From Pseudanabaena sp. UWO311 (GTDB lineage: Bacteria > Cyanobacteriota > Cyanobacteriia > Pseudanabaenales > Pseudanabaenaceae), in contig NZ_SJEE01000027.1 of the NCBI RefSeq assembly GCF_006937785.1, positions 1 to 64,000 on the forward strand: a DNA stretch of 64,000 nucleotides, in the 5' to 3' direction. Below, piece by piece: positions 1 to 64,000 of this stretch; position 1 is the stretch's first letter, and each line of letters opens with the position of its first letter. The notes beneath the pieces are model-generated. The model did not search any database and was not told the origin of the DNA. It worked only from the letters and a program-made list of their open reading frames with translations. The position numbers and the translations under genes were made by a program.

Positions 1-290
1 TCAGCAACAGCCGTCAATTGCACTTCTTCTTGGCACTATGGCCAGTAGTCGGCATTTGGTTCACCGCATTGGGCGTAAGCACCATGGCATTCAACTTGAA
101 TGGTTTCAACTTCAACCAATCAATCTCTGATAGCCAAGGTCGCGTAGTACCGTCTTGGGCCGACGTAATCAACCGCGCAAACTTGGGTATGGAAGTAATG
201 CACGAGCGCAACGCTCACAACTTCCCACTCGATTTGGCTGCTGTTGATGTAGCTCCTGTAGCAATGGCTGCTCCTGCTATAAACGGTTAA
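1..290 (+). CDS. psbA: Photosystem II D1 protein, C-terminal part (5' truncated)
   Basis: This is the last ~96 codons of the D1 reaction-centre protein of photosystem II, a thylakoid membrane protein; the reading frame is open from base 3 and the start lies outside the window. The visible part covers the last membrane helix and the lumenal C-terminus. The segment [10 protein letters not shown] followed by NFPLDLA carries the residues known in D1 as His332, Glu333, His337, Asp342 and Ala344, ligands of the oxygen-evolving Mn4Ca cluster. A 16-residue tail follows Ala344 and should be removed by the CtpA protease. A terminator lies 35 bases downstream. The family assignment is certain; which psbA paralogue this is cannot be told from the tail. 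Confidence 0.98.
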
Positions 291-324
291 TTCCTATCGA
301 TGATTTAGTCTCTGACTAATAATT

Positions 325-352
325 AAAAAACTCTCCACAAGGAGAGTTTTTT
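325..352 (+). terminator. Rho-independent terminator of psbA
   Basis: A 6-bp GC-rich stem (CTCTCC / GGAGAG) with an ACAA loop is preceded by six A and followed by six T, about 35 bases after the psbA stop codon. Confidence 0.9.
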
Positions 353-395
353 ATTGCTTGTAGATTATATTGCCTGATCTGCACACATCTCGAAA

Positions 396-534
396 GCCCT
401 GTACTCAAGAGCGGGCTAAGAGCTCAAACCCTTTGGAAAGGCTAAAAGCTCTTTAGTTATCTTTATGACTGAAGAGCTTTTAGCCAAAAATTTGAGTTCT
501 TTTGAGGATTTGTACGTATGCGTTAGTCTTTATA
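396..534 (+). repeat. Degenerate copy of a ~150-bp dispersed element
   Basis: The blocks GCCCTGTACTCAAGAGCGGG, CTAAGAGCTCAAACCC, GAGCTTTTAGCCAA and a right end TGCGTTAGTCTTTAT match, in the same order and orientation, the complete element at 23855-24008. The left inverted terminus seen there is not recognisable here, so this is an old, decayed copy. A 60-residue open frame that overlaps it (465-647) is most likely spurious. Confidence 0.7.
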
Positions 535-578
535 ATCAGGGAAAGATCTTTAAATCAACGTCAAATCAGATCTACGAT

Positions 579-622
579 AAAAAAGGAACGCCGATCCTAA
601 ATGGGACTGGCGTTCCTTTTTT
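579..622. terminator. Bidirectional terminator hairpin
   Basis: A 14-bp perfect stem (AAAAAAGGAACGCC / GGCGTTCCTTTTTT) with a 16-base loop. It lies about 30 bases beyond the stop codon of the minus-strand SLH gene and has A/T runs on both sides, so it can stop transcripts from either direction. Confidence 0.85.
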
Positions 623-651
623 ATCATGGGTATTACTAAAACTTTGAGAAT

Positions 652-1881
652 CTATAGCAGAAGATCAGCGTTTAAAGTTAATGCTAGGTCAGTATTAGGA
701 TTGACAGAAGCAAGAGTCACACTATTACGTCCTAAAAATAGACCGATTAATGCGCCAACACCTGCGCCACCAAGTACTTCCTCAGTTGCGATCGCGCGAT
801 CGCCTGTTACTGCTGAGATTGCAGCAGCAGCAGCAGCACCAAGTGCAGCATTTTGCAGAAGTCCACCAACACTTACGCCCTTATCAACTTTCTCAGTTGT
901 AGTTACAACTTTAGAAGTTGCATTGATCGTTTTTCTCTGACCATTGGCAAATACAAGTTCGCTTGCAAAAAACTGAGCGCCACCTGACACAGTTCTCAAT
1001 TCACCAACAACTTGAGTACCAGCAGGTATCAGAATTGTGCCTTGAGAGTTAGCAATATTTTGGGACACATTGAGCACTAGAGGCACTTTTTCATCAGGTC
1101 CAAGCAAAATCTTATCTTTGGCATACTGCACAGCAATTGTATTACCTGCGGGAATCCTGACTTGGTTTTGCACTGGAGGAGTCGTAGTAGTCTGCCCTAC
1201 TATGTAAGGAGACGCGATCGCATTGGCTTGTCCTGAGCGTACCAAAGATTGATAGATAAACGCGGCAACTTCTGCTCTAGTTGCGGTTTGATTAGGGTTT
1301 AGGAACTGGACATTGGGATAATTAACTACTAATCTATTTTCAGTAGCTGCAGCCACGCTATTTCTAGCATAGTTAGGAATACCAGAAGCATCTGCATAGG
1401 TCTGTAGAATTGTTTCAGGCGCTTGACTAGCAGAATAATTTAAGCCATTAGCAAGAGACACTAAAACCTGTACACGAGGAATATTTTGGGTCGGTTCAAA
1501 AACGTTGCCTGGATAGCCAGACATAAAACCTGTTGTGTATGAAGTTTGAATAGCAGAAGCTGCCCAATAACTTGAAGCAACATCAACAAATGTTACACCA
1601 CCCCGAATTGGTGATTTTTTTACCGCTTTGTTAAGCATCGCCGCAAATTGTGCTCTAGTTACTGGATCATTTGGACGAAATCCCCCATCAGGAAAGCCTT
1701 TAATAATGTCTCTAGACGCTAACTCTTGAATAAAAGTCTGCGCCCAATAACCTGTAGGCACATCATTAAACGTGGTCTGAGCAAATGCAGAGGTTGCGCT
1801 GAATAAAGGAATTGCAGAGCTACCAATAAAGCTAACAGCAACAAGTAATGCAGTGCTAGAACGTCTAGTTTGATTTGTCAT
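652..1881 (-). CDS. Secreted SLH-domain protein with glycine/alanine-rich C-terminal domain
   Basis: A 409-residue exported protein. Residues 1-35 form a signal peptide ending in SAFAQ. Three S-layer-homology repeats follow (about 36-90, 95-155 and 160-220; the first begins FNDVPTGYWAQTFIQELA), a module that binds peptidoglycan-linked pyruvylated polymers in the cell wall. The C-terminal half (about 240-409) begins VRIPAGNTIAVQYAKDKI and includes an IPAGTQVVGEL motif and a hydrophobic Gly/Ala stretch near 340-380; this layout resembles the TrbI/VirB10-like C-terminal domains found on cyanobacterial SLH proteins, which is an inference. The gene has its own terminator and an AT-rich upstream region. 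It probably sits at the cell wall or outer membrane; its exact job is unknown. Confidence 0.85.
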   Translation of the reverse strand: MTNQTRRSSTALLVAVSFIGSSAIPLFSATSAFAQTTFNDVPTGYWAQTFIQELASRDIIKGFPDGGFRPNDPVTRAQFAAMLNKAVKKSPIRGGVTFVDVASSYWAASAIQTSYTTGFMSGYPGNVFEPTQNIPRVQVLVSLANGLNYSASQAPETILQTYADASGIPNYARNSVAAATENRLVVNYPNVQFLNPNQTATRAEVAAFIYQSLVRSGQANAIASPYIVGQTTTTPPVQNQVRIPAGNTIAVQYAKDKILLGPDEKVPLVLNVSQNIANSQGTILIPAGTQVVGELRTVSGGAQFFASELVFANGQRKTINATSKVVTTTEKVDKGVSVGGLLQNAALGAAAAAAISAVTGDRAIATEEVLGGAGVGALIGLFLGRNSVTLASVNPNTDLALTLNADLLL

Positions 1882-2359
1882 TTTGAGTTTTTCTCCTATA
1901 CATATTTATGTATATTCTTGAATGACCGTATATCTAAACTAAATGTTCCTAAGATTTTGTGAGAAGCGACTGTATCATATTCAATAATTTTGCATAACTC
2001 GCGTTAAAAAAAACAATAAGTCAGACAAATCAAACATTAAAGTTCGTTAAATCAAGGTTTAATTCATTAAGTTAATTAAATAAATCAAGCAAATCAAACA
2101 TTTAATTTATTTTGTAAATCCTCAAAAAACATTTAGTCTTACAAATAAATTTTGATGTCTCAACAAAGTAAATAACTGTATCACCAAATAAGTCAACAAC
2201 ATATTTGATGTTGTTGACTTATTCGTTTTCTTGGCTACTACAAGAATTGCTGATGCGGCGCGGAGCGCCGTATCACTAATTCTTGTATAGGAAGGGAGTA
2301 AGCAATATAGAGATTGCTATATGATGGATATAAATAGCTTGAATGCCTGACAGTAAGCC
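1882..2359. other. AT-rich intergenic region with two hairpins
   Basis: This 478-base gap holds the promoter region of the minus-strand SLH gene and the leader of ribBA. No coding signal was seen. A 16-bp perfect stem at 2187-2223 (AATAAGTCAACAACAT and its complement) looks like a terminator although no gene ends there, so a small RNA upstream of it is possible. A second hairpin lies at 2239-2287. Confidence 0.6.
2239..2287. repeat. Long hairpin with GCG-rich tip
   Basis: Outer arms TACAAGAATT / AATTCTTGTA enclose GCGGCGCGGAGCGCCG, a variant of the GCGC-GAA-GCGC tip shared by many hairpins in this window. The flank TGATGCG...CGTATCACT also occurs in the hairpin at 6163-6221. Confidence 0.75.
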
Positions 2360-4060
2360 TTGACTAAGTTTCAATTTGACTCTATCCCTGATGCTCTTAA
2401 TGACCTCAAATCTGGTCGTCTCATCGTCGTTGTCGATGATGAAAACCGCGAAAATGAAGGTGATCTGATTGGGGCAGCCCAATTTGCCACCCCTGAAATG
2501 GTGAATTTTATGGCGGTGAAAGCGCGAGGTTTGATTTGTCTGGCGATGACAGGCGATCGCCTTGATCGCTTAGATCTACCACTAATGGTTGATCGAAATA
2601 CTGATAGTCAGCAAACCGCCTTCACTGTCAGCATTGATGCAGTAGAAGGTACATCAACAGGAATTTCGGCGGAGGATCGATCTCGCACAATTCAATCGGC
2701 GATTAATCCAAATACGCGCCCCAATGATCTGCGTCGTCCTGGACACATTTTTCCGCTCAGAGCAAAAGATGGCGGAGTACTTAAAAGAGCTGGCCATACT
2801 GAGGCAGCGGTGGATTTGGCACAAATGTCGGGGCTATATCCCGCAGGTGTTATTTGTGAGATCCAAAATGATGACGGCTCAATGGCTCGACTGCCTGAAC
2901 TGATTGAATATGCAAAGTTGCATAACTTGAAATTAATCAGCATTGCCGATCTAATTAGTTATCGGCTAGCTCATGATCGTTTTGTGCAAAGAGAAGCGAT
3001 CGCGAATTTACCATCTTTATTTGGCGACTTTAAAGTTTATGCCTATCGTAATACCCTCGACAATACTGAGCATCTGGCGATCGTCAAAGGTGATCTAAAA
3101 GACTTTTCTGAGAATGAAGTCTTAGTGAGAGTACATTCAGAATGTCTTACAGGTGACGCTCTCGGATCGCTGCGTTGTGATTGTCGTGGACAGTTACAAA
3201 GCGCTCTAAAAATGATCGAGTTTGCAAATTGGGGCGTAGTTGTTTACTTACGACAGGAAGGGCGCGGTATCGGTCTGATAAATAAAATTAAAGCCTATTG
3301 TTTACAAGATGGTGGATTAGATACTGTTGAAGCCAACGAAAAGCTAGGCTTTGGGGCTGATTTGCGTACCTATGGAGTTGGGGCGCAAATTTTGCATGAT
3401 CTAGGTATTAAGAAAATGCGCCTGATTACTAACAACCCTCGGAAGCTCGCGGGACTTAAAGGTTTTGATATTGAAGTTGTTGGACGCTTGCCTTTATTAA
3501 TAGAGACTAATGAGCATAACTTGCGTTATCTCGAAACCAAGGCTGAAAAATTAGGGCATTTGCTCTTGAAAACTAAACTAATTACCCTTGGGATTCGCTG
3601 GACAGAAGATAAACAGCCTGAATGGTTTGATCAATTACGGGAAGTAGCTTCAGCTAACGATCTATTACTGCAAGAAGAAACCTCAATAGCTTTTGCGAGT
3701 TTGTTTGCTAATGCTGATACGCAGGCTCCAAACTTACTCCCCCAAGAGTTTTCCAGTAAGCTCTCGATTGTCCATTTAGGGTTTGACCGCTCTAATGAAA
3801 TTTCTGATGATTGGTATGAAAAGCCAAATCATCCCTATCGTCAGGCGATCGTCCGTGTGTTCAAACATTTAAAACAGTGGGAGCAGGTTACGACCTTTCG
3901 GTTTTGCGTAGCGATTAATGATTCCGATATACCCAATAGTTTCGTGGAAACAATTAACTTGGGTTTAGCATGGCACACGCCTTGGCTCGAAGATCGGATG
4001 TATGAGTGGTTTAACTTTTTCCTCCGCGACGGCGACGATCTTGCCATTCTAGATAAGTAA
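2360..4060 (+). CDS. ribBA: RibBA: DHBP synthase / GTP cyclohydrolase II fusion
   Basis: A bifunctional riboflavin biosynthesis enzyme of 566 residues. The N-terminal half (about 1-205) is 3,4-dihydroxy-2-butanone-4-phosphate synthase with the acidic metal/substrate loop [10 protein letters not shown] and the RAGHTEA motif. The middle (about 210-410) is GTP cyclohydrolase II with the zinc cysteines in [11 protein letters not shown] and the downstream QEGRGIGL motif. A C-terminal extension of about 150 residues has no recognised catalytic motif; cyanobacterial RibBA proteins commonly have one. The start is TTG at 2360, which fits the family N-terminus; no in-frame ATG precedes it. The last 50 bases overlap, tail to tail, a small minus-strand gene at 4011-4142. 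Confidence 0.95.
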
Positions 4061-4142
4061 GATAACCAACGCCACTCGTAGCGATCGCCATTAGCACAAT
4101 GGCAGCCCAGAAAAAAGTATTGAGAAGAATGGCTTCCGACAT
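4011..4142 (-). CDS. 43-residue single-span membrane protein
   Basis: An ATG-started open frame of 43 codons overlaps the 3' end of ribBA antiparallel by 50 bases. The product has a short N-terminus, one hydrophobic helix (about residues 9-31) and a basic tail with EWQDRRRR near 32-39. This is the layout of small subunits of thylakoid complexes (NDH-1 or photosystem subunits); an NdhP-like identity is conceivable but unproven from memory. Support comes from the coherent membrane-anchor-plus-basic-tail architecture and its position on the strand opposite ribBA with its own upstream region. The start is followed upstream by a T-rich stretch without an obvious Shine-Dalgarno. Confidence 0.55.
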
Positions 4143-4287
4143 AAAACTTGATTGATTTTTTGCTGATTGATCATAATTTACAGTACTTTGCGTATGTGTT
4201 TGGCAAACATCTGCAAAGCAAAAATCAATCTTGTTCTCAAATTTCAGCAGTCTTTTATGACTATAGCAATTAGATTAAAATAAAGGC

Positions 4288-4453
4288 GGGATAGCTACAG
4301 GGTAAGTGTAAAAACCTGCAAGATCGGTCTTAAACGCGCATTCTATCGTTGGTGTTTTCGTCAAAAAAACAAAAAATTTATTTTTGGAATGTACTCCCTG
4401 TATGGCTTTAAAGGTCATCTTACAGGTTTTTACACGTATCCTGTATTTACCCC
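4288..4453. mobile_element. MITE-like element, left copy
   Basis: A 166-bp repeat with imperfect ~34-bp inverted ends: GGGATAGCTACAGGGTAAGT at the left pairs with the complement of ACGTATCCTGTATTTACCCC at the right. A second copy lies in the same orientation at 4889-5056. No coding capacity, so it would need a transposase in trans. Confidence 0.75.
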
Positions 4454-4512
4454 TTATATACTGCTGTTTTTCTTTATATTACGAGTAGCTAACGAGAATA
4501 GGAATTTTAAAT

Positions 4513-4728
4513 ATGGCTTTTGAGCAAATCGAAGCATTTTTAAAGAAAATGCAGTCTGAACCTGAACTTAAAAACGAGGTGCTCGCAGCATCAACCTCAG
4601 ATGATGTTGCGCGAATAGCACTAAAGCTTGGTTTTGAATTTTCAGGTGATGAATTATTGAGAATGTCAGGTAAGAAAGTTGGCAGGATTACTGTTAGAAA
4701 AACTGATATGCCTGGAGAGTACAACTAA
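4513..4728 (+). CDS. Nif11-like leader peptide family small protein
   Basis: A 71-residue protein whose first ~50 residues (starting MAFEQIEAFLKKMQSEPELK, then a region ending GFEFSGDELLRMSG) match the Nif11 domain, found in nitrogen-fixation-associated small proteins and as the leader of many cyanobacterial RiPP precursors. The last ~20 residues contain no Cys and few Ser/Thr, so a lanthipeptide-type core is not evident. No lanthipeptide synthetase, protease or transporter gene is nearby. It is bracketed by two copies of a MITE-like repeat (4288-4453 and 4889-5056). An orphan regulator-like Nif11 protein is as likely as a precursor peptide. Confidence 0.75.
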   Translation: MAFEQIEAFLKKMQSEPELKNEVLAASTSDDVARIALKLGFEFSGDELLRMSGKKVGRITVRKTDMPGEYN

Positions 4729-4747
4729 ATGCTTTTTGAATATCTGA

Positions 4748-4849
4748 TTGGACAAGTATTGGAAGAATAAACACCCAAAAAAATATTGGACGGAAGACGA
4801 GTGGAGTCCCTCGCATGAGATGCCAATTGTCAACATCGACGATTTGTAA
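4748..4849 (+). CDS. Possible 33-residue ORF or gene relic
   Basis: A TTG-started frame of 33 codons begins 20 bases after the Nif11 gene and reads with protein-like composition (WTEDEWSPSHEMP, ending NIDDL). It could be a small partner gene or the tail of a decayed gene; no family was recognised. An alternative in the +1 frame is a 13-codon ATG frame at 4729 that stops at once. Confidence 0.25.
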   Translation: MDKYWKNKHPKKYWTEDEWSPSHEMPIVNIDDL

Positions 4850-4888
4850 AAATGCTCTGTTTTATAAATTTGGGACAGCTACAGGGTA

Positions 4889-5056
4889 GGGATAGCTACA
4901 GGGTACGTGTACAAGCCTGCAATATTGGTCTTAAAATGCGCATTCTATCGTTTGATTTTTTGTCTAAAAAACAAAAAATCATATTTTTAGAATGTACTCC
5001 CTGTATATCTTTAACTGTCATTTTGCAGGTTTTTACACGTATCCTGTATCTACCCC
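4889..5056. mobile_element. MITE-like element, right copy
   Basis: A 168-bp copy of the repeat at 4288-4453, same orientation, with the same inverted ends. It is preceded at 4872-4888 by a second partial left end (GGGACAGCTACAGGGTA), which suggests a nested or aborted insertion, and is followed directly by the hairpin at 5056-5080. Confidence 0.75.
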
Positions 5057-5080
5057 AAGGCGGCGCGAAGCGCCGCCTTG
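5056..5080 (-). terminator. GCGC-GAA-GCGC hairpin at the menB 3' end
   Basis: An 11-bp perfect stem with a 3-base GAA loop, 13 bases beyond the menB stop on the minus strand. It has the tip sequence shared by other hairpins in this window and abuts the MITE-like element. Confidence 0.6.
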
Positions 5081-5093
5081 ATCTTTGTGGGTT

Positions 5094-5924
5094 TTATGGC
5101 AATTTAGGATATTGTCGAAAATTGGGTTTGCGCTTTTCCAAAAAAGCCTGCTTACCCTCTTGAGCTTCCTGCGTCATGTAAAACAACAAAGTTGCATTAC
5201 CCGCTAATTCTTGAATACCCGCCTGCCCATCACAGTCAGCATTAAAAGCAGACTTGAGACAACGAATCGCCAAGGGACTTTTATCTAAAATTTCCTGAGC
5301 CCATTGGATACCTTCTGCTTCCAACTGCTCAACTGGCACAACTTTATTTACTAAGCCCATATCAAGAGCCTCTTGAGCATCATATTGACGACATAAATAC
5401 CAAATTTCCCTTGCCTTTTTCTGCCCAACTAATCGCGCCAAATAGGAAGCTCCAAAGCCACCATCAAAACTACCCACCATTGGCCCAGTCTGCCCAAAGA
5501 TTGCATTATCGGCAGCAATAGTTAGGTCACAAACAACATGCAACACATGACCACCACCGATCGCATAACCAGCAACTAAGGCAATCACAGGCTGAGGCAT
5601 AGTGCGAATTAAACGTTGCAAATCGAGTACATTTAAGCGCGGTACGCCAGACTCAGAGATATAACCGCCATCACCGCGCACTTTCTGATCGCCCCCTGAA
5701 CAAAAAGCGTATTTACCATCGGTTGCAGGTCCTGCACCAGTTAGCAAAACCACCCCAATCTCGACATCTTCACGCGCATCAGCAAAGGCAGCAATCATTT
5801 CTGTAATCGTTTTAGGTCGAAAAGCATTACGAACTTGAGGACGATTAATTGTAATTTTTGCCATTCCATCGGCTTTGTGATAGAGAATGTCTTCAAATTC
5901 GGCGGCAATTTGCCAATCGGTCAT
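5094..5924 (-). CDS. menB: 1,4-dihydroxy-2-naphthoyl-CoA synthase
   Basis: A crotonase-fold enzyme that cyclises o-succinylbenzoyl-CoA in phylloquinone (vitamin K1) biosynthesis, the quinone of photosystem I. The chosen start begins [10 protein letters not shown] and gives 276 residues, the usual length; the frame is open nine codons further upstream. Diagnostic segments: [12 protein letters not shown] (CoA binding), [19 protein letters not shown] (oxyanion hole) and [13 protein letters not shown], typical of MenB enzymes that use bicarbonate as base. The C-terminus has the expected FLEKRKPNF. It is transcribed alone, away from other men genes. Confidence 0.95.
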
Positions 5925-6005
5925 GGTTTTGAAATAGGAAAGTACAGGCACTCATTTTATCATTGGCTAAAGCTGACGCATCATTCTTATGCCAAATACA
6001 ATCAA

Positions 6006-6060
6006 GATTAAGTTGTGGGATTTTCTGCGCCAGCGGCGCAGAAAATCCCACAACTTAATC
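6006..6060. repeat. Perfect 26-bp-stem hairpin
   Basis: Two perfect 26-base arms (GATTAAGTTGTGGGATTTTC then TGCGCC, and the complement) around a 3-base AGC loop. It lies in the 5' region of menB, not at a gene end, so a terminator role is not obvious. Confidence 0.85.
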
Positions 6061-6162
6061 TTATGAATAGTGAGAATTATTGATTTTGTGAGTACTATTT
6101 TTTACTTCCTTACTCATTTTTAAGACTGTAATTTGCATGATCTACTTCAAAGAAAAGATGTT

Positions 6163-6221
6163 CCCAGTGAATAACTTAGTGATGCGTGGCAAAGCCGCGT
6201 ATCACTAAGTTATTCACTGGG
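6163..6221. repeat. 28-bp-stem hairpin with two mismatches
   Basis: Arms starting CCCAGTGAATAACTTAGTGA and ending TCACTAAGTTATTCACTGGG surround the tip GCGTGGC-AAA-GCCGCGT. The inner flank GTGATGCG/CGTATCAC is shared with the hairpin at 2239-2287. Confidence 0.8.
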
Positions 6222-6393
6222 GAGATTGTAGCTATCTCAAACATGAAGTAGTCGGGAAACAAATTACCTTGTTTTATCGTCTAGAATATATTGTTAATTT
6301 TTCATTAGCAATCGTACATATGCTTTAAAAAGTATTAGACTGTGCATATTATGTAAAGTAGAGCTAGGATTCTGAATTCAGGAGAAAAGCAAA

Positions 6394-6513
6394 ATGATTA
6401 TTGTTTGGAATAGCTTTTTCTTAGGAGTTATTTCTGCTTTTGCCTGCTCTAGCTTAGCTTTGTGGGTAATAGTTACGCTTTCATTGGGGAAAGCCCCTTT
6501 CCAGTTTAAATAA
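6394..6513 (+). CDS. 39-residue single-span membrane protein
   Basis: An ATG frame of 39 codons with a well-placed Shine-Dalgarno (AGGAGA at 6380-6385). The product is one hydrophobic helix (about residues 5-32, starting VWNSFFLGVISAF) and a short polar tail (GKAPFQFK). A terminator-type hairpin at 6543-6581 follows, so this looks like a complete monocistronic gene. The size and layout match small subunits of thylakoid complexes, but I could not match it to PetG, PetL, PetN, PsbX, PsbY, PsaM or PsaX from memory. Confidence 0.6.
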   Translation: MIIVWNSFFLGVISAFACSSLALWVIVTLSLGKAPFQFK

Positions 6514-6542
6514 TTGTTGGCTATCGAAATGTCTATAAAGCT

Positions 6543-6581
6543 AAAGAAGAAGCATCGCAATAATCGCGATGCTTCTTCTTT
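6543..6581 (+). terminator. Rho-independent terminator after the 39-residue ORF
   Basis: A 16-bp stem (AAAGAAGAAGCATCGC / GCGATGCTTCTTCTTT) with a short loop, 30 bases downstream of the stop at 6513. Confidence 0.7.
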
Positions 6582-6598
6582 GTGGATAGTCCTAAAAA

Positions 6599-6675
6599 AT
6601 ATGGATTTAAGGATAGGCGGCGCGAAGCGCCGCCTATCCTTAAATCCATATCGAAAATGTGACTACATTTTCGAT
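6599..6675. repeat. Two adjoining hairpins, first with GCGC-GAA-GCGC tip
   Basis: The first (6599-6651) has perfect 25-base arms beginning ATATGGATTTAAGGATAGGC and a GAA loop. The second (about 6651-6675) is TCGAAAATGT-GAC-TACATTTTCGA and starts where the first ends. Paired hairpins of this kind recur at 12755-12992 and 31659-31762. Confidence 0.85.
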
Positions 6676-6749
6676 AATTGGTATTAGTGATGCCGATTGC
6701 TATAATTGAGTTCGCAAACACTTCAAAAAATTTTAAGTAAGGGCAAATA

Positions 6750-7031
6750 ATGGCGACTCCTCATAGGACAAAACAGGTAAATCTTCGTTTTCCTCTGCCT
6801 TTATTGAGCCAAATCAAAACAAAAGCTGATGCTAAACAACAGGCGATCGCTGATTGGATTTTAACAGTGATCAGTCGTGAGTTTGAGCCTGAGCCAATAC
6901 CAGAGAAACCTCCAGAGATAGCTCCGTTCATTTTGCATCCTGAGCTTTTGACCTATGTAGAGAATTGTCTAGCTCCGTTATATGCTCAAATTAGTGAGAT
7001 GAAAATGCAACTGGGGGAGTCCAAAGCCTGA
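6750..7031 (+). CDS. N-terminal part of an apparently frameshifted gene
   Basis: A 93-residue frame. Its N-terminus (TKQVNLRFPLPLLSQIKTKA) has the spacing of a ribbon-helix-helix DNA-binding strand and helix, an inference only. It ends eight codons after a run of five G at 7013-7017. Just past that run the +2 frame is open without a stop into the ORF starting at 7136 and reads with protein-like composition (QSLIDNGKSNQADVSIPKVA). A sixth G would fuse the two into one 358-residue protein. No family was recognised. Confidence 0.55.
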   Translation: MATPHRTKQVNLRFPLPLLSQIKTKADAKQQAIADWILTVISREFEPEPIPEKPPEIAPFILHPELLTYVENCLAPLYAQISEMKMQLGESKA

Positions 7032-7135
7032 TTGATAATGGGAAATCTAATCAGGCAGATGTCTCCATCCCCAAGGTCGCTGATGACCATCGTCAAGATA
7101 CTAATAGTCCTAGTGGCTTTAGTTCAACACCAAAC

Positions 7136-7825
7136 ATGAAGCCATTGTTTAATTCGTTAGCAGGATTTGCGTTAGAAGTTGGCGATCTCTTAATAATTAA
7201 TTGCGAAGAAGTCATCTTTAAAGGATGGGTTGATCAATCTCAGACAGCGATCGAGGTTAAGTCGATCGCTGATGAACAATCAGTTAGACAAATTCGTGCT
7301 AGGGAGATTAAAAGTCTATCGCGATCGCAAGATACCGTCGTAGATTCTGCCGCTTCGCAGGATTTTGTCAGTAAATCTCGCGATGTTGAAGATAGTCCAA
7401 AGCCAGCATCATCTGAATTTGATGATCGGATCAATGATCCTGTTAATGACAGTCAAAAATCTTCAGATCATGACGATCATGCGGAAACGATCTCAGAGCC
7501 TGAAGAAATCCTTGAAACGCCCAAAGAGTCTGAATACAATGCTTGGGAAGTATGGACATATCTGGAGCGACAGCGGCTAAAAACGCTCAAATTGATCAAC
7601 ACATTTCAAGCAGAATGGGAAGCAAATCGATTTGTACGAGAAGCTGAACGTAGCACTCCTGCAAATCTACGAGTTCATTACGAGATTCGCCCAGTTTGGC
7701 TAGATGAAGCCGAAGTTATGGCTGCTTATCAAAATGAGCAAAATTCTCATAAATCTAAGGATAATCAAACTAAGGGTGAGCAAGAAGATTATGCTGATGC
7801 GATCGATGTAGAGGTAATAATTTAG
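7136..7825 (+). CDS. C-terminal part of an apparently frameshifted gene, unknown function
   Basis: A 229-residue frame from its first ATG; the same frame is open back to the G run at 7013-7017 with no start codon between. Residues 1-60 (LLIINCEEVIFKGWVDQSQT) look like a small beta-barrel domain, 65-130 is an acidic, low-complexity linker, and 135-190 is a predicted helical domain with YNAWEVWTYLERQRLKTLKL. A cyanobacteria-restricted protein of unknown role is likely. It precedes petM by 64 bases on the same strand. Confidence 0.55.
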   Translation: MKPLFNSLAGFALEVGDLLIINCEEVIFKGWVDQSQTAIEVKSIADEQSVRQIRAREIKSLSRSQDTVVDSAASQDFVSKSRDVEDSPKPASSEFDDRINDPVNDSQKSSDHDDHAETISEPEEILETPKESEYNAWEVWTYLERQRLKTLKLINTFQAEWEANRFVREAERSTPANLRVHYEIRPVWLDEAEVMAAYQNEQNSHKSKDNQTKGEQEDYADAIDVEVII

Positions 7826-7889
7826 CCCTGCTTATACGGTAAAATTCCTAAAGAAATATTATCTAAATTATTTATTAAAAGAGAAAATC

Positions 7890-8000
7890 ATGGGAGAAAT
7901 GGTTAACGCAATGGTCTTATCGATGGTATTAATTCCTGTCGGTATTGCCTTCGGTTACTTCTTACTTAAGCTGCAAGGCGAAGAACAAGAAGAAGCTTAA
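7890..8000 (+). CDS. petM: Cytochrome b6f complex subunit VII (PetM)
   Basis: A 36-residue, single-span thylakoid protein. The sequence runs MGEMVNAMVLSMVLIPVGIA, then a glycine-aromatic stretch and LKLQGEE, which is the characteristic PetM helix and tail. PetM is a peripheral small subunit of the cytochrome b6f dimer that affects its stability and regulation. A weak GAGAAAA precedes the ATG. A long hairpin 49 bases downstream is the probable terminator. Confidence 0.9.
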   Translation: MGEMVNAMVLSMVLIPVGIAFGYFLLKLQGEEQEEA

Positions 8001-8048
8001 TCTATAAAGATAAAGACGATTTATACTGAATTCGGTGCAATAAAAACT

Positions 8049-8103
8049 AAAACCCCAAAAGGTAAACTGCCCGCGTAGCGGGCAGTTTACCTTTTGGGGT
8101 TTT
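8049..8103 (+). terminator. Perfect 26-bp-stem hairpin after petM
   Basis: Arms start AAAACCCCAAAAGGTAAACT and end with the complement TTTTGGGGTTTT; the tip is CCCGC-GTA-GCGGG. The outer A/T pairs give a U run in the transcript, so it should terminate petM. Confidence 0.8.
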
Positions 8104-8339
8104 AAAAGTAGTAGGGTGTGTTACGTAACGCAATCTCTGTTTTTGACAGTTGCGTTACCGTTAAGAGTAGCGCACCTTACTTTAAATAGTATCTGGCACA
8201 ACTTTGACTATCCAATAGTCTGCCAATACAAACATGTTTTTCATATAACAAAGCAGGAGATTCTTAGCATAGCGTCACCTGCTTTGTTCTTTTCAGTTCG
8301 GTAAACCACACTATAGCCATTGCAACCATTTCGGTTAAA
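8104..8339. other. groS upstream region with repeat and stem-loop
   Basis: This gap holds GGGTGTGTTACGTAACGC followed by an inverted TTGCGTTA about 30 bases later, a pattern common in cyanobacterial intergenic repeats. An 11-bp stem (AACAAAGCAGG / CCTGCTTTGTT, 8247-8288) with a 20-base loop is followed by CTTTT and may end a small RNA or read-through from petM. Confidence 0.5.
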
Positions 8340-8366
8340 TTAGCACTCAGTCACCTAGAGTGCTAA
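8340..8366 (+). promoter_or_regulatory. CIRCE operator (HrcA binding site)
   Basis: TTAGCACTC, nine bases, then GAGTGCTAA: an exact match to the CIRCE inverted repeat consensus. It lies 48 bases before the groS start, so HrcA should repress the groS-groL operon until heat shock. Confidence 0.95.
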
Positions 8367-8414
8367 ACAACTCTAGACAAAGCCAAAAAATGCTAGTCAA
8401 CTGAGTGAATACAA

Positions 8415-8726
8415 ATGGCAACAACGACATTAAACGTAACTACCGTAAAGCCTTTAGCCGATCGCGTATTTATTAAAGTAAGCGCTAAAGAAGAAAAAAC
8501 CGCTGGTGGAATTTTCTTGCCTGAGACCGCAAAGGAAAAGCCCCAAGTTGGCGAAATCGCCGCAGTAGGTCCTGGCAAACTCGATGACAAAGGCGAGCGC
8601 CAAGCCCTCGAAGTCAAAGTTGGAGACAAAGTTTTGTACTCCAAATATGCTGGAACTGATATCAAACTAGGCACAGACGAATATGTGCTGCTAACAGAAA
8701 AAGATATTTTAGCGATCGTTGCATAA
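8415..8726 (+). CDS. groS: GroES co-chaperonin
   Basis: A 103-residue Hsp10 that caps the GroEL chamber. It shows the family pattern: LADRVFIKV near the N-terminus, the mobile loop around [19 protein letters not shown], the GPGK roof segment and [12 protein letters not shown]. It is first in the operon, downstream of a CIRCE element and 118 bases before groL. Confidence 0.98.
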
Positions 8727-8730
8727 TCAC

Positions 8731-10479
<1,749 letters not shown>

Positions 10480-10513
10480 TCATTAAAAAAGGTTTGTAGA
10501 GCGAATCTTTTTT

Positions 10514-10554
10514 AAAACAAGAAAGGGAGTGCAATGCGCTCCCTTTCTTGTTTT
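10514..10554 (+). terminator. Terminator of the groS-groL operon
   Basis: A 16-bp perfect stem (AAAACAAGAAAGGGAG and its complement) followed by a T run, about 35 bases after the groL stop. Confidence 0.85.
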
Positions 10555-10556
10555 AA

Positions 10557-10712
10557 TTGTTACGTGGAACTCAGATGATGAATCTCTTACCGCTAGCGTG
10601 GCAGGGCAACTACGGGGGAACCAATTTAAATTCTGTAGGTGCTGTGCCCCCGTGCAAGCCATAGATTTTTGCTGTCTCAGGAATTCCTTCTACGTAACAT
10701 CAGTTGTTATTA
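10557..10712 (-). repeat. Dispersed ~155-bp repeat, copy 1
   Basis: The run of blocks ACGTGGAACTCAGATGATGA, GCTAGCGTGGCAGGGCAA, GCTGTGCCCCCGTGCAAGCC and AGGAATTCCTTCTACGTAAC matches, as the reverse complement, the element at 25809-25994. The right end TAACATCAGTTGTTA is the counterpart of the terminal AACGTCAGTTATTA there; the left end is eroded. There is no coding capacity. Confidence 0.8.
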
Positions 10713-10734
10713 CGCAGATATGTGAGGTGTAGGG

Positions 10735-11994
10735 ATGCTCTGGAAATCGATAGACAATGATCAGTTGCGCTTAGAGTGGAATTGGCTGCAAAGCGTTGCT
10801 ATTTTTATGGTGATTAGCAATGTTTTTATGCCACTTTTTATGTTTGCACTGGCTTTGAGAGTTCTAATTTTTCATGGATGGAGAGCGATCGCCACACCAG
10901 TTAATCGTGCTTATTTTTGGCTATCTCTATGGATGATCTTCACTACTATCATTGCTTTCAACCCAGCCACAGCTGCTGCTGGATTAGCTAATTTCTTGCC
11001 ATATTTTCTCTTGGCTGCCACTACTAGTTACATCATCCGTACCCCTACTCAATTTATTCATTTTCTCTGGCTACTAGTGCTGAGTTCCATAATGGTAAGT
11101 GGATTTGGGCTATTACAGGCAGTTCTTGATCGACCCGATTGGATTTTTCCGAAAGTGATTTTTGATAGCTATCCGATCCCGATGGGATTTAGTCCCGATC
11201 GCCGCATTCAGTCATTTTTCGGTCATTTCAATGAAACAGCTGCTTACTTCTTAATGATATTACCGATTGCTTTTCATTTTGCCCTTGGCAAAGTCAAAAG
11301 TATTTCTAAATCCCAACAGGTGATCGCTGCTATTGCTTTAGCATTAGGAACTTGTGTGCTGATCCTGACTAGTTCACGGAATGCTTGGGGAATTGCCGTA
11401 GTCGGCGCTGTTGTCCTAACTCTCTACTACCGTCAATGGAAACTTGTTTTAGGCTTTGGAATTGTTTTGACAATCATTGCTTGGGGGGTGTTTGGACAAA
11501 AATTTGGCTTGGGTGGTGAAGCAGTGCGATCGCTATTACCAGAAGGATTTGTCAATCGTTTAGTTAGTAGTATCGATCCCCAATTAGGTGACTATGCTTC
11601 CACGGCTGGTCGTCTCAATGCTTGGCAGTTTGCACTTTCTCTAATATCTCAACATCCGCTCCAAGGTTGGGGGTTACGCAATTTCCCTCTGGTGGCTCAG
11701 TCCATTGGCTATGACTTGAGAGGATTACCACATGAGCATAATTTATTTTTAGCGATCTCTATTGGTTCGGGAATTCCTGCGCTGTTGGGATTTGTTGGTA
11801 TCATCGGTTGGACAATCTGGATATCTCTCAAATCCGCGATCGCTAAAGATACGGAAGGCATGATAGTCGTAGTCGTGATCAGCGTTATGCTTTTTTTGAT
11901 GTCAGGTTGGTTAGACTTAGTACTCTATGAACCACGTCTAAGTATGTTGTTATGGTTTTTGCTAGGCGGCATGTATGGCTTAAAACCCAAATAA
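10735..11994 (+). CDS. O-antigen ligase family membrane protein
   Basis: A 419-residue multi-spanning inner-membrane protein with about ten hydrophobic segments and one large periplasmic loop. The loop has GFSPDRRIQSFFGHFNETAA, then a C-terminal AGRLNAWQFALSLI and PHEHNLFLAIS; these match the Wzy_C / O-antigen ligase fold, where R and H residues handle undecaprenyl-linked sugars. It therefore probably polymerises or ligates glycans from a lipid carrier. A second, more IctB-like member is at 30235. Its stop codon lies inside the next hairpin. Confidence 0.75.
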   Translation: MLWKSIDNDQLRLEWNWLQSVAIFMVISNVFMPLFMFALALRVLIFHGWRAIATPVNRAYFWLSLWMIFTTIIAFNPATAAAGLANFLPYFLLAATTSYIIRTPTQFIHFLWLLVLSSIMVSGFGLLQAVLDRPDWIFPKVIFDSYPIPMGFSPDRRIQSFFGHFNETAAYFLMILPIAFHFALGKVKSISKSQQVIAAIALALGTCVLILTSSRNAWGIAVVGAVVLTLYYRQWKLVLGFGIVLTIIAWGVFGQKFGLGGEAVRSLLPEGFVNRLVSSIDPQLGDYASTAGRLNAWQFALSLISQHPLQGWGLRNFPLVAQSIGYDLRGLPHEHNLFLAISIGSGIPALLGFVGIIGWTIWISLKSAIAKDTEGMIVVVVISVMLFLMSGWLDLVLYEPRLSMLLWFLLGGMYGLKPK

Positions 11995-12029
11995 ATAAAA
12001 GCGGCGCGAAGCGCCGCTTTTATTTATTT
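11989..12029 (+). terminator. GCGC-GAA-GCGC hairpin overlapping a stop codon
   Basis: Perfect 19-base arms (AAATAAATAAAAGCGGCGC and complement) with a GAA loop. The TAA stop of the ligase-like gene (11992-11994) is inside the left arm and a T run follows, so it is probably its terminator. Confidence 0.8.
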
Positions 12030-12071
12030 TTTAGTAGGATAGGCAATGCCAACCTAAACCCCGAACAAGAG

Positions 12072-12096
12072 AAAGGCGGTGCTTCATGTCGCCTTT
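12072..12096 (+). terminator. Second terminator-type stem
   Basis: AAAGGCG / CGCCTTT stem with an 11-base loop and a following T run. It stands between the convergent gene ends at 11994 and 12102 and works best on the plus strand. Confidence 0.5.
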
Positions 12097-12101
12097 TTTA
12101 T

Positions 12102-12656
12102 TTAGCCTAGCGCAGGGATAACTCTGGGTAGTTCAAGGCGTTGTTGCTGAGCCGCAGGACGACGGGTACGACCTGAGAGACGGAAACTGAGGCTTTGCAG
12201 CTCGATGTGCAATTGTCGGTTTTCTTTTTGCAGGGCTTCGATCTTTTGTTTGATCGGGACAATCCGCTCGGCAAACTTAGCACGGTAAATATTTGGCAAC
12301 TCCTGCACGACTTGCTCTAGCATCCGATTGCGATCGCCCATTTCTTGGATCGTGTGACGCAATTCTAAGGCTTCACGATCACGATCTTGGATTAGGGCTT
12401 GAGATAAAATTAATTGATTTTCAACCATAGCAAGCTTTTCTGCCAAACAGCGCATCTCTTCTGAATGATGCTCATGTACCTCTGCATTTGGCAAAAAGGC
12501 TGTATTTCCCTTTACCAAACGAAAAAGCTCTTCAGAAAGCTGCTGTACTAACAGATCCTTTTGTTCTAGATCAACCTTAAGTAAATTAATTTCCTTCTGA
12601 AGGTTGGCTGTCATGTCTTCTGAGGCATTTGTGAGGGCATTTACTGTGGCATTCAT
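12102..12656 (-). CDS. Coiled-coil protein of unknown function
   Basis: A 184-residue soluble protein. Residues 15-60 and 70-150 are rich in Leu, Glu, Gln and Lys with heptad spacing (QKEINLLKVDLEQKDLLVQQ; KQKIEALQKENRQLHIELQ), so two coiled-coil segments are predicted. The tail (about 155-184) is basic and Pro-rich (SGRTRRPAAQQQRLELPRV). No catalytic motif and no signal peptide. It may be a cyanobacterial structural or scaffold protein; I do not recognise a named family. Confidence 0.7.
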   Translation of the reverse strand: MNATVNALTNASEDMTANLQKEINLLKVDLEQKDLLVQQLSEELFRLVKGNTAFLPNAEVHEHHSEEMRCLAEKLAMVENQLILSQALIQDRDREALELRHTIQEMGDRNRMLEQVVQELPNIYRAKFAERIVPIKQKIEALQKENRQLHIELQSLSFRLSGRTRRPAAQQQRLELPRVIPALG

Positions 12657-12754
12657 AGGTGCAATTCATTTAGGGAATTTAGGCTAAGATATATATCACA
12701 AAAGTTCTCGATTGGCAATTTATATTTATTGACGGCAGCAATTCTCCCTTTAAA

Positions 12755-12844
12755 AATTGTTTTTTTGAAAGTCTGACGTAGGCAGACTTTCAAAAAAACA
12801 ATTCTGTGTTTTCCAGTGCCGCAGGCACTGGAAAACACAGAATT
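12755..12844. repeat. Two linked long hairpins (first pair)
   Basis: Hairpin a (12755-12803) has 21-base perfect arms beginning AATTGTTTTTTTGAAAGTCT; hairpin b (12800-12844) has 21-base arms beginning AATTCTGTGTTTTCCAGTGC and a GCA loop. They share the AATT at the junction. GGTCTCATAA follows. Confidence 0.85.
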
Positions 12845-12896
12845 GGTCTCATAATGAAAATGGCTGTGTAGCCGAATCAACGATTCTCATTATGAC

Positions 12897-12992
12897 AATC
12901 GGCTTTGATGCAAGTTCACCAGCGGCGAACTTGCATCAAAGCCGATTTTGTTGTTTTTTAGCATCGTAGGTGCTAAAAAACAACAAAATCGG
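12897..12992. repeat. Two linked long hairpins (second pair)
   Basis: Hairpin d (12897-12947) has 21-base arms beginning AATCGGCTTTGATGCAAGTT; hairpin e (12942-12992) has 22-base arms beginning CCGATTTTGTTGTTTTTTAG. They share CCGATT at the junction and are followed by GGTCGCATAA, almost the same trailer as the first pair. Confidence 0.85.
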
Positions 12993-13104
12993 TCGCATAA
13001 ATATAGAGTTGCTAGAAGCAAACATTATTTATCCACTAAAATGATATTTTTGTGCGATAATTTTGATCTAAATGCATAAAGAGCTTTTCTTGTGAGCTTG
13101 ATAT

Positions 13105-14493
13105 ATGAACATATGGCAATTTAAAGATGAAATTTTGAGCTTAGTGCAAAAATATAAACCCCATGTCGATTTTTTTGCGATTCGGTTAGAGCGATCTCAA
13201 GGGGCGGATATTTTTTTACGCAGCGGTAAAGTTGAAACTTTGAGTACAGGTATTTCGATTGGTGGACAGGTGAGAGCCTGTCATCGGGGCGGATGGGGAT
13301 TTGCGAGTTTTAATGATCTACATAGTTTGGAAGCCAAACTCAAGGAAGCGATCGCATCGGCAAAATGGGTTGGTAGTGAAGAAACGGTACTTGCAGCTGT
13401 CGAGCCTGTACAAGCAAAGGTATCTCTGATTAAAGAAAATCCGCATCAAATTGAACTCATTGACAAAAAGAATTTGTGCGCCCATTACACCGATATTTTG
13501 CACTCGGTTTCTGATCGCGTAGTTAGTACGTCTGTTCGCTATGGAGACTGCACGCAGCAGGTAGTTTTTGCTACATCCGAAGGTACGATGATTGAGCAAG
13601 AATGGGCTGACTGGGAATTACGATGCTCCGCGATCGCAAGGGATGGAGAAACAATACAAACTGGTCGCGAAACTTTCGGTTCAAGAAGTACTTATACAGA
13701 TTTGCTCAATTTGGATCAACAAGTAATTGGTGCGGCTCAACGCGCTCTTAGTTCGCTAGATTTACCCACTGTGCAAGGGAATACCTACACAGTAGTCATT
13801 GATCCGATTTTGGCAGGATTGTTTGTACATGAAGCATTTGGACATCTATCTGAAGCAGATATGCTCTACGAAAATCCCGACATGTTAGAAACCATGAGCA
13901 TTGGCAGAAGATTTGGCTCCACGGATTTACAAATTTTTGACGGAGCTGCTAATCCTGACCATCGCGGTAGCTATCTCTATGACGATGAAGGTGTACCTGC
14001 GACGACGACACAATTAATCGAAGATGGCGTATTGGTTGGAAGATTACATTCGCGGGAGACAGCAGGTAAATTGGGTGAAAAAGTAACTGGTAATGCGCGA
14101 TGTTTGGATTATCATTATCCACCAATCGTAAGAATGACGAATACTTGGATTGGGAGAGGTCAAACATCTGTTGCCGATTTGTTTAATGATATTCCGCTTG
14201 GTGTTTATGCCAAAAACTGGCAAGGTGGTATGACTAATGGAGAAATGTTTACCTTTACCGCAGGTGAGGCTTGGATGATTCGCAATGGTAAAATCGCTGA
14301 GCCTGTCAAGGATGTGACGCTCTCAGGAAATGCTTTTGAGACATTGCAAGATATTGAGGCGATCGGCAATGACTTTGTATGGGACGAGTCAGGTGGCTGC
14401 GGTAAAGGAGGACAAAGTGGATTAGCGGTGGGTTGTGGTTCGCCAAGCTTAAGAATTAAGAATGCGATCGTAGGAGGTGATGCTCATGGCTAA
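13105..14493 (+). CDS. tldD: TldD-type metalloprotease
   Basis: A 462-residue cytoplasmic zinc metalloprotease of the TldD/PmbA family; TldD and its TldE/PmbA partner form a heterodimer that degrades small peptides and processes antitoxins or RiPPs. The zinc motif HExxxH is present as HEAFGHLSEAD (about residues 245-255), which marks the catalytic TldD subunit. The N-terminal part shows the family strand pattern (RLERSQGADIFLRSGKVETL) and the C-terminus has GEAWMIRNGKI. No TldE gene is adjacent. It overlaps the sensor-kinase start by eight bases, suggesting coupled translation. Confidence 0.92.
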   Translation: MNIWQFKDEILSLVQKYKPHVDFFAIRLERSQGADIFLRSGKVETLSTGISIGGQVRACHRGGWGFASFNDLHSLEAKLKEAIASAKWVGSEETVLAAVEPVQAKVSLIKENPHQIELIDKKNLCAHYTDILHSVSDRVVSTSVRYGDCTQQVVFATSEGTMIEQEWADWELRCSAIARDGETIQTGRETFGSRSTYTDLLNLDQQVIGAAQRALSSLDLPTVQGNTYTVVIDPILAGLFVHEAFGHLSEADMLYENPDMLETMSIGRRFGSTDLQIFDGAANPDHRGSYLYDDEGVPATTTQLIEDGVLVGRLHSRETAGKLGEKVTGNARCLDYHYPPIVRMTNTWIGRGQTSVADLFNDIPLGVYAKNWQGGMTNGEMFTFTAGEAWMIRNGKIAEPVKDVTLSGNAFETLQDIEAIGNDFVWDESGGCGKGGQSGLAVGCGSPSLRIKNAIVGGDAHG

Positions 14494-16114
14494 AGTCAAG
14501 ACAGAACTCAAGGAAGTTAACCTTCAATTAGTACAAACGATCGCTGATCAACAATTAACTGAAGATCGCTTGAATTTGCAGCTCAATCGCTTAAGGCTGA
14601 TGTACGAATTTGTATCAGCATTGAATGCTGCGCAATCAGTTAATGAAATTTATCAAATTGCGTTAAATGGAATCTGTACGGCTCTACGAACTTCGCGTTC
14701 TGCCGTGATTACAACTCTTGCTAATCATTGTGTGCAATATCAGGAATCTGTAGGAATTAGTCAAGATTACAGGCAATCTATTGAAGCATTCTTTGAAGAT
14801 TCATCTCATCAAGTTGAACTCAAATTTAGACCTTTTCCTTACTGTGCGATATTTCCTAGCGATCGCATCTTACAAAATATATGCCTAGCTGAAAGTATCG
14901 GAGCCTTAGCCGTATTTCCCTTAGAATACGAACGTCGTCATTTGGGAGATATTGTCGCGTATTTCGATGCGCCAAGGCAATTTACAGAAGAAGAAGTCCA
15001 GCTAACACAGACAATTGTTACTTATGTTGCGATCGCGCTAACCAGAAAGCAAGCTGAACTAGCACTCAAAAGCAGTCAACAATTTATTCAACGAATTGCA
15101 GATACAACTCCAAATATTCTCTATATTTACGATCTTGAAGAACATCGTAATATATATTGTAATCAAGCTATTACTCACCTTTTGGGATACCCCCCCTCAG
15201 AGATTCAGGCTATGGGTAACTTACTACTCAATGAGGTTATTCATCCTGATGATTTAGAAAGAGTAAAAGAACATTACGAACTTATTCAGAATAGAAGACT
15301 GGAAGAAAATCCTGAAGATTTATTTCTCTTTGAATATCGAATGCGAGATATTCATGGCAAGTGGAAATGGTTCTATAGTCAAGAAACTGTTTTTTTTCGT
15401 AATGCAGATGGTACTGTTAAACAAACAATTGGTGCGGCATCTGATATCACGAAGTTAAAAGAAGTTGAATCAAGTTTGCAATCTTCACTTGCGGACAAAG
15501 AGGTTCTATTAAGAGAGGTACATCATCGGGTTAAAAACAATCTTAGTGTAGTTGATAGCTTGCTATCAATGCAAGCTCGTTATATAAATGATGCAGAAGC
15601 TTTGAGAGCAATTTCCGATAGTCAACGACGGATTCATACAATGTCGTTAATTCATGAGCAATTATATCAATCTCATGATGTGGATAAGGTTGATTTTTGT
15701 GAATATCTACAGCGTCTAGTTGGGAATCTCTATAGCTCCACAAGTTTTAATACTAGCCAAGTTGAATTAAAATTAGATGTTAAGCCAACTCAATTGAATA
15801 TTGATACGGCAATTTCCATGGGATTAATTGTGAATGAACTATTAACAAATGCTTTTAAGTATGCATTCCCAAATAATAATGTAGGCTTAATTGAAGTGAT
15901 TTTATATAAATCGATAGATGATGACAACTTACATTTAATCATTCGTGATAATGGAGTTGGGATTCCTGAAAATATTGACTTTAAAGCAACTGCTTCTCTT
16001 GGTTTAAGACTGGTACGTATTATGACTCAACAATTGCGAGCTAGCTTAGATTTATCTTGTTCATCTGGCACAAGTTTTCATTTTACTTTGAACCCAAATC
16101 TCTGCAAAACCTAA
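14486..16114 (+). CDS. GAF-PAS sensor histidine kinase (HisKA_2 type)
   Basis: A soluble two-component sensor of 542 residues. The ATG at 14486 is preferred: AGGAGG sits 9 bases before it (14471-14476), inside tldD. Order of domains: helical linker (10-45), GAF (about 45-190), PAS with PAC (about 200-330), HisKA_2 phosphoacceptor box with REVHHRVKNNLSVVDSLLSM (His near 346), then a HATPase_c domain with NELLTNAFKYAF, DNGVGIP and LGLRLV. No response-regulator gene is adjacent. The bound signal is unknown; GAF and PAS could bind a chromophore or small ligand, but no bilin-binding Cys is evident. Confidence 0.88.
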   Translation: MAKVKTELKEVNLQLVQTIADQQLTEDRLNLQLNRLRLMYEFVSALNAAQSVNEIYQIALNGICTALRTSRSAVITTLANHCVQYQESVGISQDYRQSIEAFFEDSSHQVELKFRPFPYCAIFPSDRILQNICLAESIGALAVFPLEYERRHLGDIVAYFDAPRQFTEEEVQLTQTIVTYVAIALTRKQAELALKSSQQFIQRIADTTPNILYIYDLEEHRNIYCNQAITHLLGYPPSEIQAMGNLLLNEVIHPDDLERVKEHYELIQNRRLEENPEDLFLFEYRMRDIHGKWKWFYSQETVFFRNADGTVKQTIGAASDITKLKEVESSLQSSLADKEVLLREVHHRVKNNLSVVDSLLSMQARYINDAEALRAISDSQRRIHTMSLIHEQLYQSHDVDKVDFCEYLQRLVGNLYSSTSFNTSQVELKLDVKPTQLNIDTAISMGLIVNELLTNAFKYAFPNNNVGLIEVILYKSIDDDNLHLIIRDNGVGIPENIDFKATASLGLRLVRIMTQQLRASLDLSCSSGTSFHFTLNPNLCKT

Positions 16115-16221
16115 AACATGTCAACGTAAACATAATTTCCGCGCCAAAGTTTAATAGGATCAATAATATAGCTATCCTCAGCAGATTATGAGAGTGTGCC
16201 CCAGATGGTCATAAATAGCTA

Positions 16222-16307
16222 GGCACAATTAAATATAAGCCCCACAATCTGCACCGCCCACGCAGCGGGCGGTGCAGATTGTGGGTTCTGGCTTTTTAAT
16301 TGTGCCG
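16222..16307. repeat. Nested hairpin with GCACAATTAAATATAA leader
   Basis: The inner stem CCCACAATCTGCACCGCCC / complement (16241-16285) encloses ACGCAGC. Outer arms GGCACAATTA / TAATTGTGCC enclose it. The leader GCACAATTAAATATAAGCC and the AATCTG...CAGATT stem part recur at 23332-23400, so these two are copies of one element. Confidence 0.75.
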
Positions 16308-16365
16308 AGGTACTTACTCTTGCAATCTGCTATATCTCAAATTACAGAATCAGAAATAACGACGT

Positions 16366-18966
16366 ATGTTATCAGCCTACCGTGACCATGTTGCCGAACG
16401 CGCCCAGCAAGGGATACCCCCTCTGCCCTTGAATGCCCAGCAAGCTTCGGCACTTTGTGATTTATTACAAAAGCCTCCAGCAGGTGAAGAGGAGTTTTTA
16501 CTATCGTTACTGCGCGATCGCATTCCCCCAGGAGTCGATCAGGCTGCATATGTCAAAGCAGGATGGCTAACAGCGATCGCTAAGGGTGAATTGACATCAC
16601 CATTGGTGACACCGTCAAGAGCCGTGGAATTGCTTGGCACGATGGTCGGTGGCTATAACGTGCATACTCTAATCGATTTACTAGAAAATGATGATTTAGG
16701 CGATCTTGCTGCAACTGCTCTCAAGAAAACGCTCCTAGTATTTGATGCCTTCAATCAAGTTTTGGAATTATCTAAAACTAACGCTAGAGCCAGAGGCGTA
16801 ATCGAGTCATGGGCAGCAGCCGAATGGTTCACCAGTCGCCCCATATTACCTGAGACTCTCACTGTAACCGTTTTTAAAGTAACAGGTGAAATCAATACCG
16901 ACGACTTTTCACCAGCTTCTCAAGCATTCTCACGTCCTGACATTCCCCTCCATGCGCTCTGTATGTTGGAATCAATGATGCCCACTGGTCTAAAAACCAT
17001 TGCTGAACTTAAGAAAAAAGGACATCCTGTCGCTTTTGTCGGTGATGTTGTGGGAACTGGTTCTTCGCGTAAATCAGCGATTAACTCGGTGCTGTGGCAT
17101 ATTGGCAACGATATTCCCTTCATACCTAACAAGCGATCGGGCGGCGTAATTCTCGGTAGCACGATTGCGCCGATTTTCTTTAATACTGCCGAAGATGCGG
17201 GTGCTTTGCCGATTCAATGCGATGTCTCTAAACTAGAAACAGGCGATGTAATTACGATTCACACTCGCGAAGGCAAAATCACTAACGCGGCTGGTGAAAC
17301 TCTCTCTACTTTCAGCCTCACCCCCGACACGATCGCAGATGAAGTTCGCGCTGGTGGTCGCATACCTCTGTTGATCGGTCGCAGTCTTACCGCCAAAACT
17401 CGTCAAGCGATCGGTTTACCCGCCAGCGATATTTTCATCCTTCCCTCCACACCTACTGACACAGGCAAAGGTTACACCCTCGCTCAAAAAATGGTGGGCA
17501 AAGCTTGCGGTGTGGCTGGTGTGCGCCCCTATACTTCCTGCGAACCATTGATGACGACCGTTGGTTCTCAAGATACAACTGGCCCAATGACCCGTGACGA
17601 GTTGCAGGAACTCGCCTGTTTAGGATTTAGCGCTGACTTAGTGCTTCAGAGCTTTTGCCATACGGCGGCTTATCCTAAACCCACCGACATTAAAACCCAT
17701 AAAGAACTTCCTGATTTCTTTGCAACCCGTGCAGGTGTTGCCCTGCGTCCCAATGATGGCATTATCCATTCTTGGTTAAATAGAATGCTCCTACCCGATA
17801 CCGTCGGCACTGGTGGCGATTCCCATACTCGTTTTCCCTTGGGTATTTCCTTCCCCGCAGGTTCAGGACTAGTCGCCTTCGCCGCCGCCTTGGGAATCAT
17901 GCCTCTCGATATGCCTGAATCCGTATTAGTGCACTTCACAGGTAAGTTGCAACCTGGGGTTACCCTGCGCGATGTCGTGAATGCGATTCCCTACATTGCC
18001 ATTCAAAAAGGGTTGCTGACCGTTGAGAAGAAGAACAAAAAAAATGTCTTCGCTGGTCGAATCATGGAAATCGAAGGTTTACCCGATCTCAAGGTCGAAC
18101 AAGCCTTTGAACTCACCGATGCCACCGCTGAACGTTCATGCTCTGGCAGCACGATCAAGCTCAGTACGGAGACAGTTGCCGAATATTTGCGATCAAATGT
18201 CGCCTTAATGAAGAACATGATTGCTCGTGGCTATAGCGACGCTAAGACTTTATTGCGTCGTATCGCCAAAATGGAAGAATGGTTAGCTAATCCTGTTCTG
18301 ATGGAAGCCGATCCCGATGCTGAATATGCCGAAATCATCGAAATCGATCTCAATGAAATCAAGGAGCCAATTGTGGCTGCACCCAACGATCCTGACAATG
18401 TGAAGTTACTCTCAGAAGTAGCAGGCGATCGCGTGGATGAAGTGTTTATCGGTTCCTGCATGACCAACATTGGTCACTATCGCGCCGCCGCTAAGGTTCT
18501 CGAAAAGGAAGCCGCCGTGAAAGCACGTCTCTGGATAGCACCACCGACACGCATGGATGAGTTCCAACTCAAGGAAGAAGGGATTTATAGTACTTTCGGT
18601 GTAGCTGGAGCAAGAACAGAAGTCCCTGGCTGCTCTCTCTGCATGGGCAATCAAGCTCGTGTTGCTGATGGCGCGACGGTCTTCTCCACGTCTACCCGTA
18701 ACTTCAATAACCGCATGGGCAAAGACGCTCAAGTCTATCTCGGTTCGGCTGAGCTAGCGGCGGTCTGCGCCTTGCTAGGTAAGATTCCGACAGTGGAAGA
18801 ATATCAAGCGATCGTCACTAAGAAGATCGATCCTTTTTCCAGTGAACTCTATCGCTATCTCAACTTCGATCAGATCTCTAATTTTGAAGATCAAGGTCGG
18901 GTGATTGCGCTAGAGGATATGCCTCGCATTGAGGACATTTTGGGGATGCCTGTAGCAAAGCGTTAA
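16366..18966 (+). CDS. acnB: Aconitate hydratase B
   Basis: An 866-residue [4Fe-4S] enzyme that interconverts citrate and isocitrate in the TCA cycle. The AcnB type is shown by the order of domains: N-terminal HEAT-like domain ([20 protein letters not shown]), swivel domain with [17 protein letters not shown], then the three catalytic aconitase domains. The cluster cysteines are in [13 protein letters not shown] (near residue 698) and [13 protein letters not shown] (near 755 and 758). Length and motif order match Escherichia coli AcnB. It is monocistronic, with a hairpin terminator directly after it. Confidence 0.97.
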
Positions 18967-18972
18967 AATTAT

Positions 18973-19014
18973 GTAGGGTTTGCAGTTTACCTATAGGCAA
19001 ACTGCAAACCCTAC
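18973..19014 (+). terminator. Terminator-type hairpin after acnB
   Basis: A 16-bp perfect stem (GTAGGGTTTGCAGTTT and complement) seven bases after the acnB stop. There is no long T run, so efficiency is uncertain. Confidence 0.6.
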
Positions 19015-19038
19015 ACGAATTTTTGAAAGGAACATTCT

Positions 19039-19965
19039 ATGGATTTCAGTGCAGCCTTACCGATTTTTGCGATTACCTTGCGCGAAGGAGTCGAAGCCGC
19101 CCTTGTGGTGGGTATCGTGATGGCATATCTCAAAAAAGCCGATCGCAGTTCGCTTAACCCTTGGGTGTTTGGCGGCATTGGTACAGGAGTATTAGCTAGC
19201 TTTGTAGTGGGGATATTACTGAATTGGTTTTTAAAGCAGGTCGAAAGTACTGACCCAGACCAAGCCGCTTTTTATGGGCAATTGTGGCAAGGGCTTTTGG
19301 GAATTACCGCAATCGCCATGTTGAGTTGGATGTTGGTATGGATGACCGAAAATGCTAAAGCGCTGAAGGGTGAAATCGAGGGGCGAATTGGCAAGGCGAT
19401 CGCAAATGAAAAGAATGCAGGATGGGCGGTTTTTACGCTGATTTTGATCGCAGTTTTGCGCGAAGGTTTTGAGGTGGTGATTTTTATCTCTGCTAAGCTG
19501 CAAGGTGGACTTGCGCCAATTTTGGGCGCTATCGCAGGTTTAGTTGGGGCAGTAGCGATCGGGGTTGCACTGTTTCAATTCGGAATTCGCATCAATCTCA
19601 AAGTATTCTTTCAAACAATGGGTGTATTTCTATTACTAATCGTTGCAGGGCTAGTCATCAGTGCGATCGGACATCTTGACAAAGCCGTAGCAGCCTATGC
19701 CGAACTCTCGCAGACTACACTTTGTTTCCCAACTGATACAACAACTGAATTAACTTCTTGTCTTCTAGGTGGTTTAGTTTGGGATGTACATGAGATTCTT
19801 CCTGACAAAGAATTCCCTGGAATCTTGCTTAAAGCTTTGTTTGGCTTTCGCGATCGCCTATTTCTTGGACAAGCGATCGCTTACTTTACGTTTCTAACCT
19901 CTGCGGGATTGCTATATTTCCAAAGCCTTTCGGACAAGCCTATTAAAAGTGTGGCGAAGAATTGA
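19039..19965 (+). CDS. FTR1-family high-affinity iron permease
   Basis: A 308-residue membrane protein with about seven spans. Two REGxE motifs characteristic of Ftr1/EfeU iron permeases are present: LREGVEAALV near residue 14 and LREGFEVVIF near residue 142. They line the path for ferric iron. A Cys-containing loop between late helices (LCFPTDTTTELTSCLLGGLV) is also seen. No EfeO/EfeB or copper oxidase gene is adjacent. A GAAAGGAAC just upstream of the ATG is a plausible ribosome-binding site. Confidence 0.9.
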   Translation: MDFSAALPIFAITLREGVEAALVVGIVMAYLKKADRSSLNPWVFGGIGTGVLASFVVGILLNWFLKQVESTDPDQAAFYGQLWQGLLGITAIAMLSWMLVWMTENAKALKGEIEGRIGKAIANEKNAGWAVFTLILIAVLREGFEVVIFISAKLQGGLAPILGAIAGLVGAVAIGVALFQFGIRINLKVFFQTMGVFLLLIVAGLVISAIGHLDKAVAAYAELSQTTLCFPTDTTTELTSCLLGGLVWDVHEILPDKEFPGILLKALFGFRDRLFLGQAIAYFTFLTSAGLLYFQSLSDKPIKSVAKN

Positions 19966-20028
19966 CGGTAACGTAAAATCAGTAAACTATCCGAAGCATT
20001 GCCCTCTAAATCAGCACATTTAATTTCT

Positions 20029-20793
20029 ATGCATGACAACTTAAAGCAAATTCTGGAAACAGTAGCGAAAGGAGAACTTAGTCCAGAGAGAGCTTTAGAA
20101 GAATTGAAATATCTCCACTATGAATCGGTTGGAGATTTCGCCAAAATCGATCACCATCGCACTTTACGAACAGGTTTTCCTGAAGTGATTTTTGGCCTGG
20201 GTAAGACTCCTGAGCAAATCGTCCAAATCATGCGGGTGATGGAGTCCAAAAATCCCTTGGTAATGGCAACTAAGATCTCATCTTCTGTTTATGAACTGAT
20301 TCAGCCATCTTTGCGAGGTTTACGATATTACCCGATCGCCCAAATTTGCTGCCTCGGTGAGTCAATCATGAAAAAGCAAGGCACAATGACAATCCTTACC
20401 GCAGGAACTGCCGATCTGCCGATCGCAGAGGAAGCGGCTGTCACAGGCGAGCTATGTGGATTTACAGTTAAGCGACTTTGGGATGTGGGTGTGGCAGGAA
20501 TTCATCGTTTGCTCAGTCATCGTGATGCGATCACTGATGCTGATGTGATTATCGTGGTCGCTGGCATGGAGGGGGCGTTGGCAAGTGTGGTTGCTGGTTT
20601 GGCTGATTGCCCGATTGTAGCTGTGCCGACGAGTATTGGTTATGGGGCTAGTTTTAATGGGCTAGCGCCTTTGCTGACGATGCTTAATTCCTGTGCTACG
20701 GGTGTAGGTGTGGTAAATATCGATAACGGCTTCGGAGCGGCGATGTTAGCAGGGAAAATTTTACGCTTAGCAAGCGATCGGCAAGATTATTAA
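20029..20793 (+). CDS. larB: LarB, nickel-pincer cofactor biosynthesis carboxylase
   Basis: A pyridinium-3,5-biscarboxylate synthase: LarB carboxylates and hydrolyses nicotinic acid adenine dinucleotide in making the nickel-pincer nucleotide. The preferred ATG gives MHDNLKQILETVAKGELSPE; the frame is open from a TTG at 19999. The C-terminal half has a PurE-like fold with TAGTADLPIAEEAA, VVAGMEGALASVVAGLAD, PTSIGYGASFNGLAPLLTML and NIDNGFGAA, the family signatures. LarC and LarE are not in view. It follows the iron permease by 63 bases and may be co-transcribed. Confidence 0.9.
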   Translation: MHDNLKQILETVAKGELSPERALEELKYLHYESVGDFAKIDHHRTLRTGFPEVIFGLGKTPEQIVQIMRVMESKNPLVMATKISSSVYELIQPSLRGLRYYPIAQICCLGESIMKKQGTMTILTAGTADLPIAEEAAVTGELCGFTVKRLWDVGVAGIHRLLSHRDAITDADVIIVVAGMEGALASVVAGLADCPIVAVPTSIGYGASFNGLAPLLTMLNSCATGVGVVNIDNGFGAAMLAGKILRLASDRQDY

Positions 20794-20944
20794 AAATGTA
20801 GTAAAACAAAGCTAGGACTTTTATAACTTGTATTATGTATTCAGCTTCGGTAACTCATTAGAGATTTATTGCGATCGGCAAATCATAAAATTCCAGAATA
20901 TAAACCAAAACAATATCTCAAAATAGTTTTTTAGAAAAACACTT

Positions 20945-22156
20945 ATGCAGATTCATCGATTAGCTCTTAAAAACTTTAAATGCTTTAAAGAAGTAGATAT
21001 TTCTTTCTCAAAAATAACTTTGCTTACAGGTGAAAATAGTAGTGGGAAGAGTTCTCTAATATATGGGATTTTAGCGCCCCTTCAAAGTGTTAATTTAAAT
21101 GGAAACTCGTTCCCATTATATTTATCACTTAATGGCAACTATGTGAATATGGGAGGATTTGAGGAGGTTCTATTTAATCATGATTTCAAAAACAATATAG
21201 AAATCGATTTAAATTTTTCTTTTGGGAAAAATATATATGATTTCACAACCTTATGGAGCTTTGATACAATACGAAAATCTCCGAGATTGAAATACCTAAA
21301 GAATGGAGCTGAAATTGAGGTCAAGCAAAAAGAAGATTTGTCTTATGTTGTGAATATTAGAGATAATAATCAACAATTAATGACCCTAAATATAAATGAT
21401 TTTTACTTTGAAGTAATTAATGACTCTGATATAGAAGTTTATAATTATTTTATGGATAGTACTAGTGCTATGTATGGTGATTTAATTAATGATTTCAATT
21501 TTATAAGTTCTTTCAGATTTCAACCTGAAAGAACTTATTACCAATCTCTATCAAGTGGTGTTATTAATAAGTTTGGTGATGGCTATATTGATCAAATTTT
21601 AGATTGGAATGATAATCAATCAGAAGAACTATATAAGTTGACCGCTACTCTTAAGGATTTGAAAATGCTCCATGACGTAAAGCTTCACAGACTCTCTGGA
21701 GGTAGGTTTGAGCTAAAAGTTAAAGTTAAGAGTAGAAGTAAATGGGAATCATTAGCTGATGTTGGATTTGGGATCAGTCAGTTTTTGCCGATTATTGTTG
21801 CTGATTTACAATTGTCAGATGATTCAACATTAATTATGTCTCAGCCAGAAATACATTTACATCCTTCTGTACAAGCTAACTTAGGTGACTATTTAGTTAA
21901 GCAAGTCAAAGAGAGAAATAAAAACTATATTGTTGAAACTCATAGTGAGTATTTGCTTAATAGAATGAGATTACTTATTGTTAAAGGAGAAATTCAGCCT
22001 GAAGATGTAGCCGTGTATTATTTTGAAAATTCTATTAAAGATGGCAGCATCGCTCATCGTATTGAATTTACTAAAGATGGACAAATCTTAAATGCTCCCA
22101 AAGGATTTTTTGAGACATATATGATTGACACAATGGACATTGCTCTTAATGCTTGA
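20945..22156 (+). CDS. AAA (RecF/OLD-like) ATPase
   Basis: A 403-residue ATPase of the SMC/RecF-like AAA_15/AAA_21 group, like those in bacterial defence modules. It starts IHRLALKNFKCFKEVDISFS; Walker A is GENSSGKSSL (about 30-39). The signature region VGFGISQFLPIIV (about 275) precedes a Walker B-like LIMSQPEIHLHPSVQ (about 297), in which the acidic residue usual before QPE is Ser. A switch-like VETHSEYLLNRMR (about 336) follows, then a C-terminal domain with no TOPRIM acids. The gene is AT-rich and has no complete HIP1 site, unlike its neighbours, suggesting transfer. It is 25 bases from a PIN-like gene, probably its effector. Confidence 0.85.
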   Translation: MQIHRLALKNFKCFKEVDISFSKITLLTGENSSGKSSLIYGILAPLQSVNLNGNSFPLYLSLNGNYVNMGGFEEVLFNHDFKNNIEIDLNFSFGKNIYDFTTLWSFDTIRKSPRLKYLKNGAEIEVKQKEDLSYVVNIRDNNQQLMTLNINDFYFEVINDSDIEVYNYFMDSTSAMYGDLINDFNFISSFRFQPERTYYQSLSSGVINKFGDGYIDQILDWNDNQSEELYKLTATLKDLKMLHDVKLHRLSGGRFELKVKVKSRSKWESLADVGFGISQFLPIIVADLQLSDDSTLIMSQPEIHLHPSVQANLGDYLVKQVKERNKNYIVETHSEYLLNRMRLLIVKGEIQPEDVAVYYFENSIKDGSIAHRIEFTKDGQILNAPKGFFETYMIDTMDIALNA

Positions 22157-22181
22157 TAGGTTTAAATTTTAAGAATATCTA

Positions 22182-22664
22182 ATGACTAGAAAAGATATAT
22201 TTATCGATAACAATATAGCTAAAAACTTCTCTAATCCTATCGATCCTGAGTACAAAAAGTTAATTAAATGGCTAATAGAGTCTAACTCTAATCCCAAAAA
22301 ACATGATGATAATGCTCACTTAGTTATTTCCCAAAAATTGATAGCTGAATATTACAGAACGATGGGACATGCTGCATCAGGTAATAATATTGCCGTGATT
22401 ATTAATCTCTTAACCCAGCAAGGTCGATTAAATCGAATTAGTAACGAGCAGATAAAAGAATTTAAGCAAGAGCATTTCACAAAAAAAGTAGAAAGAAAGT
22501 TAGTTTCTAATAAAGAAGATCGAGAGCATATTCCCGTAGTTTTATTGTCCGATCGCAAATATGCCCTGACTTTAGACGAAAAATTTACTGCGGACTTAGT
22601 GAAATTTCCTAGCTTTACGGTAACCGTTGGCAAAAAGCCCTCAGATATTCCCTACGATACCTAG
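22182..22664 (+). CDS. PIN-like nuclease, partner of the AAA ATPase
   Basis: A 160-residue protein that reads like a PIN-fold ribonuclease: an N-terminal strand with Asp (DIFIDNNIAKNF), a central Glu in SQKLIAEYYRTM and a C-terminal cluster NKEDREHIPVVLLSDRKYA followed by LTLDEKF. These positions fit the 3-4 acidic residues that bind metal in PIN domains; the assignment is from pattern, not from a search. It lies 25 bases after the ATPase, same strand, with similar base composition, and a GAA-tip hairpin closes the pair. A toxin or abortive-infection effector controlled by the ATPase is the best guess. Confidence 0.65.
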   Translation: MTRKDIFIDNNIAKNFSNPIDPEYKKLIKWLIESNSNPKKHDDNAHLVISQKLIAEYYRTMGHAASGNNIAVIINLLTQQGRLNRISNEQIKEFKQEHFTKKVERKLVSNKEDREHIPVVLLSDRKYALTLDEKFTADLVKFPSFTVTVGKKPSDIPYDT

Positions 22665-22667
22665 ATT

Positions 22668-22706
22668 TATAGGTTAGTGCGGCACGAAGTGCCGCACTAA
22701 CCTATA
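22668..22706 (+). terminator. GCAC-GAA-GTGC hairpin closing the ATPase-PIN operon
   Basis: Perfect 18-base arms (TATAGGTTAGTGCGGCAC and complement) with a GAA loop, starting three bases after the stop at 22664. The tip is a one-step variant of GCGC-GAA-GCGC. Confidence 0.7.
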
Positions 22707-22800
22707 AGGCAAATCGTCAGATCGTGTAGTTTGTGACTTAAACCTATGACAGTTGCGTTAAACTAAAAAGCTTAGTCTCTTAATATGTAGTTGCTTTACG

Positions 22801-23319
22801 ATGGAGTCAATTTTTTCTACTCAAGGCATCATGGTTATGCTCCTCGGTGCATACGCTGTTGCCATGTGGATGTTTCTCACCAGCGCACCAAAAGTACATA
22901 CGATCATGGTTTCTAACCTCGATCAAGCGCGATATTTTTATGAAGGCGAAATGAAACTGCCGATCGCAGATGTGCCGCTACATTATTACTATGGCTATGA
23001 ATATGGCATGGGTGCACCTGCCGATCCCATTTATATTCCTGCCGAAGCTAGACGCTCTCAGTCAAAATATTCAGCAGACATGGATGGCGCTTGGTATCAG
23101 CTCAAGAAAAACGTCCAATTGCACATTGTCCCTGGAGCCAATGTCACCGACGCAAACCGAGGACGACATATTTGCTTTAATCGCGATTGTGTAGAGCAGC
23201 TCTTGTTGCAGATTCAAGTCAAAGGCATTAAACACAAAGTCCGTAGCGAAAAGCCGCTCAACTTTTTGGTCAAAGACCCCGATGGTCAAGTGATTGAAAT
23301 CGCTGAAGTTCTTAGCTAA
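22801..23319 (+). CDS. Membrane-anchored VOC (glyoxalase-fold) protein
   Basis: A 172-residue protein with one N-terminal hydrophobic segment (about 8-27, GIMVMLLGAYAVAMWMFL) followed by a vicinal-oxygen-chelate fold: KVHTIMVSNLDQARYFYEG at the start of the first module and NFLVKDPDGQVIEIAEV at the end of the second. The fold suits lyases, dioxygenases or resistance proteins, but the metal ligands are not certain here and the substrate is unknown. It probably faces one side of the inner or thylakoid membrane. A solitary gene with its own promoter region. Confidence 0.7.
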   Translation: MESIFSTQGIMVMLLGAYAVAMWMFLTSAPKVHTIMVSNLDQARYFYEGEMKLPIADVPLHYYYGYEYGMGAPADPIYIPAEARRSQSKYSADMDGAWYQLKKNVQLHIVPGANVTDANRGRHICFNRDCVEQLLLQIQVKGIKHKVRSEKPLNFLVKDPDGQVIEIAEVLS

Positions 23320-23331
23320 GTACCCTACGCA

Positions 23332-23400
23332 CAATTAAATATAAAAGCCAAGAATCTGTAATTCCCGCTTAACGGGCATTACAGATTTTCGGTTTGGAGC
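23332..23400. repeat. Hairpin element, second copy of the 16222 type
   Basis: Leader GCACAATTAAATATAAAAGCC is followed by an imperfect stem AGAATCTGTAAT-CCCGCTTAACGGG-ATTACAGATT. It shares leader and stem base with the element at 16222-16307 and lies just after the VOC gene. Confidence 0.7.
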
Positions 23401-23476
23401 CATTTGGAATTTCATCCATCATTACAAAGCTTATTTACCTCCGCTCTCATTCTTTCCTTTTTAGGACTACCACCAC

Positions 23477-23587
23477 TTGACCAACTATTTTCAAGAACTA
23501 GCTAAATTTAGGCAGCAGCTAAACTTACCTGTAGCTGGCATTGAAAGCGATCGCGCTACAGTGGCAAAACCAGAAATAGGAGTCTAG
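23477..23587 (+). CDS. Possible 36-residue ORF upstream of the DUF6883 relic
   Basis: A TTG-started frame (MTNYFQELAKFRQQLNLPVA...) ends seven bases before the DUF6883 start. The composition is protein-like and the spacing operon-like, so it may be a small partner protein or the tail of a lost gene. Confidence 0.3.
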   Translation: MTNYFQELAKFRQQLNLPVAGIESDRATVAKPEIGV

Positions 23588-23594
23588 ATAAACG

Positions 23595-24082
23595 ATGCTA
23601 CTTCCTGCTGACACCGCGATCGCCGAAGAAAAGCTCACCAAATATCTGTTGGTGCTTCTGCCCAAAGATGACAAATCACAATTTCTTCAGAAAGCAGGAT
23701 ATACCCTAGACAATTGGCAACAGTTAGAAGCTGATTTGCGATCTCAAATTTTGCCCCAGCCTGCACAATTTTTAGAAAAAACGACCTATGGGGACAAATA
23801 TAAAATTGAAGCAAAACTTAAAGGTATAAATGGCATAGAGCTTGAAGTTACTACTATAGGACTTACGCAGTAGCCCTGCACTCAAGTGCGGGCTAAAAGC
23901 TCAAACCCGTTGAAACGGGTTAATTAACAGTATTCTGTAGTCCACTTCAGTGGACTTGAGCTTTTAGCCAAGAACTTGATTTCTTGGTTAATTTGCGTAA
24001 GTCCTATACTATTTGGATGATTAAAAATCAACAAGCAAAATTTGTTACATTAGTTCCTAGACGTTCTAGCGATCGGGAGTAA
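23595..24082 (+). pseudogene. DUF6883-like gene split by a mobile element
   Basis: The intact 5' part reads MLLPADTAIAEEKLTKYLLV ... GYTLDNWQQLEADLRSQI and resembles DUF6883 proteins, small partners of DUF4926 in toxin-antitoxin-like pairs. The frame runs into a 150-bp element and stops at 23873. After the element the same protein resumes as IWMIKNQQAKFVTLVPRRSS and stops at 24080-24082. Removing 23858-24012 restores an unbroken frame of 110 codons with ...LEVTTIWMIKNQQ..., the family C-terminal pattern. So this is a real gene interrupted recently. Confidence 0.8.
23855..24008 (+). mobile_element. Complete MITE-like element with target duplication
   Basis: Inverted ends TATAGGACTTACGCA and TGCGTAAGTCCTATA (15 bp, perfect) bound this element. 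The pentamer ACTAT occurs at 23853-23857 and again at 24008-24012, and deleting the element plus one ACTAT restores the host gene frame. The interior has several inverted blocks (GCACTCAAGTGC; AACCCGTTGAAACGGGTT; TCCACTTCAGTGGA; GAGCTTTTAGCC) but no reading frame. A decayed relative is at 396-534. Confidence 0.85.
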
Positions 24083-24087
24083 TTCTT

Positions 24088-24417
24088 ATGAAACCTAAAT
24101 ATCCTTTATTCTCCGAAGTCGTTTTATTACATGACATACCAGCCCATAATTTGAAACGTGGCTCAGTTGCGACCATCGTAGAACAATATGCTGTAACTGA
24201 GCAACAGCAATATGGTTAGAGCCTTGAAGGATTTAATGTCCCAAATGTGACAATTGAAGTCTATGAATCTCAAGTTACTTCTTTAGAGCAATGGCAAAAA
24301 GAAATGGAGATATTAGAAAAGCTTCATCGATTAAGTGTTGTAAAACTGGTTCATTTAGATGCTTATATTGAAAAATTATTAAATGAAGAACCTATCGATT
24401 TGCTAAAAGTGTCTTAG
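24088..24417 (+). pseudogene. DUF4926-like gene with an in-frame stop
   Basis: Five bases after the DUF6883 relic. The first 43 codons (starting MKPKYPLFSEVVLLHDIPAH, then LKRGSVATIVEQY) match the DUF4926 pattern of a small antitoxin-like protein. A TAG at 24217-24219 interrupts, and the frame continues unbroken to the stop at 24415 with GFNVPNVTIEVYESQVTSL and a helical tail. A single base change in one codon would explain it. Read-through cannot be excluded. Confidence 0.7.
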
Positions 24418-24493
24418 ATAACGTTTAGAATGTGCGCTAATGTCCAAAATAAGTATCTGAATAGTGGACAGCAACGAACGAGTATTTGAAGAT

Positions 24494-25666
24494 ATGGCAA
24501 CAAAGCAAGCAGCAATTTTGGTCTTGGCAGATGGTACTTGTTACCGTGGCTATGCGTTCGGCGCATCAGGAACCACGATCGGCGAAGTAGTATTTAATAC
24601 GGGTATGACTGGCTACCAAGAGGTAATGACCGATCCCAGCTACCGAGGTCAAATTGTAACTTTTACCTGCCCCGAACTTGGCAATACAGGCGTAACCCCC
24701 GAAGATGATGAATCCGATCGCCCACAGGTGCGTGGTGTAATTGCGCGTAACATTACGGCTGTCCCCAGTAATTGGCGATCGCGTCAGTCTCTGCCCGATT
24801 ACCTCAAGGCACATAATGTTGTCGGTATTGCAGGGATTGACACTCGCGCCCTTACCCGCAAGTTGCGATCGCTTGGAGCCATGAATGGCGGCATTTCCAC
24901 GGAAATCCTTGATCCTGAAGTCTTATTATCGCAAGTAAAAGCAGCTCCCTCTATGCAAGGTCAAAACCTTGCTCAAGCCGCCTCAACTGATCGCATTTAT
25001 GAATGGGCAGACAAAACCTTACCTGCATGGGAATTTATCGAACCATTGCAGTTAACAGGTGAAGCGATGACTGTTGTAGCGATCGACTTCGGAGTCAAGC
25101 GCAATATTCTCCGCCGCTTTGCTAGCTATGGTTGCCGCGTGATCGTCGTTCCCGCAGATACCCCCGCCGAAAAGATTCTCTCCTATAATCCTGATGGAAT
25201 TTTCCTGTCAAACGGACCTGGCGATCCTGCTGCCGTTACTCAAGGCATCGAAACTGCTAAGGCTTTGCTCGGTGCTGACAAGCCAATGTTTGGTATTTGC
25301 TTAGGTCATCAGATTTTGGGCTTATCAATGGGTGGCGACACCTTCAAGCTCAAGTTTGGACATCGTGGCTTAAATCAACCTGCTCAAAACCAAGCTGAAA
25401 ACTCTGATCGCCGCGTCGAGATCACTAGCCAAAATCATGGTTTTGCTCTCACAGGTGAGTCTTTTGATGCATCTCCCGCAATGTTGACCCACATCAACCT
25501 CAACGATCGCACGGTCGCAGGACTAGAGCATAAAACTTTGCCAATCTTCTCGGTGCAATATCACCCAGAGGCTAGCCCTGGTCCTCACGATGCCGATTAT
25601 CTGTTCGAGCGTTTTGTGAATTCCATGCGCGAGCATAAAAACAACTTCAAAAAAGTTGCTGTTTGA
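24494..25666 (+). CDS. carA: Carbamoyl-phosphate synthase small subunit
   Basis: The 390-residue glutaminase subunit of carbamoyl-phosphate synthetase, feeding arginine and pyrimidine synthesis. It delivers ammonia from glutamine to CarB. The N-terminal domain begins [16 protein letters not shown] and has [20 protein letters not shown]; the C-terminal class I amidotransferase has LSNGPGDP, nucleophile Cys in [18 protein letters not shown] and the HPEASPGP His-Glu pair. The ATG at 24494 fits the family start; a GTG at 24464 would add ten residues. Confidence 0.97.
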
Positions 25667-26050
25667 ATCTTTTTAGTCAATAATAATTGTAATGTTTCCC
25701 GCTTTGCTAGGGAAATTATCATTGTTAACTGACATTATGCGGAATTTTTTCAAGTTCCTCATCCATATTACTTTTTGGGAGAGGGGCTAGGGGGTGAAGG
25801 TTTCACTTAACGTCAGTTATTAACTGATGTTAAGTGGAAGGAATTCCTACGATCCTCAAGGTTGGGGGCTGGCACGGGGGCACAGCCCCTACAGTTTCTA
25901 AAATTTTACAGGTAGGGGCAATGCCCCCGTGCTTGCCCTGTCACGCTAGCAGTAGGAGATTCATCATCTGCGTTCCACGTAACGTCAGTTATTAAATCTT
26001 TTTCAGTATCTAGAATTCACAACTTTATATTAGATAGGAAAGAATAAATT
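25667..26050. other. Intergenic region with a dispersed repeat
   Basis: It starts with an imperfect stem (TTTCCC-GCTTTGCTA-GGGAAA, 25695-25715), a weak carA terminator candidate. The rest is mostly the repeat at 25809-25994; the last ~50 bases are the leader of the TPR lipoprotein gene with AGGAAAG before its start. Confidence 0.6.
25809..25994 (+). repeat. Dispersed ~186-bp repeat, copy 2
   Basis: AACGTCAGTTATTA stands at both ends in direct orientation (25809-25822 and 25981-25994). At the left, TTAACTGATGTTAAGTG forms a hairpin with it. Interior blocks (GGGGGCACAGCCCCTACAG, GCCCCCGTGCTTGCCCTGTC, GAGATTCATCATCTGCGTTC) match the reverse complement of 10557-10712. Confidence 0.8.
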
Positions 26051-26587
26051 ATGATGGCTTCATTATTAAAATTGCGTGGATTGCTGCTAATTACTCTAAT
26101 GGGCAGCTTCCTTTATGCTTGCGAAGCTAAAGTAAGTGTGTCGGGCGGGACTGAGGTTAAGACGACCACAGAAACTCCAGCCGCAGTAACCAGTACCAAA
26201 GGTCCTACGGAAGAAGCTGCAAAACATTACAACAGTGGTGTTGAAAAAGCTAAAGCTGGAGATATTGAGGGGGCGATCACTGAGTATAAAGAAGCCATCC
26301 GCATTAGTCCTGACTTTGCTGAAGCCTACAACAATAGTGGAGCCGAGAAAGCAAAACTCAAGGACTATAAGGGAGCGATCGTAGACCTCAACGAAGCCAT
26401 CCGCCTTACCCCTGAAAATGGCGACCCTTACTATACTCGTGGACTTGCAAAAGCACAGTCAGATGATTTGCAAGGAGCGAAGGCTGACCTTGAAAAAGCT
26501 GGCGAACTATTCAAGAAGAGTGGTATGGCGGAAAAAGCTAGTGCTGCAACCGCCGTAATTGAGAAAATCGAGAAACTTCCTAAGTAA
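26051..26587 (+). CDS. TPR lipoprotein
   Basis: A 178-residue exported lipoprotein. The signal peptide ends in a lipobox (FLYAC, Cys at about residue 24), so it should be lipidated. After a Thr/Ala-rich linker come three tetratricopeptide repeats: AAKHYNSGVEKAKAGDIEGA, AYNNSGAEKAKLKDYKGAI and PYYTRGLAKAQSDDLQGAK. TPRs mediate protein-protein contacts; the partner is unknown. Related TPRs occur in the minus-strand protein at 29804-30127. Confidence 0.85.
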   Translation: MMASLLKLRGLLLITLMGSFLYACEAKVSVSGGTEVKTTTETPAAVTSTKGPTEEAAKHYNSGVEKAKAGDIEGAITEYKEAIRISPDFAEAYNNSGAEKAKLKDYKGAIVDLNEAIRLTPENGDPYYTRGLAKAQSDDLQGAKADLEKAGELFKKSGMAEKASAATAVIEKIEKLPK

Positions 26588-26928
26588 TAACTTTCCATTT
26601 CATTTACTTTCGTTGATTTATATTGCTCCTTTCCCAGTGAAGGATTAGCGTTGCGGCGCGAAGCGCCGCAACGCTAATCCTTGTTTTTTGATGTCTATTT
26701 CTTTGGTCGGAAGGGAGTAGGAGACTTTTTGAAAGTATTAGACAGCAACATTTTCAAAAAGTCTCTTGTTGTTCGTTTTATCTAAAATTGCTATAAGTAT
26801 AAGTTCTTTGCGGTCTGCTTGAGATGTCTTCACCTACTTAACCCAGATGAGCGAGAAAATTTAACACCTAAAATGCGATGATGTTTATGCTGATCAATCT
26901 TTGCCTCATTTGATTTTGTATTACAACT
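26588..26928. other. Intergenic region with two hairpins
   Basis: The hairpin at 26640-26682 is followed by a looser one at 26721-26765 (GAGACTTTTTGAAA / TTTCAAAAAGTCTC). The last 150 bases are the raf1 upstream region; no other feature was recognised. Confidence 0.6.
26640..26682 (+). terminator. GCGC-GAA-GCGC hairpin after the TPR lipoprotein
   Basis: Perfect 20-base arms (AAGGATTAGCGTTGCGGCGC and complement) with a GAA loop, 52 bases after the stop and followed by TTGTTTTTTG, so it can terminate transcription. Confidence 0.75.
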
Positions 26929-28023
26929 ATGCCGACCCCCGTACCCACACTTCCAACTGATTCTGAAGGACTTTTGAGACTCTTGCGCCATAAAGAAGGC
27001 ACTTGGGTGCAGTGGGGGATTGCTTGCCAAATGCTACAAAAAATGGGCGAGAATTCCCTCGCAATTTTTGAAAATACGGGTTTTGAGCCAGTTCAACAAA
27101 ATCAGATTGTCGTTGCTTCACAGGTTTATGCCAGCCTACAAGCAGGTAATGCTGCTGATATTGTGCTTGCCCATTTTGAGCAAAAGGGAAGTGACATTCT
27201 CAATGAGTTGCGTGTACTCAATCAGTCTGAAAGAGTAGCGATGGCGACCTTTGCCCTTGAGAAGAATCTTGATGTTTTGGAAGCCAAAGATGTCGTCAAG
27301 GCAATTAAAGAAGCTTCTTCAGTGGCAAATTTACCAGAAGGATTTACTCGCCACCCTGGGGATGCAGTTGTATTACAAGTCCTGAAAGCTGCTCAAGGAA
27401 AAATCGATCCGCAAGAACGCACAAGGTTGATTGCGCGGGGCTTGCGTTTTGCTCATAGTGAAAAGGCAAGATCGGCGATCGAACGGCTGCTCACTGACAT
27501 GGCTAACCCTTCCAAAAAGAAAGCTCCCAAGTTGCCTAACTTTCGTTACGATTCCGAAGATAGTATCCCTCGCATTTTGCCTGTCGTCGGGACTTTGCCA
27601 ATGTCAATTGATCAGTTCAAAGCAGTTCTATTTGCTGATGAATTGGCTCCTTTTGGGATTGTACATTCCTCTAGTGAGTCCACATGGGCAACTCTGCCAG
27701 GATGGTTTGTGGTTCATGAAGCGGAAGATGGAGTGATCGTTTCATGTAATACAGATACTTTGCAAGCATCGATCGCTCAAGAAGAGGTTGTTAGTACGAT
27801 TCGCAATCGCGTTGAAGATGTTTTAGTACTAGTCGATCGCGCCCAACGTGATTGGGATGAAAACGGCTATTTTGCGATCGCTGATGAAGAAGGCAACCTC
27901 AAGTTTGCATGGTTTGAGTCTTCACCAGAGGTGAAGCTATTTGGCAAAATCACCCTGACTCTTCGTCCTAAACGCTTCTTCGACGAAGCCGCATCTCAAG
28001 ATCGTTGGCAGTTTGAAGAATAA
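26929..28023 (+). CDS. raf1: Rubisco accumulation factor 1
   Basis: A 364-residue chaperone that binds the Rubisco large subunit and helps it dimerise and assemble. It shows the expected order: an alpha-helical N-terminal domain starting LLRLLRHKEGTWVQWGIACQ and FENTGFEPVQQNQIVVASQVY, then a linker with KKKAPKLPNFRYDSEDSIPR and a beta-rich C-terminal dimerisation domain ending RPKRFFDEAASQDRWQFEE. Length and motifs fit cyanobacterial Raf1. No rbcL, rbcX or ccm gene is in this window, as is common for raf1. Confidence 0.88.
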   Translation: MPTPVPTLPTDSEGLLRLLRHKEGTWVQWGIACQMLQKMGENSLAIFENTGFEPVQQNQIVVASQVYASLQAGNAADIVLAHFEQKGSDILNELRVLNQSERVAMATFALEKNLDVLEAKDVVKAIKEASSVANLPEGFTRHPGDAVVLQVLKAAQGKIDPQERTRLIARGLRFAHSEKARSAIERLLTDMANPSKKKAPKLPNFRYDSEDSIPRILPVVGTLPMSIDQFKAVLFADELAPFGIVHSSSESTWATLPGWFVVHEAEDGVIVSCNTDTLQASIAQEEVVSTIRNRVEDVLVLVDRAQRDWDENGYFAIADEEGNLKFAWFESSPEVKLFGKITLTLRPKRFFDEAASQDRWQFEE

Positions 28024-28050
28024 TATCAATCTTTAGTTTGAGTGTGACCA

Positions 28051-28092
28051 AAAAAATGTAGGGGCAATTCATGAATTGCCCCTACATTTTTT
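28051..28092. terminator. Palindromic terminator between raf1 and ubiD
   Basis: AAAAAATGTAGGGGCAATTC is followed by its own near-exact complement through GAATTGCCCCTACATTTTTT; A and T runs on both sides make it bidirectional between convergent genes. Confidence 0.8.
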
Positions 28093-28117
28093 ACATTTCT
28101 TGATACATAGAACAAAT

Positions 28118-28174
28118 CAAACTCCAAAACAAAAGTGGCAGCGCTTCGCGCCGCCACTTTTGTTTTGGAGTTTG
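28118..28174 (-). terminator. GCGC-TTC-GCGC hairpin at the ubiD 3' end
   Basis: 27-base arms with one mismatch (CAAACTCCAAAACAAAAGTG ... and complement) around TTC; on the minus strand, the direction of ubiD, the loop reads GAA as in the other family members. It lies three bases beyond the ubiD stop. Confidence 0.75.
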
Positions 28175-28177
28175 AGA

Positions 28178-29695
28178 CTAGTGAATGTCATAGCCAAACA
28201 AATTAGGATCGGCTCCATCCAGCTTCAAGTCAGCCAAACCATATTCAGCCCAACGGCGCGTCACCATAGCCGACACATCAGGATCGCTCTCTAATGGATC
28301 TCCCCAATCGCGATCGGTTTCGGGATAAATTTTGGTAGTCGCATCAATGCCCATACGTCCGCCCAGCCCTTCCTTCTCACAAGCAAAATCAAGGGAATCA
28401 AAGGGATTATCGGGCAAGATAAATACATCGCGGGTAGGGTCAACCTTGGAACTGAGAGCCCAAACTACTAAACGCGGATCGCGAATATTAATCGTATGGT
28501 CAACGACGATCACAAATTTGGTATAGGTAAACTGAGGCAAAGCACTCCAAAATGCTAGGGCAGCTCGTCTAGCTTGTCCAGGGTAAGCCTTTTTGATCGA
28601 AATAATCGCGGCTTTATAGGACAGCGCTTCCATTGGTAAGAAGAAATCGGTGATTTCGGAAACCTGTTGGCGAAGGATCGGCGTATAGATACGATTTAAG
28701 GCGATCGCAATCATCGCTTCTTCCTTGGGAGGCAAGCCACTAAAGGTAGTCAGATAAATCGGATCTTTGCGGTGAGTCATGCAATGGAATCTGATCAATG
28801 GAGCTTGATCATTAATACCGCCGTAATAGCCCATATGGTCGCCAAACGGCCCATCAGTTCCTACTTCATGAGGCGTAATCGTGCCTTCTAAAACATATTC
28901 CGCACAAGCGGGAACTTCTAAGTTAAGGGTTTTACACTTAGTAAGTTGTACGCCTTCATTGCCATAGAGTCCCGCAAAAATCCATTCTGATAGATCTATA
29001 GGAATTGGAGTTGCTGCTGCCATGATCAGAACTGGATCAACACCGATCGCGATCGCAATTTCCAGTTTCTTTCCTGCCTCAGTTGCTTTGCGTAAATGTC
29101 TTGCACCACCACGTACTGACAGCCACTGCACCGTCATCGTATTTTTAGACTGCTGCTGTAAGCGATATACACCCACATTAGGAATGCCATTCTCCACATC
29201 TCTAGTGATTACTAGGGCAAGAGTCACCGCCCGACCACCATCTTTAGGATAGGGCTTGAGAATGGGAATCTGATCGAGATCGACATCATCGCCTTGCAAG
29301 ACAACTTCTTGGCAAGGCGCATTTCCAAATAGAACTTTTTGAGGACGAGACTTAACTACATCAAAGAGAATTTTGCCGAATTCGATCGCTTGAGAGATTT
29401 TTTTAGGTGGTTTTGGGCTTTGCAGCTTGCCTAATTTCATGCCAAGTACTTCTAATTCCGATTGCTCCTTCATGCCCATAGCCCAGCAGACGCGCTCCAC
29501 TGTGCCTAATAGATTTACTGCAACTGGAGTTTTGTAACCCTTGACATTCTCGAATAGCAGTGCTGGCCCCGCCGACTGTAAAAGACGATTGCTAATCTCT
29601 GCAATTTCTAATTCAGGATCGACAAGGGCTTGAACGCGATGAAGTTGTTTGCGTTCTTCGAGCAGATTGAGAAACGATCGCAGGTCACGGGTCAT
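28178..29695 (-). CDS. ubiD: UbiD-family decarboxylase (plastoquinone pathway)
   Basis: A 505-residue prenylated-FMN-dependent decarboxylase. In cyanobacteria the UbiD homologue is assigned to removing the carboxyl of 4-hydroxy-3-polyprenylbenzoate during plastoquinone synthesis. The ATG giving MTRDLRSFLNLLEERKQLHR is the usual start; the frame is open eight codons upstream. Family segments: PALLFENVKGYKTPVAVNLL, NVGVYRLQQQSKNTMTVQWL, GGARHLRKA, EVGTDGPFGDHMGYY with catalytic Glu/Asp nearby and TRDVFILPDNPFDSLDFA. The UbiX flavin prenyltransferase gene is not in view. Confidence 0.9.
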   Translation of the reverse strand: MTRDLRSFLNLLEERKQLHRVQALVDPELEIAEISNRLLQSAGPALLFENVKGYKTPVAVNLLGTVERVCWAMGMKEQSELEVLGMKLGKLQSPKPPKKISQAIEFGKILFDVVKSRPQKVLFGNAPCQEVVLQGDDVDLDQIPILKPYPKDGGRAVTLALVITRDVENGIPNVGVYRLQQQSKNTMTVQWLSVRGGARHLRKATEAGKKLEIAIAIGVDPVLIMAAATPIPIDLSEWIFAGLYGNEGVQLTKCKTLNLEVPACAEYVLEGTITPHEVGTDGPFGDHMGYYGGINDQAPLIRFHCMTHRKDPIYLTTFSGLPPKEEAMIAIALNRIYTPILRQQVSEITDFFLPMEALSYKAAIISIKKAYPGQARRAALAFWSALPQFTYTKFVIVVDHTINIRDPRLVVWALSSKVDPTRDVFILPDNPFDSLDFACEKEGLGGRMGIDATTKIYPETDRDWGDPLESDPDVSAMVTRRWAEYGLADLKLDGADPNLFGYDIH

Positions 29696-29768
29696 AGGAA
29701 TTTGGTGGTGCTTTGGCAATTAGTCAGTAGCTTATTGTAACTAAATGTTACGCCTCCAAATCCAAAAA

Positions 29769-29805
29769 AAGAGGAAAGGCAGCGCGAAGCGCCGCCTTTC
29801 CTCTT
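29769..29805 (-). terminator. GCGC-GAA-GCGC hairpin overlapping a stop codon
   Basis: 17-base arms with one mismatch (AAGAGGAAAGGCAGCGC / GCGCCGCCTTTCCTCTT) around GAA. The right arm covers the first two bases of the TPR gene's stop codon complement, and AAAAAAA beyond it gives a T run on the minus strand. Confidence 0.75.
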
Positions 29806-30127
29806 ATAGCCCTATAGTTTTGGCGTATTCACAGTCAGCATTTGCCCCTTCAGCATCACCAAGTTTTGCCTTGGCTAAGCCCCGATTAAAATAGGCTGGT
29901 GCAGCATCAGGCGCAAGTTCGATCACCTTGTTATAATCCTCGATCGCACCAGCATAGTCTTCGATCTCAGAGCGATCGTAGGCGCGATTGTAGTATGCCT
30001 CAGCATAGTTGGGATCGATCGCGATCGCGGCGGTATAGTCGGCGATCGCACCCGCAAAATCTTCATTCTCGGCACGTTCCATACCACGATCATTGTAGGC
30101 TTCTGCGGAGTCAAGTTTGTCCGTCAT
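29804..30127 (-). CDS. Small TPR protein
   Basis: A 107-residue soluble protein made almost wholly of three tetratricopeptide repeats (AYNDRGMERAENEDFAGAI, AYYNRAYDRSEIEDYAGAI, AYFNRGLAKAKLGDAEGAN). It is strongly acidic and has no signal peptide. It presumably acts as an adaptor in the cytoplasm. It is divergent from ictB with a 107-base gap that must hold both promoters. Confidence 0.85.
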   Translation of the reverse strand: MTDKLDSAEAYNDRGMERAENEDFAGAIADYTAAIAIDPNYAEAYYNRAYDRSEIEDYAGAIEDYNKVIELAPDAAPAYFNRGLAKAKLGDAEGANADCEYAKTIGL

Positions 30128-30234
30128 TGCTTTAAAAAATAATTACTGCCTGTGCTTTTCTTCTAAGATACAAGGTGTAAGGTCGCTTAGACCTAATATT
30201 TTTGCGCTGTCCATAACCAGTTAATTCTCCCCGT

Positions 30235-31578
30235 ATGAATTCCAAGCTCAAACTACCATTTCTCCATGTCTACAATAAATTTTTGCAGTTAATTAGCCCA
30301 TTACAGGCATGGCGTGATGGTAGCCGATTATTAGGTGCGAAATTTTTGGGCGGTTTGTTAGTGATTCTCATCGCCACGTTGCCTTTTCTAGAAAATGCTC
30401 AAACTGGGGTAATTGGGGCGGCAGTAGCGCTCGCATGGTTGATGATGTGGCTTAGCGATCGGCGTGATGTCGAGGATCAATCAGTACCAATTTGGACACC
30501 GATTCATATACCTTTGATTAGCTATTGGGCGATCGCACTTATTGCCACATTAATTTCACCTGTGCGCGTAGCTGCGCTTGATGGCATGGTCAAGTTGACC
30601 ATTTATATGCTTGCCTTCGTATCAATGAGTCGAATGATGCGCTTAGGTTGGCGTTCTATTTTGATTGCGACTTATTTAGTCACTGCTTTGATCTCAAGTG
30701 CCTACGGGGTGCAGCAATGGTATCTTGGTGCACCCGAATTAGCGACATGGACAGATCCCACTTCAGAAGTTGCGGGTATTACCCGCGTCTATAGTTTTCT
30801 GGGTAATCCCAACTTATTTGCAGGCTTCTTGATACCAGCATTGCCGATGGGGATAATTGCTACGATTTACTGGCGTGATTGGGGCATGAAAGCTTTGGGT
30901 GCGATCGCCGCAGTTACGGGTGCGTTCTGCATTACGCAGACTCAAAGTCGGGGTGGTCTGATGGGACTGGCAGCCGAAGGTTTTATCCTAGTTTTGCTGT
31001 TAGTTTATTGGTGGGGCAAGCGTTTGCCGACTTGGACTTTGCCAGTTACTTTCGGCGGAACCGCAGGTGTGATCGCTTTAGGGACAATTCTTGTACCGAC
31101 ATTGCGTAAGCGGGTTGGCAGTATTTTTGGAACCGAAGATAGCAGTAACGCCTTTCGGGTCAACGTCTGGCAGGCAGTATTTAATATGATTAAATCCAAA
31201 CCAATTTTAGGGATTGGACCTGGGAATAAAGCTTTTAACCTAGTTTATCCGCTCTATCAGAGATCGGGCTACAGCGCTCTGGGGACTTATTCAGTGCCTT
31301 TAGAGATTACCGTTGAGACAGGAATTATCGGCGTAATTTGCTATGGTTGGCTAATTTTCACGTTCTTTCGCCAAGCATGGATTGCGCTGAATCGCTTGAG
31401 AAGCGATCGCGATGCCAATGGCTTATGGATTATCGCCGCGATCGCGACCATCGTGGGCATGATGACACATGGCTTAGTCGATACAGTTTGGTATCGACCT
31501 CAAGTTCAATTACTCTGGTGGCTAGCGATCGCAATCGTTAGCAGTTTCTATATAGCTCCAACCAAAAATGCAGAATAA
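30235..31578 (+). CDS. ictB: IctB-family membrane protein (O-antigen ligase superfamily)
   Basis: A 447-residue protein with about ten spans. The N-terminus (LPFLHVYNKFLQLISPLQAW, then SRLLGAKFLGG) and PSRVYSFLGNPN-like and QTQSRGGLMGL segments match the IctB family. IctB was named for a proposed role in bicarbonate accumulation, but its Wzy_C domain (about 235-390; RVNVWQAVFNMIKSKPILGI) points to glycan chemistry; function remains unsettled. A second superfamily member lies at 10735 and is shorter and less IctB-like. Confidence 0.85.
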   Translation: MNSKLKLPFLHVYNKFLQLISPLQAWRDGSRLLGAKFLGGLLVILIATLPFLENAQTGVIGAAVALAWLMMWLSDRRDVEDQSVPIWTPIHIPLISYWAIALIATLISPVRVAALDGMVKLTIYMLAFVSMSRMMRLGWRSILIATYLVTALISSAYGVQQWYLGAPELATWTDPTSEVAGITRVYSFLGNPNLFAGFLIPALPMGIIATIYWRDWGMKALGAIAAVTGAFCITQTQSRGGLMGLAAEGFILVLLLVYWWGKRLPTWTLPVTFGGTAGVIALGTILVPTLRKRVGSIFGTEDSSNAFRVNVWQAVFNMIKSKPILGIGPGNKAFNLVYPLYQRSGYSALGTYSVPLEITVETGIIGVICYGWLIFTFFRQAWIALNRLRSDRDANGLWIIAAIATIVGMMTHGLVDTVWYRPQVQLLWWLAIAIVSSFYIAPTKNAE

Positions 31579-31658
31579 AAAAGTGTTATTTAGAGAATGC
31601 TGAAGAAATTTTTTACCATTACTAAGTTCTTCTTGCCGAGAGGTACTGTACTTATACC

Positions 31659-31762
31659 AAATCAAGAAAAGGCGTAGCCACTTCTTGATTTCAAAAACCT
31701 TACTGGGTTTTAATATCAATTCACGAAAGTGTGACAACATTTTTTTGAATTGATATTAAAAC
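31659..31762. repeat. Pair of hairpins downstream of ictB
   Basis: The first (31659-31691) has AAATCAAGAA / TTCTTGATTT arms around AAGGCGTAGCCAC; the second (31707-31762) has 17-base perfect arms GTTTTAATATCAATTCA / complement. Together with flanking AT-rich DNA they fill the gap between ictB and the convergent helicase gene (31579-31863). Confidence 0.7.
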
Positions 31763-31863
31763 TTGATCGACGTATTTACGTCTTTTTTGTCTTCACAAAG
31801 TCAGTGTTTCAGAGCCTAGAATTTTACCAGTGCATTCTTCAACCATGCGAACTCAGCCTGTTA

Positions 31864-34107
31864 TCACCATGAAATAAGCTCAGGAAATTTACGGGCTAGT
31901 TCGGTAATCGCAGGACAGATGGCAGCATTCTCAGTACGATTTTCTAAGGTGTTCCAACTGAATGGCGCGGACTGAGCTGCCGATAGCCATAGTAGTTTTT
32001 TGGCGCGGGTCATGCCGACATAGAGCAGACGAAACTCCTCAGCTTGTTTGAGGTAACTGCATTGCTTCCAAGCTTCCTCAGCATTAGGCAGGCGATCGCT
32101 ATGGACAATCGCTCTAATCTGTGCCCGCGTTACTTCAGGCAAGCCAAAATCTCCTAAGAACTTTACAGACTCAGGAATATAAGCTTCCCCTGGACAAATG
32201 CGTTTATGCAGAAAAGGCATGAATACCACATCCCAATCTAGCCCTTTAGATTTATGCAAACTGATCAGCGTCACCTGACCACCAGTCATATAGCGCCCTT
32301 CCAGATTCTCATCTTCGACCGCTTCAAAGTTTTCTGACTCGACAATTTCTCGTAATGACTCGATTACAGTTTGCATCGAATAACTGCCCACAAGTTGCTG
32401 ATTGAGTCGATCGCCTAATTTATCTGCCGTTGCTAATAGCCCTGCCTCATCGTCATAGAGGGTAAACGCAACAAATGGAATTAAGTTATATAACGGAAGT
32501 TCGATTTTAGCGCGAAGTAAGCCGATACATTTTGCTTGAGTTTCCTGTGCGAGTTGCGATAGCACAGGATCTAACAAGGTCGGATAGAGAAACTTCTCAG
32601 GATTACTGGCGAGGGCATTAAGATCTTGCAAGGATGAAATTTTTTGGCGATCTTTGAGAACTTCCAGTGCTGATTTGAGATTGTCAGGCGAATGAGGACG
32701 CTCCATAAATTGCAAAATCGCCAACATATCCATCGGCACACGCGATCGCCGATCGCTTTGTTCGACATCGTAGATTTTAATTTCATGCTCTTTGGTTAGC
32801 CATGCTAAAGACTCAGCAACGAAGCGACCTTGATTATGCTGACGTACTAAAATCGCCATACTGAGTTTAGGATCTTGTTCATGTAATTGCTTAATGCGAT
32901 CGCCGATCATCGTAATCTCATGCTCGATATCATCGACAGTATTTGGCAGATAGATTTCTACACCCTTGCCTATTGGTTCAGGATTCGCATTTTTTTGCGG
33001 ATCATCCGCATCGACAGGAATAATTCTTTGCATCCGAAAGGGCTTCTCAATCTTGGCATATTCCGAATGATTGACCCAGTGCAACATATAGTTTGCGACT
33101 TGCATCAGGTTTCTAGTGCTGCGTCCTGCTTGGTCAAGAGTCGAGAGTTGAGAATTGATATGGCAGCGATCGCAAAATTCATTAAAAAAGCGCGGATCAG
33201 CAGGGGTAAATGTGGAGTTAATCGCTTGGTTAGGATCACCAACCCGCATCAGGTTTTTGCCCTCAAGAGGATTCTGAGCCAGAATCTCCAACAATTCTGT
33301 CTGCAATGGCGAAGAATCCTGCGCTTCATCTTCAAATACAGCAAAAATCCGCTCTTGCCAATATTTACGAACGCCTTCATGTTTCAATACGCGCAACGCC
33401 CCCAAAATCATATCGTCATAATCAATCGCTCCTTCTTGCCGTAACAATCGCTCATAGGTTTCATAAAGTCCCGCTGCGATCGCCAAAATATCGCCGCCAT
33501 CGGGTGCTTCGGCTTCCCGTAACTGCATCGCGCTTAATCCAGAGCTTTTAGCGGTAGCGATCGCTTCTCTCGCTAAGCTCGGTAATACATCAGTCCGCAA
33601 CACGGTCTGTCGCCGTAACCGCTCAGTATCTTCGCCGTCAAAATTTTTACCTTCTAGCAATAGGTCATAGAGCTTGGGATTTTCTTTTACCCAAATATTT
33701 GTAGCATTCCGAATTAATTTCTGTTTGAGAGATTCGGAAATAATCTTAGTTTCGCCTAAGCCAAATCCTGATAGCTCTCGATGGGTACTGGCAATGTTAT
33801 AAGCCAAGCTATGCAATGTGCTAACTGTAAAAGAACTTTGCGGCAAGCGCAGGTTTTTGAGATGATCTGATACTTTTTTGCGAATGTTACTTACTGCCGA
33901 TCGCGTAAAGGTGACGATGACCAATTGCTTTTGGCGATGCAGATTGAAATTGGCGATCGCGATCGCGGCGGCTACTGCCATACCTGTTGATTTGCCAGCC
34001 CCTGGCACTGCGGACACTGCCAATTCGCCACCACTCCAGTCTGCCATTGGTTGCTGTCCTTTACGGAGGATTTGGCGTAATTCATGGAGAGCTTCAGTGG
34101 TGACCAT
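31864..34107 (-). CDS. UvrD/PcrA-like superfamily 1 helicase
   Basis: A 747-residue DNA helicase. SF1 motifs appear in order: motif I VSAVPGAGKST (about 31-41), Ia VIVTFTRSAV, Ic STLHSLAY, II VFEDEAQDSSPLQ (near 262), III RVGDPNQAINSTF, IV AILVRQHNQG, V LISLHKSKGLDWDVVFMP and VI RLLYVGMTRAKKLLWL. It lacks obvious nuclease or C-terminal Cys motifs (not AddB/RecB). It is shorter and more divergent than the core UvrD/PcrA, so a specialised repair or antirecombination helicase is likely. It is divergent from the photolyase with an 87-base shared promoter region. Confidence 0.9.
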   Translation of the reverse strand: MVTTEALHELRQILRKGQQPMADWSGGELAVSAVPGAGKSTGMAVAAAIAIANFNLHRQKQLVIVTFTRSAVSNIRKKVSDHLKNLRLPQSSFTVSTLHSLAYNIASTHRELSGFGLGETKIISESLKQKLIRNATNIWVKENPKLYDLLLEGKNFDGEDTERLRRQTVLRTDVLPSLAREAIATAKSSGLSAMQLREAEAPDGGDILAIAAGLYETYERLLRQEGAIDYDDMILGALRVLKHEGVRKYWQERIFAVFEDEAQDSSPLQTELLEILAQNPLEGKNLMRVGDPNQAINSTFTPADPRFFNEFCDRCHINSQLSTLDQAGRSTRNLMQVANYMLHWVNHSEYAKIEKPFRMQRIIPVDADDPQKNANPEPIGKGVEIYLPNTVDDIEHEITMIGDRIKQLHEQDPKLSMAILVRQHNQGRFVAESLAWLTKEHEIKIYDVEQSDRRSRVPMDMLAILQFMERPHSPDNLKSALEVLKDRQKISSLQDLNALASNPEKFLYPTLLDPVLSQLAQETQAKCIGLLRAKIELPLYNLIPFVAFTLYDDEAGLLATADKLGDRLNQQLVGSYSMQTVIESLREIVESENFEAVEDENLEGRYMTGGQVTLISLHKSKGLDWDVVFMPFLHKRICPGEAYIPESVKFLGDFGLPEVTRAQIRAIVHSDRLPNAEEAWKQCSYLKQAEEFRLLYVGMTRAKKLLWLSAAQSAPFSWNTLENRTENAAICPAITELARKFPELISW

Positions 34108-34194
34108 AGCAACTTTGGCAGATGTACATCACGCATTTTATAGCAAGCTGGGAAAGGCTATAGTGTTTTTTAAGCAATCAAGCTGTGTTAAAAC

Positions 34195-35772
34195 ATGATA
34201 GAAACTGCTCGTGAATTTCTTACGCAAATCAATAATTTACCGTCTCTTGAAAACAAGTTAAAAACTAGCGATCACGCTCTATTTGTTCTGCACGATCAGC
34301 TAAATCTTGATGTATTTCCTAAGGAATTACTTGACCAAAAGCCATTATTAGTCTTTGTCGAATCCTTAAAATATGCGACAGTAATCCCACACCATAAGCA
34401 AAAATTGGTTTATATCCTTAGTGCTCAGCGCCACTTTGCGATCGCCTGTCATAACCAAGGCTTTACTGTATTGAATTTATTTACGCAAGGTTTTCATGCG
34501 GATGCGATCGCAGAGTTTTTGGAAAAATATCCCCAGATTAATCTTACTTACATGCAGCCATCAGAATGGGATACGCGAGCGCAAATGACGGCTTTAGCAG
34601 ATAAATTTGGCGATCGCGTTACCTTAATTCCCAATAACTTTTTCATTGCAGATGCGGATAAGTTCAAATCTAAAATCAAAAAAGGTTATCGCCTAGAAAA
34701 TTTCTATCGAGAACTTCGTAAGCAAACTGGCTACTTGATGGCAGATGGGAAACCCTTGGGAGGTATATGGAATTATGACAAAGAGAATCGTAAATCTCTA
34801 CCCAAAAATGTCTCTATTCCTAAGATTCCTGTAATAGAGCCAGATGTGATTACGCAAGAAGTAATCGAGTTAGTCAAAAACTACTTACCCGATAACTTTG
34901 GAAGACTAGACCAGTTTGGCTATGCGGTAACTCGCGATTGCGCCCTAGAGTTAGCTCAAGCATTCATCACAACTCGCCTCGCAAATTTTGGAGCCTATGA
35001 AGATGCAATCAAAGTTGGTGAGCCATTTTTATTCCATTCTGTATTATCGCCCTATCTTAATAATGGTTTGTTGTTGCCACAGGAAATCTGTGAAATGGCG
35101 ATCGCAGCTTTTGAACAGAAATTAGCGCCTCTAAATTCCGTTGAGGGCTTTGTTCGGCAGATTTTAGGATGGCGTGAATATATTCATGTCTATTACGAAG
35201 CCCAGATGCCCCAAGCTAGAGAAAGCAACTATTTTGAATTTACTAACGATTTACCGCAACTTTATTGGAATGCAAATACAGATTTACTCTGTCTTAAAGA
35301 TGCTGTTACCCATGTCTTAAATCATGGCTATTCGCATCATATTCAAAGACTGATGGTTCTGAGCAACTTTAGCAATCTCACAAACACAGATCCGCGTCAG
35401 CTAAATCATTGGTTTTGGCTTGCCTATATCGATGCTTACGAATGGGTTGAACTTCCTAATGTCATAGGCATGTCTACCTTTGCAGATGGTGGCATACTTG
35501 CATCAAAACCTTATATCTCAGGCGGTAGTTACATCAATAAAATGAGTAACTGCTGCTCACAATGCAAATATGATGTGAAGCAAAAGACAGGCAGCTGCGC
35601 TTGTCCATTTAATTATTTATATTGGAATTTCGTTGATCAGCATCGTGATAGCTTTGCTGAGAATGGAAGAGTGTCGCTAATGACTAATGTTTATGAAAAG
35701 AAAACTGAAGATGAAAAGCTGGCGATTAAAGAATCTTCAATTCATTTTATTGTAAATTTGGATCGTGGCTAA
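34195..35772 (+). CDS. Fe-S bacterial cryptochrome/photolyase (PhrB/CryB type)
   Basis: A 525-residue FAD flavoprotein of the photolyase-related (DPRP) class, which in Agrobacterium PhrB repairs (6-4) photoproducts and carries a [4Fe-4S] cluster. The N-terminal domain is Rossmann-like (HALFVLHDQLNLDVFPKELL); the C-terminal FAD domain has EGFVRQILGWREYIHVYY and NHGYSHHIQRLMVLSNF. The cluster cysteines CSQC plus a Cys 13 residues later (CSQCKYDVKQKTGSCAC, near 453-469) have the spacing of PhrB Cys438/441/454. The last ~490 bases are duplicated at 41631-42127. The convergent signalling gene ends 27 bases away. Confidence 0.92.
   Translation: MIETAREFLTQINNLPSLENKLKTSDHALFVLHDQLNLDVFPKELLDQKPLLVFVESLKYATVIPHHKQKLVYILSAQRHFAIACHNQGFTVLNLFTQGFHADAIAEFLEKYPQINLTYMQPSEWDTRAQMTALADKFGDRVTLIPNNFFIADADKFKSKIKKGYRLENFYRELRKQTGYLMADGKPLGGIWNYDKENRKSLPKNVSIPKIPVIEPDVITQEVIELVKNYLPDNFGRLDQFGYAVTRDCALELAQAFITTRLANFGAYEDAIKVGEPFLFHSVLSPYLNNGLLLPQEICEMAIAAFEQKLAPLNSVEGFVRQILGWREYIHVYYEAQMPQARESNYFEFTNDLPQLYWNANTDLLCLKDAVTHVLNHGYSHHIQRLMVLSNFSNLTNTDPRQLNHWFWLAYIDAYEWVELPNVIGMSTFADGGILASKPYISGGSYINKMSNCCSQCKYDVKQKTGSCACPFNYLYWNFVDQHRDSFAENGRVSLMTNVYEKKTEDEKLAIKESSIHFIVNLDRG
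35240..35736 (+). repeat. Photolyase 3' segment duplicated 6.4 kb away (copy A)
   Basis: This segment matches 41631-42127 base for base at a constant offset of 6391 with no indels. I count only a handful of mismatches to about 35708, then many in the last ~30 bases. The two copies are direct repeats around the large signalling gene. Confidence 0.9.
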
Positions 35773-35799
35773 TGAGAGTGAATCCCCAATTAGCCTGAA

Positions 35800-38700
35800 C
35801 TAAGTTGGGGAGTTGAAAATATATCGATCGCGTCCCTGTTGTTTAGCCATATACAAAGCCTCATCAGCAGTGGAGATGAGCATCTTAGGAGAGCAATCTG
35901 ATGAGGGGATGACGGAGCTAATCCCTAAACTGATCGAAACAATGTCACGTACCTCTGAACGCTCGTGAGGAATAGCTTTATCCCGTAGTGACTTTTGAAT
36001 GCGCTCGGCGATCAAGATCGCCCCCTTATGATCGGTATTAGGCAAAATGATCACAAACTCTTCACCTCCGTAACGCGCCACGAGATCAGCAGACCGACTA
36101 CTCCCCTCCTTGGCAGCTTGAGCAACTTGAATTAGACAAGCATCTCCCGCCTGATGTCCATAGCAATCGTTATAACGTTTGAAATAATCCACATCAAATA
36201 AAATTAGCGAGAGGGGCAATTGTTCACGTTTGAGACGATGCCATTCTTGATCTAACTGTTGATCGAAGTAACGACGATTAGCCACTTGCGTGAGTCCATC
36301 TAAGGTCGCTAGACGATATAGCTCTTCATTGGCAGATTGCAGTTCAGCAGTCCGTTCTGCAACCTTTTGTTCTAGAGTGCAGGTGTATTTCATCTTCTCG
36401 GCATAGAGTTGAGCGTTGGTAATTGCGATCGCAGCCTGACCACTGATTAATTGTAAGAACTCAATATGGTTACTCTTGAAGGCGGCGATCGTCACTTGAT
36501 TCTCCATGTAAACCACGCCCACTAAATTCCCTTGATTGATGAGGGGATAGCAGAGAATAGACATGGGATGCACCGATTGGATATAAGGATCTTGAGTGAA
36601 GTCTCCGATATGGGTTGCATAGTCAAGGACAACACTTTCTTGACTGCGGGTCACATAATACAAAACCGACTCTGGTAAGACCTGATTAATCGCTTGATTT
36701 GGGGAAATGTTTGCTTGCTCGCCACTAATATAAATGGCGATCGCTAAGTTCTCAGATCGTTCTACAGGCGAATCTATGGGCAATAGCAAGCAACCCGTTT
36801 GCGCTCCTGCATTTTTTAGGAGAATTCGCATTAAGGTTTGAACGAGGTCTTCGAGGACAATTTCACTAGCGATCGCTCGCGATGCTTTCATCACCGTAGC
36901 TAAATCGAGATCGGCTCCAGAATTTCTACCGTCCAGTGTATTCAAAGTATTCAAGGTAGTATGCAGGAAGCTTGAGGAGGAACTACTCACGGGCATATGT
37001 AATAACTGTGGATATTGGCTATCAAGCAGTTTGACTTTAGCGATCGCCCCCCAACGTAAATAGGCATGACGCGCTTCCATCATGTAGGTTCGTGCAATCG
37101 TTAACTTGTTCCAGTTCCGATAGAAATTAGCGGCAAGCTCGTTAGCTAAAGCTTCCTCTTGCAGGTATTGATTTTGTTTTGCTCCTGCGATAGCCAGATC
37201 GTAAAGTTCCATCGCCTGTTCTTTCTGCTCTAGTACGCGACAGATTTCTGCCTCGACTAGTTGCCATTTGTGCAAGTGATTCATCGGAGCATGATCTGCC
37301 CAAAACTTTAACTGAGATTGATTATCTTGAATGCGTTGATATTGACTTTTTAAACCAACTTCAGAATTGCCGATCGTCGCTAACAAAATCAAAGAGTCAT
37401 AAAAGTAGAAGTTAGCTTTGCAAATAATCCCCACAATCGAGGTAACGTAGGATCTGGCTTGAGTAATATCGTTGTTTGCATCAATTAACTCTTCCATTAA
37501 AAACCTTAAGAAAGCACGATGTAAATAGAAGAGAAATAATCGTAGCCAACTGTTTGCAGCTAGAGATTCGGCAATTAATTTTTCTGTTTGGGTAATTTGA
37601 GCAAAATGCTCTTCTACCTTATTGGGATTGTCTAGCAAAGCAGCTATGGCAGCCTTAATGATTTCGCAATAGTTTGCATTAGTAATCTGCTTAAGATAGT
37701 GTAACTGTTGTCCATAGGTATTAACTGTCGTTTCTATCTCTCTAAAAGCGAGTCCACTCCAGAAAGCATTAACACAATATCCATAGCCACAATAGCCTGT
37801 ATGTTCAAATTTTCCTGTTTCTAATCCAGTTTGATAACCTTCCTGAAGGATGGGCAAGGTTTCGTGAAGATGGAACTGGCGATGGTGCAGAAATAATCCA
37901 ATCGGAACCAAGGTTTCCGCACGAATATCTTTGGATTCGGGTTTAGACGCGAGATGATAGGCAAGGCGGCTAAACTTTATTGCCGAATCAATGTCTTGTA
38001 AGTTGATAATCAGAAAAACTCCATAGGCAGCATAGCTAAAAGCAGACCTAGGACTATTGCCATATTGGATCGATAAACGTACCTGAAAGGTCATCACCAA
38101 GGGATAGATTGGTGCGCTCAGAATATGGCAAGCAGGAATTGTCATAGCCGCAATCTGGGTCATGGCAAGAGCTTCAGGGTCTCGCATCGCAGGCAAGTCA
38201 CCCAAATCAGCAATTACGCGATCGCCGATTAAATTTTTGATCTGTTGAATTGCCTGTAGTCCTAATTCGGACGTAATCACTTCAGGAAATTGCACTCCCA
38301 GTTTTTGGAGAATTACTTGAGAAATGGCGATCGCCTCAGTAAATTGATTCTGAAAAGATAAAGATTGAATTTTGATAAAGTAAGCGGGTACTTGATCAAG
38401 GATGCTTTTAGCATGGTGAACGATCGTATTCAAGTACAAATCCATGCGCTCAAATTTCCTACATAGGGATGCAGTTTCGGCGGCAAGCTCATGTAACTGT
38501 AAAGTCATTGCATAATGCTCTTGCCAAGATGAACTATCCAGCAAGCCTAGTCCAACTTCGGCATATTCATAGGCGGCTTGATAAGCAGTTGCTAACTTGG
38601 CTTTGCGACTTGCCAAGAGATTGAGTTGGGCTAAGCGATCGCGTTCAGGTTGATTAGTGATTAAAGCAATACCATAATTGAGATGTTTAACTAGCGTAAA

Positions 38701-40881
38701 AATCTGTTCGGATTGGGTTGCCTCTGACCAATGTTGCAGCAATAACTGACCAATGCGATAGTGGGTGGGGTTACACTCCTGTTCAGGGATGAGGGCATAG
38801 GCGGCTTGCTGAATGCGATCGTGTCCGAATTGATAATCTTGAATCAGGATATTGTCATCAAAGGGCGATCGCGCGATCGCAAATCCCTGTTTGATGGCAA
38901 GTTTGAGATCCTCGAAGATATCCTGTGCAGGACGATTTTGGACTAGTGAGAGGGTGCTGAGATCAAACTCTGTACCTAAATAAGCAGCTATTGATAGGAC
39001 TTCCTGCACAGATTTGGGGAGTTTCTGCAATTGCCCAACCATCAGTTCCACCACATTATCGGTGAAACCCATTTGCTCAATTTTGTCTAATTCCCAAACC
39101 CATTCCCCAAAGCTATAATTAAAACTCAGTAAGTTCTCATTGTAGAGAGTTTTGAGAAACTGATTAATAAAAAAAGGATTGCCCTCAGTTTTGCGGATGA
39201 CTAATTCGGCTAAACCTTTGATATTGAGAGTCGGTTGATGCAATGTCTCGGCAATCAATTGCTCGATTTGCTCAATTGCCAATGGTGCTAGCGTAATCCG
39301 TTCTACATTAACTCCTTTATCCTGTAATTGATTAATTATTAAAGTCAGGGGATGACCTGCTGACACTTCATGATCACGATAGGCGGCGATGACCAATAAA
39401 TTTTGAATTTGGCGATCGCCTAACAGCTTTTCCAACAATTCTAGAGTCGCAAGATCCGCCCACTGCATATCATCGAGAAACAGCACTAAAGGATGTTCGG
39501 GGCTACAAAACACTTGGATAAATTGTTGAAATACTAAATGAAATCGGTTTTTAGTTTCAGCCGCGCCTAACATCGGCACGGGCGGCTGAGCACCGATGAT
39601 CAATTCCAGATCAGGAATGATATCTGTGATCACTTTGCCATTGCTACCTAAAGCGACTACTAAGCGATCGCGACATTGTTGCAGTACTGCCTCCGATTCA
39701 CCTAGTAATTGTTTGACTAGCTCCGCGAATGCATGAACTAATGCTGAGTAGGGAATATTACGTTGAAACTGATCGAACTTGCCCGTAATAAAATAGCCGC
39801 GCTTCGCGGTAATCGGTTGATATAGCGATCGCACGACTGCTGATTTACCAAGCCCAGAATAACCTGTGACTAATACTAATTCAGTCTTGTGACTCTCCCT
39901 CTTTACTTCTAATGCTGGAGTCGCAACCCGTTCAAATGATGATAGGAGTTGGCTGATTTCCCGATCGCGCCCATAGAGTTTTTGAGGAATTTGAAATTGA
40001 TCGGGGATATCAAATCTTCCTAGAGTAAATTTTGCGATCGCACCTGTTTTCTCCCATTGCACACAACACTCCTCTAAATCCGCCTTTAATCCCCATGCAC
40101 TTTGATAACGGTCTTCGGCATTTTTTGCCATGAGTTTGTTGACTATCTCCACTGCCATTGATGGAATCTGTCCTTTCTTTATCTCTAATAAAGAATCTGG
40201 CTGTTTGGCAATATGGCAATATATCAACTCCATCGCATCAGAACTTTGGAAAGGTAATCTTCCTGACAATAATTCATAGAAAGTTACTCCTAATGAATAA
40301 AGATCAGTCCGATAGTCTAGCGATCGGTTCATCCGCCCAGTTTGTTCAGGTGAAAGGTAGGGTAATGTCCCCTCTAAAGTGTTTGGAGATTGCAGTACGG
40401 GATTTTCTCGACTGAGTTGGGTAGAGATGCCAAGATCAATCAGTTTGAGTACCTTTGTTTTTGGATTAAAAGCGATATTGGCAGGATTAATATCTTTATG
40501 GATAATTGACTGGCTATGGAGTTGACCTAGGGCATTTGCTAGCTTGAAAGCTAGCATAAAAAATAGATCTAGTGGTAATCCCTGAGAATGTTGTTTTAAT
40601 AATTGAGAAAGAGAAATACCGCCAAAATCTTCTAAAACAATTACGAGGGTTCTTTGCCATTCTTCTAATCTAAAGGCTTTGATTACTTTGGGTAGTTGTA
40701 GATGATATGTAAGATGATATTCTTGGCGATAACGGCGAATTTGTTCTGGGGTTGGATATTCTGTTTTTAAAACTTTGAGGATTACTAATTGACCATCTTC
40801 TATATGTCGAGCATTATATACTTGTGAGCTTTCACCATCATAGATTTGCTTTAATTCTTCGTATTTAGAAAAAATGCTCAT
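35800..40881 (-). CDS. Ser/Thr kinase - AAA ATPase - GAF - diguanylate cyclase fusion
   Basis: A 1693-residue multidomain signalling protein. Residues 10-270: PknB-type kinase with Lys in VILKVLK, a catalytic loop HKDINPANI (for HRDLKPEN) and DLG for DFG (LKLIDLGIS). About 300-620: AAA ATPase with Walker A TGYSGLGKSAVV and LVLFLDDMQWAD. About 640-1290: helical repeats like other cyanobacterial kinase-ATPase sensors. About 1320-1480: GAF. After a coiled coil (EKVAERTAELQSANEELYRL), a GGDEF domain with GGEEF active site and a canonical RxxD inhibitory site (RSADLVARYGGEEF). It should make cyclic di-GMP; the kinase loop changes leave kinase activity uncertain. Confidence 0.92.
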   Translation of the reverse strand: MSIFSKYEELKQIYDGESSQVYNARHIEDGQLVILKVLKTEYPTPEQIRRYRQEYHLTYHLQLPKVIKAFRLEEWQRTLVIVLEDFGGISLSQLLKQHSQGLPLDLFFMLAFKLANALGQLHSQSIIHKDINPANIAFNPKTKVLKLIDLGISTQLSRENPVLQSPNTLEGTLPYLSPEQTGRMNRSLDYRTDLYSLGVTFYELLSGRLPFQSSDAMELIYCHIAKQPDSLLEIKKGQIPSMAVEIVNKLMAKNAEDRYQSAWGLKADLEECCVQWEKTGAIAKFTLGRFDIPDQFQIPQKLYGRDREISQLLSSFERVATPALEVKRESHKTELVLVTGYSGLGKSAVVRSLYQPITAKRGYFITGKFDQFQRNIPYSALVHAFAELVKQLLGESEAVLQQCRDRLVVALGSNGKVITDIIPDLELIIGAQPPVPMLGAAETKNRFHLVFQQFIQVFCSPEHPLVLFLDDMQWADLATLELLEKLLGDRQIQNLLVIAAYRDHEVSAGHPLTLIINQLQDKGVNVERITLAPLAIEQIEQLIAETLHQPTLNIKGLAELVIRKTEGNPFFINQFLKTLYNENLLSFNYSFGEWVWELDKIEQMGFTDNVVELMVGQLQKLPKSVQEVLSIAAYLGTEFDLSTLSLVQNRPAQDIFEDLKLAIKQGFAIARSPFDDNILIQDYQFGHDRIQQAAYALIPEQECNPTHYRIGQLLLQHWSEATQSEQIFTLVKHLNYGIALITNQPERDRLAQLNLLASRKAKLATAYQAAYEYAEVGLGLLDSSSWQEHYAMTLQLHELAAETASLCRKFERMDLYLNTIVHHAKSILDQVPAYFIKIQSLSFQNQFTEAIAISQVILQKLGVQFPEVITSELGLQAIQQIKNLIGDRVIADLGDLPAMRDPEALAMTQIAAMTIPACHILSAPIYPLVMTFQVRLSIQYGNSPRSAFSYAAYGVFLIINLQDIDSAIKFSRLAYHLASKPESKDIRAETLVPIGLFLHHRQFHLHETLPILQEGYQTGLETGKFEHTGYCGYGYCVNAFWSGLAFREIETTVNTYGQQLHYLKQITNANYCEIIKAAIAALLDNPNKVEEHFAQITQTEKLIAESLAANSWLRLFLFYLHRAFLRFLMEELIDANNDITQARSYVTSIVGIICKANFYFYDSLILLATIGNSEVGLKSQYQRIQDNQSQLKFWADHAPMNHLHKWQLVEAEICRVLEQKEQAMELYDLAIAGAKQNQYLQEEALANELAANFYRNWNKLTIARTYMMEARHAYLRWGAIAKVKLLDSQYPQLLHMPVSSSSSSFLHTTLNTLNTLDGRNSGADLDLATVMKASRAIASEIVLEDLVQTLMRILLKNAGAQTGCLLLPIDSPVERSENLAIAIYISGEQANISPNQAINQVLPESVLYYVTRSQESVVLDYATHIGDFTQDPYIQSVHPMSILCYPLINQGNLVGVVYMENQVTIAAFKSNHIEFLQLISGQAAIAITNAQLYAEKMKYTCTLEQKVAERTAELQSANEELYRLATLDGLTQVANRRYFDQQLDQEWHRLKREQLPLSLILFDVDYFKRYNDCYGHQAGDACLIQVAQAAKEGSSRSADLVARYGGEEFVIILPNTDHKGAILIAERIQKSLRDKAIPHERSEVRDIVSISLGISSVIPSSDCSPKMLISTADEALYMAKQQGRDRYIFNSPT

Positions 40882-41234
40882 TGGCTTGCTTAATAAATAG
40901 ATAAATAGTTTAAATATATAGCAATTCTATCGTATTTATAAGATTAAATATGTTGAGAGAGTATTCACTAATATTTAGTTATTGTGCAGCTATTACTGAA
41001 ACTTCTGGGGCGTTCTTGCTTTCAAGTTTAGTAGACTAACCTGATTGAAAACTCTCATTAGTATGTCTGCGTAACTTGCCAGTAGCAATTGCTTGATAAA
41101 GATCAGCATAAGCTTGAAATTCAAAAATGTATAAACAAATGATTCCCGACTTTTTCGGCGCGATCGCAGATAGCTTTTACCAGCCATACAAAAAGTTGGG
41201 AATCTGGGCATTTACAAGTTAGTTACTTTTGTTC
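40882..41234. other. Intergenic region with possible decayed gene
   Basis: The first ~100 bases are the AT-rich upstream region of the signalling gene. On the minus strand 40979-41125 reads FEFQAYADLYQAIATGKLRR...NAPEVSVIAAQ with one internal TAG, followed upstream by coding-like text in other frames. This looks like the tail of a frameshifted gene of unknown family. No other element was recognised. Confidence 0.35.
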
Positions 41235-41590
41235 AAATAAAAAGCGGCAAAAGAATCAATTACGGGCTTCAGCCTTTGACGAATGGGTGATTAACCTTGA
41301 TAGCGGTTCCGCAACTCGCAGAAAACTTACTCAATTTATCAAACGCATGGTCGAGTTATCCCAAAAGATTGACTTAAAAATTCGTCTAGTTTACTATCCC
41401 TTTTATCCATCAAAAATAATCCTATTAAACGCTGCTGGGCTGCTCTATCGCTTTCATTGCTATAGAAAATTATTGGCATGGTACGATTCTAGATTAAGTT
41501 AATGTTGCTGTAAGGTGAGCTAGTAAAATGTTTGGCAACATTCTGATACTTTACCCAAATGGAATATAACCATTGTTCCTAATTGATTGG
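41235..41590 (+). pseudogene. Degraded transposase fragment
   Basis: One frame gives AFDEWVINLDSGSATRRKLT and QKIDLKIRLVYYPFYPSK; after a +1 shift it continues NPIKRCWAAL, then ENYWHGTILD and VNVAVR / ASKMF in broken frames with stops. The order (substrate loop, YYPPYxSKxNPIERxW, WxGTxLD...A..WA..M) is that of ISAzo13-like DDE transposases. It is a relic with several frameshifts; ends of the parent IS were not found. Confidence 0.65.
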
Positions 41591-41630
41591 CATCTTATTT
41601 CCTCGCAAGTCCATTTCTGACGACAGTCTA

Positions 41631-42127
41631 TTACTAACGATTTACCACAACTTTATTGGAATGCAAATACAGATGTGCTCTGTCTTAAAGATGCTGTTAC
41701 CCATGTCTTAAATCATGGCTATTCGCATCATATTCAAAGACTGATGGTTCTGAGCAACTTTAGCAATCTCACAAACACAGATCCGCGTCAGCTAAATCAT
41801 TGGTTTTGGCTTGCCTATATCGATGCTTACGAATGGGTTGAACTTCCTAATGTCATAGGCATGTCTACCTTTGCAGATGGTGGCATACTTGCATCAAAAC
41901 CTTATATCTCAGGTGGTAGTTACATCAATAAAATGAGTAACTGCTGCTCACAATGCAAATATGATGTGAAGCAAAAGACAGGCAGCTGCGCTTGTCCATT
42001 TAATTATTTATATTGGAATTTCGTTGATCAGCATCGTGATAGCTTTGCTGAGAATGGAAGAGTGTCGCTAATGACTAATGTTTATGAAAAGAAAAGTGAA
42101 GACTAAAAGCAGGCTATTCGGGAATCA
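41631..42127 (+). pseudogene. Truncated second copy of the Fe-S photolyase 3' end
   Basis: Bases 41631-42127 repeat 35240-35736. The frame is open from 41675 (GTG) to 42106 and retains the CSQC...CAC cluster motif, but the N-terminal 350 residues are missing and the 3' end stops early because a GAAGAT became GAAGAC-TAA. It is therefore not a functional photolyase. It starts directly after transposase debris. Confidence 0.85.
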
Positions 42128-42316
42128 TCAATTCATTTCACAAAGAATCTAAAACGTAGGTATTATGAATAAGCCTTAATGTTTGTAGTGACGGAAGCGC
42201 AGCAAACCTCAAAATTGCTAGTCTATTTCTCAAAAATTAAGACTATGCTCATACTGAGCATAGTCAGATAAAATCATCCAGTTTCAGGGAGTTTAACTGA
42301 GAGAGAAGAAATGAAG

Positions 42317-42385
42317 TAACTTATGTATAACTTGATTTGTAACTTATGTATAACTTAATTTGTAACATATGTATAACTTAACTTG
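42317..42385. repeat. Three tandem 23-bp direct repeats
   Basis: TAACTTATGTATAACTTGATTTG, with two further copies that differ at one to three positions, is head-to-tail with no spacer. It lies 350 bases before the first gene of the sugar/NRPS cluster, so it may be a regulator binding array or simple slippage repeat. There are no unique spacers, so it is not CRISPR. Confidence 0.85.
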
Positions 42386-42738
42386 TGTTCTTTCAGTTTA
42401 TAGTCGTATAATATTATAAATTTAAAGCTTAAAATTCACACAATTCATACAATAGAGGCAAGAGTAAATATTAGAATAGTTTTTGATAAAGTAATCTGTA
42501 ATTAGACTTGTTGGATAATAACAATTAAAATTACTGAAATCGTTGCCCAGATAGATTCTTAAAGATTTTAAGTCTATAGTGCTAAAACTCTGCCCAAACT
42601 GGTTTTCAAGGCTTTTAGAGCTTATTGCTCAACAAGTCTATTGATTACCTGTCATATAAAATTACTGCAGGGATTAATTAGTTTGTTTCTAATCATCCTA
42701 AAAACTACCAGACAATCAGCTCTCTAATTATTAAAGTT
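42386..42738. other. AT-rich upstream region of the sugar/NRPS cluster
   Basis: A 350-base non-coding stretch. It contains the inverted-repeat element at 42503-42640 and the promoter region of the GT2 gene. No start signals stronger than its own were seen. Confidence 0.5.
42503..42640. mobile_element. 138-bp element with 11-bp inverted ends
   Basis: TAGACTTGTTG at 42503 is matched by CAACAAGTCTA at 42630-42640. The termini resemble those of IS5-type elements; the interior has no coding capacity. A MITE derived from such an IS is likely. No second copy was seen here. Confidence 0.5.
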
Positions 42739-43881
42739 ATGACTTCCTCTAAGACCTTAGAATTAGATACATCCTCATCCTCTGAATCTCATGTTGAAAA
42801 AGACACATCACTGCCAAGTGATGCAACATTTTTATCTGAAAAGCCACTAGTCTCATTGATTGTTCCAGCTTACAATGAGTCATCTATTATTGAAGCAAAT
42901 CTGGCAATTCTTTGTGAGTATATGCAGTCCCTAGAGGCTAATTACCAATGGGAGATGATTATCATTAACGATGGAAGCAGAGATGACACTCACGCAAAGG
43001 CGTTAGAATTTGCTAAGAGTAGAGACAACATTTTGGTACTACATCATCGCATTAACTTTGGGCTTGGTCAGTCTTTAAAATATGGTTTCAAGAATTGTCA
43101 AGGAGATTACATTGTTGTTGTTGATTTAGACTTGAGTTACTCAGTCGATCATATTGGTGACATGTTAGATCGGATTGTCAAAACTCAAGCTCGAATAGTC
43201 GTAGCTTCACCATATATGCGTGGTGGTTCTATTTCTAATGTGCCTTGGTTACGAAAAACTCTGAGCATCTGGGCTAATCGATTTCTATCTTTTACTGACA
43301 AGCGTAGTCTGGCAACCTTAACTGGGATGGTCAGAGTTTATGATGCTAGATTTTTGAAAAAAATCAATCTTAGATCGAAAGGAATGGACATCAATCCAGA
43401 AATCATTCATAAAGCAAGACTTTTGGGTGCGAGGGTTGAAGAAATTCCCGCTCATCTTTGTTGGTTACCCCAGAAAGCGAATGAGGTCAAAAGAATCTCT
43501 AGTATGAAGATTGGTTGGCAGATAGTTGATGTTTTGCTATCTGGATTTTTATTTAGACCTGTAATATTCTTTCTCATTCCCAGTCTCATATTGTTTTTAC
43601 TTTCAATCTATGCCAACTTTTATGCATTTTTAAGATCTTGGTCTAATTACAAAGATCTAGCATCGTATCAGCAATTTCCAGATTTTACCGAAGCTATTGC
43701 AATGGCATACAATCAATCACCTCACACCTTTTTTATTGGTGGTGTGACACTGATTTTAGCTATTCAAATGTTTAGCTTAGGTACTTTATCTATGCAGAGC
43801 AAAAAATATTTTGAAGAAATATTTTTTCTTGCCTCTTCTATCTATGAAAAAAAGCAAAATGATAGTAGTACTGAGAACTAG
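42739..43881 (+). CDS. GT2 polyprenyl-phosphate glycosyltransferase, membrane-bound
   Basis: A 380-residue family-2 glycosyltransferase. Residues 35-270 form the GT-A domain: SLIVPAYNESSIIEANLAIL, IIINDGSRDDT, the acceptor-binding RINFGLGQSLKYGFKNCQGD and the catalytic VVDLDLS. Two hydrophobic segments follow (about 270-300 and 325-355), the layout of dolichyl/undecaprenyl-phosphate sugar transferases such as ArnC, GtrB and DPM1. It should move a nucleotide-activated sugar onto a lipid carrier at the inner membrane. It is first in the cluster to 57542, all on one strand. Confidence 0.85.
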   Translation: MTSSKTLELDTSSSSESHVEKDTSLPSDATFLSEKPLVSLIVPAYNESSIIEANLAILCEYMQSLEANYQWEMIIINDGSRDDTHAKALEFAKSRDNILVLHHRINFGLGQSLKYGFKNCQGDYIVVVDLDLSYSVDHIGDMLDRIVKTQARIVVASPYMRGGSISNVPWLRKTLSIWANRFLSFTDKRSLATLTGMVRVYDARFLKKINLRSKGMDINPEIIHKARLLGARVEEIPAHLCWLPQKANEVKRISSMKIGWQIVDVLLSGFLFRPVIFFLIPSLILFLLSIYANFYAFLRSWSNYKDLASYQQFPDFTEAIAMAYNQSPHTFFIGGVTLILAIQMFSLGTLSMQSKKYFEEIFFLASSIYEKKQNDSSTEN

Positions 43882-44060
43882 TCTAATATCAAAGACATGG
43901 CTAATTGACATGCCTTTATATTGGTAGCTGTAATTTTTGATAGCTCTGAAAACCTCGTAGTAACTAAGTCTTGCCATTCTTGATATTTTGGCTGATTGCT
44001 GAAATAGGGCAGAATATCTCTGAACTTGGAATTACGTCTTAAGCTATTAAGATCACACAA
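43878..44060 (-). CDS. Possible relic ORF opposite the cluster
   Basis: A TTG-started 60-codon frame on the minus strand with protein-like composition (SLRRNSKFRDILPYFSNQPK; WQDLVTTRF). It fills the gap between the GT2 and aminotransferase genes and resembles the tail of a larger protein. I cannot assign a family; it may be chance. Confidence 0.25.
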   Translation of the reverse strand: MCDLNSLRRNSKFRDILPYFSNQPKYQEWQDLVTTRFSELSKITATNIKACQLAMSLILD

Positions 44061-44161
44061 ATCAAGGGTTTACTTTTCATCTATGTAAGTTTTACTTGTT
44101 TTGTAACATCAACACCTTATTTGTTTTCGAGAAATAACTTTTTTAAGGAGCATCATTTAAA

Positions 44162-45394
44162 ATGACTGAATCTGCATCAACTCTCAACAAGATGATTCAA
44201 TTACCCTCTGACCAAGATGCGTCTGGACGTACTCTCGGCGCAGAAGAAATCAAGCTACTGTCTGAAGCTATTCATAGCGGTACACTCACTAGCACAAAAG
44301 GAAATTTTGTTAAAACGCTTGAAGAAAAGTTTGCCGCTTTAATTGGTGTTAAATACGCTTATGCATGTTCTTCGGGGTCAGGTGCAATTCATACCGCGAT
44401 ATGTGCTGTTGATCCTGAGCCTGGTGATGAAATTATCACCACTTCAATTACTGATATGGGAGCTTTGACTCCTATTCTCTACCAAGGCGCTATTCCTGTA
44501 TTCGCTGATGTCGATCCCAAAACTTGGAATGTCACGGCTGAGTCGATTGAGGCTTGCCTAAGCGATCGCACTAAGGCGATCATTGTCACACATCTATTCG
44601 GCAATCCTTGCAACATGACAGAGATTGTCGAACTAGCAGAATCACGCGGCATTCCTATTATCGAAGACTGCGCTCAGTCATTTCTCGCTGAGCATAATGG
44701 GACAAAAGTTGGGGCGATCGGTTCAATTGGATGCTTTAGTCTGCAACAAGGTAAGCACATTACCACTGGAGAAGGCGGGATTGTCACCACTAATGACGAA
44801 GCTTTTGCACGGCGTATGTTTCTATTCGTAAACAAGGCTTGGGGCTATGGAGATCCCCAACCCGATCATTATTTCCTCGCTCTCAATGGTCGGATGTGTG
44901 AGTTGCAAGGAGCCGTAGCAGTTGCCCAGCTTGCAAAGTTAGAAGGAATTGTTAAGAGTCGTCAAGTTGCTGCTGACAAGTTGACAGCTAAGTTGCAAGG
45001 ACTAGATGGAATTGCAACTCCTCTGATTGATCCCAGAAACACCCATGTTTATTGGAAGTATTGCCTGAGCGTCGATAGCGCAAAAATTGCGGATGGAGCT
45101 GTCGGTTTAGCGAAAAGTTTGAAACCGAAAGGAATTTTCTCAGCACCACGCTATATCCAAAAGCCAGCTTTCATGTGCGAGATTTTCCAAAAACAGCGCA
45201 CATTTGGCAATTCTCGCTTCCCATTTACTTTAGCTAGACCTGAAGCAGTGGATTATGATGCCGCAAAATTTGCTGGGACTTATGCTGGACTAGAAGCTGT
45301 GTTGGTTTTACCTTGGAATGAGCGTTACACCGATGAGCATATCGATTATATTGCTGATGCAATTCACGAATCTGTTAAACAACTGAGCATTTAA
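44162..45394 (+). CDS. DegT/DnrJ/EryC1/StrS-family sugar aminotransferase
   Basis: A 410-residue PLP enzyme that aminates a keto sugar nucleotide (as ArnB, WecE or QdtB do). It shows the family order: substrate loop ALIGVKYAYACSSGSGAIHT, PLP phosphate-binding TSITDMGALTPI, Asp in PIIEDCAQSFLAE, Schiff-base Lys in GKHITTGEGGIVTTND (near residue 198) and ALNGRMCELQGAVAVAQL. Preceded by a good AAGGAGCATC ribosome-binding site. It should act with the downstream oxidoreductase and acyltransferase to make an N-acylated amino sugar. Confidence 0.93.
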   Translation: MTESASTLNKMIQLPSDQDASGRTLGAEEIKLLSEAIHSGTLTSTKGNFVKTLEEKFAALIGVKYAYACSSGSGAIHTAICAVDPEPGDEIITTSITDMGALTPILYQGAIPVFADVDPKTWNVTAESIEACLSDRTKAIIVTHLFGNPCNMTEIVELAESRGIPIIEDCAQSFLAEHNGTKVGAIGSIGCFSLQQGKHITTGEGGIVTTNDEAFARRMFLFVNKAWGYGDPQPDHYFLALNGRMCELQGAVAVAQLAKLEGIVKSRQVAADKLTAKLQGLDGIATPLIDPRNTHVYWKYCLSVDSAKIADGAVGLAKSLKPKGIFSAPRYIQKPAFMCEIFQKQRTFGNSRFPFTLARPEAVDYDAAKFAGTYAGLEAVLVLPWNERYTDEHIDYIADAIHESVKQLSI

Positions 45395-45431
45395 TGTTGT
45401 GTATTAGGGATTAGATATCTCGTTAAATTCA

Positions 45432-45482
45432 AATAATTTTTGAAAAGCTCTATCTAATTTAGAAAGCTTTTCAAAAATTATT
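45432..45482. terminator. Hairpin inside the cluster
   Basis: 18-base perfect arms AATAATTTTTGAAAAGCT / complement with a 15-base loop, in the 132-base gap between aminotransferase and oxidoreductase. It could be an attenuator or an mRNA end stabiliser. Confidence 0.6.
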
Positions 45483-45526
45483 CTTGCTTTACAAACTAAA
45501 TAATTTAAAGTTAAACAGAAATAATC

Positions 45527-46564
45527 ATGTCAACTGCAAAATTGAGATTTGGTCTAATTGGTGCTGGCGCGATCGCGCAATCTTACGTCCAAGCGTTTGA
45601 GAGTAGTGATATTGCCCAACTTGTAGGTATTGCCGATGTGGATCTTCCCAGAGCACAGTCTTTAGCAGAGCGTTTAGGATGTCAGAGTTTCTCCTCCTAC
45701 GAAGAATTGCTAAATGGCTTTGAGATTGAAGCCGCAATCATTTGTACTCCTCCAATTACCCATTTGGAAGTTAGTCGATACCTACTAGAGCGCAAAATTC
45801 ATGTTCTTTGTGAAAAACCACTGAGCGTCAACTCAGCCAGTGCCAAGCTAATGCTTGAAGCTGCAAAACAGGCTGGTGTGATTTTGACAATGGCTTCTAA
45901 GTTCCGCTATGTAGAAGATGTGATTCATGCTAAGCAGATTGTTTCGTCAGGCATTCTAGGCGAAATTGTCCTGTTTGAGAATGCTTTCACAGGTCGCGTT
46001 GATATGAGCAAGCGGTGGAACTCTCAACCACAAATCAGCGGTGGTGGCGTTCTAATTGACAACGGTACGCATTCTGTTGATATTATGCGGTATTTTCTTG
46101 GCACTCTGGCTGAGATTCAAGTTGTTGAGGGCAAACGCATTCAAGGCTTGGAGGTTGAGGACACCGTGCAGATTTTTGTGAAGAGTGCAAGTGGTGTACG
46201 TGGAAATATTGACCTCTCTTGGAGTATCAATAAAGAGCTAGATAGCTATATCCGTATATATGGCTCTCAAGGCACAATTTCTGTCGGTTGGAAGGAATCT
46301 AAATATCGCCAAGCTTCCAGTCCTGATTGGATTGTATTTGGTAAAGGCTATAACAAAGTCCAAGCATTTCGCAGCCAGATTGAGAATTTCACCAAGGCAA
46401 TTAGAGGTGAAGAATCACTGATTATTACTGCTGAAGATGGACTAGCCTCCGTAGAAGCTATTGAATCAGCCTACGCTGCCATGATGCAAACTAGTTGGAC
46501 TCCGATCTCTCGCAAAATGTACGGTTTGCAAAGCAACGAAGCTGCTTCTGTAGTTGTGGGGTAA
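45527..46564 (+). CDS. Gfo/Idh/MocA-family sugar dehydrogenase
   Basis: A 345-residue NAD(P)-dependent oxidoreductase. The N-terminal Rossmann domain starts LRFGLIGAGAIAQSYVQAFE; HVLCEKPLSVNSASAKLMLE holds the conserved Lys (EKP motif, near 91), and the C-terminal domain has the DNGTHSVDIMRYFLG segment with the proton-relay His. In sugar clusters such enzymes oxidise a UDP- or dTDP-sugar so that the DegT partner can aminate it. It is followed by the acyltransferase with a five-base gap. Confidence 0.9.
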   Translation: MSTAKLRFGLIGAGAIAQSYVQAFESSDIAQLVGIADVDLPRAQSLAERLGCQSFSSYEELLNGFEIEAAIICTPPITHLEVSRYLLERKIHVLCEKPLSVNSASAKLMLEAAKQAGVILTMASKFRYVEDVIHAKQIVSSGILGEIVLFENAFTGRVDMSKRWNSQPQISGGGVLIDNGTHSVDIMRYFLGTLAEIQVVEGKRIQGLEVEDTVQIFVKSASGVRGNIDLSWSINKELDSYIRIYGSQGTISVGWKESKYRQASSPDWIVFGKGYNKVQAFRSQIENFTKAIRGEESLIITAEDGLASVEAIESAYAAMMQTSWTPISRKMYGLQSNEAASVVVG

Positions 46565-46568
46565 ATAT

Positions 46569-47195
46569 ATGACGGTTCGTATCCATCCTTCGGCGATCGT
46601 CGAGGATAACGTTAGCATAGGTGAAGGCAGTTCCATTTGGGACAGCGTTCACATTCGCCACTCAACCCAAATTGGCGAAGAATGTATCGTCGGTGAAAAG
46701 ACCTACATTGCCTATGGTGTCAAAATTGGCGATCGCGTCAAGATTAATGCCTTTGTATATATTTGCAATGCTGTCACCATCGAAGATGGCGTGATGATTA
46801 GTGCAGGTACTATTTTCACAAATGATCGCTTCCCCAGAGCAACCACCAGCGATCTAAAGAAACTCCGACCTTCCGATCCTGATGAGCATACGCTCCCAAC
46901 TCTTGTCCAAGCAGGTGCAACAATTGGCGCAGGCTGTACAATTGGCAATGATCTCACGATCGGACGCTTTGCTATGATTGGCATGGGTTCTTTGGTCACT
47001 AAGTCTGTACCTGATTTCCATTTAGTGATCGGGCATCCCGCTAAGTCAGTCGGTTGTGTCTGTCGTTGCGGTCAGCTACTAAGGCGTTTTCCTGTTGAGG
47101 GAAATGTAGATGAGTCAGAAATAGCCTGCTCGGCATGTGGTTTGAAGTATGAGATCAAAGAATGTAAGGTTATAGAACTGGCTCATCCTTGCTAA
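46569..47195 (+). CDS. Hexapeptide-repeat sugar N-acyltransferase with zinc-ribbon tail
   Basis: A 208-residue left-handed beta-helix acyltransferase, like WlbB and related sugar-amine N-acetyltransferases. It begins MTVRIHPSAIVEDNVSIGEG and has hexapeptide repeats to about residue 150 (GAGCTIGNDLTIGRFAMIGM), ending in the typical LVIGHPAKSVG. The last ~55 residues add an unusual zinc-ribbon-like tail: CVCRCGQ, then CSACG and a final Cys-containing segment. The frame is open five codons upstream, but ATG 46569 fits the family. It should acylate the amino group set by the DegT enzyme. Confidence 0.88.
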   Translation: MTVRIHPSAIVEDNVSIGEGSSIWDSVHIRHSTQIGEECIVGEKTYIAYGVKIGDRVKINAFVYICNAVTIEDGVMISAGTIFTNDRFPRATTSDLKKLRPSDPDEHTLPTLVQAGATIGAGCTIGNDLTIGRFAMIGMGSLVTKSVPDFHLVIGHPAKSVGCVCRCGQLLRRFPVEGNVDESEIACSACGLKYEIKECKVIELAHPC

Positions 47196-47289
47196 GTTAA
47201 GCTGAATTTAAATATTTGGGTGATATGGTAGCTCTCATCCGAATATCCTGTTATATCTTGAATTAAATAAAATAGCAAATTGACGACCT

Positions 47290-48615
47290 ATGGCATCCAA
47301 ATCCAAGCATTGGGGCATTGTAGGTGGCGGCATTTTAGGAATGACCCTCGCTCTACGTTTAGCCCAACAAGGTAAGCAAGTTACTTTAATTGAAAGTTCC
47401 GATCGCTTAGGTGGTTTGGCAGATGCTTGGCAACTAGGCGACATCATCTGGGATCGCCATTATCACGTTACCTTGCTGTCAGATAAACATTTGCGATCGC
47501 TGCTTACTGAACTAGGTCTAGAGCGAGATATGCAATGGGTTGAGACTAAAACAGGTTTCTATAACGACGGTAAACTTTATTCGATCTCTAATGCGATCGA
47601 GTTCTTACGATTTTTCCCTCTCAATCTCATTGATAAACTGCGCTTTGCTTTCACAATCATCTATGGTTCCAAAATTAAAGACTGGAAAAAGCTGGAAAAG
47701 ATATCTGTTAGCGATTGGCTTACAAAATGGTCGGGCAAACATACCTTTGAGAAAATTTGGTTGCCACTACTGCGATCGAAATTAGGAGAAAACTACAAGA
47801 AAGCATCAGCTTCATTTATTTGGGCAATTATTGCCAGACTATATGCTGCTAGGCGCACTGGCTTAAAAAAAGAACTATTTGGCTACCTTCCTGGTGGATA
47901 TAGCCGTATGCTTGTTCGCTTTGCTGAAGTCCTAGCCGAGTCTAATGTTTCGATTAAATTAAACCATAAAATCAAGAATGTCGAATCGTTAAAAACCTTT
48001 GATGGAAATATTATCAATATTGCGTTTGAGGATGGTTCCTATGAAGAATTTGATCGGGTTGTTCTGACAGTACCCGCCCCAGTTGCGGTAAAGGTATGCT
48101 CAGGGCTTACTGATGACGAAATTCGGCGGCTGAAAGATATTGAGTATCAGGGTATTATCTGCGCTTCGGTACTTCTTAAAAAGCCAATCTCTAAATTTTA
48201 TGTCACGAATATTACAGATACTTGGGTTCCCTTTACTGGTGTAATTGAGATGACGGCTCTAGTCGATCGCGCACAGTTTGGTGGTAATGCATTAGTATAT
48301 TTACCAAAATACGTTGTTCCTGACGATCCTGCGTTTGAATTAAGCGATCGCGAACTTGAGGAAAAGTTTATTCAAGCCCTAGTCCATATGTATCCTCGGT
48401 TTGAGCGTAGTGATGTGTTATGTTTTCAAGTTTCTAGAGTAAGACATGTGCTAGCGATCGCCACCTTAAATTATTCAGAACGCTTACCATCTATTAGAAC
48501 CTCTATATCAGGTGTTTATATAGTTAATTCCGCTCACATTCTTAATGGAACATTAAATGTCAATGAAACGATTCAGCTTGCAGAACAATCACTGACAAAA
48601 ATAGATATAAATTAG
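47290..48615 (+). CDS. FAD-dependent oxidoreductase (amine oxidase/protoporphyrinogen-oxidase-like)
   Basis: A 441-residue flavoprotein. The N-terminus has the FAD-binding Rossmann pattern KHWGIVGGGILGMTLALRLA, with SSDRLGGLADAW and WDRHYHVTLLSDKHL after it, as in UDP-galactopyranose-mutase and carotenoid-desaturase-like enzymes. The C-terminal part carries VYIVNSAHILNGTLNVNETI, the second FAD-contact. Proteins of this class are frequent in polysaccharide clusters, but the substrate is unclear. Its AT content matches the neighbours. Confidence 0.8.
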   Translation: MASKSKHWGIVGGGILGMTLALRLAQQGKQVTLIESSDRLGGLADAWQLGDIIWDRHYHVTLLSDKHLRSLLTELGLERDMQWVETKTGFYNDGKLYSISNAIEFLRFFPLNLIDKLRFAFTIIYGSKIKDWKKLEKISVSDWLTKWSGKHTFEKIWLPLLRSKLGENYKKASASFIWAIIARLYAARRTGLKKELFGYLPGGYSRMLVRFAEVLAESNVSIKLNHKIKNVESLKTFDGNIINIAFEDGSYEEFDRVVLTVPAPVAVKVCSGLTDDEIRRLKDIEYQGIICASVLLKKPISKFYVTNITDTWVPFTGVIEMTALVDRAQFGGNALVYLPKYVVPDDPAFELSDRELEEKFIQALVHMYPRFERSDVLCFQVSRVRHVLAIATLNYSERLPSIRTSISGVYIVNSAHILNGTLNVNETIQLAEQSLTKIDIN

Positions 48616-48719
48616 ATACGTCAACTCAAAAACATTTATGTTTTTAAATATAAAATTCCCGAAAACATTTATGTTAGGAAATAATTGGTGTTTTTATGCT
48701 TGGAAAGAGATAAATCAAA

Positions 48720-50264
48720 ATGAAAAGGATACTGATTTTGATTGTGGCAATTTTGATGACCTCTTTATGGTCATCATCAGGTACTTTTGATAGTTCAGAT
48801 ACAATTAATCGTTATAGAGTTGCACGTCAACTAGTTACAGAAGGGCAAATAATTGTTAGTTCGTATGGCGATGCAGAAAGCTTCCCCATGTTCAAAGATA
48901 AAGATACTCCATATTCCAGTCCTTATATCGCAGTTTGGGGACCTGGACAATCATTGTTTTTTCTGCCATTTGTTGCTGTCTCGCATCTAGCTGTTAAAGA
49001 TATTCCAACAGATCCCAGACAAAAAGAAAGATTCTTAATATTTCTAGTTTCAGTTTCAGTTTTTTTTGTGAGTCTTGCTCTTAATTTCTGGCTGTGTATG
49101 AAATTAGCTTTGATCTTAAATATGCAGCCGTTAATAGCTTATATGTTAGCGGTAGTTGCAAATTTTGGGACTATTTATTGGTCGATGCTTAAGGAGGGTC
49201 AAGAGGAAGTACAGTTATCCATTTTTGTGATCGCTGCGCTCTGTTCTTTTTTAAACTGGAAAAAATTTGGTGATAATAAGTACATATGTTTTTCTGCTAT
49301 TTCTGTAGCTAGTGCTTTACTGTTTAGATTAACTGCTTTACCATTCCTTTTAGGGATTTTAGGACTATACGGAGCTGAAATTTTTTATGGGTCCAAATCT
49401 CAGCTATCTCAAGCGAAAAGTTTGCGTTCAGTTTTTCTTGCCTTTGGGGTATCTATATTTTGCGTTCTTATCACGATTGGTTCGTATAACATATTTAAGA
49501 CTGGCAATATTCTAAGATCTGGGAATCCCTTGTCAGAGTTTAGTGGTGATTGGCTGATTGGAATTTTTGAACCGATTCTTGGCTTGAGTAGGGGAGTAGT
49601 ATGGACTAATCTCTGGATTCTTCCCTGTTTAGCGATTACCATCTATGCTTGGAAATACCTAACACGTAATTTAAAACAATCATTGTTGTTCACTCTGTTC
49701 CTATTTACTTCATCAATCTTGATTTATTGTAAATATAACGATTGGGCTGGTGGTTCATCATACGGCTCTCGTTTCCAAGTACACCTTTTACCACTAATTG
49801 CTGTAACTCTTGGAGCGGCGACAGTATTATTTTTTAGAGAACATTTTCCAACGATGCTGAGAGTAACAAAATATAGGTTAGCAACTCTAATTGCTTCAGT
49901 CCTATTATTACTACAAATCCCCGCTATTTCACTGCATATGAACTTGGAAATATTTCAATCTTATAGGTTAGCTAATGGAGTTTCTAAAACGCCAAGAATC
50001 GAAAATGTTAACCATGTCCAGATGCGCTACGCAAATTTTTTCTCAAAACTAATTAATGACAAAGTAGTTAATATATCTGACATCGATTTGTCTCACTTAG
50101 CAGGCAATGATTGGGAACGTGCAACTAGATGGAATTATTTGCCGTGGCTATCTGAAGGACGACTAAGCCTAACTGCTGTGTTATGGCTGCGTGGATTATG
50201 GGTCATTATAGTTATCGCAAGTATTTGGAGTTGGCTATGGGTGTTTAATAAATTACCAATTTAA
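48720..50264 (+). CDS. Polytopic membrane protein, GT-C glycosyltransferase-like
   Basis: A 514-residue integral membrane protein with about eleven hydrophobic spans. The first periplasmic loop has FDSSDTINRYRVARQLV and a later SSPYIAVWGPGQSLFFLPFV; acidic residues at this place are the catalytic site of GT-C enzymes of the ArnT/PMT type, which take sugars from a polyprenyl-phosphate carrier. A large final periplasmic segment precedes one more span near the C-terminus. This would be the transferase that uses the lipid-linked sugar made by the GT2. Function is inferred from topology. Confidence 0.65.
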   Translation: MKRILILIVAILMTSLWSSSGTFDSSDTINRYRVARQLVTEGQIIVSSYGDAESFPMFKDKDTPYSSPYIAVWGPGQSLFFLPFVAVSHLAVKDIPTDPRQKERFLIFLVSVSVFFVSLALNFWLCMKLALILNMQPLIAYMLAVVANFGTIYWSMLKEGQEEVQLSIFVIAALCSFLNWKKFGDNKYICFSAISVASALLFRLTALPFLLGILGLYGAEIFYGSKSQLSQAKSLRSVFLAFGVSIFCVLITIGSYNIFKTGNILRSGNPLSEFSGDWLIGIFEPILGLSRGVVWTNLWILPCLAITIYAWKYLTRNLKQSLLFTLFLFTSSILIYCKYNDWAGGSSYGSRFQVHLLPLIAVTLGAATVLFFREHFPTMLRVTKYRLATLIASVLLLLQIPAISLHMNLEIFQSYRLANGVSKTPRIENVNHVQMRYANFFSKLINDKVVNISDIDLSHLAGNDWERATRWNYLPWLSEGRLSLTAVLWLRGLWVIIVIASIWSWLWVFNKLPI

Positions 50265-50360
50265 TCTAGTTTATAGTTTTGCTTTTCTAATTTCATCTTT
50301 CATGTGTTCACATAATTTGCACGATAATATAAACAATAAATTTACGCTATCTATAAATCT

Positions 50361-51383
50361 ATGAAGTCTCAGAATCCGTTGAATAAAAAAAATAATCAAC
50401 CTGTTGCCAGTTTATCCCTTGATCTTGATAATCAGTGGTCTTACATGAAAACCCATGGAGATGCTGGCTGGGAGTCTTTTCCTTCATATTTAGATATTGT
50501 AATTCCGAGAGTATTGGAATTTTTGGCAGATCGAAACATAAAAATTACTTTTTTTATTGTTGGGCAAGATGCTGCACTAGAAAAAAATCATGCTGCTCTT
50601 AAATCGATTACCGATGCAGGGCATGAAATTGGTAATCATTCCTTTAAGCATGAACCTTGGCTGCATCTTTATTCAGAAGATGAAGTGGATCAAGAACTTG
50701 CGATCGCAGAAGATTATATTGAAAAAGCAACAGGTAGTCGTCCGATCGGGTTTCGTGGACCTGGATTTAGTCTTTCTTCTACGGTGTTGCGAGTGTTAGC
50801 TCGGCGTGGTTATGAATATGATGCATCGACATTTCCGACATTTTTAGGACCTCTTGCGCGTGCTTACTACTTTATGACTAGTAAACTTAGTAAAGAGGAA
50901 ATGGAAAAGCGTAAGGGACTATTTGGAAAATTTCGAGAAGGATTTCGTCCACTTAAGCCTTATCAATGGCGATTGATGGGTAATTTAATCGAGATTCCCG
51001 TGACGACAATGCCTATTTTCAAGATTCCAATTCATGTTAGCTACTTACTTTACCTTGGAGTCTTTTCGCAGACTTTGGCTTTGCTCTATTTTCGATTTGC
51101 GATCGCCCTCTGTCGTTTGATGCGCGTTCAGCCATCGCTTTTACTGCATCCATTAGATTTTATGGGTGGTGAGGATGTCCCTGAGCTAGCTTTTTTCCCT
51201 GCGATGAATCAACCTAGTTATAAGAAGGTAGCTATGGTTGGCAAGGTTTTACAAATCCTTGCAAAGCATTATGCGATCGTGCCTATGTCTCATCATGCTG
51301 AGGCTATTAAACAACGCCAAGCAAAGTTAGCCTTAGTTACACCACATTTTTATAACACTAATACTCCTATTAAGGAGATTTGA
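50361..51383 (+). CDS. NodB-type polysaccharide deacetylase
   Basis: A 340-residue carbohydrate esterase 4 / ArnD-like hydrolase. Motifs: VASLSLDLDNQWSYM with the first metal/catalytic Asp, FIVGQDAALEK, NHSFKHEPWLH (the HxxxH-type metal ligands), then FRGPGFSLSS. In the aminoarabinose pathway ArnD, of this family, deformylates a lipid-linked sugar, which suggests deacylation of the lipid-linked amino sugar here. Cytoplasmic or peripheral. The next gene starts one base after its stop. Confidence 0.88.
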   Translation: MKSQNPLNKKNNQPVASLSLDLDNQWSYMKTHGDAGWESFPSYLDIVIPRVLEFLADRNIKITFFIVGQDAALEKNHAALKSITDAGHEIGNHSFKHEPWLHLYSEDEVDQELAIAEDYIEKATGSRPIGFRGPGFSLSSTVLRVLARRGYEYDASTFPTFLGPLARAYYFMTSKLSKEEMEKRKGLFGKFREGFRPLKPYQWRLMGNLIEIPVTTMPIFKIPIHVSYLLYLGVFSQTLALLYFRFAIALCRLMRVQPSLLLHPLDFMGGEDVPELAFFPAMNQPSYKKVAMVGKVLQILAKHYAIVPMSHHAEAIKQRQAKLALVTPHFYNTNTPIKEI

Positions 51384-51384
51384 T

Positions 51385-52281
51385 ATGCTGAATTTGGATA
51401 GCAACAATGCTTCTGCGAAACCTATAAATTGCCCCATTTGTAGAACAACTGGTACATATTTATTCTCAAAGTATGACTGCTCAATTCTTTACTGCCAAAA
51501 ATGTAGTCATCAATTTGCTGACATTATCCCTAATAATCACCATACTCAAACTGTTTATGGTGATCATTACTTTAATAGTGGTGGAGATGGCTATCCCGAT
51601 TATTTAGGTGAAGCTAAATTGATCCTTGATCATGGAAAAAGATATGCTCAACTTCTCAAGCGCTATATGGACACTGGCACGATATTAGATGTTGGCGCAG
51701 CAGCAGGTTTTATATTGCAAGGATTTACTCAAAGTGGTTGGCAAGGCAAAGGTATTGAACCAAATGCCGAGATGGTTAATCATGATTGCAAATCGCTAGG
51801 TTTGTCCGTCGAAGTTGGTTCCTTAGAAACTATTAGCACCAGCGATCGCTACGATTTGATTAGTATGATCCAAGTTATGCCACACTTTTTTGACCTGCGC
51901 CAAGCATTGAGTAATGCCGCAAACATAACTAAACCTAATGGTTACTGGCTCATAGAAACTTGGAATCGGGACAGTCTAACGGCTAAGATTTGTGGACAGC
52001 ATTGGCATGAATACAGTCCACCGAGTGTCTTACATTGGTTTTCTCCTAATGATTTAGAACAATTAGCTACTCAATTTGGCTTTTACAAAGTTATATGTGG
52101 TAGACCGTCTAAATGGATCAATGGCGCACATATCAAATCTCTACTACGCTACAAACTTGAGCGATCGCGACTTGGTAGACTAGTTATCAATATTTTGAGC
52201 ATTATTCCTGACAATCTTGCCATTCCATATCCTGCTGAGGATCTCTTTTGGATTTTATTCCAGAAAGCAGAAGCAGCTTAA
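51385..52281 (+). CDS. SAM-dependent methyltransferase with N-terminal zinc ribbon
   Basis: A 298-residue class I methyltransferase. Residues 12-45 hold a zinc-ribbon pattern CPICRTTGTYLFS ... YCQKCSHQF; the SAM domain starts GTILDVGAAAGFILQGFTQ and has ISMIQVMPHFFDLRQ. C-methyltransferases of this build act on deoxysugars (TylC3-like) or complete hypothetical sugar steps. It is tightly coupled to the deacetylase gene. The methylated substrate is unknown. Confidence 0.85.
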   Translation: MLNLDSNNASAKPINCPICRTTGTYLFSKYDCSILYCQKCSHQFADIIPNNHHTQTVYGDHYFNSGGDGYPDYLGEAKLILDHGKRYAQLLKRYMDTGTILDVGAAAGFILQGFTQSGWQGKGIEPNAEMVNHDCKSLGLSVEVGSLETISTSDRYDLISMIQVMPHFFDLRQALSNAANITKPNGYWLIETWNRDSLTAKICGQHWHEYSPPSVLHWFSPNDLEQLATQFGFYKVICGRPSKWINGAHIKSLLRYKLERSRLGRLVINILSIIPDNLAIPYPAEDLFWILFQKAEAA

Positions 52282-52366
52282 CAATAAAATTACGATAAGT
52301 TATGCAAGGCTTAACCTACCGTGATTTACGATACCTTTCATCTTTAGCCCATTAAACCCAGCCAGT

Positions 52367-52711
52367 ATGTTTGATAGAAATTTACTTTTACTTTTAGCGA
52401 TATCTCTAGTAACTACTGGGGGGCATATTTTATTCAAGAAAGGTGCTGTCTTAATCAATGGAGAGAATTATCTCACTTGGATAAATCCCGCATTGATTAT
52501 GGGTTTGTTCTTTTATGCGATCGGCACTTTGCTATGGGTATTTGCTTTAAGGTTTATTCCCCTTTCTAAGGCTTATCCATTCACCTTTTTGACTTATATT
52601 TTGGTGACGCTTTTCTCCGCTTTATTCCTTGGCGATCGAATTACCAATTGGTATATTGTAGGTATGGGACTAATTTTTTCTGGCTTAGTCTTGACATCTC
52701 TAGAACTATAG
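52367..52711 (+). CDS. SMR/EmrE-like transporter (ArnE/F-like size)
   Basis: A 114-residue protein with four hydrophobic helices, the size and shape of small multidrug resistance proteins: LLLLLAISLVTTGGHILFKK at the first helix and WVFALRFIPLSKAYPFTF at the third. In Arn clusters the ArnE/ArnF pair of this family flips undecaprenyl-phosphate-aminoarabinose. Here a single gene is present, so it could work as a homodimer flipping the cluster's lipid-linked sugar. The glutamate typical of drug exporters is not in helix 1. Confidence 0.8.
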   Translation: MFDRNLLLLLAISLVTTGGHILFKKGAVLINGENYLTWINPALIMGLFFYAIGTLLWVFALRFIPLSKAYPFTFLTYILVTLFSALFLGDRITNWYIVGMGLIFSGLVLTSLEL

Positions 52712-52910
52712 CTATATTTTCGTAATCATCAACGAATTTTTGAGTTTGGTTATTTACTGTCACAGGAGGGCAAGAGTTTCTTATGCTGTTGAATTAACTA
52801 CTGTCCCACATAAGCTCATAGTGTCTTGTTTTATGTCAATACGAAGAAAAAAATCTACTTTGCTGTTCACTTCATCTCTGAAATGCATTCTAGGAAATGA
52901 TAACTATATG

Positions 52911-53184
52911 GAGCAGATCGCAGATGTTTTGGAAAGATACTTAATTTAGAGCGAGAGGGTATCCATGATAATTTTTTTGAGTTAGGTGGGCATTCTCTAT
53001 TAGCAACTCAAATAATTGCAAGACAGTGGAAAGTATTACAGTTGAAATATCGCTGCGTACTTTCTTTGAAACCCCTACTATAGGAGATTTAGGAGAGAGG
53101 ATTGTGACATTAAACTGGGTGCAACAAAGCTCACAAGTTGCCCAAGATAATCTGTCAGATCTTTACGAGGAGGAAGAGCTATGA
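52911..53184 (+). pseudogene. Decayed C-terminal carrier domain of a lost upstream NRPS
   Basis: Three frames together spell a peptidyl-carrier domain and tail: [11 protein letters not shown], then a shift, [20 protein letters not shown] with TQIIAR, another shift, [20 protein letters not shown] and a C-terminus ...DLYEEEEL ending TGA at 53182-53184. Its stop overlaps the start of the next NRPS gene (ATGA), as in intact NRPS operons. The body of this gene is missing. Bases 52712-52910 hold no other recognisable gene. Confidence 0.85.
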
Positions 53185-56100
53185 AAACACTGGACGCATT
53201 ATTGTTTGAATTGAGTCAAAAAGATATACATCTTTGGTTAGAAGGCGATCGCTTACGCTATCGGGCTGCTAAAGACGCAATTACGCCTGAACTGTTAACT
53301 GAGATTAAAAATCGCAAAGCCGAAATCGTTAAGTTTCTACGTCAAGCTACGGGAACTAACAATTCCCAACTCCCTCCAATTGTCAAGATTGATCGCAGCG
53401 GAGCTTTGCCTCTATCTTTTGGACAGCAGCGTCTTTGGTATTTACACCAGTTTGAACCTGAAAGCTCTTCTAACAACGTCCCTGTTGTGGTTAGGTTTAA
53501 TGGAGTTCTCAATATTCCAATACTGGAGAAAAGTCTGCAAGCAGTGGCTCGTCGCCATGAGGTGCTGAGAACTCGATTTCCATCAGTTGACGATCAGCCT
53601 ACGCAAGTAATTGAACCTGATGTCGATCTCACCTTGCCAGTACTCGATTTGCGAAATCTTCAACCTGAACAGGGTGATGCAGAAGCACTAAGACTAGCAA
53701 CTGAAGAAGCTCGCTGTCCATTTAATCTAGCGAAAGGACCGATATTGAGGGTGCTGCTCATCCAGTTGAGTGATGATGAATATCTTCTGGTTTGGAATAT
53801 GCACTGTATTATTTGTGATGGTGCTTCTTCCGATGTGTTCTATCAGGATCTCACTACAATTTATACTGCTTTTATTGATGGCAAGCCTTCTCCTTTAAAA
53901 GAGCTATCAATTCAATATGTTGATTTTGCTCATTGGCAACGCCAGTGGCTTAAAGGCGAAGTTTTAGAATCACAGATTAATTATTGGAAGCAGAAATTAG
54001 AAGGATCTTTATCGGTCATTCCGTTGCCAACCGATCATACTCGTCCCCCGATAGTTCAGACCTATCGAGGCGATCGCAGAGCGAGAATGTTGCCAAAATC
54101 TTTAAATGAGAGCCTCAGTAACTTGAGTCAGAAGCTGGGTGGAACCCTATTCATGACTCTAATTGCAGCTTTTGAAACTCTGCTACATCGGTATTCACAA
54201 AAAAACGATATTCTGATCAGCTTTGCTTGTGCAGGTCGAGGAGAGGTGGAAACTGAGGGCGTAGTCGGTTTTTTCTCCAACACTTTAATGCAACGCATTA
54301 ATTTTGATGGCAATCCCACCTTTAGGGAACTCTTTGATCGAGTTCGTGAAGCTTCTCTAGAAGCTAATACGTATCAGGATTTACCTTTTGAGAAACTAGT
54401 AGAAGAGTTACCTCCTGAACTGAGCAATAGCCGATCGCCTTTATTTCAAGTGAAATTTGCGCTCAATCCACCTTGGTCAAATGGACGAGGTATGGCATCA
54501 GTCAAGCTTCCCGATTTGACTATTACATCTCTATTTGGTTACATCTATCACGGCAAGACAAAGTACGACTTGATTTTAGTCATGCGCGAGCAGGACGAAG
54601 GACTCGGCATGGTGTTTGATTATAATGCTGATTTATTTGAATCTAGTACAATTGCGCGAATGTTAGTTCATCTTGAGAATATTCTTGAGGGGATAGCTGC
54701 TAATCCTGACCAGAGAATCTCTGATCTTCCACTCTTATCAATTCCAGAACGAGAAAAAATCCTGTATAAGTGGAATGAAAATCAAATCCCAATCCCAGAT
54801 GCTTGTATGCATCAATTGTTTGAATCTCAGGTGGAACAATCTCCAGATGCGATCGCAATCATCGGCGAAGATGCGCAGTTAACTTATCAAGAGCTGAATA
54901 ATCGCGCTAATCAAATGGCTCACTATCTCCAAGCTAAGGGAGTTGGGACAGAGACCCTAGTCGCTATCTGTATAGAGAAATCGACACAATTGCTAGTTAG
55001 TCTACTTGGTATACTTAAATCTGGTGGAACCTATATTCCTCTAGATCCTAGCTATCCGCATGAACGTCGCATAGACAAGTTAAAGAATGCACAAGTTGCC
55101 CTGATTTTGACTCATTCAAGCATGGCTGATTCTTTTTCGGAGTGCAGCGCTAAAGTGGTGTCTCTCGACCTAGAATTGGATGCGATCACCCAGCATCGAT
55201 ACGATGCTCCATTAACCTTTTTAACCGCTGAGAATTTAGCATATGTGATTTACACGTCAGGCTCGACAGGACAACCTAAAGGTGTGATGATTTCCCATCG
55301 CAGCATGGTCAACCACAGCATGGCTATTTGTAAAATATTTGAGCTGTCTAGACAAGATCGAGTTTTACATTTCTCTAATATAAGCTTCGATGCGGCAGTT
55401 GAAGAAATATTCCCCACTTGGTTGAGTGGTGGAACGCTTGTTTTGCCTACCAAAAAACTTTACACATCAATTACTTATTTTCTCGAAGAGATCGCCCAGC
55501 AATCCATTACAATCATTAATTTGCCAACGGCTTTTTGGCATGAGATGGTTCATGGTATTTCTATCCTAAATAAGCCTCTTCCTACGGAACTTCGACTGGT
55601 AATTGTAGGAGGAGAAAAGGTCTCGAAATCAACTTATCAAAAATGGCGATCGCTGGTTGGTGATTTTCCACGTTGGCTGAATACCTATGGACCAACTGAG
55701 ACAACCGTATCTGCAACAGTCTACGAGCCATCTGGGAGCCTCCATCCTGATGCTGAAGTTCCCATCGGTCGTGCGATCGCTAATCTTCAGACCTATATTC
55801 TAGATCACAATTTACAGCCATCTCCTATTGGGGCTACTGGTGAATTGTATATTGGTGGAGTTGGTCTCAGTCGAGGTTATTTAAATCGTCCAGATATTAC
55901 AGCAAAACGATTTATTGCTAACCCTTTCTCAAAGAATTCAAAAGATCGGCTTTACAAGACTGGTGATGTCGCTCGTTATTTGCCTGATGGCAATATAGAA
56001 TTTATTGGCCGATCCGACTTCCAAATTAAAATCCGAGGCTTTCGGGTTGAGCCAATCGAAATTGAAACCCGATTAGAACAATATCCTGCTATTAAACAAG

Positions 56101-57542
56101 CTATTGTCCTATGTCATGAAGCTCCGAATGGAGAAAAATTTCTTGTTGCTTACCTAAGTGCAGAAAAGGAACAGGCGATTGATATTGAATCCCTAGGGAA
56201 GTTTTTACGTCAAAAACTGCCATCTTATATGCTGCCTTCTCGTTTTATCGTCTTAGATACATTACCGTTAACCCCAAATGGAAAGGTAGATCGTCGTGCT
56301 TTACTCGAACTAGATGCAGCACAAGAGCAAAACGATGAAGCGATCACTCCTCGTGATGAACTAGAGCAACAACTAGCAAATATATGGCAAAAGCTTTTTG
56401 GTGTTAACGATATAAGTGTTACAGCTAACTTTTTTGAACTAGGTGGGAATTCTCTTCTAACTGTACGTTTAGTTACAGAAATAGAACGGGTTTTTAACTA
56501 CCATTTCCCGCTGTCGTCATTTTTTGAGACAGGAACGATCGCAGGGATTGCAAAATGGATGCGTGAAAAGCCATCTGAGACAATCTCTCTTGATGAAATT
56601 CCTTCTGGTCTTGATTTAGAAGACTATCGAGCTTTTCTAGCTTTGTGTGCGGGTCGTATAGGCAAGCATATCGGAAAACGAGGCTTAATCGTGGAAGTTC
56701 CACCAGCTGAGATGAAATCATCTAAACCTTTTATTTGGATTGGCTACATTGATTTCAGCAAGAATTTAGGACTACATCAACCTGTATATACCATACCTGG
56801 CGGTAGTTGGACACCTTTACGCTCTACCGAAAACTATATTGAGGCGATCGCATCCGTCATAGTTGATGAATTATTGTCAATCCCGCAAGATGAACCTTAT
56901 TTGATTGGGGGTAATTGCTACGAAGGGATAGTTGCGATGGAAGTAGCTCACCAACTACAGAAAAAAGGGAAAGAAGTTGCTTTCTTAGCAGTAGTGGATA
57001 AGCCAGGCCCATCTCAAATTTACGATAAATTGCGTCAAGTCGATCTCAAATTTTGTCAGCTGAAGTTTCATCTTTTACAACTCTTACCATTATCCCTAAT
57101 TAACAAAGCTAAATATATACTTGAGAAGCTTTTTTCGCCTAAAGCTAAGCAAGAAATTCGTAAAATTGAGAGCGAGCGAGACTTTAATCAATTTGCGGAT
57201 GAGGAATTTCCATCAAAGTCGAAGAAACCACTAAATGAATATGATCGAATATTACCACAAGCTTGGGATTCAATTGAAGAAGTATTGAAAAGCCATTGCT
57301 CTAAAGGTTATTCGGGTAGAGTTATACTAACTACGCCTACGAGGTCTGGACTGAGATCGGGTATGACCGAAATAAACTGGACTGATTTTTCATGGCTATT
57401 TCCCTATTATGGATGGGGAAATAGCCTAACAGGAAGGGTCGAACTCTATAAGATTGATTGTGCACATGCTGATGTTGGAATGAAGAAGAATGCTGAGCAG
57501 ATCGGTAGATTAATTTGGCAAGCGTCTGAGGAGTTTCGCTAA
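53181..57542 (+). CDS. Single-module NRPS: docking-C-A-PCP-TE
   Basis: A 1453-residue synthetase. Residues 1-55: TubC-like docking domain (LSQKDIHLWLEGDRLRYRAA). About 65-510: condensation domain with LPLSFGQQRLWYLHQFEP but MHCIICDG where HHxxxDG is expected (H208, C209, D213). About 530-1045: adenylation domain with YTSGSTGQPKGV, NTYGPTETT, YKTGDVARY, NGKVDRRALL; a tentative specificity code is D-A-E-N-I-G-T-V-S-K, substrate not recognised. About 1060-1130: carrier with FFELGGNSLL (Ser1091). About 1180-1453: thioesterase whose nucleophile is Cys (GGNCYEG, C1246), with likely Asp1273 and His1429. It closes the sugar cluster. Confidence 0.92.
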   Translation: MKTLDALLFELSQKDIHLWLEGDRLRYRAAKDAITPELLTEIKNRKAEIVKFLRQATGTNNSQLPPIVKIDRSGALPLSFGQQRLWYLHQFEPESSSNNVPVVVRFNGVLNIPILEKSLQAVARRHEVLRTRFPSVDDQPTQVIEPDVDLTLPVLDLRNLQPEQGDAEALRLATEEARCPFNLAKGPILRVLLIQLSDDEYLLVWNMHCIICDGASSDVFYQDLTTIYTAFIDGKPSPLKELSIQYVDFAHWQRQWLKGEVLESQINYWKQKLEGSLSVIPLPTDHTRPPIVQTYRGDRRARMLPKSLNESLSNLSQKLGGTLFMTLIAAFETLLHRYSQKNDILISFACAGRGEVETEGVVGFFSNTLMQRINFDGNPTFRELFDRVREASLEANTYQDLPFEKLVEELPPELSNSRSPLFQVKFALNPPWSNGRGMASVKLPDLTITSLFGYIYHGKTKYDLILVMREQDEGLGMVFDYNADLFESSTIARMLVHLENILEGIAANPDQRISDLPLLSIPEREKILYKWNENQIPIPDACMHQLFESQVEQSPDAIAIIGEDAQLTYQELNNRANQMAHYLQAKGVGTETLVAICIEKSTQLLVSLLGILKSGGTYIPLDPSYPHERRIDKLKNAQVALILTHSSMADSFSECSAKVVSLDLELDAITQHRYDAPLTFLTAENLAYVIYTSGSTGQPKGVMISHRSMVNHSMAICKIFELSRQDRVLHFSNISFDAAVEEIFPTWLSGGTLVLPTKKLYTSITYFLEEIAQQSITIINLPTAFWHEMVHGISILNKPLPTELRLVIVGGEKVSKSTYQKWRSLVGDFPRWLNTYGPTETTVSATVYEPSGSLHPDAEVPIGRAIANLQTYILDHNLQPSPIGATGELYIGGVGLSRGYLNRPDITAKRFIANPFSKNSKDRLYKTGDVARYLPDGNIEFIGRSDFQIKIRGFRVEPIEIETRLEQYPAIKQAIVLCHEAPNGEKFLVAYLSAEKEQAIDIESLGKFLRQKLPSYMLPSRFIVLDTLPLTPNGKVDRRALLELDAAQEQNDEAITPRDELEQQLANIWQKLFGVNDISVTANFFELGGNSLLTVRLVTEIERVFNYHFPLSSFFETGTIAGIAKWMREKPSETISLDEIPSGLDLEDYRAFLALCAGRIGKHIGKRGLIVEVPPAEMKSSKPFIWIGYIDFSKNLGLHQPVYTIPGGSWTPLRSTENYIEAIASVIVDELLSIPQDEPYLIGGNCYEGIVAMEVAHQLQKKGKEVAFLAVVDKPGPSQIYDKLRQVDLKFCQLKFHLLQLLPLSLINKAKYILEKLFSPKAKQEIRKIESERDFNQFADEEFPSKSKKPLNEYDRILPQAWDSIEEVLKSHCSKGYSGRVILTTPTRSGLRSGMTEINWTDFSWLFPYYGWGNSLTGRVELYKIDCAHADVGMKKNAEQIGRLIWQASEEFR

Positions 57543-57554
57543 AACAAAATCACT

Positions 57555-57574
57555 GGAGAGCTTAAACGCTCTCC
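57555..57574 (+). terminator. Short terminator-type stem after the NRPS
   Basis: GGAGAGC-TTAAAC-GCTCTCC begins 13 bases after the NRPS stop. There is no T run, so it is weak. Confidence 0.45.
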
Positions 57575-57605
57575 CAACAAACTTATTTCTCCAGAGAGAC
57601 ATTTG

Positions 57606-57752
57606 CTATTTATTGATTGCATAGAGACTGAATCGGAACACTGCAAACCATCGACTCATATTATACTCTCCTATTGCCTGTCGATATTCGACACCAACTG
57701 AAGCGCTAAGTTTATCTAACCTTGCTCGATCTATGGATAACGGCGATCGCAT
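57606..57752 (-). pseudogene. Possible gene tail on the minus strand
   Basis: A 48-codon frame (DRARLDKLSASVGVEYRQAI ... RWFAVFRFSLYAINK) reads like the C-terminal strands of a larger, perhaps beta-rich protein; the upstream continuation (NSEDWDAIAVIHR) is in another frame. A frameshifted relic is likely. The rest of 57543-57948 holds only the two hairpins and the era leader. Confidence 0.35.
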
Positions 57753-57853
57753 CCCAGTCTTCTGAGTTATAGCGCCTTAGATGTATCATGGTAATCTCGA
57801 TTATTATGATTTTGCAATAGGTGGTTCTAGGCTGGTGTCTCATCACAATTTTA

Positions 57854-57901
57854 CTAAGGCGTTTTGCAAATGAGTACTCACTCATTTGCAAAACGCCTTA
57901 G
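57854..57901. repeat. 21-bp-stem hairpin upstream of era
   Basis: Perfect arms CTAAGGCGTTTTGCAAATGAG / complement with a TACTCA loop. It sits 48 bases before the era start. Confidence 0.75.
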
Positions 57902-57948
57902 CTACCATCATCACTTAAAATGTTTTAATACAACGATCGCAAATAATC

Positions 57949-58857
57949 ATGATTCCAGAATCGGGCGAAAGCTTTAAGTCAGGCTTTGTAGCATTAGTAG
58001 GACGACCAAATGTCGGTAAGTCCACTTTGCTTAATGCCCTCATTGGTCAAAAAATTGCGATAACTTCGCCCGTTGCCCAAACTACCCGCAATCGTTTACG
58101 GGGAATCTTGACATTACCTGAAGCGCAAATCGTTCTTGTGGATACCCCTGGAATTCACAAACCACACCATTTGCTTGGACAAACGATTGTCAAAAATGCG
58201 ATCGGGGCAATCTCTTCCGTTGATATGACTGTTTTGCTGGTTGATGGTAGCGATCGCATGGGAACTGGAGATCGCTTTGTTGCTGAGACTATCCTACAGA
58301 GCAAAGTTCCTACGATTTTAGGAATCAATAAGATTGATATCCTTAGCGATGATTCTGGAGATACCTTTAGTGGTTATGAGAGTTTTGCCTCAGAGCATGG
58401 TTGGCAAGTGGCTAAATTTTCATCAATCACGGGTGAAGGATTAGAGGCTTTGCAAGCAATGATGTGCGATCGCCTGCCTCTTGGTCCCTATTACTATCCA
58501 CCAGACCTAGTCACCGATCAGCCCGAGCGCTTCATTATGGGCGAGCTAATTCGCGAACAAATTCTTTTGCTTACTCGCGAAGAAATTCCGCATTCTGTTG
58601 CGATTAGTATCGATCAGGTAGACGAGCAGCCTAAAATCACAAGGGTAATGGCGACAATCCATGTAGAACGAGATTCGCAAAAGGGAATTTTGATCGGTAA
58701 GAAGGGGCAAATGCTGAAAGAGATTGGCACGCAGGCAAGACTACAAATGCAGAAGATGATTATGGGTTCAGTGCATTTGGAAATGTTTGTCAAAGTCCAA
58801 CCCAAATGGCGCTCATCTCGCTTCCAATTATCAGATCTCGGCTATCGCGTAGAATAG
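57949..58857 (+). CDS. era: Era GTPase, ribosome assembly
   Basis: A 302-residue essential GTPase that binds 16S rRNA during 30S subunit maturation. G motifs: G1 GRPNVGKST, G2 region ending TTRNRLRGI, G3 DTPGIH, G4 NKID. The C-terminal KH domain has the GXXG loop IGKKGQMLKEIG. Length and motif order are standard. Confidence 0.97.
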   Translation: MIPESGESFKSGFVALVGRPNVGKSTLLNALIGQKIAITSPVAQTTRNRLRGILTLPEAQIVLVDTPGIHKPHHLLGQTIVKNAIGAISSVDMTVLLVDGSDRMGTGDRFVAETILQSKVPTILGINKIDILSDDSGDTFSGYESFASEHGWQVAKFSSITGEGLEALQAMMCDRLPLGPYYYPPDLVTDQPERFIMGELIREQILLLTREEIPHSVAISIDQVDEQPKITRVMATIHVERDSQKGILIGKKGQMLKEIGTQARLQMQKMIMGSVHLEMFVKVQPKWRSSRFQLSDLGYRVE

Positions 58858-58953
58858 AGAACTGAGATAAGCAAATATAAACTGAAAGTGCGATACAATT
58901 AGAAATTGTTTAAACACTTCCGCAAACATAAAATATTTGAATTAGGATTGTAA

Positions 58954-60458
<1,505 letters not shown>

Positions 60459-60612
60459 ATTGTATTTATGAATACATTTGTGGTTGACTGATTTTGTTAG
60501 CTTCCAATATATGCATCTTAACAAATGTAGCTAAACTTAATTAGGTAGCTAACACTTAACTAAATTGTCTAGCTATGGATGTCGAACATATTTTCTTTTA
60601 TGGTGTGAAGGA

Positions 60613-62361
60613 ATGAAAAAAGTCAGTAATCTCTCAGTTCTATTAGGCTTGAGCTTGCTAGCTACAGCTACAGGCGCAAACGCTGAGACGCAAAATCAAG
60701 TTCGAGTTCAGTCTCAATCTACATCTGTTCCAGTAATGCAGTCATCACTGCCTGTAACAGAAGTAAAGATGAACGAATCAGAAACGATTCGTGCTATTAA
60801 CACAGAGTTAAATCGCCCTAAGGAAGTAGCTCAAAACGTCACTTCTGTATCTCAATTGAGTGATGTTAAACCCACAGATTGGGCTTTCACTGCTTTACAA
60901 TCTTTAGTCGAGCGCTACGGCTGTATTGCTGGTTACCCTGACCGTACATTTCGCGGTAAACAAGCAACTAGCCGCTATGAATTTGCTGCTGGTTTGAACG
61001 CTTGTTTAGACAAGATCAACGAAATCATTTCCGCAGGACTAGCCGATAAGGTCAGTAAAGAAGACCTCGCTACCTTGCAAAAGCTTCAAGAAGAGTTTGC
61101 AGCAGAACTAGCGACTCTACGTGGTCGTGTTGATGCATTAGACGCAAAAGTTGAGAAGCTAGAAGCTCAACAGTTCTCTACTACCACCAAGCTTAGTGGT
61201 TTAGCCTTCTTTAACGTCACTGGTGGTTCAGGAAGTAATGTCCTAAAAGACTCTCTAACCCCTGACCCTCTAAACCCAGGAAGAAGCATTCCTACTACAG
61301 GAAATGCTCCCAACGTATCCATGAGTGGATTGGTATGGTTGACTCTAAATACCTCTTTCACAGGTAAGGATCGTTTAACAACTCAACTCGCTGTTGGTAA
61401 TGGCAATTCAGCTTACTCTACTGCCTATGGATCTACTAATTTCTTCAATACCACAGCTACTACATTTACTAATCAAACGGCTGGAGCGGATGCAAACGTT
61501 TTCGTTTTGCGCGAGTTATCCTACCAGTTCCCTGTATTTGATAAAGCAACTTTAATCGTTGGGCCTCGCGTCAACTTCTACAAGTACTTTGATGGGAACA
61601 GATTCATCTACCCTTGGAACACCACTTTTAACTCCATCAACAGCACATTGTTGAGTGATGCTAAGCGCGGTGCGGGTGCAGTATTCATGACTCCTTTGGG
61701 AGATATGTTTGACTTCAAAGTCGGTTATTTGGCTGAAAGCAATGAATTTTTCAGAAATAATTCAGCAGCTTCCCCAACCCAAGGTCTAACTGGTGGTACA
61801 AATAATATAACTGCCGAAATTGGGTTCAAACCAAGTGATGCTTTCAAACTTCGACTGATCTACAGTCATGGCAATATTACTAGAAATCCAGATGGTACTA
61901 TTGGTGGTTCTCCATCAATGCAAGCTACTGCGATCACAGGATTCAACAACGGACAGTCTGATATTTTCGCAGCTAACTTTGATTGGTTGGTAACTAAAGG
62001 ATTTGGTCTGTTTGGTCGTTATGGTTATGGAACCACTAACCTGAACAGAGCTACTGGAGGCTCAGCAAGTATCAATCAGTATACTTTCCAAATTGGAGCT
62101 GCGTTCCCTGACTTGTTCAAAGAAGGTGCTCAGGCGATGGTTTCCTTTGCTGTACCTTACAAGTTTGGCGATAGCAGCAATGTCCTTGTTTCTGGTAGAG
62201 GAAATGATGGTACACAGTACGATCTTGAATTCTCTTATATCTATCCTCTAACCAAGAATATTACTTTGGTTCCCTCTGCTTACTTCATTTTCAATCCTAA
62301 CAACTTCTCCACTAATCCAACCGTGTTTATTGGTAACTTGCAGGCAGTGTTTAGCTTCTAA
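60613..62361 (+). CDS. SLH-OprB iron-uptake porin
   Basis: A 582-residue outer-membrane porin of the type abundant in cyanobacteria (Som/SLH porins, implicated in inorganic ion and iron uptake). The ATG at 60613 gives a signal peptide ending ANAET. An SLH domain follows (about 75-135, LSDVKPTDWAFTALQSLVER), then a coiled-coil region (about 150-185, LQEEFAAELATLRGRVDALD) that spans the periplasm, and an OprB-type beta-barrel to the C-terminus, which ends in Phe (LQAVFSF) as outer-membrane proteins do. It is monocistronic with a strong terminator. Confidence 0.93.
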   Translation: MKKVSNLSVLLGLSLLATATGANAETQNQVRVQSQSTSVPVMQSSLPVTEVKMNESETIRAINTELNRPKEVAQNVTSVSQLSDVKPTDWAFTALQSLVERYGCIAGYPDRTFRGKQATSRYEFAAGLNACLDKINEIISAGLADKVSKEDLATLQKLQEEFAAELATLRGRVDALDAKVEKLEAQQFSTTTKLSGLAFFNVTGGSGSNVLKDSLTPDPLNPGRSIPTTGNAPNVSMSGLVWLTLNTSFTGKDRLTTQLAVGNGNSAYSTAYGSTNFFNTTATTFTNQTAGADANVFVLRELSYQFPVFDKATLIVGPRVNFYKYFDGNRFIYPWNTTFNSINSTLLSDAKRGAGAVFMTPLGDMFDFKVGYLAESNEFFRNNSAASPTQGLTGGTNNITAEIGFKPSDAFKLRLIYSHGNITRNPDGTIGGSPSMQATAITGFNNGQSDIFAANFDWLVTKGFGLFGRYGYGTTNLNRATGGSASINQYTFQIGAAFPDLFKEGAQAMVSFAVPYKFGDSSNVLVSGRGNDGTQYDLEFSYIYPLTKNITLVPSAYFIFNPNNFSTNPTVFIGNLQAVFSF

Positions 62362-62378
62362 TTACGAAGTGTAAGCCT

Positions 62379-62421
62379 CCAAATACGAAAGGGTGTGCTA
62401 TGCGCACCCTTTTGTATTTGG
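62379..62421 (+). terminator. Terminator after the porin gene
   Basis: A 20-base stem with one mismatch (CCAAATACGAAAGGGTGTGC / GCGCACCCTTTTGTATTTGG) 17 bases after the stop. Confidence 0.8.
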
Positions 62422-62557
62422 AAGAGAAATCTAAGTGATGCAAGTAGTTAGTAATACATTTGTTGAAGATAATATTTGCTAGCTTCTAATGCAGTGTAGA
62501 TTTCTTGTATTAGTTTTTTTACTCTCAGTACATTCAATCTTTTCAAGGTGTGAAGGC

Positions 62558-63754
62558 ATGAGTCCAATTTATATTCCACGTCGCAAGTTTATCCGAGGCG
62601 TGATCGCAACAGCAGCTTTTGGTGCAACGTCTCAACTCTGGGTCGGTTGTACAGAGCAGAAACCAACGAGTACAGCAACCACTGGTGCTCCAAGTGCGCC
62701 AGGATCGCCTGCTGCTACCATGCTGAATATTGGGTTTATCTATGTTGGACCAAAAGATGATTTTGGTTATAGTCAAGCTCATTTTGAGGGCGAAACTGCG
62801 ATCGCAAAACTACCTGATGTTAAAACATTCAGTGAAGCTAGCGTTGCAGAAACTGCCGTAGTCCAAGAAACCATGCTTGGTATGATCAACCAAAATGGTG
62901 TTACAGCACTTTTCCCTACATCTTTTGGTTACTTCGATCCTCACATTCTCAAATTAGCGCCAGCTAATCCCAAAGTGCAATTCTTCCATTGCGGTGGCTT
63001 GTACACTGAAGGCAAAACCCCCAAGAATGTCGGTAGTTACTATGGTTACATCGATGAAGCTCAGTATGTTGCAGGTGTAGTTGCAGGGCTATCAACTAAG
63101 TCTGGCAAGTTAGGATTTGTAGCCGCAAAACCAATTCCGCAGGTAGTTCGCAATATTAACAGCTACACCCTTGGTGCTCGTAGCGTTAATCCTAAAGCTA
63201 CAGTTCAGGTTATCTTCACAGGCGATTGGTCAGTTCCAGTCAAAGAAGCTGAAGCCGCTAACAGCATGATTGATCAAGGTGTAGATGTCTTAACCTGTCA
63301 TGTAGACAGTCCAAAAGTTGTCATGGAAACCGCAGAAAAACGGAAAGTATTCTGTACTGGATATCATACTAACCAGTCGTCACTTGCTCCGAATGGATAT
63401 CTAACTGGAGCAGAATGGGATTGGAAGAATGTCTATACCAAGTACGTGGAACTGCTTAAAGCAGGTAAGACTCTTAGTGATGGAGGCATTCCTCATATTT
63501 TGCGCGGTGGTCTCAAGGAAGGATTCTGTAAGGTCTCGCCTTTTGGAAGTGCTGTTAGTGCGGCAACTAAGAAAGAAGCTGAAAAGGTGATGGCTAAGTT
63601 TATGGATGGTAGCATGATTATCTATGCTGGTGAAATGAAGGATAACACTGGCAAAGTTGTAATTGCCAAAGGCAAGGAGTTCAAGCAGACTGAACCTGAT
63701 CTAGAAAAGATGGATTGGTTTGTTGAAGGTGTAATCGGAAACGTTAAAGGCTAA
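62558..63754 (+). CDS. BMP-family ABC substrate-binding lipoprotein (Tat-type signal)
   Basis: A 398-residue solute-binding protein of the basic membrane protein family, which feeds nucleosides or purines to ABC importers. The chosen ATG gives MSPIYIPRRKFIRGV, a twin-arginine motif, followed by a hydrophobic segment and a lipobox WVGC, so it is a folded-export lipoprotein. The BMP fold starts LNIGFIYVGPKDDFGYSQAH; DVLTCHVDSPKVV and NQSSLAPNGYLTGAEWDW are typical. An upstream frame from 62489 would bury the twin-arginine motif and is less likely. The permease gene follows. Confidence 0.92.
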   Translation: MSPIYIPRRKFIRGVIATAAFGATSQLWVGCTEQKPTSTATTGAPSAPGSPAATMLNIGFIYVGPKDDFGYSQAHFEGETAIAKLPDVKTFSEASVAETAVVQETMLGMINQNGVTALFPTSFGYFDPHILKLAPANPKVQFFHCGGLYTEGKTPKNVGSYYGYIDEAQYVAGVVAGLSTKSGKLGFVAAKPIPQVVRNINSYTLGARSVNPKATVQVIFTGDWSVPVKEAEAANSMIDQGVDVLTCHVDSPKVVMETAEKRKVFCTGYHTNQSSLAPNGYLTGAEWDWKNVYTKYVELLKAGKTLSDGGIPHILRGGLKEGFCKVSPFGSAVSAATKKEAEKVMAKFMDGSMIIYAGEMKDNTGKVVIAKGKEFKQTEPDLEKMDWFVEGVIGNVKG

Positions 63755-63761
63755 ATTCAAT

Positions 63762-63802
63762 AAAAAAATTTAAAACTTGCAAAGCAAGTTTTAAATTTTT
63801 TT
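63762..63802 (+). terminator. Hairpin between the BMP and permease genes
   Basis: 19-base perfect arms AAAAAAATTTAAAACTTGC / complement with an AAA loop. Its position inside an operon suggests partial termination that would give more binding protein than permease. Confidence 0.75.
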
Positions 63803-63834
63803 ATTTGTATATCATTCATTTGAGAATCAACTAT

Positions 63835-64000
63835 ATGAATATACGCGATCGCTGGCGTTCAACATCTGAGAATATTCTGCTTCCCATCGGAGCTTTACTT
63901 GCTTCACTAATTGTTTTTGGGATTTTTTGTGCTGTTCAGGGGAAAAATCCGATCGCAATTTATGGAACAATTTATTCATCTGCGTTTGGTAGTAGCTTCT
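63835..64000 (+). CDS. ABC transporter permease, 5' part
   Basis: The first 55 codons of a membrane permease, cut by the window end. After a basic start (MNIRDRWRSTSENILLPIGA) a hydrophobic helix (ALLASLIVFGIFCAVQG) and KNPIAIYGTIYSSAFGSS follow, which is the beginning of BMP-linked (nucleoside, YufP/NupP-like) BPD_transp_2 permeases. It should form the importer with the preceding binding protein. Confidence 0.85.
   Translation, partial: MNIRDRWRSTSENILLPIGALLASLIVFGIFCAVQGKNPIAIYGTIYSSAFGSSF

Follow-up and report, generated by a model that had tools for sequence, protein, structure and literature searches.

A predicted amino-sugar cassette for a surface glycan and, beside it, the orphaned end of a PKS/NRPS assembly line in Pseudanabaena sp. 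UWO311

In the lipid A aminoarabinose pathway (ArnB/C/D/T/E/F), a sugar is transaminated, loaded by a GT2 enzyme onto undecaprenyl phosphate, deacetylated on the lipid by a NodB-type enzyme, flipped by an SMR protein and transferred by a GT-C enzyme. The three-component or Gtr-type side-chain systems work with a lipid-linked donor synthase, a flippase (GtrA in the Gtr systems) and a GT-C acceptor enzyme, and in the Gtr serotype systems this acceptor glycosyltransferase varies while the remaining genes are conserved. Wlb/Wbp and GnnA/GnnB are 3-amino sugar nucleotide pathways, with the hexapeptide acyltransferase being a feature of Wlb/Wbp, and AlmE/F/G and Dlt are aminoacylation systems, in which an adenylation enzyme and a carrier provide the amino acid for an envelope glycan. 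A three-component glycosylation system with a MATE flippase is described in the accessible text of PMC11127046. We found no title in the open-licence PMC literature describing the gene set reported here.

The window, that is, the whole stretch of 64,000 nucleotides analysed here, carries at 42739-57542 ten genes with intact frames, all on the plus strand: nine sugar genes spanning 42739-52711, with intergenic gaps of 1-280 bp, and, after a 469-bp gap containing pseudogene sequence, an NRPS gene. In a Pfam profile search of the ten proteins, the families over cut-off were GT2, DegT, Gfo/Idh, hexapeptide transferase, flavin amine oxidase, NodB-type deacetylase, methyltransferase and EamA/SMR among the sugar genes, and Condensation, AMP-binding, PP-binding, Thioesterase and TubC_N in the NRPS. 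A previous sequence-only reading had placed all the genes on one strand and, at the end, an NRPS with its own thioesterase, which these frames and matches bear out; it had also called the cassette and the NRPS fused, and here they proved to be separate genes with a pseudogene scar between them. The features are the following:

41631-42138, plus strand: duplicated 3' fragment of a photolyase-related gene, left flank of the island (508 bp, 97.4% identical to the complete gene at 34195-35772)
42739-43881, plus strand: GT2 glycosyltransferase, DPM/ArnC-like, predicted polyprenyl-phosphate sugar synthase (PF00535, E 5e-31)
44162-45394, plus strand: DegT/DnrJ/EryC1/StrS aminotransferase, a sugar transaminase (PF01041, E 2e-84)
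45527-46564, plus strand: Gfo/Idh/MocA sugar dehydrogenase, predicted 3-oxidation of a UDP-sugar (PF01408)
46569-47195, plus strand: hexapeptide (LbH) N-acyltransferase, WlbB-like (PF00132; PDB 3mqg, E 7e-36)
47290-48615, plus strand: FAD oxidoreductase, PRK07233 family, phytoene desaturase/protoporphyrinogen oxidase fold (NF005560, 459 bits, cut-off 252)
48720-50264, plus strand: membrane protein in the GT-C slot, differing among species (weak NCBIfam LA_3751 match)
50361-51383, plus strand: NodB-family polysaccharide deacetylase, XrtA-type best (PF01522; TIGR03006, 71/276 bits)
51385-52281, plus strand: SAM methyltransferase, optional member (PF13489)
52367-52711, plus strand: small EamA/SMR membrane protein, ArnE/F-like, predicted flippase (PF00892 over cut-off)
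52914-53184, plus strand: pseudogene remnant, carrier-protein 3' end of the NRPS gene that comes just before in the parent line (frameshifted; tblastn)
53181-57542, plus strand: NRPS terminal module TubC-C-A-T-TE, orphaned (intact frame; Pfam domains; orthologues)

The GT2 enzyme, which by eye has C-terminal hydrophobic segments, finds dolichol monophosphate mannose synthase as its top PDB match, with sll0501 and ArnC among the others, and the DegT protein matches a sugar aminotransferase best, besides perosamine synthase, ArnB and WbpE. For the acyltransferase, the ATG at 46569 is a more likely start than the TTG at 46554, and the WlbB-like label given earlier holds, with the top PDB match being 3mqg, a "lipopolysaccharides biosynthesis acetyltransferase" which we take to be a WlbB. 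The FAD enzyme, the methyltransferase and the Gfo/Idh dehydrogenase named earlier likewise have Pfam matches over cut-off. The FAD enzyme's family NF005560 carries the name "hypothetical protein" only, and its predicted model (pLDDT 83) leads in Foldseek to phytoene desaturase (TM 0.8); the methyltransferase is present in two of the six Pseudanabaena cassettes. NCBIfam leaves the Gfo/Idh protein in a sub-threshold tie between inositol 2-dehydrogenase (131/355 bits, score/cut-off) and archaeal UDP-GlcNAc 3-dehydrogenase (131/450 bits). The GT-C-slot protein has no Pfam match, its sole support being the sub-threshold LA_3751 putative glycosyltransferase match (22 bits vs. a cut-off of 200), and its predicted structure is uninformative (pLDDT 36); the protein of the equivalent slot in P. 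frigida (G013) has a GT87 match over cut-off.

The Arn counterparts claimed from the sequence stand at the family level and fail at the NCBIfam equivalog level, where ArnB (158/631 bits), ArnC (47/529), ArnE (38/92) and ArnF (39/99), the last two being the top matches of the SMR protein, are all under cut-off, and the GT-C assignment is weak; no cassette enzyme reaches the equivalog cut-off for Arn or Wlb. The cassette resembles Arn in its predicted order of operations, but it has a Gfo/Idh dehydrogenase and a WlbB-type acyltransferase in place of ArnA (no decarboxylase/formyltransferase counterpart of which was found among the ten genes), besides the extra FAD enzyme and methyltransferase. 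As in Wlb/Wbp and GnnA/GnnB, the genes of a Gfo/Idh dehydrogenase and a DegT transaminase lie side by side, joined, as in Wlb/Wbp, by that of the LbH acyltransferase, although the sequence matches to Wlb/Wbp and GnnA/GnnB are at the family level only and the cassette product is a prediction; no UDP-sugar 6-dehydrogenase is present among the ten genes. With the three-component systems it may share the donor synthase, flippase and GT-C enzyme, of which the GT2 and SMR proteins are clear in the window and the GT-C protein is weak, whereas it differs from them in bringing its own predicted amino-sugar synthesis and deacetylation and in having an SMR protein as flippase.

The cassette is patchily distributed, reaching distant phyla. 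The GT2, DegT, Gfo/Idh, LbH, FAD and deacetylase genes, all six, co-occur in L037, L038, L040, L041 and G044, and the remaining loci are partial or broken by contig ends. Within the genus, an all-pairs comparison took in the GT-C slot and the FAD, deacetylase and SMR proteins, with the other cassette genes being compared with the window only. The last three proteins align in 15 of 15 pairs at 79.5-98.2% identity, and 13 of the 15 GT-C-slot pairs have no BLASTP match at E 1e-3, a variable acceptor glycosyltransferase such as characterises three-component glycosylation. Given that the GT-C protein differs among species, it probably sets the acceptor. We read the cassette as a variant of the Arn/Gtr-type route with its own amino-sugar synthesis and a swapped GT-C slot.

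Probably, the cassette serves to attach an unusual amino sugar to a surface glycan, and we infer all of the enzyme chemistry and the order of steps as follows. The Gfo/Idh enzyme would oxidise a UDP-sugar at C3 and the DegT enzyme would transaminate it (UDP-GlcNAc3N type), the WlbB-like enzyme would acylate this 3-amino sugar nucleotide, the DPM-like GT2 would transfer the sugar to polyprenyl phosphate, the NodB-type deacetylase would strip an acetyl group, the SMR protein would flip the lipid-linked sugar, and the GT-C protein, probably determining the acceptor, would pass it to the surface glycan, with further changes coming from the FAD enzyme and the methyltransferase. A lipid-linked amino sugar that is made, loaded, deacetylated, flipped and transferred had been proposed before, and this much agrees with the families of the genes and with how they are conserved; its link to the NRPS is unsupported. 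Against this reading of the cassette stand the tie with inositol dehydrogenase, the weak GT-C assignment and the lack of an equivalog-level match for Arn or Wlb, and also the DegT and FAD genes lying on different contigs in two congeners (G004 and G014) and other genes following the FAD gene in G004, where LbH is expected.

The NRPS has orthologues in four congeners, 71-82% identical, where it closes a PKS/NRPS line whose proteins have about 2550, 1090 and 1450 aa and whose last two genes overlap, and where the cassette is absent; in G016, one of these orthologues, identity to the window NRPS drops to 36% in the TE part. This parent line is already in print for P. galeata CCNP1313, as cluster OA858_07105-07090 in the accessible text of PMC11356792, with a final gene orthologous to the window NRPS (our G022, of matching coordinates, 71% identical and of equal domain order). 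Unlike that published line, both upstream synthetase genes are missing here except for a stub of ~270 bp, whose tblastn matches, 72% and 83% identical, lie in two separate reading frames. The upstream C-A-T and A-T-KS-AT-T-AMT genes are absent from the genome, in which the 2547-aa protein of the parent line has the window NRPS itself as its best match (41%, over the A-T part) and the next one at 39% over the KS part, and the window NRPS has the sole condensation domain found. A deletion or replacement would have taken everything upstream of the NRPS but the decayed stub, and, judged by its sequence, the NRPS is a truncated end of another pathway, an ordinary leftover. The genome being in 61 contigs, one may think of an assembly error at the join; we hold this to be extremely improbable, since the join lies inside a 71-kb contig and its sequence has decayed in comparison with that of the four relatives, something a misjoin would not bring about.

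The A-domain pocket residues are D-A-E-N-I-G-T-V-S, possibly for a basic residue or Thr/Val. In the motif alignment of six NRPS sequences (window, G019, G005, G016, G022, and G040), two candidate signs of decay were rejected: HC instead of HH in the C-domain motif is common to all but G022, which has HN, and Cys in the TE motif is present in five of six, with Ser in G040 only.

The NRPS had been proposed as a possible aminoacyl supplier in one pathway with the cassette, which is unsupported, given that it is the end of another line with the remnant still visible. The outcome that the earlier reading had named as refuting, absence of the NRPS from syntenic sugar clusters of relatives, was observed: none of the 10 cassette loci outside the genus had an NRPS match in the DNA examined, by a search that does recover NRPS genes in congeners. 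Within the genus, P. sp. FACHB-1998 (G003) carries the cassette but lacks condensation domains throughout its genome, with an A-T-TE gene on a separate contig, and the cassette-NRPS association gives p 0.16 in a Fisher test (5/6 vs. 8/20); an earlier p of 0.017 was dropped, as its loose protein-search counts included a protein without a condensation domain. The orthologous line, the remnant, G003 and the outside loci led us to reject a joint sugar-NRPS pathway, and, with the NRPS being the surviving end of a dismantled line, the cassette and the NRPS look like hotspot neighbours. Very probably, then, two independent systems stand side by side, an envelope-glycan cassette and the orphaned end of a PKS/NRPS line, as the observed gene content, orthology, remnant, partner absence and swapped GT-C slot suggest, and the locus would be a site where sugar cassettes and NRPS clusters are gained and lost.

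Against these two independent systems speak the intact NRPS frame, its dN/dS to relatives of 0.10-0.36, and NRPS genes of other kinds just past the SMR gene in two congeners (G004 and G013) and probably a third (G008). The frame is unbroken over 4359 bp while the adjacent stub decayed, with window-branch changes at codon positions 1 and 2 of 14/1080 in the C domain vs. 16/189 in the stub; after scaling by position 3, the difference between stub and C domain has a p of only 0.16, and that between stub and C plus A domains a p of 0.024. The comparison is approximate, since the NRPS is not equally similar to G016 along its whole length. That the NRPS is already decaying is thus unsupported as the whole story, and with its intact frame and slower change it may still work, having perhaps kept or gained a function. 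It is nevertheless very unlikely that it was retained to act alone, handing an amino acid through its Cys-type thioesterase to the cassette sugar or another acceptor in the manner of AlmE/F/G or Dlt, the logic also of the earlier proposal. The slower change, the shared strand, its place as the next intact gene past the SMR gene, the one phosphopantetheinyl transferase family match in the genome and the NRPS genes near the equivalent place in congeners all agree with such an activity, whereas the equivalent module of the parent line is a terminal condensing one, the window NRPS differs from Alm and Dlt in being a condensing TE module, and no AlmG- or DltB/D-type transferase was found among the ten genes (Pfam, NCBIfam). 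The absence of frameshifts reaches only p 0.02 under a conservative indel rate, the cassettes outside the genus show no NRPS match, and amino-acid changes in the C domain number 15 on the window branch but 2 on that of G016 (p 0.013), so a relaxation of constraint is possible. One specific form of the stand-alone role, in which the terminal module was recruited beside the lipid-linked amino-sugar pathway and its cysteine-type thioesterase passes an amino acid to the sugar's free amino group, we regard as highly unlikely; if true, a condensing NRPS module would be decorating an envelope glycan with aminoacyl groups. A small free metabolite made by the NRPS alone, with no relation to the cassette, is likewise improbable: the C-A-T-TE module is complete and in frame, but its C domain calls for a donor from upstream, whose loss the stub records, and the genome yielded no other condensation domain.

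The analysis tells apart two pathways, of which sugar plus NRPS is plausible yet unsupported and that of the cassette can be tested. Being patchy in distant phyla, with its own amino-sugar synthesis and a GT-C protein swapped in close relatives, the cassette can be used to find the acceptor-setting enzyme in cyanobacteria. The orphan NRPS and its decaying stub are, in turn, a clear natural record of assembly-line loss, module by module. As side observations, the sequence has 34 promoter-like sites, below the shuffle mean of 44, and 13 terminator-like sites vs. 11.4 in shuffles, from neither of which we make a claim, and the P. frigida homologue of the photolyase-related gene at the left flank is a PF04244 DPRP protein.

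The ten plus-strand genes proposed by the sequence-only reading were borne out, with coordinates agreeing with those claimed, and the observation itself is correct:

34195-35772, full copy of the photolyase-related (DPRP) gene
41631-42138, 508-bp duplicate (97.4% identical) of the 3' end of that gene, just upstream of the cassette
42739-52711 (+), the cassette of nine sugar genes (GT2, DegT, Gfo/Idh, LbH acyltransferase, FAD, GT-C slot, PDA, methyltransferase, SMR)
52914-53184, the stub, a pseudogene remnant
53181-57542 (+), the NRPS (TubC-C-A-T-TE)

The domain content also agreed, except for the GT-C gene, which has no Pfam match and one weak NCBIfam match only, and the "Arn" labels given to the sugar enzymes hold at family level and no further. 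The joint sugar-NRPS pathway proposed from these genes was unsupported, given that the NRPS orthologues end another line and that the cassette occurs without an NRPS. The cassette is a new variant among known lipid-linked sugar modification systems, and the window NRPS, which derives from a different pathway, is a leftover of an already described assembly line.

Orthologues of the window NRPS were found by a whole-protein search of 58 genomes, its own included, in four congeners (G019, G005, G022, and G016) at 71-82% identity over at least 1447 residues, with the TE part of the G016 orthologue being of another type, 36% identical to the window. In all four, the orthologue is the final gene of a line of three synthetases of about 2550, 1090, and 1450 aa, the last two genes overlapping, and the domains, scanned in G019 only, are partial C, A-T-KS-AT-T-aminotransferase; C-A-T; and TubC-C-A-T-TE. 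A more distant copy (45%) with identical layout exists in G040, a genome of another family. By the FAD and DegT markers, the cassette is absent from all four line-bearing congeners. According to PMC11356792, the P. galeata CCNP1313 chromosome has two NRPS regions, 842,738-848,680 and 1,530,477-1,548,363; the NRPS places in G022 agree with both, we infer that G022 is this strain, and the window NRPS is orthologous to the third ORF of the line there. The window genome has one condensation domain in all and no orthologue-level match to the 2547-aa partner synthetase.

At the DNA level, the window begins to match the PKS/NRPS lines at 52902-52914, about 270 bp ahead of the NRPS start, these 270 bp being the 3' end of the 1090-aa (C-A-T) gene, while homology to the P. 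frigida cassette stops at 52757. On the right edge, homology to the G019 line stops at 57552, ten bases past the NRPS stop codon, and so what survives of the assembly line is a terminal piece of just 4.6 kb between these limits. Single bases are missing from the stub at two positions, as are three further bases close to its 5' end, and in-frame stop codons are present. In the Era region beyond the NRPS, counting matches of >150 bases, five of the six stretches from relatives have a match for the Era gene alone, and in the sixth, from P. sp. FACHB-1998, window genes from 24.9-28.0 kb match too, about 10 kb away.

The NRPS frame is intact over 1453 codons, and whole-gene dN/dS is 0.36 against the G016 orthologue with its different TE and 0.10, 0.12, and 0.16 against the other three. 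With window-branch changes polarised against G016, and G019 and G005 as outgroups, codon positions 1+2 changed at 16/189 in the stub vs. 14/1080 in the C domain (p 7e-7), a contrast qualified by the uneven identity to G016 along the NRPS gene and weaker once scaled by position 3 (C domain, p 0.16; C and A domains together, p 0.024). About 32 NRPS frameshifts would be expected at the stub rate (p about 1e-14) and 3.9 at its lower bound (p 0.02), and none was observed. Pointing the other way, 15 amino-acid changes in the C domain fall on the window branch vs. 2 on the G016 branch (p 0.013), with near-equal third-position counts (16 vs. 15). We read this as an NRPS that seems recently orphaned or weakly constrained, and its function may be kept.

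The A-domain pocket, aligned to G022, is D-A-E-N-I-G-T-V-S; PMC11356792 prints D-V-E-N-I-G-G-V-T (Thr/Val) for the G022-equivalent module and D-A-E-D-I-G-T-V-V for the Arg module of the same strain, so that the substrate may be either Thr/Val or a basic residue. In the condensation motif, 6/6 aligned terminal modules have another residue in place of the second His, Cys in the window and loci L047, L049, L052, and L054 and Asn in L050 (G022), and the module preceding the terminal one keeps HH in 3/3 examined. Cys occupies the TE nucleophile motif (GGWCYNG or GGNCYEG) in the window NRPS, L047, L048, L049, L050, L052, L087, and L089.

Among 26 Pseudanabaena genomes (25 congeners beside the window genome), six have the cassette. 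In P. sp. FACHB-1998, it lacks the methyltransferase only and an SppA-type peptidase gene follows directly; this genome has no condensation domain, though an A-T-TE gene is present on a different contig. P. biceps PCC 7429 has no NRPS between SMR and SppA. DegT and FAD are on separate contigs there and in P. sp. 'Roaring Creek', whose cassette is split, because unrelated genes come after FAD. Beyond SMR, P. frigida ULC066bin1 has one dioxygenase-like gene, then A-T-C-A-T-TE plus A and T-TE proteins, 'Roaring Creek' has a GT2/half-C-A-T-TE protein, and G008 probably has an A-T-TE protein, placed there because an end repeat is common to its contig and that of the cassette, and because the former has a dioxygenase-like gene as in P. 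frigida. These NRPSs are 36-45% identical to that of the window, and no significant association links condensation domains to the cassette (5/6 genomes with it vs. 8/20 without, p 0.16). The 'Roaring Creek' gene (L089:6934-11463) has in a single frame a GT2 domain, a condensation domain's C-terminal half, and A-T-TE, and may be a further NRPS truncated at the same position. The dioxygenase-like genes adjoining these NRPS genes, L087:18229-19335 in P. frigida and L098:3348-4487 in G008 (there probably next to the cassette), are hydroxyphenylpyruvate dioxygenase-like.

The locus looks like a hotspot for cassette and NRPS genes. Just downstream of the photolyase-related gene (domain scanned in P. 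frigida) lies the cassette in P. frigida, FACHB-1998, and G008, and the PKS/NRPS line in G022. An SppA-glycosyltransferase-DAO block is on the other side of the cassette or NRPS genes in G019, G005, P. frigida, 'Roaring Creek', FACHB-1998, and P. biceps, also at the second NRPS of G022, and on a different contig in the window genome. The 508-bp photolyase duplicate beside the cassette points to a recent rearrangement. Between the full gene and its copy, on the opposite strand, lies a 1693-aa kinase/GGDEF gene.

Outside the genus, ten loci carry a whole or partial cassette (Leptolyngbyaceae twice, Drouetiella, Tolypothrix, Oculatellaceae, two planctomycetes, Ferruginibacter, an Eremiobacterota member, and G044). 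Within the DNA examined, where several loci end at contig ends, 0/10 had an NRPS match, by a search that does recover the congeners' NRPS genes, and 0/10 an SMR match. The cassette stands by itself, apart from the NRPS. The FAD protein matched at E 1e-100 in 6/386 genomes of the phylum, namely its own and five at 39-41% identity, a sample with four candidates scored per genome and the already known carriers not among the matches, thus indicating rarity, not absence; the GT-C protein had no match at E 1e-12 among 291 other genomes of the phylum.

The families of the genes, their order, and their conservation are observed, and from the families we predict that a UDP-sugar would undergo 3-oxidation and transamination, N-acylation of the amino sugar, a move to polyprenyl phosphate, deacetylation, flipping across the membrane, and finally transfer by the GT-C enzyme. 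The 3-amino sugar is suggested because the nearest solved relative of the acyltransferase supports it; for the Gfo/Idh enzyme, by contrast, inositol dehydrogenase and UDP-GlcNAc 3-dehydrogenase are equally good matches, both below cut-off. In its model, the FAD enzyme adopts a phytoene desaturase/protoporphyrinogen oxidase fold (TM 0.8, 17% identity); that it acts on the isoprenoid carrier is speculation. Among the 15 pairs of the six congeners, the GT-C slot gave 13 without a BLASTP match, one at 94.8% identity, and one at 22.6%, against 79.5-98.2% in 15/15 for each of FAD, PDA, and SMR, the pattern expected of an acceptor-specific enzyme. Proteins 26-41% identical to the G008 slot protein lie in the cassette loci of Drouetiella, Tolypothrix, a planctomycete, and Ferruginibacter, the planctomycete one passing the PMT_2 cut-off. 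The Ferruginibacter locus also encodes a UbiA protein that weakly matches HAD (L043:13424-14857), as polyprenyl-phosphate pentose synthesis might require.
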